64,000 nt of DNA, taken from the NCBI RefSeq assembly GCF_034259325.1, contig NZ_JAXIVS010000007.1, positions 434,001 through 498,000 on the forward strand. Reading direction: 5' to 3'. Below, piece by piece: positions 1 through 64,000 of this stretch. The notes beneath the pieces were generated by a model that was given only the letters and a program-made list of their open reading frames with translations, had not been told where the DNA came from and did no database searches. How positions within the stretch are numbered: position 1 is the stretch's first letter; each line of letters starts with the position of its first letter. The DNA is from Hyalangium ruber (GTDB lineage: Bacteria > Myxococcota > Myxococcia > Myxococcales > Myxococcaceae). The translations under genes and the position numbers were made by a program.

Positions 1-2
1 CC

Positions 3-3000
3 TTCCCTTCCACCCTGGCCTTCAACATCTCACCGGAGTTCGGCCTGGACCTGCCGGTGCTCAATCCGGGCGCGGGCACGCAGCGCGAGCCCGCCGTGGC
101 CTCCAACGGCACGGACTACCTCGTGGTCTGGACGGACACTCGAAACGAGGAAGGCACCTCGGACCTCTACGCTACCCGCGTGAGCGCGTCCGGCGACGTC
201 CTCGACCCCTTGGGCATCGACCTCACCCCCACGACCAACGCGCAGAGCAACGCGGCCGTGGTCTTCGATGGGACGAACTACTTCGTTGTCTGGCAGGACG
301 GCCGGCGCGGCAGTGGGACGGATATCTACGGGGCACGCGTCAGCCCGAGCGGCGTGGTGCTGGACCCGAGCGGCCTGGCCATCTCCACCTCCGGGACCCT
401 CAACCACTTCAAGCGGCAGCCGAAGCTCCTGTTCGACGGGACGAACCACCTGGTCGTCTGGCAGGAGCAGCTCGGGTTCACCACCCCGTTCGATCTCTAT
501 GGCCAGCGGGTGAGCAGGACGGGAGCCCTGGTGGGCTCCCGCATCACCGTCTGCAACACCACGTCGAACCAGAGCAACGCCGCGCTGGGTTTCGACGGGA
601 CGAACTACCTGGTCGTCTGGCAGGACGACCGCGCGGGGAACGACGATCTCTACGGCACGCGGATCTCGACCCTGGGCACGGTGCTCGATCCCCCCTCGGG
701 CCTGGCGCTGATCACGACGAGCACGGCGCAGGGCAACCCGACGGTGGCGTTCAATGGATTGAGCTACTTCATCGCCTGGAACGAGTTCTCCACCCAGGGC
801 GACATCTTCGGGGCTCGCATCACGACGAGCGGGAGCGTGCTGGATCCGTCAGGGCTCGCGCTGATCCAGGCGACGGCCAATCAGACCCACCCGAAGCTCC
901 TGCGCCGCGGCAACGAGTACCTGCTGACGTGGCAGGACTTCCGCTTGGGGCAGTGGGACATCTATGCCGCTCGGGTGAACTTCACCGGCGCCAGTATCGA
1001 CGGTCAGGGGTTCCCCATCTACACGGGGGCCGGCAACCAGACTGGCCCCGTGACCGCCGCCAACAGCACCGGCTCTCTCATCGCGTGGACGGACGCACAG
1101 GCCTTGGACATCCGCGGGGCCCGGTTGAACTCCACGCGCACCGTGCTCGATCCCTCGGGCCTGACGATCAGCACCGCGCCCAACAGCCAGGTGGCTCCGG
1201 CCATGGCCTTCGATGGGACGAACTACCTCGTCACCTGGCATGACAACCGCGATGGGGAGTTCAACCTCTACGGCGTGCGGGTGAGCAGCGACGGCACCGT
1301 GTTGGACCCCTCGGGTTTCGTCATCTCCAACGCCCTCAGCCATCAGCGCTACCCGGCGGTGTCCTTCGACGGGACGAACTACCTCGTCGTCTGGGAGGAC
1401 TCGCGCGCGTCCCCTCTCGACATCTACGGAGCCCGGGTGAGCCCCGCGGGGACGGTGTTGGATCCCAACGGGTTCCTCATCTTCGATGGGGCCAATTGGC
1501 AGGAGCAGCCTGCGGTGGCATTCGATGGCACGAACCACCTGGTCGTCTGGGAGAGCGTCTCCGGCTCCATCGTGGTGATCCGCGCCACACGGATCAGCCC
1601 AGCGGGCGTCGTGCTCGATCCGACTGGCATCACGCTCGGCACGAGCCCCCAGAGTCGTTACGATCCCAAGCTCGCCTTCGATGGGACGAACTACCTCGTC
1701 GTTTGGAGCGACTACCGGGACGCGCCCTACTTCGACATCTACGGCACACGGGTAAGCCCGGCGGGCGCGGTGCTCGATCCGACGGGAATCCTGTTCGCGG
1801 GAGGAACCGATAGCCAGCGCAACCCCGCCCTCGCTTTCGATGGGACCCACTACCTGGTGGTCTGGGGAGACCATCGGGGCTGGAACCTCTTTGCCCAGCG
1901 CTTCACTCCAGCGGGTACTTCGCCCGACGCGGCGCCCATTCCCCTCTCGCAGGCCGCGCAGACCCAGTACTACCCCTCGGTCACGTATGACGGGACGGAG
2001 TTCGTCATTGCCTGGCAGGACAATCGGAGCGACGCTGGCTATGACATCTACGGGGGCCGCATCACTCGCGAGGGTGTGCCGCGAGATAGTGACGGGTTCA
2101 TCCTCTCCGCGACCCCCACCGCCGAAGTCAGCCCTGCCCTGGCCTCGAGCGGAGGGGGCAACAGCCTCGTGGTGTACCAGTCCCGAGATCTGTCCCTGGG
2201 CCGCAACGTGCAGCGGTTGAGGGCGCGGCGAATCACCCAGACCAACACACCGCCCATGGCGAACCCGGGGAGCGTAACCACGGGGGAGGATGTGCCTGCC
2301 TCCGTGGTGCTCTCCGGGAGTGACCCGGAGGGGGACGCGCTGACCTATACGCTTGTCTCCGCGCCCGCGCATGGCACGCTGACGGGCACGGCGCCGAGCC
2401 TCACGTACACGCCCGCGCCGGACTACCACGGGCCTGACAGCTTCACCTTCACCGTCTCCGACAGCCTGGGCACCTCGGCTCCGGCCACGGTGTCCCTCAC
2501 CATCACTCCCGTGAACGATGCGCCAGGCGCGGCCTCCCTGAGCCTCGTGACGCCGGAAGACACGGGGAAGGAGCTCACGCTCACCGGCTCGGACTTGGAC
2601 GGAGACCCCCTGAGCTTCACCGTGGCGTCTGCTCCCAGCCATGGAACACTGACGGGCACGGCGCCGAACCTCACGTACACGCCCGCGCCGGACTACCACG
2701 GGCCTGACAGCTTCACCTTCACCGTCTCCGACGGGCAGAGCACGTCCGCGCCCGCCACCGTCTCCATCGACGTGACGAGCGAAAACGATCAGCCCATCGC
2801 CCTGGCGCAGTCACGCGAGACGGACGAGGACGTCCCCCTCTCGCTCACGCTCACGGGCTCCGACGTGGACGGCGATCCGCTCACCTTCAGCATCACCACC
2901 ATGCCCGAGCACGGCACGCTGACGGGCACACCGCCGAACCTCACCTACGCACCTGCCTCCGACTATCACGGGCCCGACAGCTTCACCTTTGTCGCCTTCG

Positions 3001-5321
3001 ATGGGCAGGCCTTCTCGGTGCCAGCTACCGTGTCGATCTCCGTCGCCCCGCGCAACGATGTGCCGGAGGCCACGGCGCGCTCGGTCACCACGGAGGAGGA
3101 CACCTCCCTCCCAGTTGCCCTCTCGGGCTCCGATGTGGACGGGGACAGCCTGACCTTCGCCCTCGCCTCGCAGCCCACGCATGGCACGCTGAGCGGCACG
3201 GCGCCGAACCTCATCTACACGCCCGCCTCCGACTACCACGGGCCCGACAGCTTCACCTTCACCGTCTCCGACGGCCAGCTCACCTCGACTCCGGCCACCG
3301 TGGCGCTGACCGTCCTGTCTCGCAACGACTCACCGGTGGCCCGCGCGCGCTCCCAAACGACCGAGGAGGACACGCAGGTCCTCGTGTCACTCTCCGGAAC
3401 GGACGTCGACGGGGACACCCTCTCCTTCACGGTGGTGTCCGACCCGAGCCATGGCACGTTGACGGGCACGGCGCCGGACCTCACGTACACGCCCGCGCCG
3501 GGCTACCACGGGCCTGACCGCTTCACCTTCACCGTCTCCGACGGTCAGATCAGCTCCGCCCCCGCCACGGTCTCGCTCACCATCACCTCGGTGAGTGATC
3601 TGCCGGTCGCACACGCCCAGGACGCCACCACGAGCGAGGACACGGAGGTCTCCCTCACACTCACGGGCAGCGACGAGGACGGCACGAGCCTGTCCTTCCA
3701 AATTGCCTCGGAGCCCACCCACGGCACGCTCATCGGTGTGGCGCCGAGCCTCACGTACACGCCCGCGCCGGACTACCACGGGGCCGACAGCTTCACCTTC
3801 ACGGTCTCCGATGGCCAGGGCTCTTCCGCACCGGCCACGGTGTCGCTCACCGTCACTCCACTCAACGATGCGCCCGTGGCCGTGGCCCACTCGCTCACCA
3901 CGGAGGAGGACACGGCCACCGCCATCACCCTCGCGGGCTCGGACGTGGATGGCGACACCCTCTCCTTCGCCCTCGCCTCGCAGCCCGCCCACGGGACGCT
4001 GACGGGCACGGCACCGGACCTCACGTACACGCCCGCGCCGGACTACCACGGCTCCGACAGCTTCACCTTCACGGTCTCCGATGGCCAGGCCACCTCGGCT
4101 CCTGCCACCGTCTCCCTCACCGTGGTGTCTCGCAACGACGCGCCGGTCAGCGAGCCGCAGGCGCTCACCGTTCCTGCGGGCCATCCCACGCCCCTCTACC
4201 TGACGGGCAATGACGAGGACGGCGATCCGCTCACCTTCTCCATCGTGACGCCGCCCGAGACTGGCAGGCTCACCGGAACGCCTCCCGATGTGGTCTACAC
4301 CGCGCCCGCCAACTTCCTGGGCACCACGCGCTTCACCTTCTCGGTCAGCGACGGCTCGGAGTCCTCTCTGTCCGAGGTGCAGGTGACGGTGGTCAAGCGC
4401 TCCCTCACGGTGAGCGCGGCGGTGGACTCTCGCCGCCCGGCGGAAGGACAGCAGGTGCGCTTCTACGCCAACGCGGTGGATGAGGCCGGCGCCTCCATCT
4501 CGCTCGAGTGGAACTTCGGCGACGGTCAAACCTCCACGGAAGAGCTCCCGGTCCACGCCTTCACCGCCCCGGGCACCTATGACGTCCGGCTCAAGGCCAC
4601 CACCGCGACCGAGGAGGCCTCCACCACGCTCCGCATCCGGGTCAGGAGCGCCGACGCCATCCCCGTGGGCACGAGCGCCGCGCCTTCGTCTTCGCACGTC
4701 GGGGAAGAGGGCTCCTCGCTCTCCTTCCGTGTCGAAGCCCCGCAGCCGGCGCTCACCTACACCTGGGACTTCGGGGACGGCACGGCCAACACCACCGGCA
4801 CCACCGCGTCGCACACCTGGGCTGATGATGGGCGCTTCACCCTGAAGCTCACCGCCTCCGATACGCGTGGCCAGCACTGGGTCGCCACGCGCACCATCAC
4901 CATCCACAACGCGCCGCCCGTGCCACTACCTCAGGCCCGGGTGACTGCCCGCGTGGGCGAGCCCGTGTCCGTTCAACTTGCTGGCACGGATGCGGCGGGC
5001 GCCAGGGACCCACTCCAGTGGGAGCTGCTCGGTGGCGAAGGCATGCTGTCCTCGGACGGCATGTTCCGCTGGACACCGACCCAGCCAGGGCTGGCCACCG
5101 TCGTCACCACGGTCATGGATGACGATGGGGGCGAGGCCCCGCTCGTGTTCCAGGTCTCCTCGGATGCCAGCGCCGAGCCCGAAGAGCCCGAGCCCGAAGA
5201 GCCCGAACCCGAGCCCTCGACGGGGTGCGGCTGCGGCACGACGTCCGGGAGCGCTTCCAACGCCCTGGGGCTGGGGTTGCTGCTGGCGCTCCTGACCTTC
5301 TCGCGTCGGCTCCTCGGCTGA
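3..5321 (+). CDS. Giant repeat surface protein with MYXO-CTERM tail (5' end outside the window)
   Basis: The frame is open to the window edge, so the true start lies upstream; the first in-window GTG is at 57. From there: about 14 repeats of a DGTNYLVVW-type motif (to about nt 2240), probably a beta-propeller; eight cadherin/Big-like repeats each ending in a YHGPDSFTF-type motif (about 2250-4390); two PKD domains containing NFGDG and DFGDG (about 4390-4915); a further Ig-like region; a Pro/Glu hinge; and a tail of GCGCG, hydrophobic stretch and RR. That tail is the myxobacterial MYXO-CTERM sorting pattern, so the protein is probably exported and surface-anchored or released. No catalytic domain is visible. 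An adhesin or matrix role is inference. Confidence 0.85.
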   Translation, partial: FPSTLAFNISPEFGLDLPVLNPGAGTQREPAVASNGTDYLVVWTDTRNEEGTSDLYATRVSASGDVLDPLGIDLTPTTNAQSNAAVVFDGTNYFVVWQDGRRGSGTDIYGARVSPSGVVLDPSGLAISTSGTLNHFKRQPKLLFDGTNHLVVWQEQLGFTTPFDLYGQRVSRTGALVGSRITVCNTTSNQSNAALGFDGTNYLVVWQDDRAGNDDLYGTRISTLGTVLDPPSGLALITTSTAQGNPTVAFNGLSYFIAWNEFSTQGDIFGARITTSGSVLDPSGLALIQATANQTHPKLLRRGNEYLLTWQDFRLGQWDIYAARVNFTGASIDGQGFPIYTGAGNQTGPVTAANSTGSLIAWTDAQALDIRGARLNSTRTVLDPSGLTISTAPNSQVAPAMAFDGTNYLVTWHDNRDGEFNLYGVRVSSDGTVLDPSGFVISNALSHQRYPAVSFDGTNYLVVWEDSRASPLDIYGARVSPAGTVLDPNGFLIFDGANWQEQPAVAFDGTNHLVVWESVSGSIVVIRATRISPAGVVLDPTGITLGTSPQSRYDPKLAFDGTNYLVVWSDYRDAPYFDIYGTRVSPAGAVLDPTGILFAGGTDSQRNPALAFDGTHYLVVWGDHRGWNLFAQRFTPAGTSPDAAPIPLSQAAQTQYYPSVTYDGTEFVIAWQDNRSDAGYDIYGGRITREGVPRDSDGFILSATPTAEVSPALASSGGGNSLVVYQSRDLSLGRNVQRLRARRITQTNTPPMANPGSVTTGEDVPASVVLSGSDPEGDALTYTLVSAPAHGTLTGTAPSLTYTPAPDYHGPDSFTFTVSDSLGTSAPATVSLTITPVNDAPGAASLSLVTPEDTGKELTLTGSDLDGDPLSFTVASAPSHGTLTGTAPNLTYTPAPDYHGPDSFTFTVSDGQSTSAPATVSIDVTSENDQPIALAQSRETDEDVPLSLTLTGSDVDGDPLTFSITTMPEHGTLTGTPPNLTYAPASDYHGPDSFTFVAFDGQAFSVPATVSISVAPRNDVPEATARSVTTEEDTSLPVALSGSDVDGDSLTFALASQPTHGTLSGTAPNLIYTPASDYHGPDSFTFTVSDGQLTSTPATVALTVLSRNDSPVARARSQTTEEDTQVLVSLSGTDVDGDTLSFTVVSDPSHGTLTGTAPDLTYTPAPGYHGPDRFTFTVSDGQISSAPATVSLTITSVSDLPVAHAQDATTSEDTEVSLTLTGSDEDGTSLSFQIASEPTHGTLIGVAPSLTYTPAPDYHGADSFTFTVSDGQGSSAPATVSLTVTPLNDAPVAVAHSLTTEEDTATAITLAGSDVDGDTLSFALASQPAHGTLTGTAPDLTYTPAPDYHGSDSFTFTVSDGQATSAPATVSLTVVSRNDAPVSEPQALTVPAGHPTPLYLTGNDEDGDPLTFSIVTPPETGRLTGTPPDVVYTAPANFLGTTRFTFSVSDGSESSLSEVQVTVVKRSLTVSAAVDSRRPAEGQQVRFYANAVDEAGASISLEWNFGDGQTSTEELPVHAFTAPGTYDVRLKATTATEEASTTLRIRVRSADAIPVGTSAAPSSSHVGEEGSSLSFRVEAPQPALTYTWDFGDGTANTTGTTASHTWADDGRFTLKLTASDTRGQHWVATRTITIHNAPPVPLPQARVTARVGEPVSVQLAGTDAAGARDPLQWELLGGEGMLSSDGMFRWTPTQPGLATVVTTVMDDDGGEAPLVFQVSSDASAEPEEPEPEEPEPEPSTGCGCGTTSGSASNALGLGLLLALLTFSRRLLG

Positions 5322-5329
5322 GAGGCCCG

Positions 5330-5448
5330 TCCTGACTGGTCAGGAGTCCCTGAAGGGGTCCATGCCTGACCAGTCAGGCATCCCCAAAGGGGTCCATGCC
5401 TGACCAGTCAGGCATCCCCAAAGGGGTCCATGCCTGACCGGTCAGGCA
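5330..5448. repeat. 34-bp tandem palindromic repeat array
   Basis: Four palindromes of the type CCTGAC-N2-GTCAGG start at 5330, 5363, 5397 and 5431, a 33-34 bp period. They are joined by near-identical linkers containing AAAGGGGTCCA or a variant. A fifth isolated palindrome is at 5509-5524. The array lies between two convergent genes. Because the linkers are themselves repeated, this is not a CRISPR. It could act as a bidirectional terminator, a REP-like element or a protein-binding array. The rest of 5322-5661 shows nothing coding. Confidence 0.8.
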
Positions 5449-5562
5449 TCCCTGAAGCGCCAGATTCCAGCCCAACAGAAATAATGAACGGCTAAGGAGG
5501 GGGTCGGGTCCTGACCGGTCAGGAGTCAGCGAAGGGAAACCACTCCGGAGGCGCTTTCGCCA

Positions 5563-5590
5563 AACCTGTCTGGTTGTCTGACAGGTTTTC
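5563..5590. terminator. Hairpin between convergent genes
   Basis: An 8-bp perfect stem (AACCTGTC with GACAGGTT), 9-nt loop and a short T run sits between the convergent ends of the repeat protein and the zinc-ribbon gene. It is probably a weak terminator for the + strand. Confidence 0.45.
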
Positions 5591-5661
5591 CTGGCACCCG
5601 TCGCAGGCAGGCCCTCCCACCCGGGTCGGGCGTTCTTCCCGGCACCGAGGCCAATCCCTGG

Positions 5662-6324
5662 TCAGGGCTTCTTGGGACGACCAAAGAGAAGACCGCGCAG
5701 GCCGAGCTCCTCGCCGCCTTCGTCCCCCTCGGCACGCGCCTTCATGCAGGCACGGCAGGCCAGCCCATCCCGCAGCGCCTGCCCCTGGCGCAGCGGCTTG
5801 CGCTTGCCACACACCACGCACGCGAAGGTGCCCGAGGTGTCCTCGGGAGGAACCTCTTCCTCGGCGCTCAGCGCGATCACCTCGGGTTCCTTGGGAGCCT
5901 CGGGAGCCCGAGCGACCGGCACCGGGGGAGGCGCGGCACGGGGGGCGGGACGCTGAACCGCCATGGGCTGCGCGGGCCCGGAGCGCCGAGAAGTTCCGCC
6001 CTGCGACCGGACACCGATCTGCGCCAGTTCATCCTTGTCGAGGAACATGCCCCGGCACGCCGAGCACACCTCGACGGCGATGCCCGCGGGCAGCTGCGCG
6101 GGAGTCATGAGGATCCGGCACAGCACACAGCGCCGGTGCGTCATGCCCCCCACGAGCTCGTACTGGGCAGGAGGACCGAACGCGTCCTGGATCCGCCCCC
6201 GCTCCCCCCAGAAACCACCGCAGGAGGTACACCGCTCCAACTCCACCTCGGCACCGGAGGGTGCCTTCACGAGGAAGTCCTGAAGCGGCTGAGCGCAATG
6301 AGGGCAGGAGCGCTGGGAGCTCAT
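5662..6324 (-). CDS. Multi-zinc-ribbon (zf-TFIIB-like) protein
   Basis: 220 residues from an ATG at 6324 (MSSQRSCPHC). The frame stays open further upstream but there overlaps the SDR gene, so this internal ATG is preferred. Two zf-TFIIB-type ribbons come first, each with paired CxxC: CPHC with CTSCGGFW, then CVLC with CSACRGMFLDKDEL. A Pro/Ala-rich linker follows, then a third CxxC pair (CVVC, CRAC). Proteins of this sort are common and uncharacterised in myxobacteria; a nucleic-acid or protein binding role is only a guess. The start lies 11 bp from the SDR stop on the same strand, so the two may be co-transcribed. Confidence 0.75.
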   Translation of the reverse strand: MSSQRSCPHCAQPLQDFLVKAPSGAEVELERCTSCGGFWGERGRIQDAFGPPAQYELVGGMTHRRCVLCRILMTPAQLPAGIAVEVCSACRGMFLDKDELAQIGVRSQGGTSRRSGPAQPMAVQRPAPRAAPPPVPVARAPEAPKEPEVIALSAEEEVPPEDTSGTFACVVCGKRKPLRQGQALRDGLACRACMKARAEGDEGGEELGLRGLLFGRPKKP

Positions 6325-6335
6325 GAGCGTGCAGT

Positions 6336-7115
6336 CTACATCGCGGCGGACAGCCCCCCATCCACGGGGATGGCCGCGCCGGTGAGATAGGACGCGCGCG
6401 CCGAGACGAGGAAGGCGACCAGATCCGCGAACTCCTCGGCCCGACCGATGCGCCCCAGGGGAACCCCCGCCTCGCGGCTCTTCTCGGCGTACAGCACCTC
6501 GGGCGGCTTGCCGGAGGCCTCGGCGCGGCGGGCCCACTGGCCGCTCTCGATCATGCCCACCATCACGGCGTTGACGCGGATCCCCTCGGGCCCCAGCTCC
6601 TTGGAGAGGACCTTGGTCAGCGCCAGCCCCGCGGCCCGGGACACGGACGAGGGCATCGTGTTCTTCCCCGGCTCCTTGGCCTTGATGGACAGCACGTTGA
6701 CGACAGCCCCACCTCCAGCCGCGCGCAGGTGGGGCACCGCCAGCCGCACCGCGCGCATCGCGCCGAACAGCTTGAGCTGCAGATCCTCCTCCATCTCCGC
6801 GTCGGTGAGCGCGGCGAAGGACTTCGCCGAGGCCGTACCCGCGTTGTTCACCAACGCGTCCACCCTGCCCCACCGCTCGTGCGCGGCACCTACGAAGCGC
6901 GCCACGTCCTCCGCCCGGGACACATCGGCGGGCACGGCGAGCACCTCTCCGCCCTGGGCGCGCAGGGTGGCGGCGGTGGCCTCCAGCCGCTGCGCGTTCC
7001 GGGCACACAGCGCCACGCGTGCCCCCTCCCACACCAGCCGGTGGCACACCGCGGCCCCCAGCCCCTCCGAGCCGCCAGTCACCAGCACCACCTTGCCGGA
7101 AAGCTCCAGGTCCAT
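6336..7115 (-). CDS. SDR-family oxidoreductase with altered catalytic residues
   Basis: 259 residues with a classical Rossmann start (TGGSEGLG near residue 14), the NNAG motif and the C-terminal VDGG signature, which places it in the short-chain dehydrogenase/reductase family using NAD(P)H. The usual YxxxK is not found: in the expected place the sequence reads PSSVSRAAG, giving Ser for Tyr and Arg for Lys. The catalytic Ser (VLS) upstream appears kept. It may therefore use another proton donor or be a non-classical SDR. The substrate is unknown. The ATG lies close behind the adenosine deaminase stop, on the same strand. Confidence 0.8.
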   Translation of the reverse strand: MDLELSGKVVLVTGGSEGLGAAVCHRLVWEGARVALCARNAQRLEATAATLRAQGGEVLAVPADVSRAEDVARFVGAAHERWGRVDALVNNAGTASAKSFAALTDAEMEEDLQLKLFGAMRAVRLAVPHLRAAGGGAVVNVLSIKAKEPGKNTMPSSVSRAAGLALTKVLSKELGPEGIRVNAVMVGMIESGQWARRAEASGKPPEVLYAEKSREAGVPLGRIGRAEEFADLVAFLVSARASYLTGAAIPVDGGLSAAM

Positions 7116-7152
7116 GCGCGCGCGAGCCCTTCCTTTATATGCGGGTGCGGCC

Positions 7153-8331
7153 TCAGGCCGGCTGCTTCACCGGCGTGGGCCGCTTCTCGGCCGAGGGCCG
7201 CTTCTCGAACGCGGCCAGCGTGGTGGCGATCTCCTGGTTCACCGCGCGCAGCATGTCCTGCTTCTCACGGAACGGCAGGAAGGCGCTCTTGAAGCCGGAG
7301 ACGATGATGGTGGTGAGGTCCTCCAGCTCCAGCCCCAGGTTCTTGTGCGCCAGCCACAGCTCCTTGGTCACCGTGGTGTCGGTGATGAGCCGGTTGTCGG
7401 TGTTGATCGTCACCCGCAGGCCGTAGTCGAAGTAGAACTTCAGCGGGTGTGCCTGCAGGCTCGGCACCGCGCCCGTCTGCACGTTGGAGGTGGGGCACAC
7501 CTCCAGCGGGATGCGGTGGTCGTTCACGTAGTTGAGCAGGTCCCCGTCCTCGCGCAGCCGCGTGCCGTGGCCGATGCGATGCGCGCCCAGGTAGTGGATG
7601 GCCTGGCCGATGGACTCGGGGCCGAACGCCTCGCCCGCGTGCGCGGTGCAGTTGACGTTGTTCTTGAGGATGAGCTGGAAGGCGTCCTTGTGGTCCTTGG
7701 CGGGGAAGCTCGCCTCGGCGCCGGCCAGGTCGAACCCGATGACGCCCCGGTTCTTGTAGGCCACGCTCAGTTCGGCCAGCCGGATGGAGGTCTGCGGGTT
7801 GATATGGCGGATGCCGCAGACGATGACGCCGCACTTGATGCCCGTCTCGCGCTTGGCGGCGCGCAGGCCCTCGAGCACCGAGTCGATGACGGTGGTCATC
7901 TTCAGGCCCTTCTGCAGGTGCAGCGCGGGCGAGTAGCGCACCTCCAGGTAGCGCACGTTCTCGGCGGCGGCGTCCACCGCCAGCTCATAGGCGGCGCGGT
8001 AGAGCGCATCGGCCGTCTGCAGCACCGACAGGGTGACGTCGAACGCCACCAGATACTCCTCGAGGTTCTTGCACACCTGGCCCATGTGGATGGCCTGGGC
8101 CAGCCCATCCACGGTGTCCGCGGGCAGCTTCACCTTCTGCTGCTCGGCCAGCTCGAGAATGGTCTTCAGCCGCATCGAGCCATCGAGGTGGCAGTGCAGG
8201 TCCGTCTTCGGGAGCGCGTGGAGCAGCTCCTCCGTCACATCGATGGCGGGAGGTGGGGAGATGTCGGTACGACGGGCGGAGGAGGGAATGCCGGTCGCGT
8301 TGGGGAGCTCATCATCGCGAATGGAGGCCAT
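7153..8331 (-). CDS. add: Adenosine deaminase
   Basis: 392 residues from the ATG at 8331, preceded by AAGGA. It hydrolyses adenosine (or a related purine) to inosine and ammonia in purine salvage. Metal and catalytic motifs are all visible: HCHLDG (H46, H48), the DLAGAE segment, HAGE, HRIGHG and the C-terminal NTDNR aspartate. Length and motif order fit the add family; 6-aminodeoxyfutalosine deaminase or adenine deaminase are close relatives that motif reading alone cannot exclude. Divergent from the lipoprotein gene at 8391 with a 59-bp shared upstream region. Confidence 0.85.
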   Translation of the reverse strand: MASIRDDELPNATGIPSSARRTDISPPPAIDVTEELLHALPKTDLHCHLDGSMRLKTILELAEQQKVKLPADTVDGLAQAIHMGQVCKNLEEYLVAFDVTLSVLQTADALYRAAYELAVDAAAENVRYLEVRYSPALHLQKGLKMTTVIDSVLEGLRAAKRETGIKCGVIVCGIRHINPQTSIRLAELSVAYKNRGVIGFDLAGAEASFPAKDHKDAFQLILKNNVNCTAHAGEAFGPESIGQAIHYLGAHRIGHGTRLREDGDLLNYVNDHRIPLEVCPTSNVQTGAVPSLQAHPLKFYFDYGLRVTINTDNRLITDTTVTKELWLAHKNLGLELEDLTTIIVSGFKSAFLPFREKQDMLRAVNQEIATTLAAFEKRPSAEKRPTPVKQPA

Positions 8332-8390
8332 GGTGCAGGTTCCTTGCTTGCCAACCGTGGTGCGGGTCGGAAGATGCGTACCCTCAAACC

Positions 8391-9464
8391 ATGCTGCCGC
8401 GCGCCTGTCCATGCACCGTCATCCTGCTCGTGCTCCTGGTGACAGGTGTGTCCGGGTGCCAGAAGCCGGCGGAACGGGTGTTCGAGTTTTCCACGGATGC
8501 CTCCTCGCGCGCGGGGATGGTGGCGCTGGAGGACAGCGTGGTGCTGGGCAACGAGGTGGGGGCGGTGGTGCGCCTGGATCGGCGCGGGGAGCCCGTCTGG
8601 CGGGTGAAGTTCGCCCAGGAGGTGGCGGCCCGGCCCACGGTGTCCGGTAACAGCGTCATCGTCGGCACGGTCGGCGGAGAGCTGGCCAGCCTGGGGCTGG
8701 CGGACTCGACGGAGCGCTGGCGCGTCACCGGGGAGCCGCCGGTGCTCACCCCCCTCGTCTCGGACACCACCTCCGTCTACGTGCTGGGCCCGGATGGCGC
8801 CGTGCGCGCGCACGCGCTGGATACGGGGAAGCTGCGCTGGCGCCGACCGCCTCCGAAGGCGGAGGAGGCCCGCATCGACCCGACGCAGCGGCTCCCCACC
8901 CCCGTGCTCGGGGAGGGCGTACTGGTGGTGTCGCTCGGGGAGGCGGGGCTCATGGGGCTGTCCACGACGGACGGAGCCATCCGCTGGCGCCACCCCCTGC
9001 CCCAGCCGCTGGGCATGACGCGCGAGGGAGACACCCTGTACGCCTCCGCCCGTACCGGGAGGGTGATTGCTCTAGCGATCGCGGATGGCGTCCCCCGCTG
9101 GGAGCAGGCGCCAGCCACCGGGCTCACCAGCCCACCAACCTACGCGCTGGGAACCCTCTGGGTGGGCGCCGAGCCCCCGGAGCTGCTGGCCCTCTCCCCC
9201 TCGGATGGAAAGCGGCTCTCGGGCATCGCCCTGCCCGCGCCCCTGGTGACGCAGCTAGCGGTGTACGGGAACCTGTTGCTGGTGGCCACCAGCAGCCGGC
9301 AGGGCCAGCTCCTCGGCCTGCGGAGCCAGGGCGGCCCGCCCGTCTTCTCCCTGCGCACGGACACGCCGCTGCGCACGCCCCCCGTGGTGGTGGGCGATCA
9401 GCTCTTCGTGCTGGGCTTGGATGGGCGGGTGCTCTCCTGGAGCCTCCGCGTGCCGGACCCGTGA
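8391..9464 (+). CDS. PQQ-like beta-propeller lipoprotein (BamB-like)
   Basis: 357 residues. The ATG at 8391 begins a signal peptide ending in the lipobox VSGC (Cys23). The remainder is repeated blades containing G-x-hydrophobic-ALD..TGKLRWR and DGAIRWRHP-type motifs, typical of PQQ-like WD propellers such as the outer-membrane assembly lipoprotein BamB. It has fewer and more divergent blades than BamB, so a scaffold in the outer-membrane or periplasmic space is likely but the partner is not known. Confidence 0.75.
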   Translation: MLPRACPCTVILLVLLVTGVSGCQKPAERVFEFSTDASSRAGMVALEDSVVLGNEVGAVVRLDRRGEPVWRVKFAQEVAARPTVSGNSVIVGTVGGELASLGLADSTERWRVTGEPPVLTPLVSDTTSVYVLGPDGAVRAHALDTGKLRWRRPPPKAEEARIDPTQRLPTPVLGEGVLVVSLGEAGLMGLSTTDGAIRWRHPLPQPLGMTREGDTLYASARTGRVIALAIADGVPRWEQAPATGLTSPPTYALGTLWVGAEPPELLALSPSDGKRLSGIALPAPLVTQLAVYGNLLLVATSSRQGQLLGLRSQGGPPVFSLRTDTPLRTPPVVVGDQLFVLGLDGRVLSWSLRVPDP

Positions 9465-9488
9465 GACCACGGGCCCGGACACAGGGAC

Positions 9489-9887
9489 CTACGACGCCAT
9501 CGCCACGGCGAAGATGATGCCGGCGACAACGGCGATGCCCGTGAGGGCGACGAGGATCCACCCGAGGATCAGCGCGCCCTTGGCGAGCGGCCGGCCCTTG
9601 GCGGGAGACTCACCGCGATCAATGGCGGCGATCTCCTGCGTGGCCATGATGATGGAGACGATACCGAGCGGCCAGAGACAGTTCATTCCGACGATGGCGA
9701 GCACCAGCGCCGTCACCGCGCGGCTGGAGGCCTTGCCGCCGAACTCCCGCTGGTAGCAGTTCGCGCAGTACTCGGTCCCCTCGTGAACCTCGACACACTG
9801 AGCGCACGCGAAGCTGCCGCAGCGCTGGCAGGTGATGGCGGCGCCCACCGTGGGGTGGACTCCGCAGAACGCTCCGGCGCCAATCAT
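9489..9887 (-). CDS. B-box-like zinc finger plus membrane (DUF4190-like) protein
   Basis: 132 residues starting at the ATG at 9887, which overlaps the preceding gene's stop by one base (TAATG), indicating coupled translation. The N-terminus carries spaced Cys/His pairs (CGVHP, CQRCGSFACAQC, CANC) like a B-box zinc finger. The C-terminal half has two hydrophobic helices separated by a short hydrophilic loop rich in Gly/Lys, a DUF4190-like layout. The function is unknown; the gene pair looks like a small membrane complex. Confidence 0.7.
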   Translation of the reverse strand: MIGAGAFCGVHPTVGAAITCQRCGSFACAQCVEVHEGTEYCANCYQREFGGKASSRAVTALVLAIVGMNCLWPLGIVSIIMATQEIAAIDRGESPAKGRPLAKGALILGWILVALTGIAVVAGIIFAVAMAS

Positions 9888-10138
9888 TACATCGCGGCCC
9901 GGGAGAGGATGTTGACCAGGATGTTGCCAATCACTCCGATGGCCCACCCGGTGATGATGAGCTGCTTCTTCGGGTGATCGAACTCATTGGCGATGTAATA
10001 GATGATGTAGCAGGGGATACAGAGCACCATGAACCCCTTGCCCACGCTCTTCTGGAACGCGTCGATGAGAATGAAGATCGACGAGACGAGGCCGATCAGG
10101 CCGCAAACCAGGCCCAGAACCGCGATGAGAGCCATCAT
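9887..10138 (-). CDS. Small three-helix membrane protein
   Basis: 83 residues, almost entirely hydrophobic, with an N-terminal helix, a second helix around CIPCYIIYYIA and a third near the C-terminus. A short charged stretch (DHPKKQ) lies between helices two and three. Translation is coupled to the downstream zinc-finger membrane gene through a TAATG overlap. I do not recognise the family. Confidence 0.65.
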   Translation of the reverse strand: MMALIAVLGLVCGLIGLVSSIFILIDAFQKSVGKGFMVLCIPCYIIYYIANEFDHPKKQLIITGWAIGVIGNILVNILSRAAM

Positions 10139-10171
10139 GTGAACACCCCTCTTTTGTCCTGCGTGTGTGAG

Positions 10172-10621
10172 CTAGGGGAACCGTTCCCCCAAGCCAAGAA
10201 AGACCAGGAAGCGAATCGCGCCGAAGGCGGCGAACGCGGTGAAGCAGATGCGGTAGCCCCGGGCGATGGGCGCCGAATGCGAGCTGACCCAGGCCTCGAA
10301 GCGCGTGTAGACGCTCCGAGGCGCCAGCGTCACCAGCGCGAGCACCAGGAACAGCGGCCAGGCCAGCAGCGCGAACGGGTTGAGCGCGATCGCGGTGGAG
10401 AAGTCCCCCTGGCTGATGGCGGAGATCGCCCGTGACAGCCCACAGCCGGGGCACGGCAGCCCGGTGGTCGCGTGCAGGATGCACAGGTCCACCCCCAGGC
10501 CCTTGATCGGAAACACGAACGAGATCGCCATCACCACGACGGCCAGGTAGCGGGCCGAGGGGGTAAGGAGCGCTCGATATGTCCAGGGATCAGGCTTGGC
10601 GGCCGGTGCGAGGGTCGTCAT
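10172..10621 (-). CDS. DUF2752 membrane protein
   Basis: 149 residues with several hydrophobic helices and the family signature TGLPCPGCGLSRA, which identifies DUF2752. The biochemical role of this family is unknown. A second member sits at 58829-59260. The gene heads a same-strand run with the two small membrane-protein genes downstream. Confidence 0.8.
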   Translation of the reverse strand: MTTLAPAAKPDPWTYRALLTPSARYLAVVVMAISFVFPIKGLGVDLCILHATTGLPCPGCGLSRAISAISQGDFSTAIALNPFALLAWPLFLVLALVTLAPRSVYTRFEAWVSSHSAPIARGYRICFTAFAAFGAIRFLVFLGLGERFP

Positions 10622-10706
10622 TGCAGGGGCGTACGGCGCGCGTTCGCGGCCGCGGAGACACCCCTGAGCCTATGAGAAAAGAAAACTTTTGAACAGTCTG
10701 GATCTA

Positions 10707-10725
10707 CCCGCCCTGCGAGGGCGGG
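10707..10725 (-). terminator. Hairpin after the helicase gene
   Basis: A perfect 8-bp GC stem (CCCGCCCT with AGGGCGGG, 3-nt loop) lies 13 bp beyond the helicase stop. No clear T run follows on the minus strand, so termination is likely but not certain. Confidence 0.45.
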
Positions 10726-10737
10726 CGGCACCAGGGT

Positions 10738-13083
10738 TTATCCCGGCATGAGAAAACGGGCGATGACGCGCTTGAGGCCCACGCTTCCGCCGAACTCGAC
10801 CGTCACCTTGGCGTTGGGCCCGGATCCGTCGGTGGAGATGATCCGCCCCACGCCGAACTGCTCGTGGCGCACGCGCATCCCCCGCACATCCCCGCTCACG
10901 CCCTCCATGTCGGAGGACTGCGAGTAGGAGCGGTCGATGCGAGGGCCGCCATCGTCGTCGAAGCTCCGGCGGCGAGGCGCCACGGGAGCAGCGGCGGGAC
11001 GCGGCGCCGGCTGCATCTCGGGCTCGATGCCGAAGAGGTTGGGCGGCACGTCGCGCAAGAAGCGCGAGGGGGGGTTGTAGCGAAGCTCGCCGAAGAGGGA
11101 GCGGCATTGCGCGAGGCTGACGAACAGACGCCGGCGCGCACGGGTGAAGCCCACGTAGCAGAGCCGCCGCTCCTCGGCCATCTCCTCGCCCTCGCCCTCC
11201 TCCGGGTCCTCGAGGCCGGACAGGGCGCGCGAGTGCGGGAAGATGCCGTCCTCCATGCCGGTGAGGAACACCGCGTCGAACTCCAGGCCCTTGGCGGCGT
11301 GCAGCGTCATCAACGCCACGCGGCCCTCCCCCACTTCGGCGTCGGCCTCGCCCACCAGGCTGATCTGCTCCAGGAAGGCCTGCAGCGGGGGCACGTCCGC
11401 GGTCAGGGGCGCCGCGTCCACTTCGGGCGGAGGAGGCTCCGCGTTCTCGGCCTCCTGGGCCGTGGCGGCTGCCACCGCCGCGGCGGCGCGGTTGAGGTCG
11501 AACTCCTGCGCGGCGCCGAGGAACTCCTTGAGGTTCTCGGCGCGGGTCAGGGACTCGTCACTGCCCTCGGCGGTGAAGGCCTCCACGAGCTTGGCCTCGT
11601 TGAGCATCTGGTCCACGGCGCTGGCCGCGTCCGTGGCGCCCTGGGCAAACCCGTTCAGGGAGGTGACCAGCGCATGGAAGCCGGCAAGGCGCCGCGCGGC
11701 GGTGGTGTTGAGCCCAGGGATGCGCTCCGGCCGGGCGATGGCCTCGTAGAGGCTGCTGCCCTGCTGCTCGGCGAAGTCGGTGAGGCGCTCCACGGTGGTG
11801 TCGCCGATGCCGCGCGCAGGAGTGTTGATGACGCGCAACAGGTCCGCGTCCGAGCGCGGGTTGACCATGAGGCGCAGATAGGCCGCCGCGTCCCGCACCT
11901 CGGCGCGATCGTAGAAGCTGCGCCCGCTGACCAGGGTGTAGGGCACGCGGGCCAGCCGCAGGGCCTCTTCCAGCACGCGGCTCTGCGCGTTGACGCGGTA
12001 GAAGACGGCCATCCCCGAGTACTTGATGAAGCCCTCGCGCTGCAGGGCATGGATCTGCCGCGCCACCTCCTGGGCCTCGCCGCGCTCGTCGCGGCTGATG
12101 ATCAGCTGGAGGTTCTCGCCCGGGGGCCGCTCGCTCCAGAGCGTCTTCTGCATGCGCCGCCGGTTCTTGGAGATGACGGCGTGAGCGGCCTTGAGGATGT
12201 TCTGGTCCGAGCGGTAGTTCTGCTCGAGCTTGACCACCTTGGCGCCCGGGTAGCTGTCCGGAAAACCGAGGATGTTGTCCACGCTGGCACCGCGCCAGCG
12301 GTAGATGGACTGGTCGTCATCACCCACCACCACGAGGTTGGAGCTGGGAGGCGGAGCCAGCAGGCGCAGCAGCTCGTACTGGACGGGGTTGGTGTCCTGG
12401 AACTCGTCCACGAGGACGTGGGTGAAGCGGCGCCGGTAGTTGGCGAGCACATCCGGACGCTTGCGGAACAGGGACACCAGCAGCAGCAGCAGGTCGCCAA
12501 AGTCCACGGCGTTCGAGGCGCGCAGCAGCCGCTGGTAGGCCTGGTACGTCTTCTTCACCACGATGCCGCGCGGATTATCCACGTCCACCTGCATCTCATC
12601 GGGCAGGCGTGCGGCGTTCTTCTCCTGGTCGATGCGGTGGAGGATCTCCCGCGGCTGCATGATGGGGTCGACGCGGGCCTCGCGCATGGCGCGCTTGACG
12701 AGGTTGAGCTGGTCGCCATCGTCGTAGATGACGAAGCTGCGGGTGAGCCCCACGGCCTCGGCCTCGCGGCGGAGGATCATCGCGGCGGACGAGTGGAAGG
12801 TGCTGACCACCAGCTCGTTGGCCTGCGCGCCCAGGAGCTGGGTAAGGCGCTCGCGCATCTCGCGCGCGGCCTTGTTGGTGAAGGTGACGGCGAGGATGCG
12901 CCAGGGAAAGACGCGGTGGACCTTCACCAGGTAGGCCACACGGCGAGTGATGACGCGCGTCTTGCCACTGCCCGCGCCGGACAGGACGAGCAGCGGCCCG
13001 TCGCCATGGAGGACGGCCTCCTTCTGGGGCGGGTTCAGGTCTTCGAGGAGGGCGTTTTCGTGCGGATTCAAGGCGGTTCCCAT
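10738..13083 (-). CDS. pcrA: UvrD/PcrA-type superfamily 1 DNA helicase
   Basis: 781 residues from the ATG at 13083 (MGTALNPHEN); the open frame upstream has no family similarity. It has the Q-motif LNPPQKEAV, Walker A GAGSGKT (36-42), motif II with DEFQDTN, motif III GDDDQSIYRWRGA and the late helicase motif near VALMTLHAAKGLEF. The C-terminus has the Tudor-like segment (RHEQFGVG) found in PcrA/UvrD that contacts RNA polymerase. It unwinds DNA 3' to 5' in repair and conflict resolution. There is an Ala/Glu/Pro insert around nt 11400-11480. Symbol choice between pcrA and uvrD is by convention. Confidence 0.92.
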   Translation of the reverse strand: MGTALNPHENALLEDLNPPQKEAVLHGDGPLLVLSGAGSGKTRVITRRVAYLVKVHRVFPWRILAVTFTNKAAREMRERLTQLLGAQANELVVSTFHSSAAMILRREAEAVGLTRSFVIYDDGDQLNLVKRAMREARVDPIMQPREILHRIDQEKNAARLPDEMQVDVDNPRGIVVKKTYQAYQRLLRASNAVDFGDLLLLLVSLFRKRPDVLANYRRRFTHVLVDEFQDTNPVQYELLRLLAPPPSSNLVVVGDDDQSIYRWRGASVDNILGFPDSYPGAKVVKLEQNYRSDQNILKAAHAVISKNRRRMQKTLWSERPPGENLQLIISRDERGEAQEVARQIHALQREGFIKYSGMAVFYRVNAQSRVLEEALRLARVPYTLVSGRSFYDRAEVRDAAAYLRLMVNPRSDADLLRVINTPARGIGDTTVERLTDFAEQQGSSLYEAIARPERIPGLNTTAARRLAGFHALVTSLNGFAQGATDAASAVDQMLNEAKLVEAFTAEGSDESLTRAENLKEFLGAAQEFDLNRAAAAVAAATAQEAENAEPPPPEVDAAPLTADVPPLQAFLEQISLVGEADAEVGEGRVALMTLHAAKGLEFDAVFLTGMEDGIFPHSRALSGLEDPEEGEGEEMAEERRLCYVGFTRARRRLFVSLAQCRSLFGELRYNPPSRFLRDVPPNLFGIEPEMQPAPRPAAAPVAPRRRSFDDDGGPRIDRSYSQSSDMEGVSGDVRGMRVRHEQFGVGRIISTDGSGPNAKVTVEFGGSVGLKRVIARFLMPG

Positions 13084-13231
13084 GAGCGGCGAGCCCTGTC
13101 TTCTAACCGCTTTCGATGCGCCGCGAAGGATGTTCCGCACCTCACCCCCAGGGTCCTCTTCACGGCTGCACGCCTGGAGCCCGACCGAGGCCCTTCGCCC
13201 GAGCGAAGGACTCTGCCAGACTGCCGAGCCC

Positions 13232-13894
13232 ATGCTGTTCCGCTCGCGCCTGCTGCCGTTCCTCGTGGGAGGGTCCCTGATCGCCCTGGGAGCCATCCTG
13301 CTGCTATCCGTGGAACCCTGGAAGTACTCCAACCTGGAACACTTCGATCCCTCGGATAACCCGCTCGGCTCCTGGCTCACGGGAGGCGGGCTGATCATCG
13401 TGGGGCTCGTGTTCGCGCTCCCGCCGCTGGTGCAGTGGATGAGCGAGGGCGCCTTCAAGGAGGCGGTCCTGGAACTCCCCGAGGAGGGCGCCCCGCTGGG
13501 CGGAGAGACCGTGGTGCGGGTGCGGCTGGTGCCTCGAAAGGCCCTGAAGGTGGCCTCCGCGGAGCTCCGCCTCATCACCGAGGAAGCGGCGGAGTACATC
13601 GAGGAGTCCGAGGGCATCAGCTTCAACAATGAGGATCAGAACCAGCTGCGGACACGCCTCATGGAGCTCCACCGCTGGAACTCACGGCTGGCGGTCCCTC
13701 TGGAGCTGAGCGAGCCGCTGGAGCTGGACGTCGCGATTCCGATTCCCCGGGAGCTGCCGCCCACCTTCCGCTGGGACCGTCACATGGCGCAGACCCGACT
13801 GGAGCTGGAAGTGAACCTCGTCGGGCGCATGGATCTGCACCTGGAAAAGGAGCTGATCATCCTGCCCCGCTACGCCGCCCCGAGCGCCTCATGA
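13232..13894 (+). CDS. Membrane-anchored protein of unknown function
   Basis: 220 residues from the ATG at 13232. Two hydrophobic helices near the N-terminus (LVGGSLIALGAILLL and a Gly-rich second segment) are followed by a soluble beta-rich region with paired charged strands ending before a Pro-rich stop. Its stop overlaps the start of the next gene (ATGA), so the two are translated together. The soluble part resembles the arrestin-like layout of its partner but I cannot assign a family firmly. Confidence 0.65.
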   Translation: MLFRSRLLPFLVGGSLIALGAILLLSVEPWKYSNLEHFDPSDNPLGSWLTGGGLIIVGLVFALPPLVQWMSEGAFKEAVLELPEEGAPLGGETVVRVRLVPRKALKVASAELRLITEEAAEYIEESEGISFNNEDQNQLRTRLMELHRWNSRLAVPLELSEPLELDVAIPIPRELPPTFRWDRHMAQTRLELEVNLVGRMDLHLEKELIILPRYAAPSAS

Positions 13895-14313
13895 ACCTCA
13901 TCTGCACGGTGCAGTTCGACGAGGCCGAGGTCGAAGCGGGGGGCCTGCTGACCGGTCGGGTCTGCCTCCTGGAGGACACCTCGGCCCTGAGGGAGGCGCG
14001 CAAGATGCGCCTGAGCGCCATCTGCCGGGTGGAGGGCCCCGGAAAGCCGGAGGTGCGGGTGCTGAACACGGCCGAGCTGCCGGGCCCGTTCAAGCCTCAG
14101 GTCGACCTCCCCTTCCGCATCCCGATTCCCGAGAAGGGGCCGATCACCTACCAGGGGATCATCCTCCAGATCCGCTGGCACCTCGACGTGCAGCTCGTGG
14201 TACCGGAGGGCTTCTCTCCACGGAAGGAGACCTCCTTCGACGTGGTACCCGCCAGCGCCGCCCGTTCGCGGAGAGGGCCACCCCGGGCCCACCCGAAAGC
14301 ACCTCCCGCGTAG
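13891..14313 (+). CDS. Arrestin-like fold candidate
   Basis: 140 residues, translationally coupled to the preceding membrane gene by an ATGA overlap. The pattern GGLLTGRV, then a mid-chain IPIPEKGPITYQG segment and a strand IRWHLDVQL, recalls the N-domain of arrestin/Spo0M-type proteins. The C-terminus is basic and Pro-rich (RSRRGPPRAHP). The assignment is tentative. Confidence 0.6.
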   Translation: MNLICTVQFDEAEVEAGGLLTGRVCLLEDTSALREARKMRLSAICRVEGPGKPEVRVLNTAELPGPFKPQVDLPFRIPIPEKGPITYQGIILQIRWHLDVQLVVPEGFSPRKETSFDVVPASAARSRRGPPRAHPKAPPA

Positions 14314-14334
14314 CCCTGGCGTAAAGTGCGGCCC

Positions 14335-14805
14335 ATGTCCGACACCTCGTCCCGCCCCACTCAGGAGCAACTCGACCGTTACGCGGAGCAATTCAACCAG
14401 AGCCTGACCCTGCGCTTTCTCGGCGTGCGTGTCTCCTTTCCCGAGGGCCGCAAGGTGGTCGTCGCCATCCCCGAGGTCCGCCCGGAGCACCGCGGCGGCC
14501 TGGGCACCACGGCGATCAACGGCGGCATCATCTCGGCGCTCTTCGACCTGGTGATCGGCTGCACCCCGGCGTTGCTGGATCCGACCCGGCGCTGCGCCAC
14601 GCTGCAACTCTCCGTGAGCTTCCAGCGCCCTCTGACGGGGGACTCCGTGCAGGCCGAGGCGGAGATCGACTCGCACGGCAAGAACACCCTCTTCGCCTCC
14701 GCCCGCGTCCTGGACTCCCAGGGCACCGTCTGTGCGCGCGCCCAGGGGATCGTCCGCATCTCCTCTGCTCCATGGGCCTCCGGCGAGAGCCCCGCCATCA
14801 ACTAA
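14335..14805 (+). CDS. Hotdog-fold thioesterase (PaaI-like)
   Basis: 156 residues. A GTG lies 9 bp earlier, but the ATG at 14335 is a better start. The core shows the PaaI/4HBT pattern: HRGGLGTTAINGGIISALFD (the hotdog helix) followed by strands containing TLQLSVSFQRPL. These enzymes hydrolyse acyl-CoA thioesters in the cytoplasm; the substrate cannot be told from sequence. The catalytic Asn/Asp/Glu position is occupied by Asn in NGGI. Confidence 0.75.
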   Translation: MSDTSSRPTQEQLDRYAEQFNQSLTLRFLGVRVSFPEGRKVVVAIPEVRPEHRGGLGTTAINGGIISALFDLVIGCTPALLDPTRRCATLQLSVSFQRPLTGDSVQAEAEIDSHGKNTLFASARVLDSQGTVCARAQGIVRISSAPWASGESPAIN

Positions 14806-14924
14806 CGTACCCTCACCTACATGCATCTCCACCCGCCTCGATATGCCAGCCCGGGTGGAGCGTTCTCAGGGGTACCTGGGGACAGCCAGCCTCTGGGAGA
14901 CCACCGGGACGATAGGAAGAAGCG

Positions 14925-15566
14925 ATGGTGGGAGCGGCGGTGCAGGGCTTGCCGATGACGGGCCGACAGCGAGAGGACGCCGAGCAGCCCGCCGAGAGCT
15001 CTCCCTCTGGGGAGGATGAGCTTACGGAGAAGGCCCTGGCTGGGGATCGCCGGGCCTGGGATGGACTCATCGCGCGCCACCATCGCCGGGTCGTGGTATC
15101 GCTGCTGGCTCGGGGCATCCGGGTGGACCGGGCCCATGAGCTGGCCCAGGAGACCTGGGCGCGACTCATCCAGCAACAGCAGCGAGGGCTGCTGACGGAG
15201 TTGCGCCTGCCGAACCTCGCGCTGACCCAGGCGGCCTTCCTGGCCGCGGACGACGCTCGCCGCGCCCGGCGCGAAGCGATCTCGGGGAACGTAGAGGAGC
15301 TACCCGAGCGGCAGCACCCGGTGGACCCCACGGCCTCGGCCGAGCGGCGTCTGGTGTCCGAGGAGCAGCTGGCCAAGGCGCACCAGGCGTTGGAGGGGTG
15401 CTCCCCGAGCGCCCGCAGCGTGTTCCTCCTGGCATGTGATGGCCAGGAGCTTCCCCATGCCGAGGTCGCGGCGCGTGTCGGCCTGTCCGTGCAGCGCGTG
15501 CGACAGATCCTGTGCGAGGTGCGCAAGAAGCTGCGGACCGCGCTCGAGGAGGAGACCCATGGCTGA
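14925..15566 (+). CDS. ECF-type RNA polymerase sigma factor
   Basis: 213 residues from the ATG at 14925, with AGGAAG 5 bases upstream. Region 2-like sequence (RRAWDGLIARHHRRVV ... ELAQETWARL) and a region 4 helix-turn-helix (VAARVGLSVQRVRQIL) give a group IV sigma-70 layout. The 3' end overlaps the start of a membrane-bound zinc-finger anti-sigma gene, the classic partner arrangement. The signal it answers to is unknown. Confidence 0.85.
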   Translation: MVGAAVQGLPMTGRQREDAEQPAESSPSGEDELTEKALAGDRRAWDGLIARHHRRVVVSLLARGIRVDRAHELAQETWARLIQQQQRGLLTELRLPNLALTQAAFLAADDARRARREAISGNVEELPERQHPVDPTASAERRLVSEEQLAKAHQALEGCSPSARSVFLLACDGQELPHAEVAARVGLSVQRVRQILCEVRKKLRTALEEETHG

Positions 15567-16077
15567 TCCACACCTGAGCCCGTCCGACGTGGAGCACTAC
15601 GTCCTGGGTGCGCTGGATCCCGACGCGGAGCGAAAGCTCGAGGCTCACACCCTGGAATGCGACGCGTGCGCCCGACTGCTGCAGCGAGAAGCACAGCTGG
15701 AGGAGCAACTGCGCGAGGTGGCGAGCACGGCGCCGAGAGGGAGCAACGTGATCCGCCCTACCCGCTGGCGCCTGACACGGGTGGCAGTGCCAGCCCTGGC
15801 GGCGGCCGCGGCGCTGGCGCTGGTGCTGCTGCGTCCGGAGACAGTCTCCGAGCCCGTGCGAGAGGCCCCAACGGTCCTGTCGCTGGAGCTGCCAGTAGCC
15901 GCGCCGAACGTGGTGGTGGCCTGCCCGGACCTCAGCACGCAGGAGTCCTGCGCCGAGGAGGCAGCGGCGCGGGGCCTGCTCGTCCAGTATCCAGTGGGCA
16001 TGGGCGAGGTGCCCCGCTACGAGGGAAGCGAGGGACTGCCCGCGGGAGCCCTCTCCTCCCGGCCGGCGTCCCTGTGA
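15559..16077 (+). CDS. Membrane-bound zinc-finger anti-sigma factor
   Basis: 172 residues. The ATG at 15559 overlaps the sigma-factor stop. An N-terminal HxxxCxxC motif (EAHTLECDACARLL) marks the zf-HC2/ZAS anti-sigma domain, followed by one transmembrane helix (VAVPALAAAAALALVLL) and a periplasmic domain with two Cys (VACPDL, ESCAEE). It is expected to hold the preceding sigma factor inactive at the inner membrane until a periplasmic cue arrives. Confidence 0.82.
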   Translation: MADPHLSPSDVEHYVLGALDPDAERKLEAHTLECDACARLLQREAQLEEQLREVASTAPRGSNVIRPTRWRLTRVAVPALAAAAALALVLLRPETVSEPVREAPTVLSLELPVAAPNVVVACPDLSTQESCAEEAAARGLLVQYPVGMGEVPRYEGSEGLPAGALSSRPASL

Positions 16078-16088
16078 GGCTCCCCATC

Positions 16089-17273
16089 ATGACTTCGGCC
16101 AGGACAAGACCTCTCCCTGCGTTGCTGGCGCTCGTGCTGTTGAGCGCGGGAGTGGCCTGGGCAGACGCGCCAACGGCCCCCAAGGGAGGAACCTCCAAAG
16201 GACTGCCCGCGGGCTGGTTCGTGACCCAGAGTGCTCCCAACCTCTACGAGGCGGGCGTGGACACGGCCACACCGTGTGAAGGCAGCCGCAGCGCCTTCCT
16301 GCGCTCGCGTACGGAGACACCGACGGGCTACGGCACCTTCATGCAGGCCTTCGGGGCGCAGGACTTCCGAGGCAAGCGGCTGCGCTTCTCGGCGGCCGTC
16401 CGCTCCAAGGATGTCGAGGGCTGGGCCGGACTGTGGATGCGGGTGGAGGGTACGGACCCGAAGCAGCCCTTGGGCTTCGACAACATGCAGTCTCGCGCGC
16501 TGGTGGGCAGCCTCGGATGCAAGCGCTACGACGTGGTGCTGGACGTGCCGCGAGAGGCCACCTCCATCATGGCGGGGCTGCTGCTGTCGGGCACGGGGCA
16601 GGCGTGGCTAGACGGGGTGCGCTTCGAGGTGGTGGAGCGCACCGTTCCGGTGACAGATCTGCTCGCTTCGAGCCCAGCGCCGCTCCCAGGCGGTCCCCAG
16701 GGCCTCGAGGAGGCGCCCGCGACAGCGAGCCACGAGCAGGTGCCCACCGGCCGAGTGGGAAGCATCTGGTTCAACCTGGGCCGCGTGAACATGGACAAGA
16801 GCTACACGCGCCAGTCCACGGGCGCCTGGCGCAACATCCTCGCGGAGGAGATCACCGAGCAAGGCCAGGAGGTGCGCGGAACGTTCCTCCAGCGTGCCGT
16901 GGCCCTGAAGGTGAAGACGGAAGGGCCACGAACCCTCATCGAGGGAAGCTGGGGTGTGGACCCCGTGAGCATCCAGCTCCATCCGGAGCGGCTCCACATG
17001 AAGTGGGGCATCTACGAGCGCGAGCTGCAGCGCGTGGCGGACTACAAGGAGGACGCCAACTGCATCCGCTACCAGCGCGTCGAGGGCCCGCGAGTCACCG
17101 ACCGTCTCGACGTGTGCGGCGCGGCGCTGAGCCGGAAGCCTCCCGCGGCGCAGCTCGCGCTGGCATTCCTGGGCAACGGCTTCCGGCGGAACCCGCCCTA
17201 CAGCGGGCTGCCCCTGCCCTCCATCCCCAACCCTCCACGTGACTCCATGAGCGGAGGCATTCCTCCGCAATGA
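16089..17273 (+). CDS. Secreted protein with a carbohydrate-binding-like beta domain
   Basis: 394 residues from the ATG at 16089, with a signal peptide ending near VAWADAP. The N-terminal half (PAGWFVTQSAPNLYEAGVD to LDGVRFEVV) is the all-beta module often attached to AraC-type regulators and esterases in myxobacteria, with a jelly-roll look. The C-terminal half (about 215-394) is of unknown type. It follows the sigma/anti-sigma pair by 11 bp and is probably in the same operon, so it may be part of the sensed pathway. Confidence 0.7.
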   Translation: MTSARTRPLPALLALVLLSAGVAWADAPTAPKGGTSKGLPAGWFVTQSAPNLYEAGVDTATPCEGSRSAFLRSRTETPTGYGTFMQAFGAQDFRGKRLRFSAAVRSKDVEGWAGLWMRVEGTDPKQPLGFDNMQSRALVGSLGCKRYDVVLDVPREATSIMAGLLLSGTGQAWLDGVRFEVVERTVPVTDLLASSPAPLPGGPQGLEEAPATASHEQVPTGRVGSIWFNLGRVNMDKSYTRQSTGAWRNILAEEITEQGQEVRGTFLQRAVALKVKTEGPRTLIEGSWGVDPVSIQLHPERLHMKWGIYERELQRVADYKEDANCIRYQRVEGPRVTDRLDVCGAALSRKPPAAQLALAFLGNGFRRNPPYSGLPLPSIPNPPRDSMSGGIPPQ

Positions 17274-17285
17274 AACGCGCGGGGC

Positions 17286-18464
17286 TCAGAAGGTGAAGTC
17301 GCGCTCCAACGTCTCCCCGCCCGCCTGCACGGTGAGGTGAGCGGTACGGGCGCCACCGGCATCCGCGCCGAGATCAAAGGAAAGCCCCTCGGGCCCCTGC
17401 GAGGGCTTGAGCGAGGGCTTTCCAGGGTTGAGGAACACCGCGGCGGTGACGGTACGGCCGGCCAGCGGCTGCACCAGCAGCCTCACACGCTGACGCTCGC
17501 GCACGAGGAGTACGCGAAAATCACGCCGCTCTTCCAGCACCTCCCGCCGCTCGGGGTGACGGGCTCCGGGACGACGAGGAACGGGAGCACTCGAGGTACG
17601 CGCGCCAGGTCCAGCGGCCCCCTCCGCCTCCAGTTCCAGCGCCTCCTCGATGGCGGTATCTCCCTCCTCGAGGGCGAGAACGGCCTGGGCACAGTCGGCG
17701 CACTTCGCGGTATGGGCTTCCATGCGGGCGCGCTCATCCACGGAGAGCAGACCAAGGTCGAAGCGCCACAGCTCATCGGAACTCAAATGGCGGCGCGGGG
17801 GCTGCTCGACGACAGCGGCGTCCGCGAGATCCGCGCGACATTCGGCACAGCTCTGCAGGTGGGCGCCGAGAGCCCCGGACTTGCCTGTCCAGGAGGCCAC
17901 CAGCTCATCGCACTCGGCTCGGGCGGAGAACCACCAGGACTGGCTGCGTTCATTCGAGTCGAGCAGGTCGCGCTCTTCTCTGCGGTGCGGGTTCAGGGGG
18001 ATGAACCAGCGGGCCCTCGGGCGGAGCGCGGCGTCAATGTTCCCGAGGGCCTGGAGAAATGAGGTTCTGCGCTCTGCCGCTTCACCCGTAAGAGATCCCT
18101 GAAGCGCTTCCCACTCACCGAGGGCGCGGGCGGCGGAGGCGATGCGATCTCGAGCGACCAGCCCGTCCATCGCGGAGGCCCGCCACATCTCGGCCTCTTC
18201 ACTGCCCTCCCCCAGCGCGACCTCGACGGCTTCCTCGGCTGCGCGGAGGAGCGTGGTCCTCAACTCCGCGGGTTTCAGACTCTGGAGCCATGTCTCGATC
18301 TGCGGTCGGGTCAGGGCGCGGAGGGAGGGCTCGACACCTTGAGTTCCTAGCCGAGCCCCACGGCGAAGGAGATCTCCCGCCGCTTCGAGCGTGCCTCCCA
18401 CGGAGGCGGATCCCCCGGTAAGTTGCTGGCGCCGGGCCTGATAACGGGAGAGTGCGTCGCTCAT
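17286..18464 (-). CDS. Soluble protein with tandem zinc-finger anti-sigma motifs
   Basis: 392 residues with no transmembrane segment. Two HxxxCxxC motifs (HLQSCAEC and HTAKCADC, about 50 residues apart) match duplicated zf-HC2/ZAS anti-sigma modules. The N-terminal 170 residues are helical and the C-terminus is beta-rich. It follows an ECF sigma gene on the same strand by 34 bp, so a cytoplasmic anti-sigma or redox-sensing role is likely. Its 3' end is 12 bp from the convergent secreted-protein gene. Confidence 0.72.
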   Translation of the reverse strand: MSDALSRYQARRQQLTGGSASVGGTLEAAGDLLRRGARLGTQGVEPSLRALTRPQIETWLQSLKPAELRTTLLRAAEEAVEVALGEGSEEAEMWRASAMDGLVARDRIASAARALGEWEALQGSLTGEAAERRTSFLQALGNIDAALRPRARWFIPLNPHRREERDLLDSNERSQSWWFSARAECDELVASWTGKSGALGAHLQSCAECRADLADAAVVEQPPRRHLSSDELWRFDLGLLSVDERARMEAHTAKCADCAQAVLALEEGDTAIEEALELEAEGAAGPGARTSSAPVPRRPGARHPERREVLEERRDFRVLLVRERQRVRLLVQPLAGRTVTAAVFLNPGKPSLKPSQGPEGLSFDLGADAGGARTAHLTVQAGGETLERDFTF

Positions 18465-18498
18465 CGCATACCTCGGGTGAGAGAAGGGGTTCGAAGGT

Positions 18499-19164
18499 TC
18501 ACTCCTTCCCCTCGGCCGCCTGCCGCAACTCGAGCAGGTACAGTCGGAGGTAGGCCTGGGCGCGGCTGACGCGCTTGTAGGAGTTGGCCACGGTGATGTT
18601 CAGGAGACGGGCGCATTCCTCGTGATCCTCCACGTCCTTGTGGTGGTAGAGGTCCCACGCTCCAGCCTCCTTGGGGTGCTCCTCCTGGAGGCGGGCGAAC
18701 GCGGCCCAGTAAAGCTCTTGTGCCTCGGAGCGCTCTTGGGTGCGGCGAGCGGTCTCCACGGCGCGAGCCACCTCGGAAGGCGGCTCCTCCATGACGTCAT
18801 CCGGATCGCTCGGAGCGGGAGCGAGGTCCTCGCGCTGACGCCGGTAGAAGTCGATGGCGACGTGCTTGACGATGCGCAGGAAGAACGTCTTGGGAGACGC
18901 GCTCTTGCCGGGCATCTGCTCGGAGACGCCGCGGAACTGCTCCAACCCGCGGTCGATGAACTTGCCCACCGCGTCCTGGAAGAGCTCGTCCGCGTCCGCG
19001 GGAGACCCGCGTTTATAACTGGCCTGGATTTTGCTAATGACGTACCGAGCAGGGCGGCCCCAGCGCTGGACGAGCGCACCGAGGGGGCCTCCGAAAGGCT
19101 CTCCAGCGGAGCGGCTACGGGCCACTTCCGCGAACAATTCGTCATCCGTGAGCTGGTCGTACAC
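18499..19164 (-). CDS. ECF-type RNA polymerase sigma factor
   Basis: 221 residues from a GTG at 19164 (no strong ribosome-binding site is visible). Region 2 signature DADELFQDAVGKFIDRG and SPKTFFLRIVKHVAIDFYRR, and region 4 ECARLLNITVANSYKRVSRAQ support an ECF sigma. It precedes the tandem-zinc-finger gene and is convergent in orientation with the other sigma/anti-sigma module. Confidence 0.82.
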   Translation of the reverse strand: MYDQLTDDELFAEVARSRSAGEPFGGPLGALVQRWGRPARYVISKIQASYKRGSPADADELFQDAVGKFIDRGLEQFRGVSEQMPGKSASPKTFFLRIVKHVAIDFYRRQREDLAPAPSDPDDVMEEPPSEVARAVETARRTQERSEAQELYWAAFARLQEEHPKEAGAWDLYHHKDVEDHEECARLLNITVANSYKRVSRAQAYLRLYLLELRQAAEGKE

Positions 19165-19347
19165 CGGAGGGACCTGGTTGCGCCGAGGGGTTCAGGAATG
19201 GCCCACCGACAGGGTGGGATTCGCATCCACGGCTCGGCAAGGTACCACGATGGCATTCCCAGGCATCCTCCGATGACGCGAAGCCCCGCATTCCGGTGAA
19301 CTGCCAGACGGGGCACGTCCAAGAGCGGGACGCGGCCGTTTTAGGAT

Positions 19348-19383
19348 TCCTGACAGAACAATCAGGGGTCCCTGAGGGGTGCC
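19348..19383. repeat. Dispersed copy of the 5.3-kb palindromic element
   Basis: This stretch shares the words TCCTGAC, TCAGG and GTCCCTGA followed by GGGGT with the first unit of the array at 5330-5366, with small insertions. It lies in the 468-bp gap upstream of the phosphatase gene. The rest of 19165-19467 shows no coding or RNA feature I can support. Confidence 0.5.
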
Positions 19384-19467
19384 TGGCGGCCTGCTCCCGG
19401 AAGAGACGGGCGAGAAAATCCAACGTCAGGAATAGGGGGAGCCGCCGTCCCTGGCAGCAACCTTTTC

Positions 19468-19611
19468 GAGCGCCCGGCCGAAGAGGCCTTACAAGCATAG
19501 GTGGTTCGACTCCACCCACCCGCACTTCCTAACTTTCATGCGGGTGTCGTCGGCGGTCCGACACTGAACGGTCAATTCAGCGCACTTCACGGCTTCCTCA
19601 CTCGGGCGCTC
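19468..19611 (+). ncRNA. Candidate Y RNA with a permuted tRNA-like fold
   Basis: Visible elements in order: outer stem strand GAGCGCCCG (19468-19476); a perfect T-arm, GGTGG-TTCGACT-CCACC (19500-19516); an acceptor-like 8-bp stem closed by a 14-nt loop (19517-19524 with 19539-19546); a D-like arm, GTCGG-CGGT-CCGAC (19549-19562); an anticodon-like arm with a 5-bp stem and 7-nt loop (19564-19580); and the returning outer strand CGGGCGCTC (19603-19611). The T-arm/acceptor half precedes the D-arm half, so the tRNA order is permuted. Known bacterial YrlA Y RNAs are tRNA mimics with a terminal stem bound by Ro and are often encoded beside the Ro gene. A Ro-like gene lies at 20434. Boundaries are estimates. 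Confidence 0.5.
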
Positions 19612-19632
19612 ATTTCTTCGAGGTGTTGTTCC

Positions 19633-20340
19633 ATGTCTGCCCGCACCATCGTCATTGGCGACCTTCATGGCTGTTACGACGAGGCCATCGAACTGCTCGA
19701 CAAGGTAGGCGCCACCTCCAGCGACCGCGTCATCTTCGCCGGGGATCTCGTAGACCGAGGCCCCAAGCGGCTGGAGTGCGTCGAGCTGGCCATGCGCCAC
19801 GAGTCCATCCAAGGAAATCACGAGGAGAGCCACCTCCAGCAGCGGCACCGTCCGGACGAGCGTCTATCGCCGGACCACCTGGAGACGCGTCGTGTGCTCG
19901 AGCCCGAGCACTACGACTACCTCGCCAGCCTGCCGCTCTACATCCGCTTGCCCGAGCACAACGCCGTCGTCGTCCACGCCGGTGTGCTGCCCGGCAAGCG
20001 CATTGAGGAGCAGGACCCGTACCACCTGCTCCATGCACAGTGCGTCCTGCCCCCAGCGAAGAAGAGCTATTGGCCCTCCAAGGCCCCGGTCACCCACCGG
20101 TTCTGGACCCACCACTGGCAGGGCCCTGAGCGGGTCATCTTCGGACACACGGTCTTCGACAAGCCGCTCGTGACCGAGCATGCGGTGGGCATCGACACCG
20201 GCTGCGTGTACGGCCGTTCGCTGACCGCGGTGGTGCTCCCCTCCTGGGAGATCGTCTCGGTCAAGGCGCGGCGGTCCTACCGCGGCGGCAAGGATGTGGC
20301 GCTGTTCCCCATCCACGAAGACGTGTCCGTCTTCTCGTAA
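19633..20340 (+). CDS. PPP-family metallophosphatase
   Basis: 235 residues; ATG at 19633 preceded by GAGGTG. All calcineurin-like motifs are present: GDLHG (9-13), GDLVDRG (37-43), GNHE (61-64), HAG near 118 and GHT near 170. Relatives include PrpE/ApaH dinucleoside phosphatases, protein phosphatases and the phosphatase domain of the RNA-end-healing enzyme Pnkp. A hairpin separates it from the downstream Ro-like gene, and a candidate Y RNA ends 21 bp upstream. An RNA 3'-end healing role is attractive given the neighbours but is inference. Confidence 0.8.
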   Translation: MSARTIVIGDLHGCYDEAIELLDKVGATSSDRVIFAGDLVDRGPKRLECVELAMRHESIQGNHEESHLQQRHRPDERLSPDHLETRRVLEPEHYDYLASLPLYIRLPEHNAVVVHAGVLPGKRIEEQDPYHLLHAQCVLPPAKKSYWPSKAPVTHRFWTHHWQGPERVIFGHTVFDKPLVTEHAVGIDTGCVYGRSLTAVVLPSWEIVSVKARRSYRGGKDVALFPIHEDVSVFS

Positions 20341-20372
20341 TCCCTCACCCTCTTCACTTCCATTCACCGAAG

Positions 20373-20401
20373 GCGGGCTCCGAAACGAGCCCGCTTCTTT
20401 C
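20373..20401 (+). terminator. Hairpin between phosphatase and Ro-like genes
   Basis: A 7-bp GC stem (GCGGGCT with AGCCCGC) followed by TTCTTTC. It may terminate or attenuate transcription ahead of the Ro-like gene. Confidence 0.55.
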
Positions 20402-20433
20402 GTCTTACCCGCAGCACGACCCTGGAGGGGATC

Positions 20434-22197
20434 ATGACGACGAAGCAGAACACCCCCATTCTCCCGGAGGCGCAGCTCGGGCCCGCCGAGCGTCTGCTCG
20501 AGCTCGTCCTGGGGGGCTCCGCGCACCTCTGGCACAACCGTCCCGGCGTGGACGTCCACGGCACCTGGCAGCCGGCGCGCCGGGGCGTCAAGGTGCTCCC
20601 GGCGAACCAGAAGCAGGTGAGCCCGGGCCTCTTCGTGCCCGCGGCGGTGAAGCTCTACCGGCAGCTGCTGGACATCTACAAGCTCAACACGGACCTGATG
20701 GCGCACTTTGCCTCGTACGCCCTCACGCAGACGGACTGGCGTGACCTGAAGGTGGCGACCTGCGCGCTGATGCTGGTGCAGGGGCACGCGGGGCAGCCGG
20801 TGCGTGAGGAGGACGGCACGGTCGCCTTCTACGACGACGACCACCGGGTGATCGGCGAGGCGATGATCCTGCACTACGAGCGCAAGTCCACGCGCATGCT
20901 CACGCCCAAGGCGGTGCTGCGAGTGGCGGAGCTGCTCGAGACGCCGGAGATCGCCCGCATGAACCGGGAGGCCGGCTTCGGCGACCCGGGCTCCAAGAAG
21001 CCGCCCATGGGCCGCTGGAAGCGGGTGGCCCAGAAGTGGCTCCAGGCCCGGGAGAAGAACCTGCCCATGCTGGAGGGCCTGGTGAAGGCCGGCTTCAAGG
21101 AGACGCTGAAGAAGATCGCCCGCAAGGCCGGCTACAGGCCGGAGTCGCAGGCCTTCTTCGAGCTGCTCGGCTGGAAGCAGAAGCAGGCGTCCGGGGGCCA
21201 CCGTCAGGTGGGGCTCGTGGGGCTGACGCTCGTCAAGCGTGAGCGGTTCGATGGGCTCTCGGAGGCGGAGATCTGCGAGTCGATCGAGACCGGGCGGCTC
21301 TCCTACAAGGAGGTGGTGGGCCGGCTGCCGAAGGACGTGGGGCTCACGCCCGCCATCATGGTCGCGCTGTTGCCGTCGCTGTCGGACAGGGACTTGCGGA
21401 TGATGACGCCGACGCTCGAGGAGCTGGGCTTGCTGTCCGAGCCCACGATTCGGGCGCGCTGGGAGAAGGCCGTGCAGACGGCGACCGACCAGCGGGCGCT
21501 CCACATCGCGAAGAACGTCCGGAGCAAGGAACTGCGCGAGAAGCTGGAGGAGGCGAGCGACAACGCCGCGCGCCTGGCCGTGGCCGAGGCGACCGCGGAG
21601 GCGGACGTGCGGGTGATGTTCCTCATCGACAAGTCCGGCTCCATGGAGGGGGCCATCGAGCAGTCCAAGGAGGCGCTCACGCGCATCCTCGCGGGCTTCC
21701 CGGTGGACAAGCTGCACATCGCGTCGTTCGACACGGTGGGTACGGTGCTCAAGCCGAAGGCACCCAGCCGGATGGCGGTGCAGCACATGCTGCAGGGCCT
21801 GAAGGCCTCGGGTGGCACCACGCACGCGGCCGCGGTGCATGCACTGCACCGGGACGGCGTGACGGTGCCGACGGAGGCGAAGCTCATCGTCATCGTCGTG
21901 GGTGACGAGGCGGGAGAGGCGGGGGACCAGTTCACCCGGGCCTTCCGCGAGTGCGGCTACACGGTGGCGGCGATGGCGCTGCTGCTGAGCGTGGCGGGTG
22001 CGCGGGGGAGCACCGTGCGCACGTGCGCGGGGCAGCTGAGGGTGCCCTTCAGTGAGGTGTCGGTGGAGCAGTTCGCGGACCCCTACCAGGTCCCGCGGGT
22101 GCTCAAGGCGCTGATGGACGCGCCGACGGCGACGGGCGCCAGCCAGTCCGGCTGGGTGGAGCGGGTGATGCGTACCCCGCTGCTGAAGGTGGCGTAG
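20434..22197 (+). CDS. Ro60/TROVE-like protein with C-terminal vWA domain
   Basis: 587 residues with GGAGGGG before the ATG. The N-terminal ~390 residues are helical and repeat-like, with segments such as LSYKEVVGRLPKDVG and a RALHIAKNVR stretch that resemble the HEAT-type ring of Ro proteins. The C-terminal vWA domain has a complete MIDAS: DKSGSM (from residue 399), GGTT (about 460) and GDE (about 490). Ro proteins thread RNA 3' ends through the ring and bind Y RNAs in RNA quality control. The N-terminal match is divergent, so TROVE is likely rather than proven; the candidate Y RNA upstream supports it. Confidence 0.6.
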   Translation: MTTKQNTPILPEAQLGPAERLLELVLGGSAHLWHNRPGVDVHGTWQPARRGVKVLPANQKQVSPGLFVPAAVKLYRQLLDIYKLNTDLMAHFASYALTQTDWRDLKVATCALMLVQGHAGQPVREEDGTVAFYDDDHRVIGEAMILHYERKSTRMLTPKAVLRVAELLETPEIARMNREAGFGDPGSKKPPMGRWKRVAQKWLQAREKNLPMLEGLVKAGFKETLKKIARKAGYRPESQAFFELLGWKQKQASGGHRQVGLVGLTLVKRERFDGLSEAEICESIETGRLSYKEVVGRLPKDVGLTPAIMVALLPSLSDRDLRMMTPTLEELGLLSEPTIRARWEKAVQTATDQRALHIAKNVRSKELREKLEEASDNAARLAVAEATAEADVRVMFLIDKSGSMEGAIEQSKEALTRILAGFPVDKLHIASFDTVGTVLKPKAPSRMAVQHMLQGLKASGGTTHAAAVHALHRDGVTVPTEAKLIVIVVGDEAGEAGDQFTRAFRECGYTVAAMALLLSVAGARGSTVRTCAGQLRVPFSEVSVEQFADPYQVPRVLKALMDAPTATGASQSGWVERVMRTPLLKVA

Positions 22198-22204
22198 CTC
22201 CAGG

Positions 22205-22250
22205 ATGGGCCACCACTCCGGTACTCCCGGGGTGGTGGCCCATTTCTTTC
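22205..22250 (+). terminator. Intrinsic terminator after the Ro-like gene
   Basis: A perfect 12-bp stem (ATGGGCCACCAC with GTGGTGGCCCAT) followed by TTCTTTCTT, 7 bp after the stop codon. Confidence 0.8.
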
Positions 22251-22251
22251 T

Positions 22252-23445
22252 TCAGGATGCCAGTTGGGCCTCGCGAAACAGGGCGAAGGCGCTGGTGTAG
22301 CCATGAAGGAAGGTGGTCCCTCCCACCGGGCCGATCTCTCCGTTGCAGAAGAATCCGCCCAGCGGAACGGACCCGAGCGCGCCCTCGAACAACGAGGTGT
22401 CATGGTCCGGGCGACCGTAGAGGTGCATGCCTCGGCCGAGACACGAGAAGAGCAGCGCGCCCCGAGGCGCCGCGACCTGCCCCCGCTCCTCTCGGTAGCG
22501 ATGGAGCATGCGCGTGAGGTCCTCGGCGGCCGTGCGCGCATCCCGCAGGTGGAATTGCACGGCCTGGTAGGGCTCGAGCGTCGCGCCAACGGTGATGGCC
22601 CCGGACTGGGGATCCACCCCGGCGATGTTGCGCACGAGGAAGTCCCCTTGCTGGTACTCCACCTGATCCTTCTTCATCTCGAAGCCCAGGAAGAGCGAGT
22701 GCCGGAACAGCGCCTGGTCTCGCTCATCCAGGGACTGATGGAGCTCACGCAGCACCTCGATGGGAGACCGCTCGTTGAGCTTCAGCAGCTCATTGCCCTC
22801 ACAGCGGGTGACGAGCATGGGCGTGCCGATGGGCCGACATCCCTGGGCGACGATGGAATCGACCACCACGTTCCCCATCATCGCGAGTCCCACCGCACCG
22901 GTGCGCCACGAGTTGCCCCCCAGGAACAGCCGCGTGCTTCCGGGCATACGGCTGCCGCTGGCCAGGCCCCCTACTTTCAAGGCCCCCGGGTAGGCCCGGT
23001 CGAGCCCGGCCACCAGCGCCTCGGCATCGCACGTGAATGGATCGACGACGAGCAGCAGAGAGGGCCGCGCCTCGGGAGAGATGCGCAGGAGCTGGTGCCA
23101 CGCCTCTGGCTTCTCCCCCGGCTCCGGCAGCTGGTTCATGTCCAGGTGGAACGGGACGAGCCGAACCCCAGGCAGAATCGCCCCGGTGAGGGAGAGCGCC
23201 GGCGCCCCCTCCACCTCATGGTTGGCGCCGATGATGCCCTCCCCCGAGCAGCCCACCAGCACGGCCTTGGGCAGCCGCGCATGCAGCAACTCCGCCACAT
23301 CGGCCCCCTCCACCAGGGAGGGTGAAGCGAAGGCGATGAGCAGATCCGGCTCACGGCTGCCAAGCCGAAGGCACAGCTCTTCCACGGCCTGATCCACGGC
23401 TTCCTTGAGGTTGCCGGACCGAGACAGCGCGGACGCCCACTTCAT
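22252..23445 (-). CDS. FIST-domain sensory protein
   Basis: 397 residues. The N-terminal half carries the FIST_N pattern (VLVGCSGEGIIG, GGLASGSRM) and the C-terminal half the FIST_C pattern (FLVRNIAGVDPQSGAITVG, SCLGRGMHLYG, GGFFCNGEIGPVGG). FIST domains are thought to sense small molecules in bacterial signalling; this one stands alone without a kinase or receiver. Convergent with the Ro-like gene, whose terminator separates them. Confidence 0.85.
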   Translation of the reverse strand: MKWASALSRSGNLKEAVDQAVEELCLRLGSREPDLLIAFASPSLVEGADVAELLHARLPKAVLVGCSGEGIIGANHEVEGAPALSLTGAILPGVRLVPFHLDMNQLPEPGEKPEAWHQLLRISPEARPSLLLVVDPFTCDAEALVAGLDRAYPGALKVGGLASGSRMPGSTRLFLGGNSWRTGAVGLAMMGNVVVDSIVAQGCRPIGTPMLVTRCEGNELLKLNERSPIEVLRELHQSLDERDQALFRHSLFLGFEMKKDQVEYQQGDFLVRNIAGVDPQSGAITVGATLEPYQAVQFHLRDARTAAEDLTRMLHRYREERGQVAAPRGALLFSCLGRGMHLYGRPDHDTSLFEGALGSVPLGGFFCNGEIGPVGGTTFLHGYTSAFALFREAQLAS

Positions 23446-23511
23446 GCCACTCCCTTCGCTCTGAGCTCGCTGGAGAATCTCATTTACGCCGGAGATCCAA
23501 AAAGGCAGGCT

Positions 23512-23580
23512 GTCCCAACCAACGGCCTGTTCGCCATCAAGAACCCGAAGGTGCGCTGCCAGGAGGCCTCCTGGATGACA
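23512..23580 (+). pseudogene. 3' remnant of a paralogue of the next lipoprotein gene
   Basis: The + strand here can be read as NGLFAIKNPKVRC, which matches KGLFAIWNPRVVC, the C-terminus of the intact gene at 23736-24302, at about 10 of 13 positions. No matching upstream part was found before the divergent FIST gene, so this looks like the tail of a duplicated copy whose 5' part has been lost. Confidence 0.5.
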
Positions 23581-23735
23581 CCCGCCGGGTGTGGCACTTG
23601 CCCCTACCCGTCGGGTTTTCCACTGAATGCCGCTTTACATCGCATCCTAAAGCGGACAGACTGCGCCTCCTCATAAGCGACGCTCGGGTCCCGGTCCGGG
23701 CGTCGAGCATTTTGCCCCCCAAAAAGGAGCTCCGA

Positions 23736-24302
23736 ATGAAGCGCTTCCTCCGCATCCCCTTCTCCCTCGCGGCTGCCGCGATGCTCGGCATTGGCTGTGG
23801 CGCCACCGAGGAGGACACCCAGCCTGAGGTGGAGCTTGGCGAGGAGGAGATGATCTCCGCCGAGATCAACGCCCTCAAGGTCTCCGAGGCCGTGGAGTGG
23901 TGGCGGGTACGCAACGCGCTCAAGAAGTACCGGGACGTGAACGTGGCCACGGCCGACGGCTACATCCCCGTGAGCCCCTGTGAGTCGCTGGCGGGCGACG
24001 GCGGCATGGGCATCCACTACCTGCACCCGGGCCTGGCGGGCGACCTGACGACCGATCCGTACAAGCCTGAGATCCTGCTCTACCTGCCGGACGGCAAGGG
24101 CGGGCTCGAGTTCCTTGGCCCTGAGTACTTCCAGGCGGACGCGGGCCAGGCCCGGCCGTCCACCATCGGCAAGGGCTTCGATGGCCCGATGCCCGGCCAC
24201 AGCCCGGACATGCCGGTCCACTACGACCTGCACGTGTGGCTCTTCAAGTACAACCCGAAGGGCCTGTTCGCCATCTGGAACCCCCGCGTGGTGTGCAAGT
24301 AA
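23736..24302 (+). CDS. Small lipoprotein of unknown function
   Basis: 188 residues; ATG at 23736 with AAGGAG 8 bp upstream. The signal peptide ends in the lipobox LGIGC (Cys21). An acidic stretch follows, then a compact domain with conserved-looking motifs GYIPVSPCESLAGDGGMGIHY, shortened here to its start GYIPVSPCE, and VHYDLHVWLF. The C-terminal KGLFAIWNP is duplicated just upstream as a remnant. I do not know a function for this family. Confidence 0.75.
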   Translation: MKRFLRIPFSLAAAAMLGIGCGATEEDTQPEVELGEEEMISAEINALKVSEAVEWWRVRNALKKYRDVNVATADGYIPVSPCESLAGDGGMGIHYLHPGLAGDLTTDPYKPEILLYLPDGKGGLEFLGPEYFQADAGQARPSTIGKGFDGPMPGHSPDMPVHYDLHVWLFKYNPKGLFAIWNPRVVCK

Positions 24303-24343
24303 ACCAGCGCGCTGCTGAATCGCGCATGGCTTGAGCTGTTCGG

Positions 24344-24388
24344 ATGGAGGCGAGGTGGCCCAAGGCCCCCGCCTCCATCGTTTTTTTG
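24344..24388 (+). terminator. Intrinsic terminator after the lipoprotein gene
   Basis: A 9-bp stem (GATGGAGGC with GCCTCCATC) followed by a run of seven T, between convergent genes. Confidence 0.85.
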
Positions 24389-24395
24389 TACGCCT

Positions 24396-25100
24396 CTACG
24401 GCGCCTCCCTGCGTGACGGTTCATGCGCCGCACGTCGCAGGGCATTGACGAGCCGATGCGCCCGGCGCGTTGTCTCCGGCTCCCGGTAACGCGGGCTCAC
24501 ACGCAGCACCCACTCCACGGCGGTGGGCAGATCCATCAAGTGCCCCGGAGAGACGTAGACGGGGCTCACGCCGCGCCGGGTACGCACCGCCATCCCAACG
24601 ACTTCTCCTCGGTGCCGGATCTCCGCCGTGGCGCCCCGCTCTGGGCCGAGATGCCCGTAGGTGCCCACCAACAGGGACTTGGCACACCCGATGGACGGAA
24701 CGCCAAAGAGCAGTCCGCCGTGGCAGGCCAATCCGAAGCGCCGCGGGTGCGCGATGCCCTGCCCATCGAAGATCAGGAGGTCTGGCTTCTGCGCCAGCTG
24801 CTCCCAGGCGGCGGCGAGCACAGGCAGCTCACGGAAGGAAAGCAGCCCTGGGATGTAGGGGAGTCGAAGCGTGACGGCCGCGCCCGCTTGCTCCAAGGGG
24901 AGCAGTGACATCGCATCGAGCACGACGACGCCTCCATAGCCAGTGATGTTCCCGCGCTCGGTGGAGATATCCGCGCCGGCGATGCGAGACACGCGCAGCT
25001 CCGCCGGAGGCCTCAGCACCAGACGCTCGCGCAAGGTGTTCTGCAGCGCCACCGCCTCCTGGGGTGTGACCTCCCAGCCATGCAGAGACTCGAGTTCCAT
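24396..25100 (-). CDS. nfi: Endonuclease V
   Basis: 234 residues. It has the family motifs: the early metal-binding Asp in AGADIS, the wedge motif PYIPGLLSFRE and the DGQGIAHPRRFGLACH segment. Endonuclease V nicks DNA, or cuts RNA in some relatives, one base beyond inosine and so repairs deaminated adenine. The inosine-forming adenosine deaminase elsewhere in the window is not obviously linked. The gene is convergent with the lipoprotein gene. Confidence 0.85.
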   Translation of the reverse strand: MELESLHGWEVTPQEAVALQNTLRERLVLRPPAELRVSRIAGADISTERGNITGYGGVVVLDAMSLLPLEQAGAAVTLRLPYIPGLLSFRELPVLAAAWEQLAQKPDLLIFDGQGIAHPRRFGLACHGGLLFGVPSIGCAKSLLVGTYGHLGPERGATAEIRHRGEVVGMAVRTRRGVSPVYVSPGHLMDLPTAVEWVLRVSPRYREPETTRRAHRLVNALRRAAHEPSRREAP

Positions 25101-25235
25101 GAACCTGCCCTCCTCACCCCCACTGTATACCCACCAGGTAGGGCGCGCTCAGCACAACGTCATGAGTAGGGAGGCAGGGTTCAGCGCGCCACACTCCTGG
25201 CGCGCCAGGCAGCCGACCAGGCAGGCAACTTGAAC

Positions 25236-25655
25236 TCAGTGGGGAGCGGCGAGCCGATCGAGCAGGAGCCCGAAGAAGCTTCCTTCACCCTGAAAGGCCC
25301 ACCCGAGATGGGTCCGACACACGGCGCAGTGGGCGAACTCCCAGACATAGCCCGCGAACCAGGAGTCCTCAGCGGTGGGAGGTCCCTCTACGAGACACCC
25401 CTCGGCCTGGGCGAAGCAGCCGAAGTGGAAGACGAACCCATAGGGATTGACGCGGGTATGGGCATGCCGGCCATTGACGGTCGTGCGGTGGCGCTCGAGG
25501 GTGATGGAGTGGCCACAATGCACGCAACACAGCGGTCCGTCCGGAGGCGCCTTCTCCGGCGCGTCCACGGGCTGTCCCGAGGGCTTCTTCTCGGGGGAGG
25601 AGCCCTCCTTGAGAAGGAGGGCCCCCGGTGCATGTTCAGGTCCCGATGGGAGCAC
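25236..25655 (-). CDS. CULT-domain (cereblon-like) protein
   Basis: 139 residues. After a Pro-rich N-terminal 40 residues, the rest matches the CULT/Yippee-like fold: zinc pairs CVHC (44-47) and CAVC (110-113), and an aromatic cage of W99, W105, W119 with F121. This 6, 14, 2 spacing is the same as that of the thalidomide-binding pocket of cereblon and of single-domain bacterial homologues. The natural bacterial ligand and role are not established; cyclic-imide or uridine-like ligands have been proposed for the fold. No ligase partner is encoded nearby. Confidence 0.75.
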   Translation of the reverse strand: MLPSGPEHAPGALLLKEGSSPEKKPSGQPVDAPEKAPPDGPLCCVHCGHSITLERHRTTVNGRHAHTRVNPYGFVFHFGCFAQAEGCLVEGPPTAEDSWFAGYVWEFAHCAVCRTHLGWAFQGEGSFFGLLLDRLAAPH

Positions 25656-25695
25656 GGAAGAAGCATCCCGCCTGGCTACACGGGACGCGTGCGTC

Positions 25696-27282
25696 TCACG
25701 GTGCGGGGGGATAGAGATACCTGAGGATCTGCTCGGCCCGAGCCGCCCAGGCGGCCTCGTTATGCCGGCCTCCTTCTACCTCCAGGTACTTGAGATCGCT
25801 GTCCAAGGCCCAGCCCTCGGCGATGAGCGCATCCCGCAAGAGGCGCGTATCGTTGACCGCGATCTGGGAGTCCCCCACAGAGGTATCCTCGTTGGTGCCA
25901 ATGTCCGCCCAGATTCTCAGCGGGAGTTTGCCGGAGAGGCTCTCGACCCGCGTGACGATGTCGCGATTGGCCCACCACACCGACGGCGAGACAACGCCGA
26001 GCCGCGTGAAGGTGCTCGAGTGCGTGAGTCCGAAGTACATGGACACGAGCCCTCCGAGGGACGAGCCCGCCACGCCGGTGTGCTCCGCCTCGGGCATGGT
26101 GCGATAGGTGGAGTCGATGAGCGGCTTGACGACCTCCACCAGCAGTCGGCCGTAGGCATCTGCCCTGCCTGCATCCGGGTACTGGGTGGTAGGCACCTGC
26201 GTATACTCAGCGATGCGATCCTGGGTGTTGTAGACGCCCACGATGATCATGGGCTCCACCTGCCCGGCCTCGACGAGGCGCTGGGCGGTCTCGTCCACTC
26301 CCCACTCGACATTGCCAAAGGCAGTCCGGGCGTTCATCAGGTTCTGCCCATCGTGCATGTACAACACGGAGTAGCGCCGGGTCGTCTGAGTGTCATATCC
26401 AGGCGGCAGCCAGACGATGAGCTGGCGGTTCCTGAGGCCCACGGAGGCCCCGTCCACATCGTGGTACTGGATGTTGCCGGTGAGCGTATCCGGCTGCTCC
26501 TCGACAGGCCCCAGGTCCCGCCAGCTCCCTACCTGGACGCTGATCCGGGCCGGCGCGGAAACGGCATGGAGGTGATTGTCGATCTCCCCTCCCTGAGCAT
26601 CCTTCTCCACCGAGTCCCAGGAACCACGGGTGACCTTGAACTCCAGGTTGGTGCCCGTGGCGAAGGGGATGCACGTGAAGTAGCGGCTGCCCGAGCTGCC
26701 CTTCTCGAGCTTCACCCCCGCGCCGTTCCACTCGCCCAGCGCCGGCTGATTGCCGGACAGCCAGATCTCCGCGTTCGCGGGTGTGTTGGCGGGCACCTCG
26801 ACCGAGAAGTGGACGGGAGGCCGCGCAGCATTACCGGCCAGCGACCACCGGGTGACGGTCGGTTTGACCTCGATGCCCTCGCGATCCGCGACCGTGAAGG
26901 AGCGGACATCCAGGATGCGTCCAATCGTGTCGACTTCCTGCGCACCGGAGCTGGAGAGGAGGATGTTGTAGGAGATGGTCTTCCTGACAGGAAGCACGGC
27001 TGACCCGCGGAAGTGTCCATCCGCGTCGCGCGTTAAAGTCAGGCCCGGCAGCTTCCAATTCCCCAGGGCCTCATCGTTTCCGATGATCGCCACGGTGGCG
27101 TCACAGGGGGTAGCGGCGGGGGTGGTGACGTCGAACTCAACCGCTACGCTCTCAAATGTGGGGGCGGGAGGAGGAGGCAGCGTCGGAATCTCATCTTCCG
27201 AGTCACTGCACCCCAGCAGGGGAGCCCCCAGGAGGGCTACCAGGGAAAGAATGACTCTGATGCCAGGAAGGGTCCTTGTCAT
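25696..27282 (-). CDS. Lipoprotein with two starch-binding-like domains and an esterase-D domain
   Basis: 528 residues from the ATG at 27282; lipobox LLGC with Cys25. Two CBM20-like modules follow (marked by GNDEALGNWK and SGNQPALGEWNGAG), then an alpha/beta-hydrolase of the esterase D/enterochelin esterase type with GSSLGG nucleophile elbow, a LPPGYD entry motif and a C-terminal GRHNEAAW histidine. It probably de-esterifies a polysaccharide- or siderophore-like substrate at the cell surface. The longer open frame upstream is not similar to anything I recognise. Confidence 0.8.
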   Translation of the reverse strand: MTRTLPGIRVILSLVALLGAPLLGCSDSEDEIPTLPPPPAPTFESVAVEFDVTTPAATPCDATVAIIGNDEALGNWKLPGLTLTRDADGHFRGSAVLPVRKTISYNILLSSSGAQEVDTIGRILDVRSFTVADREGIEVKPTVTRWSLAGNAARPPVHFSVEVPANTPANAEIWLSGNQPALGEWNGAGVKLEKGSSGSRYFTCIPFATGTNLEFKVTRGSWDSVEKDAQGGEIDNHLHAVSAPARISVQVGSWRDLGPVEEQPDTLTGNIQYHDVDGASVGLRNRQLIVWLPPGYDTQTTRRYSVLYMHDGQNLMNARTAFGNVEWGVDETAQRLVEAGQVEPMIIVGVYNTQDRIAEYTQVPTTQYPDAGRADAYGRLLVEVVKPLIDSTYRTMPEAEHTGVAGSSLGGLVSMYFGLTHSSTFTRLGVVSPSVWWANRDIVTRVESLSGKLPLRIWADIGTNEDTSVGDSQIAVNDTRLLRDALIAEGWALDSDLKYLEVEGGRHNEAAWAARAEQILRYLYPPAP

Positions 27283-27424
27283 GGGCGCGGAGCATACCCG
27301 CCTGGCCGACCTCCTTTCGACGAGGGCACCCAGGACGTCAGGAACCCGTCGCTCCCCACGTCCCGAGGGGCTTGGACTGGCCGCGCTCTCGTGGCATTGC
27401 TCCGAGTGAAAGGAAGTGACGGCG

Positions 27425-27670
27425 ATGGCGACCCTCAACATCACCTACAACGGGATGTCCGCGGACCTGCCGATGGAGCTGGACGGTCACGTGGCGGATG
27501 TGGACGTGCGGCGCATCGCGGTGGAGGTGGTGCGCTCCGGAGGCATGCCAGGGATGCATCTGGCCCACCTGCGAGACGACGCCTTCCAGAACTACGTCGT
27601 GGACCGCTTCCGCGGTCCGAGCGGCGACGAGCGCATCTACCTGCGCCCGAAGGTCCCCTTCGGGGCCTGA
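27425..27670 (+). CDS. Small protein of unknown function
   Basis: 81 residues; AAAGGAAG lies 8 bases before the ATG at 27425, which is preferred over the GTG at 27416 that falls inside this ribosome-binding site. The sequence begins MATLNITYNG and shows mixed alpha/beta character with no membrane segment. It starts the + strand run that leads to the tRNA array; a 39-codon ORF follows after 9 bp. Confidence 0.6.
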   Translation: MATLNITYNGMSADLPMELDGHVADVDVRRIAVEVVRSGGMPGMHLAHLRDDAFQNYVVDRFRGPSGDERIYLRPKVPFGA

Positions 27671-27679
27671 GGAGAAGCC

Positions 27680-27799
27680 ATGCGCGTCGTCATCTTCGAT
27701 CGAGCGGAGTCCAAGAACTTGCAGGACTGCGTGAAGCACGGCGTGTGGCGGGATGTGCTGGTGAATATGACGTCGGTGCTGCCCACTATGGGCAACTGA
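27680..27799 (+). CDS. 39-residue ORF ending at a terminator
   Basis: The ORF starts at 27680 with GGAGAA upstream and ends at TGA 27797-27799, where a terminator hairpin begins. The peptide (MRVVIFDRAESK start) uses 19 of the 20 amino acids, lacking only Tyr. It may be a truncated protein or a leader peptide. Confidence 0.4.
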   Translation: MRVVIFDRAESKNLQDCVKHGVWRDVLVNMTSVLPTMGN

Positions 27800-27838
27800 A
27801 AAAGGCCTCGGAGCTTCGTGCTCCGGGGCCTTTTTCTT
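27799..27838 (+). terminator. Intrinsic terminator after the small ORFs
   Basis: Extended hairpin AAAAAGGCC...GGCCTTTTT with an inner CGGAG/CTCCG stem, then T-rich sequence. It begins on the last base of the upstream stop codon. Confidence 0.85.
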
Positions 27839-27975
27839 TTCTTGTCTCTTCGTGCTTCGTGGCTCTCTCCCCTTCCTTAATAAAGGTGGCGGAGAGAGGC
27901 CGCGCACGGAGAATCCATGCGCTTGTCAGGAAGAATTATTCGCCGCGTCTTTTCTCGATGAAAGGAGCGGTGACC

Positions 27976-28128
27976 ATGGCAACGGTGACGAAGCAGAGCG
28001 CGATGAACCCCAAGCACACTGATAACTTTGCCGGTTGCATCGATTCGCTCCCGAGCACCTGCCTGGTCGCCGCTCCGGTGGTCTCTTCCGGACCCTGGCT
28101 GTATCGCGGCAGTCCACCCGGTTTCTGA
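27976..28128 (+). CDS. 50-residue ORF upstream of the tRNA array
   Basis: ATG at 27976 with AGGAG 8 bases upstream. The peptide (MATVTKQSAMNPKH start) uses 19 amino acids, lacking only Glu, and has two Cys. A strong terminator follows 38 bp later. It could be a small protein, a precursor peptide or a leader ORF; nothing identifies it. Confidence 0.4.
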   Translation: MATVTKQSAMNPKHTDNFAGCIDSLPSTCLVAAPVVSSGPWLYRGSPPGF

Positions 28129-28166
28129 CCGTCAGCGCCTCCTCCCTTCCCGAGGCGTTACGGACC

Positions 28167-28207
28167 AGAGGCCGGGCTCCCGAAAGGGATCCCGGCCTCT
28201 CTGTTTT
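28167..28207 (+). terminator. Intrinsic terminator just before the tRNA array
   Basis: A perfect 10-bp stem (AGAGGCCGGG with CCCGGCCTCT) followed by CTGTTTT, 18 bp upstream of the first tRNA. Either the array has its own promoter in this short gap or readthrough is regulated here. Confidence 0.8.
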
Positions 28208-28224
28208 CCGAGCTTCACCTCAAC

Positions 28225-28310
28225 GGGGATGTAGAGCGTTACGGAGACGCGCTGGCCTGTAGAGCCGGAGCCGCACGGCGGCCCACTGAGTTCAACTCTC
28301 AGCGTCCCCA
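28225..28310 (+). tRNA. tRNA-Tyr (GTA), class II
   Basis: Acceptor GGGGATG/CGTCCCC, anticodon loop CTGTAGA, T-arm CTGAG-TTCAACT-CTCAG, discriminator A. It keeps a long variable arm (GCCG/CGGC type), as bacterial Tyr tRNAs do. No CCA is encoded. First gene of the array. Confidence 0.8.
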
Positions 28311-28397
28311 CTTCACACAGTACCCAAGGCAGTGGCTTGTTCTCTGACAACTGAATCGCAGTGGTGAAGTTCGCCCGCCAATAATGGGGCGACAAAC

Positions 28398-28468
28398 GCC
28401 TCCGTAGCTCATTGGTCGAGCATCCGCCTCTTAAGCGGACGGTGAGGGTTCGATTCCCTCCGGGGGTA
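28398..28468 (+). tRNA. tRNA-Lys (CTT)
   Basis: Anticodon arm TCCGC-CTCTTAA-GCGGA, T-arm GAGGG-TTCGATT-CCCTC, discriminator A. Acceptor begins with a G-T wobble pair. 71 nt. The 87-bp gap before it holds no tRNA I can fold. Confidence 0.8.
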
Positions 28469-28480
28469 CTCGCAGCACAC

Positions 28481-28551
28481 GCGGGTGTCGTCTAGTGGCA
28501 AGACTCCGGTCTCCCATGCCGGCAACACGGGTTCGAGTCCCGTCACCCGCT
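28481..28551 (+). tRNA. tRNA-Gly (CCC)
   Basis: Acceptor GCGGGTG/CACCCGC perfect, loop CTCCCAT, discriminator T as expected for Gly. 71 nt. Confidence 0.85.
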
Positions 28552-28559
28552 TCACCCAT

Positions 28560-28631
28560 ACCGGGATCGTCTAACTGGCAGGATGGCGGGCTCTGACCCC
28601 GCAGGTGCAGGTTCAAAGCCTGCTCCCGGTG
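28560..28631 (+). tRNA. tRNA-Gln (CTG)
   Basis: Acceptor ACCGGGA/TCCCGGT, anticodon arm GCGGG-CTCTGAC-CCCGC, T-loop TTCAAAG, discriminator G as in Gln tRNAs. Confidence 0.85.
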
Positions 28632-28651
28632 CTCTGAAGTACGCAGCATAT

Positions 28652-28725
28652 TCGGTGGTAGCTCAACTGGCAGCAGCACGCGGCTGTTAACCGCGGGGTT
28701 GAGGGTTCGAATCCCTCCCACCGAG
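28652..28725 (+). tRNA. tRNA-Asn (GTT)
   Basis: Acceptor TCGGTGG/CCACCGA, loop CTGTTAA, T-arm GAGGG-TTCGAAT-CCCTC, discriminator G. Confidence 0.85.
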
Positions 28726-28736
28726 CTGACTCACAT

Positions 28737-28807
28737 GGCTTGTTCCGCCCGGGGCGGCGGCGGTCTGCAAAACCGTCTGGTGGCGGGTTCAACTCCCGCA
28801 CAAGCCT
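28737..28807 (+). tRNA. tRNA-Cys (GCA)
   Basis: Acceptor GGCTTGT/ACAAGCC, loop CTGCAAA, T-arm GCGGG-TTCAACT-CCCGC, discriminator T. The D-arm is compressed: CGCC/GGCG with a 6-nt loop and no spacer base before the anticodon stem. Confidence 0.8.
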
Positions 28808-28816
28808 TCACCTTCT

Positions 28817-28889
28817 GCCTCGTTCGTCTATCGGCATAGGACACCACACTCTCACTGTGGAAAGGCGGGTTCGACTCCCGCACGAGGTA
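28817..28889 (+). tRNA. tRNA-Glu (CTC)
   Basis: Acceptor GCCTCGT/ACGAGGT, anticodon arm CCACA-CTCTCAC-TGTGG, T-arm GCGGG-TTCGACT-CCCGC, discriminator A. Confidence 0.85.
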
Positions 28890-28905
28890 CTCGCAACACG
28901 TTTCA

Positions 28906-28981
28906 CGGGATGTAGCTCAGCTTGGACGAGAGCGCGCGCTTGGGGTGCGCGAGGTCGCTGGTTCGAATCCAGTCATCCCGA
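28906..28981 (+). tRNA. tRNA-Pro (GGG)
   Basis: Acceptor CGGGATG/CATCCCG with the C1-G72 pair usual in Pro tRNAs; anticodon arm CGCGC-TTGGGGT-GCGCG; discriminator A. Confidence 0.85.
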
Positions 28982-28990
28982 CTTCTTTCT

Positions 28991-29064
28991 CTGGGTGTGG
29001 CTCAGCTTGGTAGAGCGCACGGTTCGGATCCGTGAGGTCGCAGGTTCAAGTCCTGCCACCCAGA
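28991..29064 (+). tRNA. tRNA-Pro (CGG)
   Basis: Acceptor CTGGGTG/CACCCAG, anticodon arm CACGG-TTCGGAT-CCGTG, discriminator A. Confidence 0.85.
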
Positions 29065-29076
29065 CTCGTAGCACCA

Positions 29077-29147
29077 CGGGGTATGGCCCAATGGTAGGGC
29101 TCTCGTCTGATACGCGAGCGGTCCTGGTTCGATTCCAGGTGCCCCGA
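29077..29147 (+). tRNA. tRNA-Ile (GAT)
   Basis: Acceptor CGGGGTA/TGCCCCG, loop CTGATAC, T-arm CCTGG-TTCGATT-CCAGG, discriminator A. A C1-G72 pair is unusual for Ile. Confidence 0.8.
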
Positions 29148-29154
29148 CTGACTT

Positions 29155-29225
29155 GCTCTTGGATGCGATTGGATCGCAGCGCGGCCGTCTACCGCGTGAA
29201 CAGGGTTCGATTCCCTGCAGGAGCG
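29155..29225 (+). tRNA. tRNA-Asp (GTC), with C33
   Basis: Acceptor GCTCTTG/CAGGAGC and anticodon stem CGCGG/CCGCG pair well; the loop reads CCGTCTA, so the near-universal U33 is C. Discriminator G agrees with Asp. T-arm CAGGG-TTCGATT-CCCTG. Confidence 0.7.
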
Positions 29226-29241
29226 CTCGCAGCACCCTTTT

Positions 29242-29314
29242 GCCGCCTTTGCGTAGATGGTTCGCGCGCCTGATTGAAAAACAGGAGGACCCAGTTCGAT
29301 TCTGGGAGACGGCA
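29242..29314 (+). tRNA. tRNA-Phe (GAA), with stem mismatches
   Basis: Loop TTGAAAA gives GAA. There is one C-A mismatch in the acceptor (GCCGCCT/AGACGGC) and an A-A mismatch at the top of the anticodon stem. T-arm CCCAG-TTCGATT-CTGGG is perfect; discriminator A. Confidence 0.7.
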
Positions 29315-29331
29315 CTCTTGCTTCACCGTGT

Positions 29332-29399
29332 AGGCCGCGCTCCGGGAGCAGCTTGGACTCCAAATCCGGGCGTGCAGGGTTCAACTCCTTGGCGGCCTG
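29332..29399 (+). tRNA. tRNA-Trp (CCA), shortened D-arm
   Basis: Only 68 nt. Acceptor AGGCCGC/GCGGCCT is perfect and the loop CTCCAAA gives CCA, discriminator G. The linker bases 8-9 are missing and the D-loop is reduced to about three bases (GCTC-CGG-GAGC). Confidence 0.65.
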
Positions 29400-29403
29400 C
29401 CAT

Positions 29404-29476
29404 GCCCTTGTAGCTCAGCAGGAAGAGCACCGGTTTCGTAAACCGGGGGTCGTCGGTTCGAACCCGACCGAGGGCA
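29404..29476 (+). tRNA. tRNA-Thr (CGT)
   Basis: Acceptor GCCCTTG/CGAGGGC, anticodon arm CCGGT-TTCGTAA-ACCGG, T-arm GTCGG-TTCGAAC-CCGAC, discriminator A. Confidence 0.85.
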
Positions 29477-29496
29477 CTCGCAGTACCAAAGGTTTT

Positions 29497-29568
29497 GCTG
29501 CCGTGGCCGAGAGGTGAGGCACCTGAGCGCCACTCAGGACCATGCGGGTTCGAGTCCCGCCGGCAGCT
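29497..29568 (+). tRNA. tRNA-Gly (GCC), with C33
   Basis: Acceptor GCTGCCG/CGGCAGC, anticodon stem CCTGA/TCAGG perfect, loop GCGCCAC: anticodon GCC with C at position 33. Discriminator T fits Gly. Confidence 0.7.
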
Positions 29569-29572
29569 CCAT

Positions 29573-29643
29573 GGGCCCGTAGTTCAGCGGGAGAATTCTC
29601 GGTTTGCACCCGAGAGACCCGGGTTCGAATCCCGGCGGGTCCA
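29573..29643 (+). tRNA. tRNA-Ala (TGC)
   Basis: Acceptor GGGCCCG/CGGGTCC contains the G3-T70 wobble that is the Ala identity element. Loop TTTGCAC, discriminator A. Confidence 0.85.
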
Positions 29644-29670
29644 CTTGCTTCACTTGCTTCAGTTGTCTTT

Positions 29671-29744
29671 GGCTCCGTAGCTCAACGGATTAGAGCGCTC
29701 GGCTACGAACCGAGAGGCTGCAGGTTCGAATCCTGCCGGAGCCA
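29671..29744 (+). tRNA. tRNA-Arg (ACG)
   Basis: Acceptor GGCTCCG/CGGAGCC, anticodon arm CTCGG-CTACGAA-CCGAG (A34, expected to become inosine), discriminator A. Confidence 0.88.
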
Positions 29745-29752
29745 CTTGTCTT

Positions 29753-29826
29753 GCCCCTGTAGCTCAGTGGAACAGAGCGCACGGTTCCGAACCGTGAGGC
29801 CGCAGGTTCGATCCCTGCCAGGGGTA
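29753..29826 (+). tRNA. tRNA-Arg (CCG)
   Basis: Acceptor GCCCCTG/CAGGGGT, anticodon arm CACGG-TTCCGAA-CCGTG, T-arm GCAGG-TTCGATC-CCTGC, discriminator A. Confidence 0.85.
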
Positions 29827-29832
29827 CTCGAG

Positions 29833-29907
29833 GCTTCCGTAGCTCAGGGGATGAAGAGCAGGCGCGTCCTAAGCGCACGGTCGCAGGTTCAAATCCTGCC
29901 GGAAGCA
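29833..29907 (+). tRNA. tRNA-Arg (CCT)
   Basis: Acceptor GCTTCCG/CGGAAGC. The preferred fold gives loop GTCCTAA with U33 and anticodon CCT; the outermost anticodon-stem pair is a G-A mismatch. Discriminator A. Confidence 0.75.
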
Positions 29908-29921
29908 CAGCCAACGTTTCT

Positions 29922-29993
29922 TGCGGGGAGGGGCCGGACGCCCCACCGGGTCTCATACGCCTGAGCCACAGGGTTCGACTCCCTGCTCCGCAA
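29922..29993 (+). tRNA. tRNA-Met (CAT)
   Basis: Acceptor TGCGGGG/CTCCGCA, loop CTCATAC, T-arm CAGGG-TTCGACT-CCCTG. A paired first base and absence of three consecutive GC pairs below the anticodon loop point to elongator Met; a lysidine-type Ile tRNA cannot be excluded. Confidence 0.75.
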
Positions 29994-30001
29994 CTTCTCA
30001 T

Positions 30002-30074
30002 GCACGCCGAGCCAGCTGGAGACGGCGTCGGTCCCACATACCGATTTCGCTGGGTTCGATCCCCAGGGCGTGCA
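30002..30074 (+). tRNA. tRNA-Val (CAC), with C33
   Basis: Acceptor GCACGCC/GGCGTGC and anticodon stem TCGGT/ACCGA are perfect; loop CCCACAT has C33. Discriminator A. Confidence 0.7.
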
Positions 30075-30080
30075 CTCAAA

Positions 30081-30155
30081 GCCGGAGTAGCCCAACTTGG
30101 TAGAGGCGCCAGATCGAGAGTCTGGAGGTTGAGGGTTCGACTCCCTCTTCCGGCA
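30081..30155 (+). tRNA. tRNA with Leu anticodon GAG, class I, C33
   Basis: Anticodon arm CCAGA-TCGAGAG-TCTGG, T-arm GAGGG-TTCGACT-CCCTC, discriminator A. The variable region is only about five bases, whereas bacterial Leu tRNAs have a long arm. Position 33 is C. Confidence 0.65.
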
Positions 30156-30169
30156 CTGCAGAAATTCAT

Positions 30170-30243
30170 GCCGCGGTAGCCCAACTGGTAGAGGCACTGC
30201 ACTCAGAATGCAGCGAGTGCGGGTTCGAATCCCGCCCACGGCA
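30170..30243 (+). tRNA. tRNA with Leu anticodon CAG, class I
   Basis: Anticodon arm CTGCA-CTCAGAA-TGCAG, T-arm GCGGG-TTCGAAT-CCCGC, discriminator A. Short variable region; one C-A mismatch in the acceptor (GCCGCGG/CCACGGC). Confidence 0.7.
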
Positions 30244-30265
30244 CTTGTGAAGCTCCCGTAGTCCC

Positions 30266-30340
30266 GTCCGCGTGGCCCAATCGGGAGAGGCGGCTGGCTC
30301 AAACCCAGCTCAGGTGCGAGTTCGAACCTCGCCGCGGACA
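30266..30340 (+). tRNA. tRNA with Leu anticodon CAA, class I
   Basis: Acceptor GTCCGCG/CGCGGAC perfect, anticodon arm GCTGG-CTCAAAC-CCAGC, T-arm GCGAG-TTCGAAC-CTCGC, discriminator A. Again a short variable region instead of the class II arm. It ends 23 bp before the HNH start codon. Confidence 0.7.
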
Positions 30341-30363
30341 AAAATCAGAAAGGAAACCGTGTC

Positions 30364-30906
30364 ATGGAGACGCTGGTGTTGAGCCAGGCCTATGAGCCCG
30401 TCGCGCGTGTGGCATGGCAGCGCGCGATGATGCTCATCTGGCAGGGCAAGGTCGAGGTGGTCGAGGAGTACGAGGATCGCTTCGTCCGTTCGGTGACCCT
30501 CGAGATCAAGATGCCGTCGATCATCCGCTTCATGAGCTACTTCCGGCAGCGGCAGCGGGGCATCAAGTTCAGCCGGGACAACGTGTACATGCGTGACGGC
30601 TGCAAGTGCCAGTACTGCGGCAAGAAGGTGTCTCGGCCCGAGGCCACGTACGACCACGTGATTCCCCGCGCCCAGGGTGGCAAGACGACCTGGGAGAACG
30701 TGGTGATCGCGTGCGTGCCCTGCAACCAGAAGAAGGGCAACCGGACGCCGGCGAAGGCCGGGATGTTGCTGCGCATCACGCCGGTGAAGCCCAAGAGGCT
30801 GCCGGAGTCGCTGCACTTCACCTTCGGCTACGAGAAGGGCATGCCCATCTCGTGGCGGAAGTTCCTCCGTGACGTCGCGTACTGGCACACGGAGTTGGAG
30901 GAGTGA
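30364..30906 (+). CDS. HNH endonuclease embedded in the tRNA array
   Basis: 180 residues; AAGGA 9 bases before the ATG. A zinc-stabilised HNH fold is clear: CQYC (82-85), the DHV motif with H98 followed by PRAQGG, N112 in ENVV, CVPC (117-120) and N121 before KKG. Free-standing HNH nucleases cut DNA in most known cases; some target RNA or act in phage defence or mobility. The gene lies between tRNA-Leu(CAA) and the first Ser tRNA in the same orientation, so it probably shares the array transcript. Its target is unknown. Confidence 0.85.
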   Translation: METLVLSQAYEPVARVAWQRAMMLIWQGKVEVVEEYEDRFVRSVTLEIKMPSIIRFMSYFRQRQRGIKFSRDNVYMRDGCKCQYCGKKVSRPEATYDHVIPRAQGGKTTWENVVIACVPCNQKKGNRTPAKAGMLLRITPVKPKRLPESLHFTFGYEKGMPISWRKFLRDVAYWHTELEE

Positions 30907-30914
30907 GGCCCGGG

Positions 30915-31004
30915 TAAAGGGGGGTCACCAGAGGTGGTCCCCGCCACCGCTCCGCTCCGGAACGGAGCATCAGGTGGAGCGGGGGTGCGCCAGAGGCGGC
31001 CCCC
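30915..31004 (+). other. Structured intergenic segment with two related hairpins
   Basis: Two hairpins with the same AGA loop occur about 60 bp apart: GGGGTCACC-AGA-GGTGGTCCCC and GGGGGTGCGCC-AGA-GGCGGCCCCC. Between them is a third, GCTCCG-GAA-CGGAGC, enclosed by CCACC/GGTGG. The paired changes (CACC/GGTG versus CGCC/GGCG) suggest selection for RNA structure. It follows the HNH stop and precedes the Ser tRNAs. Confidence 0.5.
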
Positions 31005-31025
31005 ACCCGTAGAGCCTCCCCGCGC

Positions 31026-31061
31026 GCCGGCAGGCGGGTCCGCTGCTGCCGGCACCTTTTT
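31026..31061 (+). terminator. Terminator-like hairpin before the Ser tRNAs
   Basis: Stem GCCGGCA/TGCCGGC with an inner GCGG/CCGC helix, then ACC and six T. The last T abuts the first Ser tRNA, so it could equally be a processing or attenuation site. Confidence 0.5.
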
Positions 31062-31145
31062 GGAAGGTCAACGTCGGAGGCCGACGGCCCGTCTCGAAAG
31101 CGGTGCGAGTGCCAAGCGCTTGGGGTTCGAGTCCCCTGCCTTCCT
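31062..31145 (+). tRNA. tRNA-Ser (CGA), class II
   Basis: Acceptor GGAAGGT/GCCTTCC, loop CTCGAAA, long variable arm AGTGC-CAA-GCGCT, T-loop TTCGAGT. The discriminator reads T rather than the usual G, and one T-stem pair is mismatched. Confidence 0.7.
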
Positions 31146-31158
31146 TCTGTTGAAGTCT

Positions 31159-31243
31159 GGAGCGTGCGTGCCGGGTGGCCGGCAGCCTGGCTGGAAACCA
31201 GGAGAGCCCCATGGGGCTCGTGGTTCGACTCCACCTCGCTCCG
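31159..31243 (+). tRNA. tRNA-Ser (GGA), class II
   Basis: Acceptor GGAGCGT/TCGCTCC (six pairs), anticodon arm CCTGG-CTGGAAA-CCAGG, strong variable arm GAGCCC/GGGCTC, discriminator G. Confidence 0.8.
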
Positions 31244-31253
31244 TAGTTGGATT

Positions 31254-31341
31254 GGAAGAGTGAACTGGTGATGGCACCAGGCCCCGTTGCTAGCGGGTGC
31301 GGACCGGCTCCCGGTCTGAGGTTCGAGTCCTCCGCCTTCCG
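31254..31341 (+). tRNA. tRNA-Ser (GCT), class II
   Basis: Loop TTGCTAG, variable arm GACCGG-CTC-CCGGTC, T-loop TTCGAGT, discriminator G. The acceptor GGAAGAG/GCCTTCC has two mismatches at its inner end. Confidence 0.65.
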
Positions 31342-31353
31342 TATATTGGAGTT

Positions 31354-31404
31354 GCCCCCTCACCACTGCGGTTCAGCAGGCTAGAGTGCCGCACCTTCGG
31401 GGGC
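31354..31404 (+). pseudogene. Possible 5'-half tRNA remnant
   Basis: The stretch GGTTCAGCAGGCTAGAGTGCC looks like a tRNA D-arm and start of an anticodon stem (quoted motif core: GTTCAGCAGGCTAGAGT), and GCCCCC/GGGGGC could close it, but no T-arm follows. It ends 9 bp before the AAA+/RF2-like start codon. Confidence 0.25.
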
Positions 31405-31412
31405 GTTTCACC

Positions 31413-34223
31413 ATGGCGACCAGGAAGAGCGAGGACAACGAGCGACTCATCGACCGCGACCTGACCGCGCTCGCGCGGGACGGAAAGCTGCCGCCCGCGC
31501 ACGGCGTGGACTCGGCCGTGGCGGAGGTGTTGGGACTGCTCGCCCGAGGCGGCAAGCACCCACTGCTGTCCGGAGATCCGGGCGTGGGCAAGAGCGCGCT
31601 CGTCCAGGAGGTGGCCCGGCGCATCGCCGAAGGCCGCGTGGACGCGGCGCTGGCCCAATCCCGAATGGTGGAGGTGTCCGCCGCCAACATCCTGGCGCGC
31701 AGCACTCAGCGCCAGGCCGCCGAGAGCTTCGAGGAGCTGCTTGGTCACCTGAGCCGGCTCCCCTGCCCCATCGTCTACATCCGCGATTTGCCCCTGGCGC
31801 TGGGCGGGCCGCTGGCCCCCGTGGCAATTCGTGCCCTTCGCACGGGGGGCATCCGCTTCATCTTCGAGACCGAGCCCAAGCGCGTGCAGGAACTGCTGCG
31901 CGCCGATGAAGCTCTGGCCGAACGGCTCCACCTCATTCCTCTTCAAGAGCCTCCGCTGGAACGCTCCCGGTGGGTCCTTGGCCGCGTGGCCGAGGAGCTG
32001 GAGCGCGAGATGCGGCTGCCCATTGATCCGGCGGCGTGCGACCTGGCGCTGCGCCTGTCGGCCAAGTTCCTCCTGGCCCAGCGCATGCCGCGCAAGGCCA
32101 TCGAGCTGCTCAAGGAAACGGCCGCCGAGGCGGCGAGCGCGGCCCGGGACCGTGTAGGCCCCGAGGACGTACTCACCCGCTTCTGCGCCGCCACGCGCCT
32201 GCCACGCTTCGTGGTGGACGACGCGATGCCTCTGGACCTCGAGGAGACGGAGCGATTCTTCGGTGAGCGACTGCTCGGGCAGACGGATGCGGTGGCCGCG
32301 GTGCTGCGCTCGGTGGCCCTGCTCAAAGCGGGCCTGAATGACCCGCGCCGTCCGTTGGGAGTGTTCCTCTTCGCTGGTCCCACGGGCGTGGGCAAGACGC
32401 AGCTCGCCAAGCTCCTGGCCGAGTACCTCTTTGGCTCCGCCGACAGGCTGGTGCGCCTCAACATGGCGGACTTCCCCAACGACGGCGACGAGAGCGTTCC
32501 CTTCGGCGCCTCGTGGGCTCCCGCCTTGGAGACCAAGCGCGGCGAGCTGACCAACCTGCTCGACGGCAAGGTATTCACCGTGTTGCTGTTGGACGAGTTC
32601 GAGAAGGCCGCGCGAAGCGTCCACGACCGCTTCCTTCAGCTCTTCGACGAAGGCACCTTCGTCAACGGCGCTGGGGAGCAGGTCTCCTGCAACAACACAC
32701 TCATCGTGGCGACATCCAACGTCGGCGCGGAGGTCTACCGCGAGCCAGCCCTGGGCTTCGCTGGCAATCGCCGGGAGCATGAGCTGCTCAGCGAGGTGGA
32801 CCGGCGCATCACCGAAGCCTTCCGTCCGGAGTTCCTCAACCGCTTCGACGCCATCTGCCACTTCAAGCCGCTGACGAAGGTGGAAATCCGGAAGATCGCC
32901 CAGCGCGAGGTGGGCCGCGTGCTGGAGCGCGAGGGTATTCGTGCGCGTGGACTGGATGTCGAGGTAACGCCCGAGGTGGTGGACCTGCTCGTGGAGCGTG
33001 GCTACTCACCTCAATTCGGTGCGCGCTACCTGCAGCGGGAGATCGAAAAGACGCTCACCGCCGCGCTCGCGGTGGAGATCGCTCGCCGGCCGCTACGGCC
33101 CGGCACACCCGTGCGCGTGGAAGCCCGCGCTGGAAGCAAGGTGGTCGCCGTGGCCGAGCCGCTGCCTGCTCCGCGTGAGGCGACGGCGCAGCTCTCTCTG
33201 CCCACTCCGAAGGCGGCGGCCGTCAAGCGCCGGCTGGACCGCAAGTCGCTGCTGCACGAGATGGACCGGCTGGTGGGTCGAGCCCGTTCGCTCTCCATGC
33301 TCGCGGATCGGCCCCAGCTCGAGGAGCGACGCAACCAACTCCTGGCCGAGACCCAGGCCCCCAACTTGTGGGACGACCCGGAGCACGCGGCGGTCACCCT
33401 GCGAGCCTTCCGCACGGTGGAGGCACAGATCAACGAGTTGGAGCGGCTGGAACAGGCCGCCACCTTCGCGCGGCGGCTGGTGCGTGAGGCGAAGAACGAG
33501 GTGCAGCTCGCGTCCGCGGCGAAGCAGGTGGAGGACTTGGCGCGTGAGGTGCAAATGGCCGAGGCGCTCAATGCGTCGGGCGCCACCGCGAATGACAACG
33601 AGGCGCTGGTGGACATCTGCGCCAGCGACTCGATGGAGGCCCAGGACGCATGGGTGCAAGAGCTGGCAACCATGTACCTCGGCTGGGCACAGAAGCGCGG
33701 CTACGAAGCCATGCTGGTGGCTGAGGCGGAGGATCCCGCCCGCGTGGTCGTGCGCATCGCGGGGCCTGGCGCCTACGGCTTCCTGGCAGGCGAGGCCGGC
33801 ATGCACCGGCGTATCGAGGACGAGAAGCGACAGCGCGCTTATGTCCGTGTGCATCGGGGCGGATTGCCCGAGAACCTGGTGAACCTGGAGGTGGAGGGTC
33901 GCCCCGTGAAGCAGCATGAGGGCTCCTTCCTGGAACGCGTGCGCACGGAGGTGACCGTGAAGGACTCCTCCACGGGTCGGATGCTCACCCTGACGGGCTC
34001 GGGCGAGCTGGATGAGATGAAGGACCTCGCCGCACGCGTGGTGTCCGGCCAGGGCGCCAGCACCGATGAGGCTCGCCGGTACTACGTGGCCCGTGGTGCA
34101 CGGGTGGAGGACCCTCGTACCGGCGCCGGGACCCCTCGCGTGAAGGACGTACTGCGCGGCGACCTGGACCTCTTCATCGCGGCCTGGATCTCTCGTCCCC
34201 CTCCCGAACCGGTCACCACCTGA
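31413..34223 (+). CDS. ClpA/ClpB-like double AAA+ ATPase fused to a GGQ-less release-factor-2-like module
   Basis: 936 residues from the ATG at 31413. D1: Walker A GDPGVGKS (54-61) but a degenerate Walker B ending IRDL (120-126). D2: Walker A GPTGVGKT (322-329), Walker B LLLDEFEK (391-398), TSN sensor (434-436), arginine-finger region FLNRF (474-478) and GAR sensor 2 (536-538), as in ClpA/ClpB. Residues about 608-927 align in order with RF2: LWDDPE (652-657), AQDAWVQELATMYLGWAQ (743-760), GPGAYGFLAGEAGMHR (784-799) and the tail RYYVARGARVEDPRTG (889-904). The GGQ peptide-release loop and the SPF stop-codon motif are both absent. A role at the ribosome using unfoldase power is likely inference. 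It ends the tRNA-array gene run. Confidence 0.85.
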   Translation: MATRKSEDNERLIDRDLTALARDGKLPPAHGVDSAVAEVLGLLARGGKHPLLSGDPGVGKSALVQEVARRIAEGRVDAALAQSRMVEVSAANILARSTQRQAAESFEELLGHLSRLPCPIVYIRDLPLALGGPLAPVAIRALRTGGIRFIFETEPKRVQELLRADEALAERLHLIPLQEPPLERSRWVLGRVAEELEREMRLPIDPAACDLALRLSAKFLLAQRMPRKAIELLKETAAEAASAARDRVGPEDVLTRFCAATRLPRFVVDDAMPLDLEETERFFGERLLGQTDAVAAVLRSVALLKAGLNDPRRPLGVFLFAGPTGVGKTQLAKLLAEYLFGSADRLVRLNMADFPNDGDESVPFGASWAPALETKRGELTNLLDGKVFTVLLLDEFEKAARSVHDRFLQLFDEGTFVNGAGEQVSCNNTLIVATSNVGAEVYREPALGFAGNRREHELLSEVDRRITEAFRPEFLNRFDAICHFKPLTKVEIRKIAQREVGRVLEREGIRARGLDVEVTPEVVDLLVERGYSPQFGARYLQREIEKTLTAALAVEIARRPLRPGTPVRVEARAGSKVVAVAEPLPAPREATAQLSLPTPKAAAVKRRLDRKSLLHEMDRLVGRARSLSMLADRPQLEERRNQLLAETQAPNLWDDPEHAAVTLRAFRTVEAQINELERLEQAATFARRLVREAKNEVQLASAAKQVEDLAREVQMAEALNASGATANDNEALVDICASDSMEAQDAWVQELATMYLGWAQKRGYEAMLVAEAEDPARVVVRIAGPGAYGFLAGEAGMHRRIEDEKRQRAYVRVHRGGLPENLVNLEVEGRPVKQHEGSFLERVRTEVTVKDSSTGRMLTLTGSGELDEMKDLAARVVSGQGASTDEARRYYVARGARVEDPRTGAGTPRVKDVLRGDLDLFIAAWISRPPPEPVTT

Positions 34224-34384
34224 GGTACACGCGCAGCTGGCGCAAGGTGCAGCACCCAAGCTGGGCATGCCTCGGACCGCTGGCAAGCTCTCCTCCCCCG
34301 CCTCCCTCTGGCGGAGGAGTGGGAGGCGAGCGACTGCTCAAAACACTCGGGCAGCGCCAGGACACCATCCATAATGAGTAAGAC

Positions 34385-36025
34385 ATGCTCCACGTGATTC
34401 CTCTGGGAGGACTGGGCGAGATTGGCCTCAACGCCATGGTGATCGCCTGCCGTGGGGAGATGCTCCTCATCGACGCCGGGCTGATGTTCCCCTCGGAGTC
34501 CGCCCCGGGCGTGGACATCATCGTCCCGGACTTCACCCACATCCGGCAGAATGCCGCCCAGCTCAAGGGCATCGTCATCACCCATGGGCACGAGGACCAC
34601 ATGGGCGCCCTCCCCTACCTGCTCAGCGAGGTGCCCGTGCCCGTCTATGGCACCCGCTACACCCTCGCCATGGCCCGCAACCGGCTGGACGAGCTGGGCG
34701 TCGTCGCCGACCTGCATGAGATCGAACCGCGCACACCCTTCCCCGTGGGCACCGTCTTCTCCGTGGAGGCAAGCCGCGTCACCCACACCGTGCCGGATGC
34801 CGTGGGCTACATCGTCCGTACCCCCGAAGGCACCGTCATCCACACCGGCGATTTCAAGCTGGACCCCGATCCCATTGACGGCCTGCGCACCGACCTCGAG
34901 CGCTGGGGCGAGGCGGGAGAGCAGGGCGTCCTCTGCCTCCTGTCCGACTCCACCAACTCGGAGTACACCACCGAGACGGGCAGCGAGCGCATCGTCGAGC
35001 AGACCTTCGACCGCCTCTTCCGCGAGGCCCAGGGCCGCATCGTCGTGGCTCTCTTCGCCTCCAACCTCCACCGCGTGCGCACCGTGCTCAAGCTCGCGGA
35101 ACAGCTCGGGCGCAAGGTGGCCCTCCAGGGCCGCAGCATGACGCGCAACGTGGAGATGGCGCGGCAGCTCGGCTATCTCGACGTACCCGAGAACCTCTTC
35201 GTGCCCCTGGACGCCGTACCCGGTCTGGCCCCCGGTCGGGTCATCCTCCTGTCCACGGGCGCCCAGGGCGAAGCGCGCGCCGGCCTCTCTCAAATCGCCG
35301 CCGGCAACGGTCCCGTGAGGCTGGATCCCGGGGACATGGTCATCCTCAGCTCCCGCCCCATCCCCGGCAATGAGCGCTCGGTAGGTGCCCTGCTCGATCA
35401 GCTCCATTGGACGGGCGCCCGCATCGTCTATGCCCAGGTGGAGCCTGGCGTCCATGTCTCCGGACACGCCAGCAAGCCTCAACAGCGCCGCGTCCTCGAG
35501 CTCGTCCGTCCGCGCCACTTCGTCCCCATCCACGGAGAGCTGCGCCACCTCCACCGCCACCTGTCCACCGCCCGCGAGGCGGGGCTCGCTCCCGAACAGC
35601 TTCTGCTGGCCCAGGATGGTGACCTCCTCACCTTCGAGGAGGGCCAGGGGCGCTTCGCCGGCAGCGTTCCGGTGGGCCGCATCCACAAGGACCTCTACAG
35701 CGGGGCCATGGTGTCACCCGAGGCCCTTCAGGAACGCACCAAGCTGGCCGAGACCGGGGTGGTGGTGGCCGCCCTCGTCATCAACCGCTCCTCGCTGGAG
35801 CTGATGGCCGGGCCCCAGCTCTCTGGCCATGGGCTGTCCCTGGATGAGCAGGTTCAACTGCCCCGAGTGGCTGAAGAGGCTCGAAACCTCTTCCTCCAGC
35901 TCTCCCCACAGTTGCGCGGGGATGACGCCTTGGTGCGAGAAGAGCTGACCCGTGCCGTTCGTAGGGCCTTCAAGCTCTTCACCGCCAAGCGCCCCCTGGT
36001 GGTGCCCATGGTCGTCAAGGTGTGA
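34385..36025 (+). CDS. rnj: Ribonuclease J
   Basis: 546 residues. Metallo-beta-lactamase/beta-CASP architecture: THGHEDHMG zinc motif near residue 65, HTGDFKLD, then SGHAS and IHGELRHL in the C-terminal beta-CASP part. RNase J is a 5'-to-3' exonuclease and endonuclease that matures and degrades RNA. The gene starts 161 bp after the AAA+/RF2-like gene and is followed by yajQ 17 bp later. It may be a core gene that happens to flank the island. Confidence 0.92.
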   Translation: MLHVIPLGGLGEIGLNAMVIACRGEMLLIDAGLMFPSESAPGVDIIVPDFTHIRQNAAQLKGIVITHGHEDHMGALPYLLSEVPVPVYGTRYTLAMARNRLDELGVVADLHEIEPRTPFPVGTVFSVEASRVTHTVPDAVGYIVRTPEGTVIHTGDFKLDPDPIDGLRTDLERWGEAGEQGVLCLLSDSTNSEYTTETGSERIVEQTFDRLFREAQGRIVVALFASNLHRVRTVLKLAEQLGRKVALQGRSMTRNVEMARQLGYLDVPENLFVPLDAVPGLAPGRVILLSTGAQGEARAGLSQIAAGNGPVRLDPGDMVILSSRPIPGNERSVGALLDQLHWTGARIVYAQVEPGVHVSGHASKPQQRRVLELVRPRHFVPIHGELRHLHRHLSTAREAGLAPEQLLLAQDGDLLTFEEGQGRFAGSVPVGRIHKDLYSGAMVSPEALQERTKLAETGVVVAALVINRSSLELMAGPQLSGHGLSLDEQVQLPRVAEEARNLFLQLSPQLRGDDALVREELTRAVRRAFKLFTAKRPLVVPMVVKV

Positions 36026-36042
36026 TAAGGGCCCTGGCGGCC

Positions 36043-36540
36043 ATGCCCTCCTTCGACGTCATCTCCAAAATCGACCAGGCCGAGCTCGACAACGCGGTCA
36101 ACCAGACCAAGAAGGAGCTCAGCACCCGCTATGACTTCCAGGGTGCTCAGGCCGACATCGTCATCTCCCCGGACCGCGCCGTGCTCACGGTGAAGGCCAA
36201 CGCCGAGGAGAAGGTCCAGGCCGCCAAGGAAGTCCTCCTGGCCAAGCTCTCCAAGCGCGGCATCTCCCTGCGCGCCCTCGAGTTCCTGGACATCGAAAAG
36301 ACGGGCCTCCACAACGTCAAACAGAACATCAAGCTCCAGCAGGGCATCCCCGTCGACAAGGCCAAGGAGCTCGTCAAGCTCCTCAAGGACTCCAAGATGA
36401 AGCTCCAGGGCTCCATCCAGGGAGATGAGCTGCGCGTCAGCGGCAAGAACAAGGATGACCTGCAGGCCGCCATGGCCCTGTTCCGCAAGGAGCAGGACCG
36501 GCTGAAGCTGGACATGCAGTTCACCAACTTCCGAGATTAG
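36043..36540 (+). CDS. yajQ: YajQ-family nucleotide-binding protein
   Basis: 165 residues from the ATG at 36043, giving the canonical MPSFDVISKID start; a GTG-type start 21 bp upstream would overlap RNase J and is less likely. Two RRM/ACT-like halves (ELSTRYDFQG and the KQNIKLQQGI segment) are typical. Family members bind nucleotides, in some bacteria c-di-GMP. Second gene of a tight rnj-yajQ-unknown-rimO run. Confidence 0.9.
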   Translation: MPSFDVISKIDQAELDNAVNQTKKELSTRYDFQGAQADIVISPDRAVLTVKANAEEKVQAAKEVLLAKLSKRGISLRALEFLDIEKTGLHNVKQNIKLQQGIPVDKAKELVKLLKDSKMKLQGSIQGDELRVSGKNKDDLQAAMALFRKEQDRLKLDMQFTNFRD

Positions 36541-36542
36541 TC

Positions 36543-37655
36543 ATGCGCGCCGCCCTCCTCCCCTTGTGCCTGCTGCTCGCGCCCGCGCTCGCCTCCGCCC
36601 AGGAGCAGGAGCGCCCCACCAAGTCCGTTCCCGCGCTCGCCAAAGCACCCAAGCTGGATGGGGCCTTCAAGGACTTCGCCTCCTCCCTGACGATCCGCCC
36701 TCCCGCTTCGGTGGACGCCTCCGCGTCCTTCACCGCCCGGGTGGCCTGGCGCAAGGAGACCCTCTACGTCGGCCTGGAGGCCACCGACGACCAGCTCGTC
36801 GCGGGCGATATCGTCACCCTCACCCTCTTCTTCCCGGGCGCGGGCCCCACCGCCACGGGCAACAGCTTCCGCTTCGCCTTCGATGGCAAGCGCGCCTCGC
36901 CCAAGGAGAGCGGAACGTCCACCTTCGCGCAGGAGCAGGTCGAGGTGGCCGTGCAGCGCGATGAAGGCAAGTTGAACCTGGAGATCGCCCTTCCCGTCGG
37001 CGCCTTCCCCCGATTCCCCTCCACCGACCCGCTCGTCCTCGATCTGTGCATCAACTACGAGGACCAGGACTCCGTGGGCCAGAAGGGCCCTCCCGTCTCC
37101 AACTGCAAGGACGGGGGGATGCTCGGCGAGGCCCTGCGGCTGCCGGACGAGTTCCGCAAGGGGCTCAAGCTCAAGCCTCCCGAGGATGTGCTTGCCCTGG
37201 AGCGGGTGCGCGGCGGCTGGCTGGGCTGGGGCGTGCTCCACTACCCGACCTGGGTGGAGGCACAGGAGCCCCTGACCTCCGCGTCGCTCCCAACTCTGGT
37301 CTCCAATGAGGCCGTGGAGCCCGAGAAGGTGGATGTGAATGTGCCGGACTCGCTCATCCTTCCGGACGGGCGAACCCTCTTGACCGTCGTCTCCGGCAAG
37401 AACCCCTACGCCATCGAGGGCAAGTGCGACGCGGACATGGAGCTGCGTCTGGGCCTGTTCCTCGTCATGGGAAAAGGGGGCAAGACGGCTCAGCGTGCGC
37501 TCGAGTGGCCGGCTGCCTCATGTGCGCTGGGCCGAGCCCTCTCTGTCAGCATGGATGAAGAGGGCGCCCTCAGCATCGGTTACTCGAACGGCACGACCAT
37601 CAACTTCGCCTGGAGTGGAGACCACTTCGAGCGAACCGAAATCGGAAAGCGGTAG
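36543..37655 (+). CDS. Secreted protein with CBM9-like domain
   Basis: 370 residues with a signal peptide ending ALASAQ. Residues about 30-165 ([13 protein letters not shown], then [17 protein letters not shown]) have the pattern of a CBM9-like sugar-binding domain found in bacterial exported proteins. The remaining C-terminal half is unassigned. It starts 2 bp after yajQ and ends 5 bp before rimO, so it shares their transcript, although its exported nature makes the link to RNA genes unclear. Confidence 0.75.
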
Positions 37656-37660
37656 ACGCA

Positions 37661-39070
37661 GTGCAGCAAGACACCAAGAGCCTCTACATGATGACCCTCG
37701 GCTGCCCGAAGAACCGGGTGGACTCCGAGGTGATGCTCGGTACCCTCAAGCAGCGCGGCTATCGCCTCGTCCAAGAGCCTTCCGAGGCCGAGGTCATCGT
37801 CGTCAACACGTGCGCCTTCATCGGCCCCGCCAAGCAGGAGTCCGTGGACTCCATCCTGGAGATGGCCGAGTACAAGAAGTCGGGCGCGTGCAGCACGCTT
37901 GTCGTGACGGGCTGTCTGTCCCAGCGCTACGGCGGTGAGCTGTCCCAGGAGATGCCCGAGGTCGACCACTTCCTGGGCACCAGCGCCTACGCGCAGATCG
38001 GCGACCTGCTGGCCGCCGAGGCCTCGCCGCGTCAGGTCATCCCGGATCCGGACTACATCCACAACGCGACCACGCCGCGCGAAAACTCGATGCCGTCGTA
38101 CACCGCCTATCTCAAGGTGTCCGAGGGCTGCGACAACGCGTGCTCCTTCTGCATCATCCCCAAGCTGCGCGGCGGCCAGCGCTCGCGGACCATCGCGGAC
38201 ATCGTCACCGAGGCAGAGCGCCTCGCCGACCAGGGTGTGCAGGAGCTGAACCTGGTGGCGCAGGACCTCACGGCCTACGGCCATGACCTGCCCGGCAAGC
38301 CCAAGCTGCATGACCTGCTCAAGGAGCTGGTGAAGGTGGACGTGCGGTGGATCCGCCTGCACTACGCCTACCCGCGCGTGTTCCCCGACGAGCTCATCGA
38401 GGTCATGGCGACCCAGCCGAAGATCGCCAAGTACCTGGACATGCCGCTGCAGCACGCCAGCGACAAGCTGCTCCAGTCCATGAAGCGCGGCCGCAACTCG
38501 CAGTTCCTCACGGACCTGCTGACCAAGCTGCGCACCCGCGTCCCGGGGCTGGTGATGCGTACCTCGATGATCGTCGGCCTGCCCGGCGAGACCGAGGAGG
38601 ACTTCGAGCTGCTCAAGGAGTTCGTGAAGACGCAGCGCTTCGAGCGGCTGGGCGTCTTCCAGTACTCGGACGAAGAGGGCACCGCGGCGTTCGACCTGCC
38701 GAACAAGGTGCCCCAGAAGACCATCGAGCGGCGCTGGCGCGAGGTGATGGCCATCCAGAAGCGCATCAACCGCGAGCAGAACAAGAAGCTCGTGGGCAAG
38801 CGCATCGAGGTGCTCGTCGAAGGCCCTAGCCCCGAGACGGAGCACCTGCTGGTGGGCCGCCACGAGGGTCAGGCGCCCGAGATCGACGGTCAGGTCTACA
38901 TCAACGACGGCCTGGCCTACCCGGGCGAGTTCGTCACCATCGAGGTGACGGAGGCCCACGACTACGACCTCGTCGGCAAGGTGGTGGAGCGGCCGGACCC
39001 GAAGCAGCGCAAGCACAAGGTGCGTGACGAGGTCCCGGCCCCCATGGCCACCTGGACCTCTCCCCGCTAG
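37661..39070 (+). CDS. rimO: Ribosomal protein S12 methylthiotransferase
   Basis: 469 residues from a GTG at 37661. It has the UPF0004 N-domain ([25 protein letters not shown]), the radical-SAM core with the cluster motif CDNACSFC and a C-terminal TRAM domain. RimO adds a methylthio group to Asp88 of ribosomal protein S12. The LGCPKN pattern distinguishes it from the tRNA-modifying MiaB. Confidence 0.92.
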
Positions 39071-39089
39071 AGCCGTTCCTCAGCTGTCT

Positions 39090-40502
39090 TCACTTGGGAT
39101 CCTCGGGCTCCAGCTCCCGCTCCTCGGGAGGTGGAGCCCGGGAGGGCGAAGGCTTGCGGACCGCCGCGCTGACGCCCTCTCCCAACGGCGTCAGTTGGCA
39201 CTCGCACAGCGTCCGCCGCGTGCGTGTCTCGTGGACGAAGGCACACGTCAGCGGGCACTCCGGCTGGCCTCCCTCCTCGTACAGGGCCAGCGCATACCCC
39301 TTCGCGGCGGACAGCTCCTCGTGACACTCCGGCATGGACTGGGCCAGGGAGGGCCAGGGGATGCGGTGCTGCGTCGTCACCCCGCGGCTGGTGGGCATGA
39401 AGGCGAACCCCACACGGCAGCTCGCCCGAAGCGGCGTCCCATCCTCGCCCAGTGGCTCGACATGGAGCCGACCGCCCTCGGGCAGATCCCGGTACACCGA
39501 GGCAGAGAGGGAGAGGGCTCCATCCGGATCCCGCCGCGTGTGGAGCGCGTAGCAGGACTCCTCGTCGAAGCGCTCGGTGCCAGGGAGCGCACAGCGCTGC
39601 CGGTTTCCCGAGGCGAGGACACGCGGCCGACGCAGCAGGAGCACTCCGCCCTGCACATCCACGGTGGCGCGGAACCGTCCCCACACGTCCGGCCCCAGGC
39701 GGCCGAGAGAGCTTGGAGAAGCCCACTCTGCGGTCTCCACGACGAGCGGGCCTACGCCCACGCCCACCGCGACCTCCACCGCCTCTACCAGGATGGCGCG
39801 GGGGGGCAGGCCCGGGGCCGTCTCCAGGGGGCGCAAGCCCTGCGCTTGGGCGGACCCTAGCGCCACTCGGGTAAAGGAATCCCGCGTGGCGAGGACCATG
39901 GGCCCCGTGAGGCTCGCGTTTCCCTGGGTGATTCGCGCCGCGAGCAGGGGCCAATCCCCCACCGGCTCCCGGTTCAGCTCCAGCAGGTGTGTCTCCAAAG
40001 AGGGATCCGCGTCGGCGGCGGTGAGCTCGGCGCTGTACGCCTCTCGGGAGCGAGACGGCGTGAACGACACCTCCCGGCGCAGCGGATCCACCGTGAGCGC
40101 ATAGGGGGCGAGTACGTCCGCGCCCAGCGTCACCGCGCAGACCTTCTCTCCGGTGAGCCCGGCGGCGAGCCCAGGCAGCGGCATATCCCCGACTCGCAGG
40201 TCCGTTAGCGGCACCATGGACCACTCCCGCATGCCGCTCGGCTCGGGAGCTCGCACCTTGCCCTCGGGGAGTGGAGGTTTGCCCGCGAAGCACCCGGTGG
40301 CCACCAGCGAGAGTGGCCGCGCTACATCGAGCAGGAGCGGCACCGGCTTTCCGCCCAGGCTCCCGGCAAGCGAGACGCGCAGGGCGGGCGTGGACAACAT
40401 CGGGAAGGTCCGGCCGGCGAAGCTGACCCGCTTGGGCACGGGGGCGGCGCTCCGGTGGCAACCGGCGACCAACAACAGGGCCACGAGGAGCGCGCCGCGC
40501 AC
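39090..40502 (-). CDS. Lipoprotein with a retropepsin-like layout
   Basis: 470 residues from a GTG at 40502; lipobox VAGC with Cys15. The early segment VPLLLDVARPLSLVA and a second half-repeat resemble the folded core of bacterial aspartic proteases, but the catalytic D-T/S-G reads DVA, so activity is doubtful. The C-terminus has Cys pairs (CPLTCAF, CECQL) and a Pro/Glu tail. It lies 6 bp after lolA. The function is unknown. Confidence 0.65.
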   Translation of the reverse strand: MRGALLVALLLVAGCHRSAAPVPKRVSFAGRTFPMLSTPALRVSLAGSLGGKPVPLLLDVARPLSLVATGCFAGKPPLPEGKVRAPEPSGMREWSMVPLTDLRVGDMPLPGLAAGLTGEKVCAVTLGADVLAPYALTVDPLRREVSFTPSRSREAYSAELTAADADPSLETHLLELNREPVGDWPLLAARITQGNASLTGPMVLATRDSFTRVALGSAQAQGLRPLETAPGLPPRAILVEAVEVAVGVGVGPLVVETAEWASPSSLGRLGPDVWGRFRATVDVQGGVLLLRRPRVLASGNRQRCALPGTERFDEESCYALHTRRDPDGALSLSASVYRDLPEGGRLHVEPLGEDGTPLRASCRVGFAFMPTSRGVTTQHRIPWPSLAQSMPECHEELSAAKGYALALYEEGGQPECPLTCAFVHETRTRRTLCECQLTPLGEGVSAAVRKPSPSRAPPPEERELEPEDPK

Positions 40503-40508
40503 GTTGGG

Positions 40509-41282
40509 CTACTTCTTCTGCTTCGTGAAGTCGTCGATGCGGGTGCCCTCAGGCGGGTCGAGCCTGAAGCTGTCCTTCGAGATGCCCACGTTCGTCTTCA
40601 GCTCGAGGAACGCGATGGTGTTCTCGCTGCCGTCCGGATCCACCACGGTGCTCTTGAGCACCTGGGCCGTATTGGAGTCCACCTCCAGGCGAACCTGCTT
40701 GAAGCGCTTATCCGGCTGCGCCGGGTCCAGAACCAGCAACGTGCCCTTGCAGTCGGCGCAGGTGCCCTTCTTGATGTTGAACTCGTCCGCCAGCCGGCCC
40801 TGCCCGAAGAGGAACGTCACCGATGCCGAGAGCTGGTTGGTGTCCACGCTGCCCACGGTGAGGCTCTGCGCGCCCGGGTCGTACGCGTACACCTTGTTGC
40901 CCGCGAGCACGAAGGTACGCGGCGAGTTGCCCTCGTACTCCCAGCGCATCAGCCCCGGCTTCTTGTAGGTCACCGTGCCCGTGGACGTCTGCGTGCGGCG
41001 GAAGGTCTTGTACTTGTAGTCCTGCTTGAAGGACGACTTGAAGTCGTCGGTCTTCTCGTAGAAGGCCTGCATCCGCTCCACCAGGGTCTTCACCTCCGGG
41101 GCCACGCTGCCCTTCACGGGCGCGGCGGGCTTCGCTTCGGCGGCGGGCGCGGCGGGCTTCGTCTCGGGTGCCGCGGCGGGCGCGGGCTTGGACTCGGCGG
41201 TGACCGCGGGCTTCTGCGCCGGGGGCGACGCGGGAGCGACTTGCGCGGACAGCATGGACACGAGCAGGGTCTCGATGAGCAT
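40509..41282 (-). CDS. lolA: Outer-membrane lipoprotein carrier LolA
   Basis: 257 residues. A short signal-like start is followed by an Ala/Pro/Lys linker (about 20-58), then the LolA fold: MQAFYEKTDDFKSSFKQDY, GTVTYKKPGLMRWEY and VYAYDPGAQSL. LolA shuttles lipoproteins across the periplasm. The linker is longer than in enterobacterial LolA. The C-terminus carries an extra CADC pair. Confidence 0.85.
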   Translation of the reverse strand: MLIETLLVSMLSAQVAPASPPAQKPAVTAESKPAPAAAPETKPAAPAAEAKPAAPVKGSVAPEVKTLVERMQAFYEKTDDFKSSFKQDYKYKTFRRTQTSTGTVTYKKPGLMRWEYEGNSPRTFVLAGNKVYAYDPGAQSLTVGSVDTNQLSASVTFLFGQGRLADEFNIKKGTCADCKGTLLVLDPAQPDKRFKQVRLEVDSNTAQVLKSTVVDPDGSENTIAFLELKTNVGISKDSFRLDPPEGTRIDDFTKQKK

Positions 41283-41360
41283 GGCGGTACGGTCTCCGAG
41301 CGGGCCCGGGGGCCCGGCGTTTGCTTCTACCGCTTCAGACGGGACCCAAGGGCCCCGGAT

Positions 41361-42041
41361 TCATGGCTGCTTTCCCTTGAAAATCCGCTTCCTTTGCTTG
41401 ACAGCCAGCACATAGAAGCGCTCGCGAAGCTCCTGGGCCTCCTCGGGAGTCAGGTCTCCCACCTTCCCCAGGTGCTCCTCCCGCCAGGCAACCGCTCGGC
41501 TGATACAAGCCGATGCCGCCGCGGAGATGTTGATGCTCTGGCTGAAGCCCCTCATGGGGATCCAGAAGGTGCCGTCCACGTTGGCCAGCACCTCCTCGCT
41601 CACCCCGAAGCGCTCGTTGCCGAAGATGATCGCGATCTTCGAGTCGAAGCGCAGTGAGTAGAGGCTCTTCGCTCCCTCGCGGATGGCCGAGGCGTACAGC
41701 GAAAAGCCCCGTCCCTTCAGGTGATCCCGACACTCGGCGAACGAGTTGTACTGCTTCACGTCCAACCACTTGTCGCAGCCCTGCGCCACCCGGGAGTTGG
41801 GCAGGAAGGGCGCCTCCGGGTTGATGACGACGTGGACCTCCTGCACGCCCATGGCCTCGCAGGTGCGCAGCACCGCCGCCATGTTGAAGCTGTCCTCGAG
41901 CCGGTCCAGCACGACCGTGAAGGTCCGCGTGCGCTGCTCCACCACGCGGTCGATCTTCTCCTTGCGAACCTCCAGGAGGAACGACTCCGGCTCGACGGAC
42001 TTGTTCTCGAAGGGCTCGTAGCGAGGACCACCACCGCTCAT
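41361..42041 (-). CDS. trmH: tRNA (guanosine-18-2'-O)-methyltransferase
   Basis: 226 residues. SpoU/TrmH knotted methyltransferase with LEDSFNMAAVLRTCEAMGV (motif 1), IIFGNERFGVSEEVL (motif 2) and IPMRGFSQSINISAAASA (motif 3). TrmH methylates G18 in the D-loop of tRNAs. It starts 4 bp after obg. Many tRNAs in the array keep the GG of the D-loop, so they are potential substrates. Confidence 0.88.
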   Translation of the reverse strand: MSGGGPRYEPFENKSVEPESFLLEVRKEKIDRVVEQRTRTFTVVLDRLEDSFNMAAVLRTCEAMGVQEVHVVINPEAPFLPNSRVAQGCDKWLDVKQYNSFAECRDHLKGRGFSLYASAIREGAKSLYSLRFDSKIAIIFGNERFGVSEEVLANVDGTFWIPMRGFSQSINISAAASACISRAVAWREEHLGKVGDLTPEEAQELRERFYVLAVKQRKRIFKGKQP

Positions 42042-42045
42042 CGCG

Positions 42046-43377
42046 TCAGGACCTCCGCCCCTGCTTGCGCTTCGCCTTCACCGGCGCCTTCGGCGTGCGG
42101 CGGGCGGGCACCTTCTTCGCGGCCGCTGCCTTCTTCTTGGCGGGCACCTTCTTCGCCGCGACCTTCCGGGCCGGGGCCTTCTTCGCGGGCGCCTTCCGGA
42201 CAGGGGCCTTCTTCGCGGGTGCCTTTTTCACGGCCACCTTCTTGGCTGAAGCCTTCTTGGCCGGAGCCTTCTTCGCGGGCGCCTGCTTCACCGCTGCCTT
42301 CTTCGCGGGCACCTTCGCCACCGCCACCTTCTTCGCGGGCTTCGCTGGTGGCTCCACGCGCAGCTTGTCCGTCCGGCCCGTGAAGAGCACCTCGGCCGCC
42401 ACGTCCATCAGCGCCTGCAGGCCCTCGCCCGTGGCGGTGGACACCGGGAACACCGCGACGCCTCGCTCGCGCAAAGCCTCCGTGAACGGCTCCAGCCGCT
42501 CACGCGCATAGGGCAGATCCACCTTGTTGGCCGCCACCACCTGCGGCTTCTTCGACAGCTCCGCGCTGTACTTCTCCAGCTCGCGGTTGAGGATGTCGAA
42601 GTCCTTCAGCGGCTCGCGGCCCTCGCCCTCCGCCCCCAGGTCGATGAGGTGGATGAGCACCTTGCAGCGCTCCACGTGGCGCAGGAACTGGTGCCCCAAT
42701 CCCACGCCCTCGCTCGCCCCCTCGATAATGCCGGGGATGTCCGCCATCACGAACGACAGGTTGTCCTTGTACTGGACCATGCCGAGGTTCGGCACCAACG
42801 TGGTGAATGGGTAGTCCGCGACCTTCGGCCGCGCCCGGCTCACCCTCGAGATGAAGGTGCTCTTGCCCGCGTTCGGGAAGCCCAGGAGCCCCACGTCCGC
42901 CAGGAGCTTCAGCTCGAGCGTCAGCGTGATCTCCTCGCCCTTCGTCCCATCCTGGGCGAAGCGCGGCGTCTGCCGCGTGGAGGTGGCGAAGTTCATGTTG
43001 CCCAGGCCGCCCCGGCCGCCCTTGGCCGCCACGAAGGTCTGGCCCGGCTCGCTCAGGTCCACCAGCAGATCGCCCGTATTCGTGTCCCGGATGAGCGTGC
43101 CCGCCGGCACCTTGAGGATCATGTCCTCCGCGCCGCGACCGTTGCAGTCGCTGCCCATCCCGTTCTCGCCGTTCTTCGCGCGGTGGTGCTGCTGGTAGCG
43201 GAAGTCCAGCAGCGTGGTGAGCTGCGGATCCGCCACGAACAGCACCGAGCCGCCGTTGCCGCCATCTCCTCCGTTCGGGCCTCCGCGCTCGATGAACTTC
43301 TCCCGCCGGAAGGAGACGGCGCCGTTGCCACCGTCTCCGGCCTTCACGTAGATGCGGACCTCGTCGACGAATTTCAT
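42046..43377 (-). CDS. obg: Obg GTPase with basic C-terminal tail
   Basis: 443 residues. The Gly-rich Obg fold (FVDEVRIYVKAGDGGNG start), the GTPase G1 GFPNAGKST, G3 DIPG and NKVD motifs identify the essential ribosome-assembly GTPase. Instead of the usual OCT domain the last ~95 residues are a Lys/Ala/Pro tail of repeating KKAPAKK units, like a histone H1 tail. Fourth in the order rplU-rpmA-obg-trmH, a common bacterial ribosomal operon, with a 149-bp gap before it. Confidence 0.93.
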   Translation of the reverse strand: MKFVDEVRIYVKAGDGGNGAVSFRREKFIERGGPNGGDGGNGGSVLFVADPQLTTLLDFRYQQHHRAKNGENGMGSDCNGRGAEDMILKVPAGTLIRDTNTGDLLVDLSEPGQTFVAAKGGRGGLGNMNFATSTRQTPRFAQDGTKGEEITLTLELKLLADVGLLGFPNAGKSTFISRVSRARPKVADYPFTTLVPNLGMVQYKDNLSFVMADIPGIIEGASEGVGLGHQFLRHVERCKVLIHLIDLGAEGEGREPLKDFDILNRELEKYSAELSKKPQVVAANKVDLPYARERLEPFTEALRERGVAVFPVSTATGEGLQALMDVAAEVLFTGRTDKLRVEPPAKPAKKVAVAKVPAKKAAVKQAPAKKAPAKKASAKKVAVKKAPAKKAPVRKAPAKKAPARKVAAKKVPAKKKAAAAKKVPARRTPKAPVKAKRKQGRRS

Positions 43378-43526
43378 ACCGCTTGCCTCTCCCCGCTCGC
43401 GGGGAACTCCAAGTCAGAAACGCAGAACGGGCCGCCCTCGTGTCCAGCCGCCATCAGGCGCATGGACCGGGAGCGACCCGCTCGATTGCAGCCAGGCCCA
43501 CCCGAAGGCGGGCCCGTGATGGAAGC

Positions 43527-43799
43527 CTAGGCGCTCGCCTGGGCCTCGGCCGGGTAGACCGACACCTTCTTGCGGTCCCGACCCAGACGCTCGTACTTCA
43601 CCACCCCGTCCACCGTGGAGTAGAGGGTGTAGTCACGACCGAGCTTCACGTTGGTGCCGGGGTGGATGACCGTGCCCAGCTGCCGCACGATGATGCTGCC
43701 CGCCGTCACTGCCTCGCCGCCGTACACCTTGACGCCGCGGCGCTGTGAATTCGAGTCACGCCCGTTGCGCGAAGAACCCTGTCCCTTTTTATGAGCCAT
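43527..43799 (-). CDS. rpmA: 50S ribosomal protein L27
   Basis: 90 residues starting [20 protein letters not shown] and containing GVKVYGGE and [10 protein letters not shown], the L27 signature. L27 contacts the peptidyl-transferase centre. Sixty bp downstream of rplU. Confidence 0.97.
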
Positions 43800-43859
43800 G
43801 ACACCTGTCCTACATGAACCGGAGCGCCAGCAGGGCCCCGGGAAGATGATGAGCCGAAA

Positions 43860-44168
43860 CTAGCCCGAGATGGAGGTAACGCGAACCTCGGTATACGGCT
43901 GGCGGTGACCACGGCGGCGCGTCCAGCCCTCCTTCTCCTTGCGGAAGTGGAGGACGCGGCGGTGCTTGTCCTGAGCGAGGATCTTCCCCACGACCTTGGC
44001 GCCACCCACCGTGGGCTGGCCAATCTTCGGGGAGCCCGAGCCGCCCAGCATCAGGATGTCGTTGAACGTCACCTCGGTGCCGATCTCGCCCGCGACCTTC
44101 TCGATGCGGAGCACGTCACCCTCGGCAACCCGGTACTGCTTACCGCCCGTGCGAATCACTGCGTACAT
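43860..44168 (-). CDS. rplU: 50S ribosomal protein L21
   Basis: 102 residues starting [18 protein letters not shown], with [18 protein letters not shown] near the C-terminus, matching L21. First gene of the rplU-rpmA-obg-trmH run; a sigma-70 type promoter is visible about 95 bp upstream. Confidence 0.97.
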
Positions 44169-44261
44169 CGTCGAAACCTCTGTTCGAGTCGGGTTGGGTC
44201 AACCCGTGGAAGCCATCGTGCATTTCAGGCGGAAGACCACCCGGATATGCAAAGGACGGCC

Positions 44262-44290
44262 GATCTACGGTAGATGATCGGTCGAGTCAA
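44262..44290 (-). promoter_or_regulatory. Putative sigma-70 promoter of rplU
   Basis: On the minus strand TTGACT (44285-44290) and TAGATC (44262-44267) are separated by 17 bp. The -10 is imperfect. The leader to the rplU start is about 90 nt. Confidence 0.55.
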
Positions 44291-44372
44291 GGCAGATAGG
44301 GGGGTTATCGCGCACATCCCCCATCCCATGAACACCCAGACGCCTGGCCGCCTGCCTGCCCACCCCGCAGGA

Positions 44373-46259
44373 TCACGGCGTCGGCCCTCGGGAGGCCAGG
44401 GCCCGGCGCACCGCCCGGCACCGCTGGAGGAGTTGGAGGTCCAGCGGGTCCGCCGCCAGCCCCCGCTCGTAGGTCTCCAGGGCCCGGGCGAGCTGGCCAT
44501 TCTTCTCGTACGCGTTGCCCGTGAGGATGTGGACGTGCGCGGTGCCCGCCGCGTTCGGGCGCCGCCCGAGGAAGTCGCGGCGCAGGGCCTCCAGCTGGGT
44601 GACCGTCAGCCCCGCCGCCAGACAGGCCTCCACCCCTCGGAAGTTGCCCATCATCGCGTCGTACATCGCCCGGCGCAGGAGCGTCGTCAGCGTCTCGCCC
44701 GCGTCACGCACCCGGGTGAGCACCGAGTCCAGCAGCGCGCGCTGCGCGGAGCCGAGCGGGCGCCCCCGGAGTGCCTCCAGGTCTCCCAGGGCCGCGCGCA
44801 CCCGCGCCCGAACGGTCTCGAAGCTCGAATCCGGGGGCAGGGAGAGCAGAGCGTAGTGGTCCTTCTGGAGGTTCTGCCGGTAGCTCTCGAGGATCGTCGT
44901 GATCTCCACGTCCCCCGAGGGCAGCACCACCTCGAGCGGAGTGTTGCCCGTCCCTCCGCGGAGCAGCTGGGCAATCGCGGCCTTGAAGTCGGCCGGGGGC
45001 TCCACGAACTGCACGCCGAAGCCCGGCGCCATACCCCACAGGAGCGCCTGCTCGGGCGTGACCAGGCGCACCACCTCACAGGTGGAGGTCAGCGGCCCCC
45101 GCGCCATCTCCAGCGTCACCTGGACGCGAGAGAAGAGGGCGGGCAGCTCTCCCCCCTGGGTGCGCAGGAACAACCCTCCCCGGGCAATGTCCGAGCACAC
45201 CATCCGCTCCGGCTGTGCCCCCGGGCGCAGAACCACCCGGGCAGGCAGTTCCACGGGGCGTGCCCGGCGGCGTGACTGCGTCTCCCGCGCCGGCTGGGAA
45301 GGAGGCGGCGGTGGGGGCTCGGCGATGGGCCCCTTCAGCTCGTCGGCCAGCGCCTGCTCCAAGGCCGCTTTCAGGGCCCGGGCGTTCTCGTAGCGGTCCG
45401 CGGGCGCCTTGGCGAGCGCGTGCAGGATGACCGCCTCGATGGGCTGGGACACCCCCGGATAGATGGAGCGCGGCGGCGGCGGTGGCAGCGTCTGGTGGGC
45501 CACGAGCTGGGCGGCGCTCCCCTCCTCGGTGAAGGGCAGCTGGCCCGTGGCGAGCTGGTAGGCAATCACTCCCAGCGCGTAGACGTCCGCGCGCCCGTCC
45601 AGCCGCTGGCTGCGCGACTGCTCGGGGGCCATGTACTCGGGGGTGCCGACGATGATGCCCGCCTGCGTCTGCGGCCCCGCCCCGTCGATGAGCTTGGCGA
45701 TACCGAAGTCGAGCACCTTCACGAACGGAGGCGCTCCCTTGGCCCGCTGCACCAGGAAGATGTTGTCGGGCTTCAGGTCGCGGTGGACGATGCCCCGCTG
45801 GTGGGCCGCATGCAGCGCCTCGCACGCCTGCGTCAGGATGGGCACCCACTCCTCCGCCCGCACCGGCACGCCCACCATCGAGGACAGGGGCATCCCCTCC
45901 AGGTACTCCATGATGAGGTAGGGGCGCGGCGGCGTAGCGTTCAGATCGAAGATGCTGACGATGTTCTCGTGGCCGATGAGGTTCACCGCCCGCGCCTCCG
46001 CGTGGAAGCGCTGGACGAGCTCCGGATAGGCCGCCAGGTGCTCGTGGAGCACCTTCACCGCCATCCGGCTCCCAATGGACACATGCTCTCCGAGATAGAC
46101 CGAGCCCATCCCACCCCGGCCCAGCCTCCGGATGAGCCGGAAGCTGCCAAGCTGTGTCCCCAGCAGCGGATCCTCCTCCTCGGCGATCAACTCCGGGGAG
46201 TTCTGCTCATCCTCCATGACGGACGCGCCATCCTCGCTGGCCTTCGCGGAAGGCCTCAT
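44373..46259 (-). CDS. Hanks-type Ser/Thr kinase with PilZ-like domain
   Basis: 628 residues from an ATG at 46259 (a second ATG at 46217 is possible). Kinase motifs are complete: GRGGMGSV, AVKVLH lysine, HRDLKPDN, DFGIAK and APEQ. A Pro-rich linker follows, then about 100 residues of PilZ type (RRRARPVELPARVVL ... DIARGGLFL), where the c-di-GMP motif's Ser is Ala, and a C-terminal helical region with one TPR-like unit. No transmembrane helix. It likely phosphorylates cytoplasmic targets; c-di-GMP binding is uncertain. Confidence 0.88.
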   Translation of the reverse strand: MRPSAKASEDGASVMEDEQNSPELIAEEEDPLLGTQLGSFRLIRRLGRGGMGSVYLGEHVSIGSRMAVKVLHEHLAAYPELVQRFHAEARAVNLIGHENIVSIFDLNATPPRPYLIMEYLEGMPLSSMVGVPVRAEEWVPILTQACEALHAAHQRGIVHRDLKPDNIFLVQRAKGAPPFVKVLDFGIAKLIDGAGPQTQAGIIVGTPEYMAPEQSRSQRLDGRADVYALGVIAYQLATGQLPFTEEGSAAQLVAHQTLPPPPPRSIYPGVSQPIEAVILHALAKAPADRYENARALKAALEQALADELKGPIAEPPPPPPSQPARETQSRRRARPVELPARVVLRPGAQPERMVCSDIARGGLFLRTQGGELPALFSRVQVTLEMARGPLTSTCEVVRLVTPEQALLWGMAPGFGVQFVEPPADFKAAIAQLLRGGTGNTPLEVVLPSGDVEITTILESYRQNLQKDHYALLSLPPDSSFETVRARVRAALGDLEALRGRPLGSAQRALLDSVLTRVRDAGETLTTLLRRAMYDAMMGNFRGVEACLAAGLTVTQLEALRRDFLGRRPNAAGTAHVHILTGNAYEKNGQLARALETYERGLAADPLDLQLLQRCRAVRRALASRGPTP

Positions 46260-46421
46260 GCAGGGCTGTACTCGGCATGTGCAGCAGCTCCTGCCTGACC
46301 AACAATCGCATGTTCCGGTGCCGTCTTCCCCACCCTACCCGCCAGGGTAGCGGACAGGCTCGATTGATGCACGGAAGGTTTGGTTCCCCGTCCCCAAGGG
46401 CATGGGTAGAGTCGCCCTCTA

Positions 46422-47387
46422 ATGTCCACTTCGGTTCGTCGCATCCCGCTCGTCAATCTCTCCCATTATCGCACAGGGACGCCACAGGAACGTGCCCGCT
46501 TCATCCAGGTCTTCGGAGACGCCCTCAAGGAGTTCGGTTTCGTCTCCGTGGAAGGCCATGGCGTTGATGATGGATTGATCCGCCGCACCTATACGGATGT
46601 GGAGCGCTTCTTCCAACTTCCCGATGACGTGAAGCGTCACTACACCGTGCCCGGCGGCGCGGGCCAGCGTGGCTACACCGGCTACGGCCAGGAGCACGCC
46701 AAGAACCGCACCGTGGGGGACCTCAAGGAGTTCTGGCATGTGGGGCGGGAGTTGGACTCCTCGCACCCCCACTTCTCGCCCCACTACGGCCCCAACCTCT
46801 GGCCGGAGGAGGTGCCCTCGTTCCGGACGAACACGCTGGGGCTCTTCGGCGCGCTGGACGAGGCCGCGGCGGTGATGCTCCGGGCGCTGGCGGAGTACTT
46901 CGGCGTGGCGCGCGACACCTTCAGCGCCATGGCGCAGGACGGCAACTCCATCCTGCGGCTCATCCACTACCCCCCGCTCAAGGAGCGCTTCATCCCCGGT
47001 GGGGTGCGCGCCGCCGAGCACGAGGACATCAACCTCATCACTCTGCTGTGCGAGGGCACCGCGTCCGGCCTGGAGCTGCTCACGCGCGATGGGGAGTGGA
47101 TCCCAGTGGACACGCTGCGCGGGCAGATCGTCGTGGACTCGGGTGACATGCTCAGCCGGGTGACCAACAACGTCATCCCCGCCACGACGCACCGCGTGGT
47201 GAACCCCAAGAGCCCCTCCGAGGACACCACGCGCTACTCGATGCCCTTCTTCGTGCATCCGTATCCCAAGTGCGTGCTCCAGCCCCTGCCCGTCACGTCC
47301 ACGATGGACACCGAGAAGATGCTGCCGCCCATCACCGCGGACGCCTTCCTCCAGCAGCGCCTGCGGGAGATCGGCCTCATCAAGTAG
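46422..47387 (+). CDS. 2-oxoglutarate/Fe(II)-dependent oxygenase (isopenicillin-N-synthase family)
   Basis: 321 residues. DIOX_N start (RIPLVNLSHYR, FGFVSVEGHGV) and the iron-binding HxD in AAEHEDINLITLL, distal His in THRV, and the RYSMPFF substrate-binding motif. Such enzymes hydroxylate or cyclise small molecules. A nitrilase-like gene follows 51 bp later, so the pair may act in one pathway of unknown product. Confidence 0.85.
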   Translation: MSTSVRRIPLVNLSHYRTGTPQERARFIQVFGDALKEFGFVSVEGHGVDDGLIRRTYTDVERFFQLPDDVKRHYTVPGGAGQRGYTGYGQEHAKNRTVGDLKEFWHVGRELDSSHPHFSPHYGPNLWPEEVPSFRTNTLGLFGALDEAAAVMLRALAEYFGVARDTFSAMAQDGNSILRLIHYPPLKERFIPGGVRAAEHEDINLITLLCEGTASGLELLTRDGEWIPVDTLRGQIVVDSGDMLSRVTNNVIPATTHRVVNPKSPSEDTTRYSMPFFVHPYPKCVLQPLPVTSTMDTEKMLPPITADAFLQQRLREIGLIK

Positions 47388-47438
47388 CGCTCTGGCGGGG
47401 GCTCGACCCCTCCGTGCGCGGGTGACATCCTTCCCGCG

Positions 47439-48515
47439 GTGGACGCCGTCACCTCTTGCACGCACGTCGAGCTCTTCGCCGTCCAGCCTCGCATCTCCCT
47501 TGAGGACTACGCCTCGGCGGAGCGCTTTGCCGAGCGCCACCGCACCCTCGCCCGTCAGATCGATCGGCGGCGGACGCGAGATGCCTCGGGACGTCCCCTC
47601 TACCCCGCGCTGGCGGTGTGGCCGGAGATGGTGGGGGCGCCCCTGGGTCTGATGGGGCACATCCACCGGGTGCGCCGCTCCCGAACCACACAGGCGGCCA
47701 TGGCCCGCGTGGCGCTGGCCGAGGTGCTCTCGCTCGCCCTCGCCGTGCGCCATCGCCCCGCGTCCCTGGAGGAGTGGCTGTATGCCGCCACAGCGGAGCG
47801 GGTACACCGGGCCATGTGGCATGCGTTCTCGGGCATCGCCCGGGACTTCGGCCTGTGGGTGGTAGCCGGCAGCGCGTTGCTTCCGAAAAACCGGCTGGGC
47901 TTGGACACACCAGACTTCGCGCCGGTGAACGCGCGCACCTACAACACCAGCTACACCTTCTCTCCCGAAGGCCGCTGCGTGGCCGTGACGCGCAAGGTGA
48001 ACCTCGTGCCCACCCAGGAGGATGTCGTCAGGCTGAGCCCCGGGCGCGCCGAGGACCTCGAGGTGGTACACACGCCGTTCGGTCAGCTCGGGACGCTCAT
48101 CTGTTACGACGGCTTCCGTGAGCCCCACACCTCCGAGGAGCCCACTTTCGTGCCCGCCGCGCGACTCCTGGATGCGCGGGGCGCGGACATCATCGCCCAG
48201 CCCTCGGCCAACGCCTGGCCCTGGGATGGGCCCTGGGCCTTCAACGCTCCGGGGGAGCGGCAGTTGCGGCGCGAGCAGTGGTTCAACGAGGGGCTCTACT
48301 CCCAGCTGGCCGGGCTGGAGCGCGTGCGCTACGCGGTGAACCCGCAGCTCGTGGGGAGCTTCTTCGACAACGTCTTCGAGGCCCCTTCGCTCATCTTCGA
48401 GCGCGTGGGGCCGGGCGAGGTGCGCGTCCTGGCCCAGGCGCGAGACCCGCGCGCGGAGGACGTCCTGCACGTCACGGTCCCCCTCGCCTCGCCCCGCGTG
48501 GACAACAGGTGCTGA
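47439..48515 (+). CDS. Nitrilase-superfamily (carbon-nitrogen) hydrolase
   Basis: 358 residues from a GTG at 47439. The catalytic triad can be seen: Glu in AVWPEMVG, Lys in RKVNLVPTQE and Cys in LICYDGFRE. It is longer than most amidases of the family because of a helical insertion around residues 60-130. Substrate class (amide, nitrile or carbamoyl) cannot be told. Convergent with gatB. Confidence 0.82.
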   Translation: MDAVTSCTHVELFAVQPRISLEDYASAERFAERHRTLARQIDRRRTRDASGRPLYPALAVWPEMVGAPLGLMGHIHRVRRSRTTQAAMARVALAEVLSLALAVRHRPASLEEWLYAATAERVHRAMWHAFSGIARDFGLWVVAGSALLPKNRLGLDTPDFAPVNARTYNTSYTFSPEGRCVAVTRKVNLVPTQEDVVRLSPGRAEDLEVVHTPFGQLGTLICYDGFREPHTSEEPTFVPAARLLDARGADIIAQPSANAWPWDGPWAFNAPGERQLRREQWFNEGLYSQLAGLERVRYAVNPQLVGSFFDNVFEAPSLIFERVGPGEVRVLAQARDPRAEDVLHVTVPLASPRVDNRC

Positions 48516-48521
48516 GGGCGC

Positions 48522-49967
<1,446 letters not shown>

Positions 49968-49988
49968 GGGGGTACCTGGAACACTCCT

Positions 49989-51449
49989 CTAGAGCGGTGC
50001 GAAGCGGCGGTGGAAGTCGTGCTCGCGCTCGAAGGCCCGGGCGATGCGCAACAGCCGCGCCTCGTCGAAGGGCTTGCCGAGGATCTGCAAGCCGATGGGC
50101 ATGCTCTTCTTCGTGAAGCCACACGGCAGCGACAGGCCTGGCAGTCCCGCCAGGTTGCAAGGCAGCGTGAACACGTCCATGAGGTACATGGCCAGCGGGT
50201 CATCCACCTTGTCGCCCAGCTTGAACGCCACCACTGGCGAGGTGGGCGAGAGGATGGCGTCCACCTGCGCGAACGCTCGCGAGAAGTCCTCCCGGATGAG
50301 GGTGCGGACCTTCTGCGCATGCACGTAGTAGGCGTCGTAGTAACCCGCCGACAGCGCGTAGGTGCCCAGCATGATGCGGCGCTTCACCTCGGCGCCGAAG
50401 CCACGCTCGCGCGTCTGGCCGTACATCTCCCGCAGGCCCCGCGCGTCCTTGGCACGTACGCCGTAGCGCACGCCGTCATAGCGGGCCAGGTTGCTGGAGG
50501 CCTCCGCCGGCGCCAGCAGGTAGTACGTGGCCAGGGCGTACTTCGTGTGCGGCAGCGACACGTCCACCAGCGTCGCGCCCAGGCGCTCATAGGCCTTCAT
50601 GGCCTCGCGCACCGTGCTCTCCACGTCTGGGTCCATGCCGTTGATGAAGTACTCGCGCGGCACGCCCAGCCGCATGCCCCGAACGCCGCTCTCCAGGTCC
50701 GCCCGGTAGTCCGGTGCCTCCGTCGGCGCGGAGGTGGAGTCGAGCGGGTCATGCCGGGCGATGAGTTGGAGCAGCTCCGCCGTGTCCGCCACCGTGCGCG
50801 TCATCGGCCCCACCTGGTCCAGCGACGAGGCGTAGGCGATGACGCCATAGCGGGACACGCGCCCGTAGGTGGGCTTGAGCCCCACGAGGTTGGTGAACGC
50901 CGCGGGCTGGCGAATGGAGCCGCCCGTGTCCGTACCCAGCGCCCCGAACACCTCGCGCGCCGCCACCGCCGCCGCCGAGCCTCCCGAGGAGCCTCCCGGC
51001 GTCCGATCCAGCCGCCACGGGTTGTGCGTGGGGCCGTACGCGCTGCCCTCGTTGGACGAGCCCATGGCGAACTCGTCCATGTTCAACTTGCCCAGAACGG
51101 GCAGGCCCGCCTCCTTCAAGAGGCGCACCACCGTGGCGTCATACGGCGGCACGAAGCCCTGGAGGATGCGTGAGCCGCAGGTCGTCTCCACCCCCTCGGT
51201 GAGGAAGATGTCCTTGAGGCCGATGGGCACCCCGTCCAGGGGACTCGCGGGGTTGCCAGCCTTGCGGCGCGCGTCACTGGCCTCGGCGGCCGCCAGCGCG
51301 CCCTTCTCGTCCAACCGCAGGAAGGCCTTCACCTGCCCGTCCACCTGGGCCACCCGCGCCAGGCACGCCCGCGTCGCCTCCACGGAGGAGACTTCCCCCG
51401 CGGCCAGCTTCGCCGCCAGCTCCAGCATCGACAGTTCAGTCAGCTCCAT
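49989..51449 (-). CDS. gatA: Aspartyl/glutamyl-tRNA amidotransferase subunit A
   Basis: 486 residues. Amidase signature with [21 protein letters not shown], giving the cis-Ser/Ser pair, and the catalytic Lys in [10 protein letters not shown]. GatA supplies ammonia from glutamine. Four bp after gatC. Confidence 0.96.
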
Positions 51450-51453
51450 GGCC

Positions 51454-51741
51454 TCACTCGATGATCTTCGGGACCGCGAAGCTGGTGCCCACCTTCGAGG
51501 GGGCGTTGGCCAGCCCCTTCTCCGGCGGCAGCGAGGGGCGCATCGCGTCCTCGCGCAGCAGCGAGGACGCGAGCGTGGCGTGGGAGGTGGGCTCCACGCC
51601 GCTCACGTCGAGTTCCTGGAGCTGGGCCACCGCGTCCAGCACCGCCGAGAGCTGCGTGGCATAGCGCTGCTCCTCCTCCGGCGTCAGCGAGAGCCGCGCC
51701 AAGTTGGCCACGTGGCGGACCTGCTCGATCGTGAGCTTCAT
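51454..51741 (-). CDS. gatC: Aspartyl/glutamyl-tRNA amidotransferase subunit C
   Basis: 95 residues ([23 protein letters not shown]) with [18 protein letters not shown], the GatC pattern. It stabilises GatA. First amidotransferase gene, 13 bp after a zinc-ribbon gene, so probably in a five-gene operon. Confidence 0.95.
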
Positions 51742-51754
51742 CCGAGGGTGACTC

Positions 51755-52081
51755 CTACTTCCGCTTGAACAGGTTGAGGACGGCGCCCATCACCTTGCCG
51801 CTGCCCTCGGGGCCCTGCTTGATGATCTGCTCCAGCTCACCCGCATCCAGCCAAACGCCCTGGCAGTTGAAGCAGGTGTCGATCTCAACCTTGCCCTTGG
51901 ACAGCGTCTGCAGGTCCATGCCGCACTTGGGGCACTTCATGTAGTGCAGCTGCTTGAGATCCTCGCGCTGCTTGGTCGCCATCTCCTCGGACTGCTGGAG
52001 GGCGAGCTTGCGCTTCTTCTCGATGTCCTCGCGGGCGAAGTATTCCTCTTCGGTGGACGACGGCTTGTCGAACTCGGCCAT
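51755..52081 (-). CDS. zf-TFIIB domain protein
   Basis: 108 residues. An N-terminal Glu/Lys coiled coil is followed by one zf-TFIIB ribbon (MKCPKCGMDLQ ... CFNCQGVWLDAGEL). The function is unknown; the gene lies 10 bp after the MJ0042/TPR gene and before gatC on the same strand. Confidence 0.82.
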   Translation of the reverse strand: MAEFDKPSSTEEEYFAREDIEKKRKLALQQSEEMATKQREDLKQLHYMKCPKCGMDLQTLSKGKVEIDTCFNCQGVWLDAGELEQIIKQGPEGSGKVMGAVLNLFKRK

Positions 52082-52091
52082 GTGGTCTCCT

Positions 52092-53465
52092 TCACTCCTT
52101 CAAACGCTCGATGGCGGTGCGCGCCACCGCAGCCTCGGGTCCATTGGGCAGGATCTCAAGGTACCGCTCGTAATAGCGGATGGCTTCCGCCTTCTTTCCC
52201 TGGGAGCGGTAGGTCTCCGCAAGTCCTATGATTGCTTCTCCGTAGCGCGGATTGAACTTGAGTGCCTGTTTGAATTCTGCCTCGGCCTGCCGAGTGTCTC
52301 CCAAGTCAAGGAAAGCCATCCCCCGCCCCGCATACGCCTCTCCCCGGTCCGGGGATAGCTCCGCGGCCGCCGCGTAGGCCTCCAGGGCCGCCTCGGGACG
52401 CTCACGCTCGCGCTGCCGGTCGCCCTGGGTCATGTAGTAGTCGAAGTCTCGCACTGGCGCCGGTCGCTTCACCCCGGTGCCCGCATCCGGAGCGCCCGCG
52501 TCTGGAGTGCCCGCATCCGCGCCCGTCCCCGCGTCCTCCGCCGCTCCGGCGTCCAGGAGGGTCCCCGCGTCTTCCTGACTCCCCCCATCTCCGGCGTCCA
52601 GCAGCTCTGCCCCGGCCAGCGCTCCCGCGTCCGCATCGGGCTCGGTCGGACTCCCGGCGTCCGCCTGGGCTTGGGTCTCGGCTCTCGCCTGCGCGGCGAG
52701 GAGCTGCTCCTGACGCTCCCGCTCCCGGCGCTCCTCTTCTTCCAGCCGCCGCGCCGTGGCCACGCGCTCGGCCTCCTCGCGCTGCGGCACCAACACCTGG
52801 AAGTAATAGAAGGCCGAGCCTCCTCCGAGCAGGAGCACCAGCAGGAGAAGGAGCACCGGAGTCAGGCTCCGCTTCTGGCTCGGCTCGGGCGCTGGCGCCG
52901 CCGTGGACGCCGTCGCGCCCAGCTGGGCCTGGAGCACGGCCGCCTTCTGCGCCTCGTCCACCAGCTGGAAGAAGGTCGCCAGCTCCCCGATGTCTCCCAG
53001 CCGCTTCCAGCTCTCCCCCGTCATGGAGATCTCGTCGTCGCGCGACACCTTGCGCTCGACGATCCACTTCTGGAGCGTGGTGAGATCCTTGAGGGTGAAA
53101 AGATTTCCGCTGGCCTGGCGCACCCGCCACTCGCGGGCCCGCTCTCCCGGCGTTCCTCCGGGAGGAAGCACCGAAGCGGCCTCTGCTGGCGGCGGGGCGG
53201 CGGCGGTGCCCACCGGAGGGGGCATGGTGATGGGACTTCCCAGGGGGCGAAGCCCCGGAGGAGGCGGCGCAGGAGGTGTGCCCAGGGGGATGGCGGGGCC
53301 CTGCGGCTGCTGCCCCGCCGCCACCGGAACCGTGACGACCAGGGCCTTCTTCTTCACCACGAAGACGTGGTGGCACGTGGAGCACTGAACGGTGACTCCG
53401 GTCTCGGAGACCCGGGAGTCATCGAGCTGGTACTGCGTCTTGCATCGCTCGCATCGTACGTCCAT
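52092..53465 (-). CDS. MJ0042 zinc-ribbon, GYF-like and TPR membrane protein
   Basis: 457 residues from the ATG at 53465 (MDVRCERCKTQYQLDDSRV), preferred over an upstream ATG because the MJ0042 ribbon starts here with CxxC pairs. Next come a Pro/Gly linker, a GYF_2-like domain (REWRVRQASGNLFTLKDL), one transmembrane helix (LLLLLVLLLGGGSAFYYF), a coiled coil, an Asp-Ala-Gly low-complexity stretch and about three TPR units at the C-terminus. A typical myxobacterial inner-membrane scaffold; the partner is unknown. Confidence 0.8.
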   Translation of the reverse strand: MDVRCERCKTQYQLDDSRVSETGVTVQCSTCHHVFVVKKKALVVTVPVAAGQQPQGPAIPLGTPPAPPPPGLRPLGSPITMPPPVGTAAAPPPAEAASVLPPGGTPGERAREWRVRQASGNLFTLKDLTTLQKWIVERKVSRDDEISMTGESWKRLGDIGELATFFQLVDEAQKAAVLQAQLGATASTAAPAPEPSQKRSLTPVLLLLLVLLLGGGSAFYYFQVLVPQREEAERVATARRLEEEERRERERQEQLLAAQARAETQAQADAGSPTEPDADAGALAGAELLDAGDGGSQEDAGTLLDAGAAEDAGTGADAGTPDAGAPDAGTGVKRPAPVRDFDYYMTQGDRQRERERPEAALEAYAAAAELSPDRGEAYAGRGMAFLDLGDTRQAEAEFKQALKFNPRYGEAIIGLAETYRSQGKKAEAIRYYERYLEILPNGPEAAVARTAIERLKE

Positions 53466-53651
53466 GCACCCCGCCTGACACCTTCGGTCCTCGCACCATA
53501 CTGGCTCCAGAGGCACATGACCTCAATTGAGCGTTCTCGCCAGAGGACAATGGGGTGACACCCGGGCCGGAAAATTGACCCAACCCCCTCCCCCCCTACA
53601 CTCGCGCCGCGCAGTCGCTACAGCCTGCTACGAGTCTGACGAGGGATGGTC

Positions 53652-56600
53652 ATGGCGGCCAGGAAGGCCAGGGCGGAGAAGACGGTTCTTTCGACCCAGG
53701 AGATCGCCACGCGCCGAAAAGCGCTGGCGGCCAAGAAGATGCAGACGGGGGGAGCCGGACGCAGGGCGCTGGTAGGCGTCTTCGTCCTGTCCCTCTCGCT
53801 CATCTCCCTGTTGTCGGTTGCAACCTTCAACCCACGCGATCGCGTGGGGCCAGGGTTCAAGAACATGGTGGGCCCCATGGGCCACCTCATCGCCGAGGGC
53901 CTGCGGGGGTTTCTGGGGGTGTGTGCCTACCTCATCCCCGCCTGTGGCATCTACGCGGCGATGGTGATCTTCGTGGGCAACCGCGAGCGCCGCCGCCTGC
54001 CGCAGATCGCCGCGCTGGCGCTGCTGACGCTGAGCGCAGCGGTGCTGGCGCAGCTCGCCTTCGCGGGAGATCCCGGCTGGGCCCACCCGCCTGGCGGCGC
54101 CGTGGGCGCGGGGCTCGGAGGCATGCTGCAGGGCCTGTTCTCCACCGTGGGCACCGTGATTCTCGTGACTGCGGTGGCCGTGGCCGGGCTCATCGTTGGC
54201 ACGCAGTACGCGTTCCTGAAGCTGTGCTCGATGCTGTGGGCGGGAGCCTGCGTGCTGGGACAGCGCGCCATGGAGGCCGCCCAGGCTTTCTGGGAGGAGC
54301 AGAAGGAGGCCTACAAGAAGCGCCAGGAGGAGGCCGCCCAGGAGAAGCTGGAGGAGGCTGCCTTCCTCGCCCAGCTCGAGGCGGACGAGGAGGAGCTGCT
54401 GGAGGCCGAGCGCGATGCGGCCGAGGCCGAGGCCGCCGAGGCGGAGGCCATGGCCGAGGAGGCCGTGCGCCTGGCCCGCGAGCAGGAGAAGGAGCAGCTC
54501 CAGCTCGCCAAGAAGACCGCGAAGGAGACCAAGGAGCTGGCCCGCGACAACCGCGCCAAGGAGAAGCTCCCCGAGCTCGCCGCCTCCAACGCTCCCGTTG
54601 CCGTGCCGATGGCCGAGAAGCGTCCGGCCCCTGGCGCGGATCCGGCCTGGGCTTCGTTCCTCGCGCCCACGCCCGCCGCCGCTGCTGCAAACGCCGCCGC
54701 GAACGGGGCTACGTCCGAGCCTCCTCCGCGCAAGCGTGAGCGCAAGGTGCCCAACATCGTCACCGGGCCCACCGCTCCCAACTCCGTGCCTCCAGTGGCC
54801 GCCTCGGCCCTGGCCGCTGCCGAGGCCGACGAGCCCGCGCTCGCCCCAGCTCCGGTGGCTGCTCCGGTCGCGGCTGCTCCGGCCGCTCCCGCCTCCGCCA
54901 TCGTTCCGGCGCCCCAGTCCGCGATGGCGCGCATGCCGCTCATCGTGGAGCCCAAGGCCCCGCCCAAGCCCACCGCTCCGAAGCGGACGGAGGAGTTCGA
55001 GTTCGTGGGAGGTCGCAAGAGCTTCTCGCTGCCCCCGCTGGACGTGCTGGAGATCGACAAGAAGGAGCGCTCGGCGCTGGACAAGGACGCCTTCCTCGTC
55101 ACCGCCGAGAAGCTGCGCGCCAAGCTGGCCGACTTCGGCATCGTCGGCGAGGTGGTGGAGATCCGCCCCGGCCCCGTCGTCACCATGTACGAGTTCCTCC
55201 CGGGCCCCGGCATCAAGGTGAGCAAGATCGCCGCGCTCGCCGATGACCTCGCCATGGCGATGGAGGCCATGCGCGTGCGCATCGTCGCCCCCATCCCCGG
55301 CAAGGGCGTGGTGGGCATCGAGGTGCCCAACAAGGACCGCGAGACGGTGTTCCTCAAGGAGATCGCCGAGCAGGACGCCTTCCACAAGAGCCAGAGCCGG
55401 CTCACCATGTGCGTGGGCAAGGACATCGAGGGCATGCCGTACGTCTTCGACCTGGCCAAGGCGCCCCACCTGCTCATCGCCGGTACCACGGGCTCGGGTA
55501 AATCCGTGGCCGTCAACTCGATGATCATGAGCATCCTCCTGAAGTCCACGCCGGAGGAGGTCCGCTTCATCATGGTGGACCCGAAGATGCTCGAGCTGTC
55601 CGTGTACGAGGGCATCCCCCACCTGCTGCTGCCGGTGGTGACCGACCCGAAGAAGGCCGCGCTCGCGCTGCGCTGGGCGGTGGAGGAGATGGAGCGCCGC
55701 TACCAGATGCTGTCCGAGGCGGGCGTGCGCAACATCGCCGGCTTCAACAAGCTGGTGGAGACCTCCGCCACCGAGGTGGTGAAGGCGGTGGTGGAGAAGA
55801 AGCCCACCAAGCCCAAGAAGGTGCTCGTGGTGGATGGGAGCGTCGGCGAGGACAAGCCCGCCGAGGCCTCCGCCGCCAACGACCAGCCCGGGGTGGCCGC
55901 GCCCAAGGACGACATGGAGGACATTCGGGAGGCCGTGGAGTCGGAGCCCGAGGCCTCCGAAGCCACCGCCGAGGTCCCCGAGGTCGAGGCCGTCGACGAG
56001 AGTCTGGAGGCCGCGTCCTCCGAGGAGTCCACCCCGGAGAAGAAGGAGCTCAAGAAGCTGCCCTATATCGTGGTCATCATCGACGAGCTGGCCGACCTGA
56101 TGATGGTGGCCAGCCGCGAGGTGGAGACGTACGTGGCGCGCCTGGCGCAAATGGCCCGCGCCGCCGGCATCCACCTGATGGTCGCCACCCAGCGTCCCTC
56201 CACGGACGTGGTGACGGGCATCATCAAGGCCAACTTCCCCACGCGCATCAGCTTCATGCTGCGCTCCAAGCCGGACTCGATGACCATCCTCGGGACGGTG
56301 GGCGCCGAGGCGCTGCTCGGCATGGGCGACATGCTCATCATGCCGCCCACGAGCGCGCACCTGCAGCGCGTGCATGGCGCCTACGTCTCCGAGACGGAGA
56401 TCAAGCGCGCGGTGGACCACCTCAAGGCCCAGGGCAAGCCTGTCTTCGACGAGTCCATCCTCAAGCCGCGCGACGAGGATGTGGAGAGCGGCGGCGAGGA
56501 GGACGAGCTGTCCGACGAGCTGTACGACCAGGCGCTCGCCACGGTGGGCGAGATGCGCGCCGTGTCCATCTCCATGCTCCAGCGCAAGATGCGCATCGGC

Positions 56601-56729
56601 TACAACCGCGCCGCGCGCATGATCGAGCGCATGGAGCGCGACGGGGTGGTGGGCCCGGCCGACGGCGCCAAGCCTCGCGAGGTGCTCATCCGGGGCGTGG
56701 GCGAGATGCCCGGCGCGGGGGCGATGTAG
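53652..56729 (+). CDS. ftsK: DNA translocase FtsK/SpoIIIE with an acidic insertion
   Basis: 1025 residues. The ATG at 53652 is preferred to 53646, which overlaps the probable ribosome-binding site. Four or so N-terminal membrane helices, a Glu/Ala coiled coil, an Ala/Pro linker, the alpha/beta motor with Walker A GTTGSGKS and Walker B VVIIDELADLM, and a C-terminal winged-helix gamma domain (RKMRIGYNRAARMIERM). About 80 acidic residues (nt 55800-56040) are inserted ahead of the Walker B, beyond what is normal. It pumps DNA at division septa. Confidence 0.95.
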   Translation: MAARKARAEKTVLSTQEIATRRKALAAKKMQTGGAGRRALVGVFVLSLSLISLLSVATFNPRDRVGPGFKNMVGPMGHLIAEGLRGFLGVCAYLIPACGIYAAMVIFVGNRERRRLPQIAALALLTLSAAVLAQLAFAGDPGWAHPPGGAVGAGLGGMLQGLFSTVGTVILVTAVAVAGLIVGTQYAFLKLCSMLWAGACVLGQRAMEAAQAFWEEQKEAYKKRQEEAAQEKLEEAAFLAQLEADEEELLEAERDAAEAEAAEAEAMAEEAVRLAREQEKEQLQLAKKTAKETKELARDNRAKEKLPELAASNAPVAVPMAEKRPAPGADPAWASFLAPTPAAAAANAAANGATSEPPPRKRERKVPNIVTGPTAPNSVPPVAASALAAAEADEPALAPAPVAAPVAAAPAAPASAIVPAPQSAMARMPLIVEPKAPPKPTAPKRTEEFEFVGGRKSFSLPPLDVLEIDKKERSALDKDAFLVTAEKLRAKLADFGIVGEVVEIRPGPVVTMYEFLPGPGIKVSKIAALADDLAMAMEAMRVRIVAPIPGKGVVGIEVPNKDRETVFLKEIAEQDAFHKSQSRLTMCVGKDIEGMPYVFDLAKAPHLLIAGTTGSGKSVAVNSMIMSILLKSTPEEVRFIMVDPKMLELSVYEGIPHLLLPVVTDPKKAALALRWAVEEMERRYQMLSEAGVRNIAGFNKLVETSATEVVKAVVEKKPTKPKKVLVVDGSVGEDKPAEASAANDQPGVAAPKDDMEDIREAVESEPEASEATAEVPEVEAVDESLEAASSEESTPEKKELKKLPYIVVIIDELADLMMVASREVETYVARLAQMARAAGIHLMVATQRPSTDVVTGIIKANFPTRISFMLRSKPDSMTILGTVGAEALLGMGDMLIMPPTSAHLQRVHGAYVSETEIKRAVDHLKAQGKPVFDESILKPRDEDVESGGEEDELSDELYDQALATVGEMRAVSISMLQRKMRIGYNRAARMIERMERDGVVGPADGAKPREVLIRGVGEMPGAGAM

Positions 56730-56740
56730 ATGATTGGCGT

Positions 56741-57022
56741 ATGATCGTCGCCATCTCGCGCTTCCGCCCCCCGGCCGAGCAGGCGGAGCATCTGGTCGCC
56801 CGCTTTCAGGAACGCTCGCGGCTCGTGGACGGGCACGCGGGGTTCCTGGGCCTGGAGGTGCTGCGCTCCTTCGAGCGCCAGCCGGAGTTCCTGCTGGTGA
56901 CCCGCTGGAGAGACAGGGACGCCCTGCGCGCCTACCTCCAGTCGCCGGACTTCCTGGTCGCCAAGGCCGCCAGCGTCGCGGACGACGCCACCTTCGCGAT
57001 GTATGAGGTAGTAGGCCAATGA
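56741..57022 (+). CDS. Antibiotic-biosynthesis-monooxygenase-fold protein
   Basis: 93 residues. The ABM/dimeric alpha-beta barrel pattern is seen: IVAISRFRPP, then GFLGLEVLRS and EFLLVTRWRDRDALRAYLQSPDF. Relatives are heme-degrading or quinone-oxidising enzymes, but many have unknown roles. It starts 11 bp after ftsK. Confidence 0.78.
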   Translation: MIVAISRFRPPAEQAEHLVARFQERSRLVDGHAGFLGLEVLRSFERQPEFLLVTRWRDRDALRAYLQSPDFLVAKAASVADDATFAMYEVVGQ

Positions 57023-57072
57023 GACGCTTGGTCGTTCCCAAGCGAGCCCAGGTCCGTTAAGGGCGATGCACC

Positions 57073-58326
57073 ATGGCTGAACGCATCGCCCTCTTCGCTA
57101 CCACCGCCCGCGGCACCGAGGACCTCCTGGCCGAGGAGCTCCGGGACCTGGGAGCCCGTCGCATCCGCCAGGACCGGGGCGGGGTTCGCTTCATGGCCTC
57201 ACTGGATGAGGCCCTCCGGGTGTGCCTCTGGTCGCGCATCGCCATGCGCGTGCTCTATCCGCTGGGCGAGTTCGAGGCCCACGGCGCCGACGGGCTCTAC
57301 GAGGCGGCGGCGAGCGTGCCGTGGGAGGAGCACCTCACGCCGGACCACACGTTCGCGGTGGAGGCGACGCTGAAGGACAGCGAGCACAGCCACTCGGGCT
57401 TCGTGGCCCTCAAGGTGAAGGATGCCCTCGTGGACCGCATGCGCGGGACGATGGGCGCCCGGCCGGACGTGAACACCCGGACCCCAGACATCAGCGTGGT
57501 GGCCCACCTGGCCCGGGAGAAGCTCTCGCTCTCGCTGGACCTGTGCGGAGATCCCCTGAACCGCCGGGGTTACCGTGTGCGCCCTACCCCCGCTCCCCTC
57601 AAGGAGACGCTGGCCGCTGCCCTGCTGCGCGCCGCCGGCTACAACGGCAACGAGGCGCTGGTGGACCCGATGTGCGGCTCCGGGACGCTGCTCATCGAGG
57701 CCGGCTTCATCGCCCGCAACCGCGCCCCGGGCATCGGCCGCTCCTTCGCGGTGGAGCGCTGGCCCCACCTGGGCGCCCGGGCGAAGGAGCTGCTGGAGGA
57801 CCTGCGCGCGGATGCTCGCCGCAACGAGCGCAAGGTACACGTGCCGCTGCAGGGCTTCGACAAGGATCCAGAGGCGCTGGAGGCCGCGCGCCGGAACGTA
57901 AAGGCGGCGCGGCTCTCCGAGGAGATCCAGGTCGCCGAAGGCGATGCCACCAAGCCCCTTCCCTTGCCCGAGGGCGGCGGGCTGCTCATCACCAACCCGC
58001 CCTACGGCGAGCGAATCGGCACGGGCGGCCAGAAGGGCATGAAGTCCTTCTATTTCAAGCTCGGAGAGAACATCCGCGCCCTGGATGGCTGGCGCGTCTA
58101 TGTCCTCTCCGGCAACCCGGCCTTCGAGAGCGCCTTCCATGCGCGCCCCGTGAGCCGCCGGGACGTGTGGAACGGCCCCATCCCCTGCACGCTGTTGGGC
58201 TACCGCTTCGGCTGGAAGGAGCCCTCGTCGCGGGAGCCCGGCTCAGAGCCGGCGCTCGGTGCGCCGCCACAGTCGCCGGATGTTGCTTCGGTGCGTCCAG
58301 ATCATGAAGGCGAAGAGGACGCCTGA
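57073..58326 (+). CDS. THUMP-domain RNA methyltransferase (RlmL N-terminal-like)
   Basis: 417 residues. An N-terminal THUMP/ferredoxin-like part precedes the catalytic domain with DPMCGSGTLLIEAGFIARN (SAM binding) and the NPPYGERIG motif used by N2-guanine methylases. This is the arrangement of RlmL's N-terminal half, which methylates G2445 of 23S rRNA, without the second methylase domain. Its 3' end overlaps the convergent plsY by 84 bp. Confidence 0.85.
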   Translation: MAERIALFATTARGTEDLLAEELRDLGARRIRQDRGGVRFMASLDEALRVCLWSRIAMRVLYPLGEFEAHGADGLYEAAASVPWEEHLTPDHTFAVEATLKDSEHSHSGFVALKVKDALVDRMRGTMGARPDVNTRTPDISVVAHLAREKLSLSLDLCGDPLNRRGYRVRPTPAPLKETLAAALLRAAGYNGNEALVDPMCGSGTLLIEAGFIARNRAPGIGRSFAVERWPHLGARAKELLEDLRADARRNERKVHVPLQGFDKDPEALEAARRNVKAARLSEEIQVAEGDATKPLPLPEGGGLLITNPPYGERIGTGGQKGMKSFYFKLGENIRALDGWRVYVLSGNPAFESAFHARPVSRRDVWNGPIPCTLLGYRFGWKEPSSREPGSEPALGAPPQSPDVASVRPDHEGEEDA

Positions 58327-58821
58327 GAGCAGCGCGTACTCGATTGCGGGAGCGGTGAAGACCGCAGTGGCCACCGCCGCCACGCCCGCCGTCAGCGAGC
58401 CGAGCGAGCTCACCCGCGTCGCTACTAGGACGAGCACATAGACGCCGGCCCCAGCGAGCGCGGCCAGGGGCGTCAGGACCAGGAGCACGCCCAACGCGGT
58501 GGCGACGCCCTTGCCTCCGTGCAGCTTCAGCCACACCGGGTAGCAGTGCCCCAGGAAGGCGGCGAGCCCCACCGCCACGTGCGCGCGGGGGCTCTCGGGC
58601 ATCCAGTGAAGGGCGAGCAGCACGGGAATGGCGCCCTTGAGCGCATCCAGCGCCAGCACCAGGATGCCGAGCTTCTTGCCCGCCACACGCGCCACGTTGG
58701 TGGCGCCGATGTTGCCGCTGCCCTGCGCGCGGACATCCACCCCGCGCGCCCAGCGCGTCACCAGCACCCCGAAGGGAATGGAGCCCGCGAGATAGCCGAG
58801 CAGGACAAGGGCAGCGAGCAC
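58243..58821 (-). CDS. plsY: Glycerol-3-phosphate acyltransferase PlsY
   Basis: 192 residues, multi-pass membrane. The three PlsY motifs are clear: GSIPFGVL, the GSGNIGATN loop and GGKGVATALG. It transfers acyl groups from acyl-phosphate to glycerol-3-phosphate, the first step of phospholipid synthesis. Confidence 0.93.
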   Translation of the reverse strand: MLAALVLLGYLAGSIPFGVLVTRWARGVDVRAQGSGNIGATNVARVAGKKLGILVLALDALKGAIPVLLALHWMPESPRAHVAVGLAAFLGHCYPVWLKLHGGKGVATALGVLLVLTPLAALAGAGVYVLVLVATRVSSLGSLTAGVAAVATAVFTAPAIEYALLSGVLFAFMIWTHRSNIRRLWRRTERRL

Positions 58822-58828
58822 GCGGGGC

Positions 58829-59260
58829 TCACATCAGCAAATGGGGGAACTTCGTCTTCACCACCACGTAGGCGTAGTTGACGAGCAGGAGAACAGGCAG
58901 GGCGCGGCGCACCCAGGTCCACTCGCGCGGCGAGAGGTGGAGCTCGGGCACCGGCACCTTGAACACCAGGTGCAGCACCATCATCACCGCCAGCAGCGCG
59001 AAGATGCAGGCGGCCACGGTGCCCAGCGGGTTGGCCTCCCAGGCCTTGAGAAAATGCAGGTGGGACACGTGGTCAGCCACCCGGGTCAGCCCACAGCCGA
59101 GGCAGGGCCAGCCCGTCTGCTCCCGCAGCGCGCAGCCCCAAAAAGGAATCAGCTTCGCCACAGGGATGTACCGGGCGACGAGCAGGCCGAGGAGGCCCGC
59201 GAGACCGAGGGCATCCACCAGACCAGGGTGGCGATTGGGCGGAGGAACGAAGACCTTCAC
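58829..59260 (-). CDS. DUF2752 membrane protein
   Basis: 143 residues with the TGWPCLGCGLTR signature and several hydrophobic helices, homologous to the DUF2752 gene at 10172. It ends 7 bp before the plsY start, so the two may be co-transcribed. Confidence 0.8.
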   Translation of the reverse strand: MKVFVPPPNRHPGLVDALGLAGLLGLLVARYIPVAKLIPFWGCALREQTGWPCLGCGLTRVADHVSHLHFLKAWEANPLGTVAACIFALLAVMMVLHLVFKVPVPELHLSPREWTWVRRALPVLLLVNYAYVVVKTKFPHLLM

Positions 59261-59350
59261 AGGACCAGTCTAACGCGCCCGTGTGGGAGAGTGGACTGCG
59301 ACATGCCTCCGCCTTGCCCGTCCAAAGAGTTTTGGGCTATGCGCCAGGGT

Positions 59351-59914
59351 ATGAAGACGCTCCGCACCGCTCTGCTGGCCGTGGTCGTTGTTCCCCTCGT
59401 GGCGCTCGCTGGAGGGACCGCCGCGACGCCTGCCAAGACGCAGCCCGCCACGAAGTCCGAGGCGGACTGCCACCACCCGCCCCCGCCGCAGCAGGCCGCC
59501 GCGCCCGCGCAGGGGAACGGCTGGACGCTCACCCGAGGAGAGGCGCTCAAGGGTGCCCCGGCCGTGAAGCTCGCCGACCTGCTCGCCAAGCCGCAGGAGC
59601 ACAGCGGCAAGACGGTGCTCGTCGAGGGCCAGGTGCGCAAGGCGTGCGAGAAGAAGGGCTGCTGGATGGAGCTGTCCACCGCCGCGGACGCCAAGGGCCC
59701 GGGCGTACGGGTGACCTTCAAGGACTACGGCTTCTTCGTCCCGCTGGACTCGGCGGGCTCCCAGGCGCGCGTGGAGGGCGTGGTGCAGGTGGCCGAGCTG
59801 AGCGAGAACCGCGCCAAGCACTACGAGGGTGAGGGCGCCATCGTCCCCCGCGGCAGCGACGGCAAGGCGCGCGAGGTGCAGCTGGTGGCCACCGGCGTGG
59901 AGCTGCGTCGCTAG
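59351..59914 (+). CDS. Exported DUF4920-like protein
   Basis: 187 residues from the ATG at 59351 (an ATG four codons earlier is possible). Signal peptide ending near VALAGG, then a His/Pro-rich stretch and a small OB-like domain: GKTVLVEGQVRKACEKKGCWMEL followed by GVRVTFKDYGFFVP, as in DUF4920. The first motif is quoted in part only: VRKACEKKGCWMEL. The two Cys may bind a metal. The function is unknown. Confidence 0.72.
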   Translation: MKTLRTALLAVVVVPLVALAGGTAATPAKTQPATKSEADCHHPPPPQQAAAPAQGNGWTLTRGEALKGAPAVKLADLLAKPQEHSGKTVLVEGQVRKACEKKGCWMELSTAADAKGPGVRVTFKDYGFFVPLDSAGSQARVEGVVQVAELSENRAKHYEGEGAIVPRGSDGKAREVQLVATGVELRR

Positions 59915-59917
59915 GCA

Positions 59918-60517
59918 ATGCCGCGCAGCTACAGCATGAGGGGCGTGCAGGGCGCGGCCGATCGGGCCGTGCAGCACGCCCGCACCTGGATGTTCGAAAC
60001 AGCGCCCGGCTCGCGCATCCATGACGTGCAAGAGGATCCGCGCTTCCAGCACCGAGGCGTGGACCTGCTGTGGGAGCTGCCCACGGGAGAGGTCCGCGGC
60101 ATCGAGGTGAAGGGCGACCGCAACCCACGGCGGCGCTACTGGTTCGAGCTGGTGTCCAACGTGGAGAAGGACACCCCGGGCTGCTTCCTTTACAGCGGCG
60201 CGGACCTGATGGTGTACGTGTTCCTGTCGCAGGCCGAGCTGCACGTGCTGCCGCTGAAGGACGTGCGCGAGTGGTTCCTGCCCCGCGCGAAGGCGTACGC
60301 GCTCAAGCACACCTCCACGAAGACGGGCGCCATCCGCTACACCACGGTGGGCGCGGTGGTGCCCTGCCGCGAGGTGCTCGACGCAGTGCCGAGCGCGCTC
60401 TACGTCTCGCTCAAGCGCGGCGCCGTGCAGGAGGAGGCCCCCGTCGAGGAGCCCTCCTCCGCTCCCGAGGAGCGCGAAGCCGCGAAGCTCGCGCCCACCG
60501 GAACCGACAGCGAGTAG
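59918..60517 (+). CDS. PD-(D/E)XK-like nuclease-fold candidate
   Basis: 199 residues. The segment HRGVDLLWELPTGEVRGIEVKGD (key residues: the Asp in RGVD, the Glu and Lys in IEVKG) matches the D...ExK core of PD-(D/E)XK nuclease-fold proteins. No target-recognition domain is seen; the C-terminus is acidic low complexity. It starts 3 bp after the DUF4920-like gene. Confidence 0.55.
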   Translation: MPRSYSMRGVQGAADRAVQHARTWMFETAPGSRIHDVQEDPRFQHRGVDLLWELPTGEVRGIEVKGDRNPRRRYWFELVSNVEKDTPGCFLYSGADLMVYVFLSQAELHVLPLKDVREWFLPRAKAYALKHTSTKTGAIRYTTVGAVVPCREVLDAVPSALYVSLKRGAVQEEAPVEEPSSAPEEREAAKLAPTGTDSE

Positions 60518-60534
60518 CCGACCGAGGCAGAGCC

Positions 60535-61446
60535 TCAGCCGTGACGATGCCGGTGCCCCGGGTGCATCTCGTCGTGCATCTTGTTGAGGCGCGCCGCGTC
60601 CTGGGCGAGCCCCTGCAGCGAGGCGCGGTCCCCGGTGGCCTTGTAGACGTGCTCCAGCCGGGCGCAGAGATCGATCGCCAGGTGGATGTCCTTGTCCTTC
60701 TCGGCCTGCATCAGCAGCGCGCGGCCCTGGGTGGTCGCCTGCGGCCAGGCGCCCAGGTGGATCAGCCCATCCACCGCGAGCAGCCGGGACAGCGAGCTCC
60801 TGGAGGAGTCCGACGTCACCTTCTCGAGCTCCGCGAGGGCCGGGTCCCGCTCGCCCTTGGCGGCCCGGACGATGGCGCCGGCGATGCCGCGACGGTCGGG
60901 CAGGAGGAACTCCTCCATCTCGGCGAACGCGTCGGCGTGGCCGGTGTGCCCCGCCTTGACGAGCGTCTCGGCCATCGAGTCGAACATCTCGGCGACCTTC
61001 TCGTTGAAGACGCCCAGCGCCCGCTCCATGAACGCGAGCTGCGGCTGGCCCTTGTCGTCCATCGGCACCTTCTGGCGCACGCCCTTCATGCGCTCGAAGG
61101 CGGCCTCCACCGGCGCGTCCTTCTTGCCATCGAGCAAGAGCGCCAGGGACTTGAGCAGCTCGGCCAGGGCGTCGGACAGCTCGCGCGGGGCGATGCGGTC
61201 GGTCACCCACCGGCGCCACAGCTCATCGGCGGCGGCGAAGGGGAACGGCTTGAAGGGCCCCGTGCCCTTCCACTTCTGGCCCCACTGCATGCCGATGTCC
61301 GGAGGCCAGATGGTCTCGGAGAGCTTCCGGAAATCAGCCTCGGCCACGGGGACTCCGTAGTGTCCCAGCGTCCCCACGATGGCCTCGGTCGAATACCCCT
61401 GGAGGCCCTTGCTCTGCCACGCCTTGTCCACGCGCTCGGTGCTCAC
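60535..61446 (-). CDS. Helical protein of unknown function
   Basis: 303 residues from a GTG at 61446. Predominantly alpha-helical with possible TPR-like repeats and a His-rich C-terminus (HPGHRHRHG), which might bind a metal. I do not recognise a family. It lies 48 bp beyond the radical-SAM gene on the same strand. Confidence 0.6.
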   Translation of the reverse strand: MSTERVDKAWQSKGLQGYSTEAIVGTLGHYGVPVAEADFRKLSETIWPPDIGMQWGQKWKGTGPFKPFPFAAADELWRRWVTDRIAPRELSDALAELLKSLALLLDGKKDAPVEAAFERMKGVRQKVPMDDKGQPQLAFMERALGVFNEKVAEMFDSMAETLVKAGHTGHADAFAEMEEFLLPDRRGIAGAIVRAAKGERDPALAELEKVTSDSSRSSLSRLLAVDGLIHLGAWPQATTQGRALLMQAEKDKDIHLAIDLCARLEHVYKATGDRASLQGLAQDAARLNKMHDEMHPGHRHRHG

Positions 61447-61494
61447 CGCTTGCTTCTCCTCGTCGCGCCGGCCATCGGCGCCAGCGGCCTTCTA

Positions 61495-63030
61495 TCAGAG
61501 CGCGGCGGGCGCCGCCTGGGGCACGGAGGGCCAGACGGTGGGGTTGCGCCGGCCGTCCTCGACGCGGCGTGCCAGATAGGGCACGCAGCCCCGGGCGTCG
61601 AAGGCCTTCTTGAAGGCGGCGAAGCCCGCCCCGGCCTTCCAGGCATCCATGGCGGCCAGCCCGGCCTCCGGGCCACATTGGGCGAGCATGTACTCCACCC
61701 AGGCCCAGCGGGCGGAGGTCGGCCGTACCTCGGCGCGCCCCTTGAGCCCCCGCCGCAGCCGCTCCAGCTTGCCCTCCACCTCGCGGATGCCCGCGAAGGG
61801 CGCCCCATCCAGCGGCGTGTTGCGCTTGGCCACGAAGGGCGCCACCCCCAGCGCCACGGGGATGATGCGCGACAGCTCGGCGGTGAAACGGATGAGCTCG
61901 TCGATGTCGGCGTCCTCCTCGTAAGGCAGGCCGACGACGTTGTAGACCTTGAGCTGCCGCATGCCCGCTGTCCGGGCGAAGGTCGCCGCCCGGACGATCT
62001 GCTCCTCGGAGTGCTTGCGGTCCACCAGGTCCCGCATGCGCTGGGAGGCCCCATCCGCGGCCACGGTGAGGTTGGTGGCGCCCCCGCGCCGCAGGGTGTC
62101 CACCAGCTCCTGGGTGAGCCGGTCCGCGCGCAGCGAGGACACCCCCACCTCCCGCCCTGCGTCCACGAGGGTGCGCAGCAGCTCGACGATCCGTGGGTGG
62201 TCCGTCACCGCCGCGCCCACCAGGCCCACGCGCCGGGCGTGCTCGGGGATGAGCGAGAGCACCCGCTCGGGCGGCACCGTCCGCATGCCCCCGTTGGTGG
62301 TGCGCCGCATCACACAGTAGTGGCAGCCGCGCGAGCACCCGCGCTCCGGCTCGATGAGGAACATCGAGCGCAGCTCGGTATGCGGGGTGATGATCTGCGA
62401 GCGGGCAGGCAGCCGCTCGTCCAGCGCCTTGGCGACGAAGTAGCGCTTCCCGCCCCGCCCTGGCACCCGGAAGCCAGGGAGGCCCGCCAGGTGCGCCAGC
62501 AGCGCCTCGCGATCCATCGTCATGGCCGCGTCCAGCAAGGTGTGGATGAGCTCCTCCGCCTCGCCCTGGAGCAGCACATCCACGAAGGGCTCGAGCGGAT
62601 CCGGATTGGAGAAGGTCAGCGGGCCACCGGCCACGATGAGGGGGTGACGCTCGCTCCGCTCCTCCTTGAGCAGCGGCACCTGCGCCAGCTCCAGCATGGA
62701 GAAGAGGCCCGTCAGCTCCAGCTCATAGGCCACCGAGAAGGCGAGCATCGGCAGGCCGGAGACCGGGGCCTCGGTCTCATAGGTGAACAGGGGCGTCCGA
62801 GTGCGGCGGTAGACCTCCACGTCATCCGGAAGGAAGACACGCTCGGCGGTGGCGCCCGGATGAAGGTGAATCTCCCGGTAGATCGTCTGGTAGCCGAGCG
62901 AGCTCATCCCCACGTGGTAGGGGCTCGGATAGCAGAGGGCCACCCGGTAGGGCGCCTCCTTGCGGAGCGTGCCCTGCTCGTCCGCCAGCCGGGTGCGAAC
63001 TGCTTCAACGAGTGAGTAACGGCCCTCCAT
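61495..63030 (-). CDS. B12-binding-type radical SAM protein
   Basis: 511 residues. An N-terminal cobalamin-binding-like domain (VALCYPSPYHVGMSSLG, VAGGPLTFSNPDPLEPFVD) precedes the radical-SAM motif ERGCSRGCHYC and the usual downstream strands (DGASQRMRDLVDRKH). This is the family that includes TIGR03960-type enzymes of mostly unknown substrate. Confidence 0.85.
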   Translation of the reverse strand: MEGRYSLVEAVRTRLADEQGTLRKEAPYRVALCYPSPYHVGMSSLGYQTIYREIHLHPGATAERVFLPDDVEVYRRTRTPLFTYETEAPVSGLPMLAFSVAYELELTGLFSMLELAQVPLLKEERSERHPLIVAGGPLTFSNPDPLEPFVDVLLQGEAEELIHTLLDAAMTMDREALLAHLAGLPGFRVPGRGGKRYFVAKALDERLPARSQIITPHTELRSMFLIEPERGCSRGCHYCVMRRTTNGGMRTVPPERVLSLIPEHARRVGLVGAAVTDHPRIVELLRTLVDAGREVGVSSLRADRLTQELVDTLRRGGATNLTVAADGASQRMRDLVDRKHSEEQIVRAATFARTAGMRQLKVYNVVGLPYEEDADIDELIRFTAELSRIIPVALGVAPFVAKRNTPLDGAPFAGIREVEGKLERLRRGLKGRAEVRPTSARWAWVEYMLAQCGPEAGLAAMDAWKAGAGFAAFKKAFDARGCVPYLARRVEDGRRNPTVWPSVPQAAPAAL

Positions 63031-63065
63031 GCTCCTCCAACGTCAGTCCAATCCTCTCTAAACAC

Positions 63066-63119
63066 CGCGGCCCCGCGCAGCCACTCCCGAGAGAGGAGGG
63101 GCCACCGGGGCCGCGAAAA
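63066..63119. terminator. Hairpin between the radical-SAM gene and the lipoprotein gene
   Basis: A 9-bp perfect stem (CGCGGCCCC with GGGGCCGCG) separated by 32 bp, with AAAA on the + strand side. It probably ends the lipoprotein transcript, though a T run on that strand is short. Confidence 0.4.
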
Positions 63120-63138
63120 CCACTGGCTCGCGTCGGAG

Positions 63139-63894
63139 CTAGTCCTGAGCCCGGAACGAGGGAATCTCCCCCGCCGGCACGCAGAACTTCAGGACCGGAT
63201 CGCACACCGCGTCGAAGTCGGGGTTCACGCCCGAGCCCGCGCCGCAGCTGTTCCGCGGCTCATTGGACGCCGGATCGCAGGCGGCCACCGGCCAGAGGGC
63301 CCGCACCTTGAGGCGCGCGGTGCAGGTGAGCGGCCCGCCCTCGCGCTGGACGACGCGCGTGTACGCCAGGGTGCCCTTCAGCTGGGTGCCCGGCGCGCTC
63401 GGCGAGGAGTACACGTTGACGTCCTCGAACTGGTACGTGATGACGGTCGCATCCTCGGCGGTGACCCCGGTATCCGGGTTGGCCGCGCGCGCGGAAGCGT
63501 TCACCGTGGCCGCGGAGAAGTCCGAAGCCCCGCAGAAGTTCCCCGCATCCGGCTCGTCCACCATGGCGCCCACCGCCGTCTGGAGGTACGGATCGCCCGG
63601 GTCCCGCGCGCCGCGCGAGGCCAGGCCCGAGGGACGAATGGTCAGCTTCGTCTCCCCTTCACGGCCCTCCTCGGGGTTGGTGAACTTGAAGACGCCCAGG
63701 GTCTCTCCCTTGGGGATGAACCTGTCGCACTCCGCGGAGGGGGCATCGCCCTCCACATCGTACTTCGCGTACCAGTTGTTCAGGCTCGCGTCCTGAACGA
63801 TGCACCCGGCTTCCGGCTGTTCGAAGTTGCAGCTCGACAGCAGTGCGCCCGCACCGAGCAGCGCCGCCGCCACAGAGACGATGTTCTTGGTCAT
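63139..63894 (-). CDS. Lipoprotein of unknown function
   Basis: 251 residues; lipobox LLSSC with Cys22. The mature part is Asp/Gly/Pro-rich with several Cys near the C-terminus (CTARL, CDPAS, CGAGSG, CDPVLKFC), suggesting a disulfide-stabilised exported domain. It lies 36 bp downstream of the outer-membrane barrel gene and may be its partner lipoprotein. Confidence 0.7.
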   Translation of the reverse strand: MTKNIVSVAAALLGAGALLSSCNFEQPEAGCIVQDASLNNWYAKYDVEGDAPSAECDRFIPKGETLGVFKFTNPEEGREGETKLTIRPSGLASRGARDPGDPYLQTAVGAMVDEPDAGNFCGASDFSAATVNASARAANPDTGVTAEDATVITYQFEDVNVYSSPSAPGTQLKGTLAYTRVVQREGGPLTCTARLKVRALWPVAACDPASNEPRNSCGAGSGVNPDFDAVCDPVLKFCVPAGEIPSFRAQD

Positions 63895-63930
63895 GATTCT
63901 CGAGGTTCTCGTGTCGATGGTGGCTGAGCG

Positions 63931-64000
63931 TTAGAAGGTGTAGCGGACACCGAAGCGGAACTGCCGCGGCGCCTGGTACTGGGTGGGCTTGCCGAAGTTC
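63931..64000 (-). CDS. C-terminus of an outer-membrane beta-barrel protein (rest outside the window)
   Basis: The visible end reads NFGKPTQYQAPRQFRFGVRYTF and a stop (core: RQFRFGVRYTF). A terminal aromatic-rich strand ending in Phe is the outer-membrane insertion signal of TonB-dependent receptors and related barrels. The start lies beyond 64000. Confidence 0.7.
   Translation of the reverse strand, partial: NFGKPTQYQAPRQFRFGVRYTF

Follow-up and report, generated by a model that had tools for sequence, protein, structure and literature searches.

A candidate Y-RNA-like RNA predicted to fold as a whole tRNA in circularly permuted order, beside the gene of a putative Ro60-like ring protein in Hyalangium ruber

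Introduction

Permuted tRNA genes of algae and archaea carry the 3′ half before the 5′ half and yield functional tRNA products. Among bacterial noncoding RNAs, Salmonella YrlA is described, in the available portions of two papers, as a circularly permuted tRNA mimic (PMC11472068, PMC8394870); its tRNA-like domain consists of D, T and acceptor arms according to the available part of one of them (PMC8394870), and the accessible text of a third records its authors' suggestion that YrlA may competitively inhibit an anticodon nuclease (PMC7790460). The tRNA arrays of phages are, in the part of the source that is available, proposed to resist anticodon nucleases (PMC10264068).

Here, we describe an RNA element in a 64,000-nucleotide stretch of Hyalangium ruber DNA, the whole of which we call the window, together with its relatives and the genes around it. 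Among the titles and abstract openings of the open literature, a body of text that does not extend to the primary YrlA papers, we found no recognisable description of this RNA family.

Structure of the RNA

The RNA is flanked by a divergent sigma-factor gene and a gene for a phosphoesterase (Table 1). Its parts follow one another as T-arm, acceptor 3′ strand, hairpin loop, acceptor 5′ strand, D-arm and anticodon arm, and the architecture is that of a tRNA cut in the variable loop, with the acceptor end joined and the cut hung on an outer stem. A sequence-only reading of the window had claimed a permuted T-arm, a loop-closed acceptor stem and D-like and anticodon-like arms inside such a stem, and both the covariation reported below and the MFE fold bear this out: the energy of the window RNA is −62.6 kcal/mol, against −44.2 ± 3.7 for dinucleotide shuffles (z −5.05; 0/200 as good). 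The nine base pairs which that reading gave to the outer stem are all found, and one G·U pair in the MFE structure brings them to ten. In the window copy, positions 34–36 (19571–19573) are GTC and position 33 is G.

The opposite strand of 19468–19611 folds equally well (z −5.10), and the plus strand was chosen because of the T-loop sequence, the gene order, the promoter motif and the covariance model, which gives 116.7 bits on the plus strand and 27.7 on the minus strand. At the gathering score, Rfam has no family for the window RNA, and the matches at E up to 10 are chance-level rows with no Y RNA or tRNA among them; this absence says little since TROVE-linked YrlA-type loci, run as a control, likewise gave no Y RNA match.

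Table 1. Features of the locus, in window coordinates
Feature	Position	Strand	Basis
Protein with zf-HC2-like stretch, possible anti-sigma factor	17286..18464	-	20 bits, below 22.2 cut-off
ECF-type sigma factor, divergent from RNA	18499..19164	-	sigma70-ECF 40.7 bits, just under 42.9 cut-off
Promoter-like motif (same as next row), upstream of sigma gene	19328..19354	-	motif search
Promoter-like motif GTCAGGA[AT]-N13-15-CGTCC, 17 nt before RNA	19425..19450	+	motif search
Y-RNA-like RNA, circularly permuted complete tRNA-like body	19468..19611	+	folding, covariation (36 relatives), model R1 116.7 bits
Outer stem 5′ strand (putative Ro-binding)	19468..19488	+	pairs with 19591-19611; conservation
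Conserved ACAAGC motif 3′ of outer-stem 5′ strand	19491..19496	+	conservation in relatives
T-arm: 5-bp stem, TTCGACT loop; GGTGG-TTCGACT-CCACC	19500..19516	+	MFE fold
Acceptor stem closed by hairpin loop, 3′ strand first; CACCCGCA...TGCGGGTG	19517..19546	+	fold, covariation
D-like arm, GG in loop	19549..19562	+	fold, covariation
Anticodon-like arm, 5 bp + 7-nt loop; CTGAA-CGGTCAA-TTCAG	19564..19580	+	fold; class A cells 100% paired
Outer stem 3′ strand, conserved GGC..TC..CACTCGGGCGC	19591..19611	+	pairs with 5′ strand
Calcineurin-like phosphoesterase, ApaH / Pnkp-phosphatase-like	19633..20340	+	profile matches
Divergent Ro60-like ring protein, HEAT-type N-terminal domain + vWA	20434..22197	+	vWA profile, predicted fold
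Promoter-like motif, 300 nt before tRNA array	27925..27950	+	motif search
Array, 26 tRNA genes	28225..31341	+	tRNA calls; conserved downstream of Ro-like gene in relatives

Relatives and covariation

A total of 79 loci were fetched, the window included, and 74 could be oriented; the other five were dropped because they gave no hit to the protein motif that served for orientation. In 52 of the 74 loci, a search for exact motifs, CACTCGGG[CT][GA] with ACA[ACT]GC, which diverged copies escape, recovered RNAs next to the Ro-like gene, 79 in all and 74 of them distinct, and the conservation of ACA[ACT]GC and CACTCGGG among them is partly built in because both belonged to the search pattern. By the same search, 22 of the 74 loci have no RNA near the Ro-like gene, and most of those genomes have copies elsewhere. 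A motif of the ACA[ACT]GC type is also present in distant relatives and in a jumbo-phage contig. The copies lie close to the genes that follow them, 24 of the 79 being placed 21–30 nt before the phosphatase and 53 within 400 nt before Ro.

The distinct RNAs sort by structure into class A (36 RNAs, with a CUGA..UCAG arm), a group of 14 whose arm is CUGG..CCAG, 21 further RNAs that have a T-arm and three that have none. Class A consists of the RNAs that match CTGA[ACT]..[AGT]TCAG, and its anticodon arm is present by definition because the pattern demands it; pairing at 31–39 is not forced. Within class A (n = 36), the linker from the ACA[ACT]GC motif to the T-arm is 0–3 nt long, 94.3% of the pair cells hold standard pairs and 16 of the 41 pairs have changed on both sides. 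Covariation reaches 0.203 against 0.093 in shuffles (0/500 as high), and when partners are slid out of register the paired cells fall to 32–51%. Changes on both sides affect six of the eight pairs of the acceptor stem; the D-arm is the weakest helix (82.2% paired), partly, we think, as a result of misaligned rows. The copies outside class A were aligned from 34 of the 35 T-arm-bearing RNAs, L035_0 being left out because it is without a D-arm, and they are 97.2% paired, with two-sided changes at 15 of 34 pairs. Both of these expectations of the sequence-only reading, stems conserved next to the Ro-like gene and compensatory changes in relatives, are thus borne out. Judged by the frequency of the majority base, the outer stem (0.94–0.95; mean 0.94 over 19468–19496) ranks with the most conserved elements of the RNA, the T-arm being at 0.92 and the ASL stem at 0.93.

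Some loci depart from the common arrangement. The Archangium-type copies L071, L072 and L107 keep the outer stem and have no T-arm. A second Ro-like gene of the same genome as the window, on contig C27 (L023, 7622–7918), is preceded by two permuted tRNA-like RNAs and has no phosphatase, and in L035 (9864–10502), four tandem RNAs stand before one Ro-like gene, one of them with a long variable arm resembling that of serine tRNA.

tRNA-likeness and the anticodon loop

Once un-permuted, 57 of 71 bodies were called tRNA by ARAGORN, compared with 0 of 71 in the native order and 26 of 1420 controls in which the acceptor and T-arm were kept and the rest was shuffled. The window copy gives a complete tRNA body when un-permuted. 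Its anticodon-like arm had been singled out as an extra element for a Y RNA, and rightly so: by the same test, the arm is found in 48 of 71 RNAs of the Ro-like-linked family and in 0 of 14 YrlA-type RNAs beside TROVE genes, the 14 coming from phages and from the phylum and one of them (L043) lying beside a gene below the TROVE cut-off. The anticodon arm sets many RNAs of the family apart from these 14 YrlA-type RNAs.

Among the 33 class A loops of 7 nt, a count that leaves out three loops of 6 nt, Y32 is kept in 32, U33 in 29, a purine at 37 in 28 and A38 in 27, and positions 34–36 hold 19 different triplets. The retention of U33 and A38 relative to positions 34–36 is significant by Fisher tests that ignore relatedness (p 1e-8 and 2e-14); in class B, U33 is often absent. 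Parsimony on the Ro-like gene tree gives 9, 11, 10 and 10 changes at positions 34–37, where third codon positions have a mean of 2.5 and a 95th percentile of 7. Linker and hairpin-loop columns are nearly as fast, reaching 9–10 changes, and the triplet therefore evolves like free sequence in a constrained loop. We weighed positive selection on the triplet and do not claim it, the linker and hairpin-loop rates being almost equal.

Some bodies resemble particular tRNAs, for example through the GUU anticodon arms of Myxococcus-type copies. The acceptor loops are variable, with no conserved CCA, and of the marks of a functional tRNA (CCA at the acceptor end, U33 and a conserved anticodon), the RNAs show no CCA, a G33 in the window copy and a set of 19 triplets among 33 loops. 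We also tried, for some class B RNAs, an anticodon stem paired across the outer stem, with the break inside the anticodon loop, and set it aside as many score no better than shuffles; all five such pairs are present in four RNAs only (L023_1, L028_1, L035_1 and L075_1; shuffle p 0.02–0.06), and this pairing stands as a possibility only.

The Ro-like protein

The RNA was said to be followed, on its own strand, by a phosphatase gene and a Ro/TROVE-like gene, and the positions of both were confirmed. The second name survives in part: the predicted fold is Ro-like by Foldseek and VIA-align, and the protein is not TROVE by sequence, no profile matching it as such. Its sole profile matches are to vWA. 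TROVE (PF05731) matches neither the window protein nor 10 distant relatives, is absent from the genome itself and exceeds the cut-off in 0 of 60 relatives and in 4 of 195 genomes of the phylum. No sequence similarity to solved Ro60 structures could be detected, profiles searched against the PDB returning essentially only vWA domains, or nothing.

The model of the whole protein is of modest quality (pLDDT 73, pTM 0.44). With Foldseek against the PDB, Ro60/TROVE structures take ranks 1–6 over 518–567 columns (at least five of the top six and at least six of the top ten). VIA-align matches the whole protein to Ro60 with Z about 13 over 402–424 residues at 8–10 Å rmsd and ranks isolated vWA domains above it; because one domain fills that list, the N-terminal domain was folded alone. 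Modelled in this way, the N-terminal 391 residues reach pLDDT 85.5 and pTM 0.61, and the top two Foldseek matches are TROVE structures (probability 0.99, E 0.017–0.021), with a third Ro entry seventh at 0.77 and nearly all other rows below 0.3. In the predicted structure, a HEAT-type ring is followed by vWA, in a fold similar to that of Ro60. On its modelled fold, we take the protein to be a likely remote homologue of Ro60; its sequence does not place it in TROVE. In the same phylum, L210, L211 and L043 are loci at which YrlA-type permuted RNAs adjoin TROVE or weakly TROVE-like genes.

Of 60 relatives, 21 have the Ro-like protein, one of them by a vWA-only match, and the protein has a second copy in its own genome; its named carriers include Myxococcus, Corallococcus, Archangium, Pyxidicoccus, Hyalangium, Virgisporangium, MAGs of other groups and jumbo-phage contigs. 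Across the 195 genomes of the phylum, the profile search gave some match at E ≤ 0.001 in 93 and a long match in 76 (counted from the listing), and the class A covariance model finds the RNA in 75. The two coincide closely: 74 genomes have both the RNA and a long match, two have the gene only (G160 and G077), one has the RNA only (G031) and 118 have neither. Genus g15 is mixed, with both in three genomes and neither in four. A genome may hold up to six RNA matches, some far from the Ro gene, and at 7 of 20 dispersed places (L258–L260, L262, L267, L272 and L273), a phosphatase lies just downstream, the distance from RNA to start being 19–33 nt where the start codon is clear; place L261 reaches the contig end, and its coordinates are unreliable.

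In jumbo phage Rctr197k, the same Ro-like family is found at the end of a 20-tRNA array, and the family adjoins tRNA arrays on the jumbo-phage contigs L207 (about 4030–4790) and L221. On L207, 14 tRNA calls lie beside the family member, and several tRNA-like RNAs have the motif CCUACA[AC]GC, some of them apparently in the ordinary D-anticodon-T order.

Promoter motif and tRNA array

The sigma gene has a homologue in 47 of the 74 loci. The window has two occurrences of the strict promoter-like motif, one ahead of the RNA and one, on the opposite strand, ahead of the sigma gene. Where class A loci have a GTCAGG-N-CGTC motif, it mostly lies 43–46 nt before the RNA; of the 74 loci, 51 have the promoter motif ahead of either the first element or Ro, against 0 of 1480 shuffles, and it is present at 11 of 19 dispersed copies, against 0.4% of shuffles. 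In the 10.8-Mb genome, a slightly wider form of the strict motif has three matches, all in this region, and the reversed control has two. The third strict-motif match (27337–27363) stands before a small unannotated ORF (27425–27667) without a Pfam match.

The tRNA array covers nearly all amino acids and starts 6 kb after the Ro gene. At least 16 relatives have DNA-homologous arrays on the strand of the Ro gene and downstream of it, about 4–24 kb away as taken from coordinates; the distance is about 36 kb in G148 and about 100 kb in G147. The neighbourhoods of 18 Ro-like loci, taken up to 8 kb on each side, contain no tRNA array, which is consistent with these larger distances. A looser pattern of the motif, used without shuffle control, lies within 600 nt before the first tRNA in 10 of 14 array loci of relatives.

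Other genes of the region may be mentioned. Directly 3′ of the array, 31386–34220 encodes a ClpA/ClpB-like AAA protein fused to a release-factor PCRF domain, the start of which adjoins the array in L291 and L292 too; an RNase J-family gene (34385–36022) adjoins the fusion gene, and an Endonuclease V gene (24399–25130) lies between the Ro-like gene and the array.

Discussion

The structure and conservation of the RNA, its co-occurrence with the gene, the Ro-type fold and the shared promoter motif are supported by computation. The explanation that we favour, and consider probable, is that of a Y-RNA-like RNA with an outer stem bound by a Ro60-like ring and an inner mimic of a whole tRNA, working in a tRNA-stress system. 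The RNA would be expressed as a separate noncoding RNA, and its outer stem would be bound by the divergent ring protein encoded 0.8 kb downstream. The inner part, with acceptor, T, D and anticodon arms in circularly permuted order, would mimic a whole tRNA and may recruit or gate a protein that recognises tRNA by its shape, the RNP most likely presenting an anticodon arm to be bound by tRNA-acting enzymes. The ECF-type sigma factor, the RNA, the phosphatase, the Ro ring and the spare tRNA array could then act together when tRNAs are damaged or scarce. We favour this explanation because of the fold, the covariation, the recurrence of the RNA in 52 of 74 loci, the conservation of the outer stem, the precedent of Salmonella YrlA as a permuted mimic, the co-occurrence, the tRNA calls of un-permuted bodies, the Foldseek ranks, the placement of the copies and the motif with the sigma gene, and the three Archangium-type copies, which keep the outer stem without the T-arm, also count for it. 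Counted against it are the lack of a Ro60/TROVE sequence match, the pTM of 0.44, the VIA-align rmsd of 8–10 Å, the N-terminal E-value of 0.017, the 22 of 74 loci without a nearby RNA, the genome-wide motif count of three against two in the control, the G33 of the window copy and the position of copies in gene leaders, where regulation in cis would fit as well.

The anticodon arm itself may be only structural and complete the L-shape for a general tRNA-binding effector such as PNPase or a modification enzyme, the triplet drifting neutrally. This is quite conceivable, if short of probable: the triplet changes hardly faster than the fastest other unpaired columns, the CUGA/UCAG stem is invariant with pair 31–39 covarying, and features of the D- and T-arms are kept, but the geometry of the loop seems to matter, given how well class A keeps U33 and A38 compared with positions 34–36 (p 1e-8 and 2e-14). 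The arm could instead be bait, shown by the Ro-like RNP to anticodon nucleases (host toxins or the weapons of prey or phages) that would bind or cut it in place of tRNA, or whose cutting would be sensed, with the phosphatase tidying the ends and the spare array replacing lost tRNAs. This idea is tempting, and Y32, U33 and A38 are kept in class A loops while 34–36 vary over 19 triplets, positions 34–37 change 9, 11, 10 and 10 times against a codon-third mean of 2.5, a Pnkp-like phosphatase is present at the locus, the arrays of 10 of 14 relatives share the motif and YrlA is, in the available part of the source, a possible competitive inhibitor of an anticodon nuclease (PMC7790460). However, linker and hairpin-loop columns are nearly as fast, so free drift explains the variability of the triplet; U33 is often absent in class B and is absent in the window copy; and no nuclease is known to act on this RNA. 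We regard bait as rather unlikely and do not favour it over a structural role of the arm. A broader version, in which the Ro ring presents whole-tRNA mimics with a range of anticodons to bait or sense anticodon-cutting enzymes and forms one ECF-sigma regulon with the RNA-end phosphatase and the spare tRNAs, a bacterial tRNA-damage defence island with relatives beside jumbo-phage tRNA arrays, is in our judgement unlikely.

Two further readings concern the RNA as a whole. A leader acting in cis on the phosphatase and Ro mRNAs, perhaps with Ro binding as the means of control, would also fit because two genes have copies in their 5′ leaders (24 of 79 lie 21–30 nt ahead of the phosphatase start and 53 of 79 no more than 400 nt ahead of Ro), but dispersed copies have neither gene nearby, several of them with the promoter motif 33–52 nt upstream, and some Ro-like genes have no such RNA in their leader, and we find this distinctly doubtful. 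That the RNA is a permuted tRNA gene, processed and rejoined into a translating tRNA, could draw on the acceptance of 57 of 71 un-permuted bodies by ARAGORN and on bodies resembling particular tRNAs, such as those with GUU arms in Myxococcus-type copies. It is nevertheless very improbable: the outer stem and flanking motifs match the tRNA part in conservation, the T-arm is missing from three copies, the acceptor loop is without a conserved CCA, position 33 is not always U and triplets differ between close relatives.

If the favoured explanation of a Ro-bound tRNA mimic holds, this would be a branch of Y RNAs that keeps the whole tRNA, with a signature of arm and loop, beside spare tRNAs and an RNA-end phosphatase, which makes the idea of tRNA guarding or monitoring directly testable; the host genera include the cultivable Myxococcus and Corallococcus. 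The Ro60 superfamily would also widen beyond the reach of sequence profiles.

In comparison with the permuted tRNA genes of algae and archaea, the order of the halves is alike, but here the outer stem and the closed acceptor point to a mimic. With YrlA-type Y RNAs (Salmonella YrlA, PDB 6CU1, and the Ro-linked RNAs of actinobacteriophages), the RNA shares the outer stem and the permuted T-arm, acceptor hairpin and D-arm, as well as its place beside a gene for a Ro-type ring, here Ro-like by predicted fold only; unlike them, it has an intact anticodon arm (48/71 vs 0/14), a different outer-stem sequence, a protein partner that TROVE does not recognise, and a phosphatase and an ECF-type promoter. 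The locus also resembles the Salmonella rsr-yrlBA-rtcBA RNA repair operon, as the available text describes it (PMC7790460), in combining a Ro protein, a tRNA-like Y RNA, RNA-end enzymes and stress-type control; that operon is activated by RtcR and has RtcA and RtcB, whereas the parts identified here are an ECF-type sigma factor and an ApaH/Pnkp-like phosphatase. Finally, spare-tRNA arrays are shared with phages, and jumbo phages put the same Ro-like family beside such arrays; the phage arrays, in the portion of the source available (PMC10264068), consist of tRNAs in ordinary order, unlike the Ro-associated mimics proposed here.

What the first reader, a model, noticed from the sequence alone, without database searches (positions are those of the whole stretch)
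31413..34223. AAA+ unfoldase fused to a release-factor-2-like module without GGQ or SPF
The protein joins a ClpA/ClpB-type D1-D2 ATPase (D1 with a degenerate Walker B, D2 intact) to a module that follows RF2 from its N-terminal coiled coil to its tail. The peptide-release GGQ and the stop-recognition SPF are gone, so it should not release peptides at stop codons. Hypothesis: it enters ribosomes through the RF2-shaped part and uses the unfoldase to pull out a stalled nascent chain, tRNA or factor.
Basis: partly seen in the sequence, partly recalled or inferred. Interest (0 to 1): 0.92.

Follow-up and report, generated by a model that had tools for sequence, protein, structure and literature searches.

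The report
Clp ATPase fused to release-dead RF2
A family of myxobacterial proteins joins a Clp-type protein-remodelling motor to a copy of translation release factor 2 that has lost every part needed to end translation, which suggests that a release factor was recycled as a targeting arm for a protein-degrading machine.

Summary
Window 31413-34223 (+) encodes 936 residues: two Clp-type AAA+ modules followed by a complete RF2 fold. AlphaFold2 plus VIA-align give Z 22.9 over 313 residues to E. coli RF2 (1gqe). Relative to true RF2s, short deletions remove the SPF loop (about 6 residues), the GGQ loop (about 7) and the switch loop (about 20); the GAGGTE motif is also lost. None of 53 distinct homologues restores GGQ or SPF at its site.

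(1) D2 carries an invariant [LIMV]GF at the ClpP-docking position (50 of 50), aligned with ClpC1 LGF and the host's own ClpA. (2) D1 lacks its pore loop as well as a working Walker B, and D2's GYVG pore motif is replaced. (3) A second Myxococcota family, in operons of three overlapping Clp-like genes, carries its own GGQ-less RF2-derived C-terminus.

Best reading: a ClpP-docking ATPase without N-domain, whose targeting domain is a release-dead RF2. Entry into the ribosomal A site is not shown, and the losses speak against the canonical mode. The family is under purifying selection and, bar one genome, confined to Myxococcaceae. I found no description of it in the open-access papers searched. 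Binding partners are unknown.

The parts
31413..34223 (+). Whole gene of the Clp-RF2 fusion, 936 aa
   Evidence: homologues in 87 of 195 Myxococcota genomes
31449..32147 (+). D1 AAA+ module (res 13-245), degenerate; starts directly with D1, no Clp N-domain
   Evidence: alignment to ClpC/ClpA structures; motif table
31572..31595 (+). D1 Walker A GDPGVGKS (res 54-61), kept
31767..31790 (+). D1 Walker B site PIVYIRDL (res 119-126); catalytic DE missing in all homologues; pore loop KYRG upstream also missing
32250..33122 (+). D2 AAA+ module (res 280-570), complete ATPase
32376..32399 (+). D2 Walker A GPTGVGKT (res 322-329), 49 of 49
32502..32528 (+). D2 pore-1 site FGASWAPAL (res 364-372): GYVG replaced, invariant Trp 368
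32577..32600 (+). D2 Walker B TVLLLDEF (res 389-396)
32751..32759 (+). ClpP-docking tripeptide LGF (res 447-449), [LIMV]GF in 50 of 50
   Evidence: aligned with ClpC1 LGF and own ClpA IGF/MGF, absent in own ClpB; conservation
33240..34202 (+). RF2-derived module (res 610-930)
33240..33581 (+). RF2 domain 1 (helical, res 610-723) with the TQAPNLWDDP motif
33816..33821 (+). Junction where the SPF stop-recognition loop of RF2 is deleted (res 802/803; about 6 residues missing)
33909..33914 (+). Junction where the GGQ loop of RF2 is deleted (res 833/834; about 7 residues missing)
34059..34064 (+). Junction where the switch loop between RF2 domains 3 and 4 is deleted (res 883/884; about 20 residues missing)
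34107..34193 (+). RF2-type tail EDPRTGAGTPRVKDVLRGDLDLFIAAWIS (res 899-927), best conserved part of the module
28225..31341 (+). Array of 26 tRNA genes just upstream (context, not part of the gene)
30364..30906 (+). HNH nuclease gene inside the tRNA array, often next to the fusion in related genera (context)
34385..36025 (+). RNase J gene downstream; adjacency limited to close genera (context)

Best explanation
The protein is a ClpA/ClpC-derived, ClpP-docking AAA+ ATPase in which a release-dead RF2 has replaced the missing N-domain as the targeting (substrate or adaptor-binding) domain. Inferred mechanism: the protein forms a ring through D1 and D2; D1 binds ATP but is mainly structural; D2 hydrolyses ATP and drives movement through a pore with a non-canonical Trp loop; the [LIMV]GF loops dock ClpP; the RF2-derived arm, fixed to the end of D2, brings in a partner, perhaps one that RF2 itself touches (stalk base, RF3, terminating or stalled complexes), which is then remodelled or degraded. 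Shown by sequence or model: architecture, RF2 fold, loop losses, intact D2 motifs, ClpP-type loop, selection. Inferred: ring formation, ClpP docking in fact, and the arm's role. Unknown: the partner.
For: RF2 fold from coiled coil to tail. Clean deletions of exactly the release and decoding loops while the fold, WDDP motif, GxYGxLxxExGxHR segment and DPRTG tail stay. [LIMV]GF at the ClpP-loop position in 50 of 50, aligned to ClpC1 LGF and the host's ClpA loops, absent in its ClpB. D2 Walker A/B, Arg finger FLNRFD and sensor-2 GAR conserved. Three ClpP genes in the genome. No N-domain. Purifying selection: RF module dN 0.09-0.19 against dS 0.6-0.9. One fixed architecture across Myxococcaceae without a fixed operon partner. 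A second Clp-like family carries its own RF2-derived, GGQ-less C-terminus, so the arrangement is a recurring accessory domain of Clp-like ATPases. RF1, RF2, RF3, SmpB, ArfB-like and NFACT proteins are all present, so it does not stand in for a missing factor.
Against: No binding partner, ring or ClpP complex has been shown; no multimer model could be run. Both pore-1 motifs are altered, so threading may be weak or absent. The arm sits at the end of D2, on the ClpP-facing side of known Clp rings (general knowledge), which could hinder docking. In one MAG (L060/L092) the AAA part is missing while the RF-like module stays mostly open, so the module may act without the motor.
Confidence: 0.5

Rival explanations
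1. Ribosome-associated extraction: the RF2-shaped part docks on stalled or terminating ribosomes, through domain 1 and the domain 2/4 body, without decoding or release, and the AAA+ ring pulls out a nascent chain, tRNA or factor; a bacterial parallel to Cdc48-Vms1 or Dom34-ABCE1.
For: Complete RF2 fold with WDDP and tail conserved. GGQ-less release-factor paralogues that act on ribosomes exist (Dom34, PMC6514570), and Vms1 links a release-factor fold to the AAA+ ATPase Cdc48 (same paper). The gene lies next to a large tRNA array in several genera.
Against: SPF, GGQ, GAGGTE and the switch loop are lost; domain 1 changes from strongly acidic (mean -9.4 in 57 RFs) to neutral (+1.1); domain 3 has lost its basic character relative to the host's RF2. 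tRNA adjacency is not kept in deep relatives. In the second family domain 3 is largely gone.
Confidence: 0.25
2. The RF2 fold is a scaffold with no tie to translation: a regulatory or oligomerisation arm for a Clp-like ATPase, kept for its shape only.
For: The surface motifs that make RF2 a translation factor are gone and charges changed. The second family sits in three-gene Clp operons with no evident translation genes beside it in the loci read. The module evolves faster than the AAA part.
Against: 54 columns of the module are invariant in 25 sequences, including non-core arginines and the DPRTG/TPRxK tail, suggesting a specific surface.
Confidence: 0.2
3. Decoy or regulator of termination: the RF2-like part competes with RF2 for an RF2 partner (RF3, PrmC, stalk base) and ATP-driven remodelling resets it.
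For: Fold of whole RF2 retained; RF3 is encoded in the genome.
Against: The GGQ loop that PrmC modifies is gone; RF2-like surface charges are not preserved.
Confidence: 0.05

Closest known systems
Bacterial class I release factor RF2 (prfB)
   Same: Whole fold, domain 1 with WDDP, the AYGFL..GxHR segment, and the DxRTG tail
   Different: No SPF, GGQ, GAGGTE or switch loop; fused to a Clp ATPase; a separate clade with 100/100 support on a long stem
ClpA/ClpC (ClpP-associated Hsp100)
   Same: D1-D2 order; complete D2; ClpP-type [LIMV]GF loop; best structural matches are ClpC, ClpC-ClpP and ClpB
   Different: No N-domain; D1 without Walker B DE and without pore loop; GYVG replaced in D2; RF2-derived C-terminus
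PrfH and ArfB
   Same: Paralogues from the bacterial release-factor superfamily used outside normal termination (PMC6514570)
   Different: Both keep GGQ and lack domain 1; neither is fused to an ATPase
Vms1/ANKZF1 with Cdc48/p97, and Dom34/Pelota
   Same: Analogous pairing of a release-factor fold with an ATPase (Vms1) and a release-dead paralogue (Dom34) (PMC6514570)
   Different: Unrelated aeRF1 fold; partners are separate proteins; ribosome role known there, not here
Second myxobacterial family: p3-type Clp-like protein of a three-gene Clp operon
   Same: Clp-like D1-D2 with C-terminal RF2-derived region, FW(T/E)D/E..LA, GExGxHRF and DLRT tail, no GGQ
   Different: Separate AAA clade; N-terminal extension; domain 3 mostly gone; encoded with two further Clp-like proteins

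Membership tests
Class I release factor RF2 | PCRF domain and whole RF2 fold | tested here: met
   Pfam PCRF 2.1e-16; Z 22.9 over 313 residues to 1gqe
Class I release factor RF2 | GGQ at the tip of domain 3 | tested here: not met
   deleted in 53 of 53 distinct homologues; chance GGQ elsewhere in three only: switch-loop remnant in L084 and L094, linker in L050
Class I release factor RF2 | SPF stop-codon motif | tested here: not met
   deleted in all
Class I release factor RF2 | Switch loop and GAGGTE motif | tested here: not met
Class I release factor RF2 | Peptide release at stop codons | not testable with these tools
   needs an in vitro release assay; predicted absent
Class 1 Hsp100/Clp (ClpA/ClpC type) | Two AAA+ modules with D2 Walker A/B, Arg finger, sensor 2 | tested here: met
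Class 1 Hsp100/Clp (ClpA/ClpC type) | Catalytic D1 (Walker B DE) with aromatic pore loop | tested here: not met
   YIRDL and no KYRG
Class 1 Hsp100/Clp (ClpA/ClpC type) | D2 pore-1 motif GYVG | tested here: not met
   FGxxWAxx with Trp 368 instead
Class 1 Hsp100/Clp (ClpA/ClpC type) | ClpP-docking (I/L/V)GF/L loop | tested here: met
   [LIMV]GF in 50 of 50 by sequence; docking itself not testable
Class 1 Hsp100/Clp (ClpA/ClpC type) | N-terminal adaptor-binding domain | tested here: not met
   protein starts at D1; ClpA profile matched from position 173 on
Class 1 Hsp100/Clp (ClpA/ClpC type) | Hexameric ring | not testable with these tools
   no multimer modelling available
PrfH / ArfB rescue factors | GGQ-bearing domain, no helical domain 1 | tested here: not met
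   GGQ absent, domain 1 present

The most novel reading that the evidence does not exclude
A bacterial ATP-driven surveillance machine in which a release-dead RF2 docks a Clp ring, with ClpP, on ribosomes or termination complexes to extract and degrade what is stuck there: one polypeptide doing what Cdc48 with Vms1, or ABCE1 with Dom34, do in eukaryotes.
Probability: 0.22. Interest if true: 0.92.

Novelty: new variant of a known kind. Interest (0 to 1): 0.78.

Why it matters
Release factors are among the most constrained proteins in bacteria. Here one was stripped of its release and decoding loops, kept as a fold, and fixed to a Clp motor; something similar is seen in a second Clp-like family. 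If the arm binds the translation machinery, bacteria have a one-protein link between termination-factor mimicry and ATP-driven proteolysis. If it does not, it is a clear case of a translation factor turned into a protease targeting domain. Either way it gives a defined, testable protein in model myxobacteria.

Tried and rejected
RNase J, YajQ and RimO as functional partners: the adjacency holds only in genera close to the window and in Corallococcus with a gap, not in Archangium-type or deep MAG relatives. Replacement of a missing rescue system: RF1, RF2, RF3, SmpB, an ArfB-like and an NFACT protein are all encoded. A stand-alone AAA half in genomes that lack the fusion: none above ordinary Clp similarity. 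Anti-phage role: PADLOC matches are only to AAA parts. Viral relatives of the module: Foldseek against BFVD gave no convincing match; the C-terminal Clp paralogue p2 gave none in viral contigs. Placing the module within one RF2 lineage: it forms a single clade on a long stem with no clear sister. Charge argument against domain 3 binding rRNA: clear against the host's own RF2 but weak against 57 RFs (means -0.3 and +1.4), so it is used only as a hint. Literature: no paper found that describes this fusion; the census of release factors in PMC6514570 does not mention it in the sections read, and PMC11423568 speaks only of eight clpA/B/C copies in M. xanthus.

Full report
WHAT IS THERE. The gene at 31413-34223 (+) encodes 936 residues. 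Profile searches divide it into a Clp-type D1-D2 pair (ClpA 6e-85 over residues 15-570; AAA_2, ClpB_D2-small) and an RF2-type part (PCRF 2.1e-16; prfB 5.6e-26, against 1e-8 for prfA). phmmer against PDB gives ClpC, ClpB and ClpA for the first 598 residues, and RF2 at 6.5e-20 for the rest, with the tail aligned separately. The genome is 10.8 Mb; the module is 92% identical to that of Hyalangium versicolor, so the window is probably from Hyalangium or a near relative (inference).

STRUCTURE. AlphaFold2 of residues 598-936 with 25 family members has mean pLDDT 79.9. Foldseek lists RF2 and RF1 structures as the top matches. VIA-align places free E. coli RF2, 1gqe, first with Z 22.9, 4.5 A over 313 residues, model 13-333 on RF2 4-365. 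The full-length model (pLDDT 79.3, pTM 0.45) matches ClpC, ClpC-ClpP complexes and ClpB; the relative placing of the parts is not reliable.

WHAT RF2 LOST. Aligned with true RF2s, including the host's own, the module has three clean deletions: about 6 residues at SPF, about 7 at GGQ, and about 20 at the switch loop; GAGGTE is replaced. Of residues conserved in RF2, 9 of 11 are kept in the AYGFL..GxHR segment, but only 5 of 26 in domain 3 and 2 of 18 in the SPF region (this rests on 7 RF2 sequences). Domain 1 goes from a mean charge of -9.4 to +1.1, and the tail from 0.2 to 1.9. Domain 3 is neutral; this contrasts strongly with the host RF2 (+6) but weakly with the wider set (+1.4). In 53 distinct homologues GGQ and SPF are never restored at their sites. 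Three proteins hold a chance GGQ elsewhere: two in the remnant of the switch loop (L084, L094), one in the linker before the module (L050).

WHAT THE ATPASE KEPT. D1 keeps Walker A (G[DE]xGVGK[ST]) but has YIRDL or similar instead of a catalytic DE, and lacks the KYRG pore loop. D2 keeps Walker A (49 of 49), Walker B LLLDEF, Arg finger FLNRFD and sensor 2 GAR. Its pore motif GYVG is replaced by FGxxWAxx or a variant, with the Trp invariant. At the place of the ClpP-docking loop stands [LIMV]GF in 50 of 50 sequences. It aligns with LGF of mycobacterial ClpC1 and with IGF and MGF of two ClpA proteins of the same genome, and is absent from its ClpB. The genome has three ClpP genes. The protein has no N-domain, which in ClpA receives adaptors (general knowledge).

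DISTRIBUTION AND SELECTION. 86 Myxococcaceae genomes and one of a neighbouring family carry the module among 195 Myxococcota searched; ten further Myxococcaceae are listed without it. A GTDB-wide scan found it only in Myxococcales, above true RF2s. That scan used two short peptide patterns, so diverged relatives could be missed. The module forms one clade (100/100) on a long stem outside the RF2s and RF1 tested. dN is 0.09-0.19 against dS 0.61-0.92 for the module and 0.03-0.06 against 0.48-0.67 for D2: both are under purifying selection, the module less tightly. One MAG (L060/L092) has the module without the AAA part, between xerC and hslVU, with what looks like the old N-terminus (MARKRSATAASPERDLTELARAG) just upstream in another frame. 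This suggests loss of the motor, or an assembly fault.

CONTEXT. Upstream lie 26 tRNA genes with an HNH gene among them; this arrangement, in longer or shorter form, recurs in Myxococcus, Corallococcus, Archangium and Hyalangium. RNase J, YajQ and RimO follow here, but not in all relatives, and deep MAG relatives share no neighbour. No fixed operon partner is seen. RF1, RF2, RF3, SmpB, an ArfB-like protein and an NFACT protein are present.

A SECOND FAMILY. The nearest Clp-like matches in the same genome lie in three tandem, overlapping genes on contig C6. Searches from them led to p3-type proteins in other Myxococcaceae. One of these (G025) hits prfB at 1.1e-6 and an RF2 alignment at 6.6e-9 in hhalign. 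It and its relatives show FW(T/E)(D/E)..LA, GExGxHRF and a DLRT tail, without GGQ. They occur in 41 of 195 Myxococcota genomes, two of them outside the family. In the window's own genome, p2 and p3 keep only a short matching motif (GPGVxxFxEGExGLH; hhalign 1.1e-5 for p2, 0.0013 for p3 against the module, none against RF2), so there the homology is only likely. In the AAA tree both families stand apart from ClpA and ClpB and from each other, with long branches, so one or two origins of the fusion cannot be decided.

MECHANISM. Shown: architecture, fold, losses, intact D2, ClpP-type loop, selection. Inferred: a ClpP-docking ATPase with a release-dead RF2 as targeting arm (0.5). The main rival is docking on ribosomes to extract or degrade (0.25), which would parallel Cdc48-Vms1 and Dom34 (PMC6514570). 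The loss of all known decoding and release elements speaks against the canonical A-site mode, not against every contact with the ribosome. A pure scaffold role (0.2) and a regulator of termination (0.05) remain.

NOVELTY. Both halves belong to known families; the join was not found in the papers searched (open-access library only). The census of bacterial release-factor variants lists ArfB and PrfH, both with GGQ. I rate it a new variant of a known kind, and unusual.

Noticed in passing
G000 contig C6 about 204.9-214.0 kb (L064:1874-11000 -); L214:5240-14345 -; L215:6291-15386 +; L224:11248-18001 with L225:3-2420 +; L211:10374-18000 -: Operon of three overlapping Clp-like ATPase genes in many Myxococcaceae; the first (p3) carries an RF2-derived, GGQ-less C-terminus, the second a degenerate one, the third none. 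Function unknown; could be a hetero-oligomeric ring.
   Followed up: partly
L226:1185-4577 - (G070) and L227:3957-7550 + (G075): p3-type Clp-like proteins in two other Myxococcota families, so the Clp-RF2 join is not confined to Myxococcaceae.
   Followed up: partly
window 28225-31341: Array of 26 tRNA genes interrupted by an HNH nuclease gene (30364-30906), repeated in several genera.
   Followed up: partly
L060:8091-9281 (same as L092): RF-like module without the AAA part, with a possible remnant of the old N-terminus in another frame just upstream; it sits between xerC and hslVU.
   Followed up: partly
window 22252-23445 -: FIST-domain sensor protein (FIST N and C).
   Followed up: no
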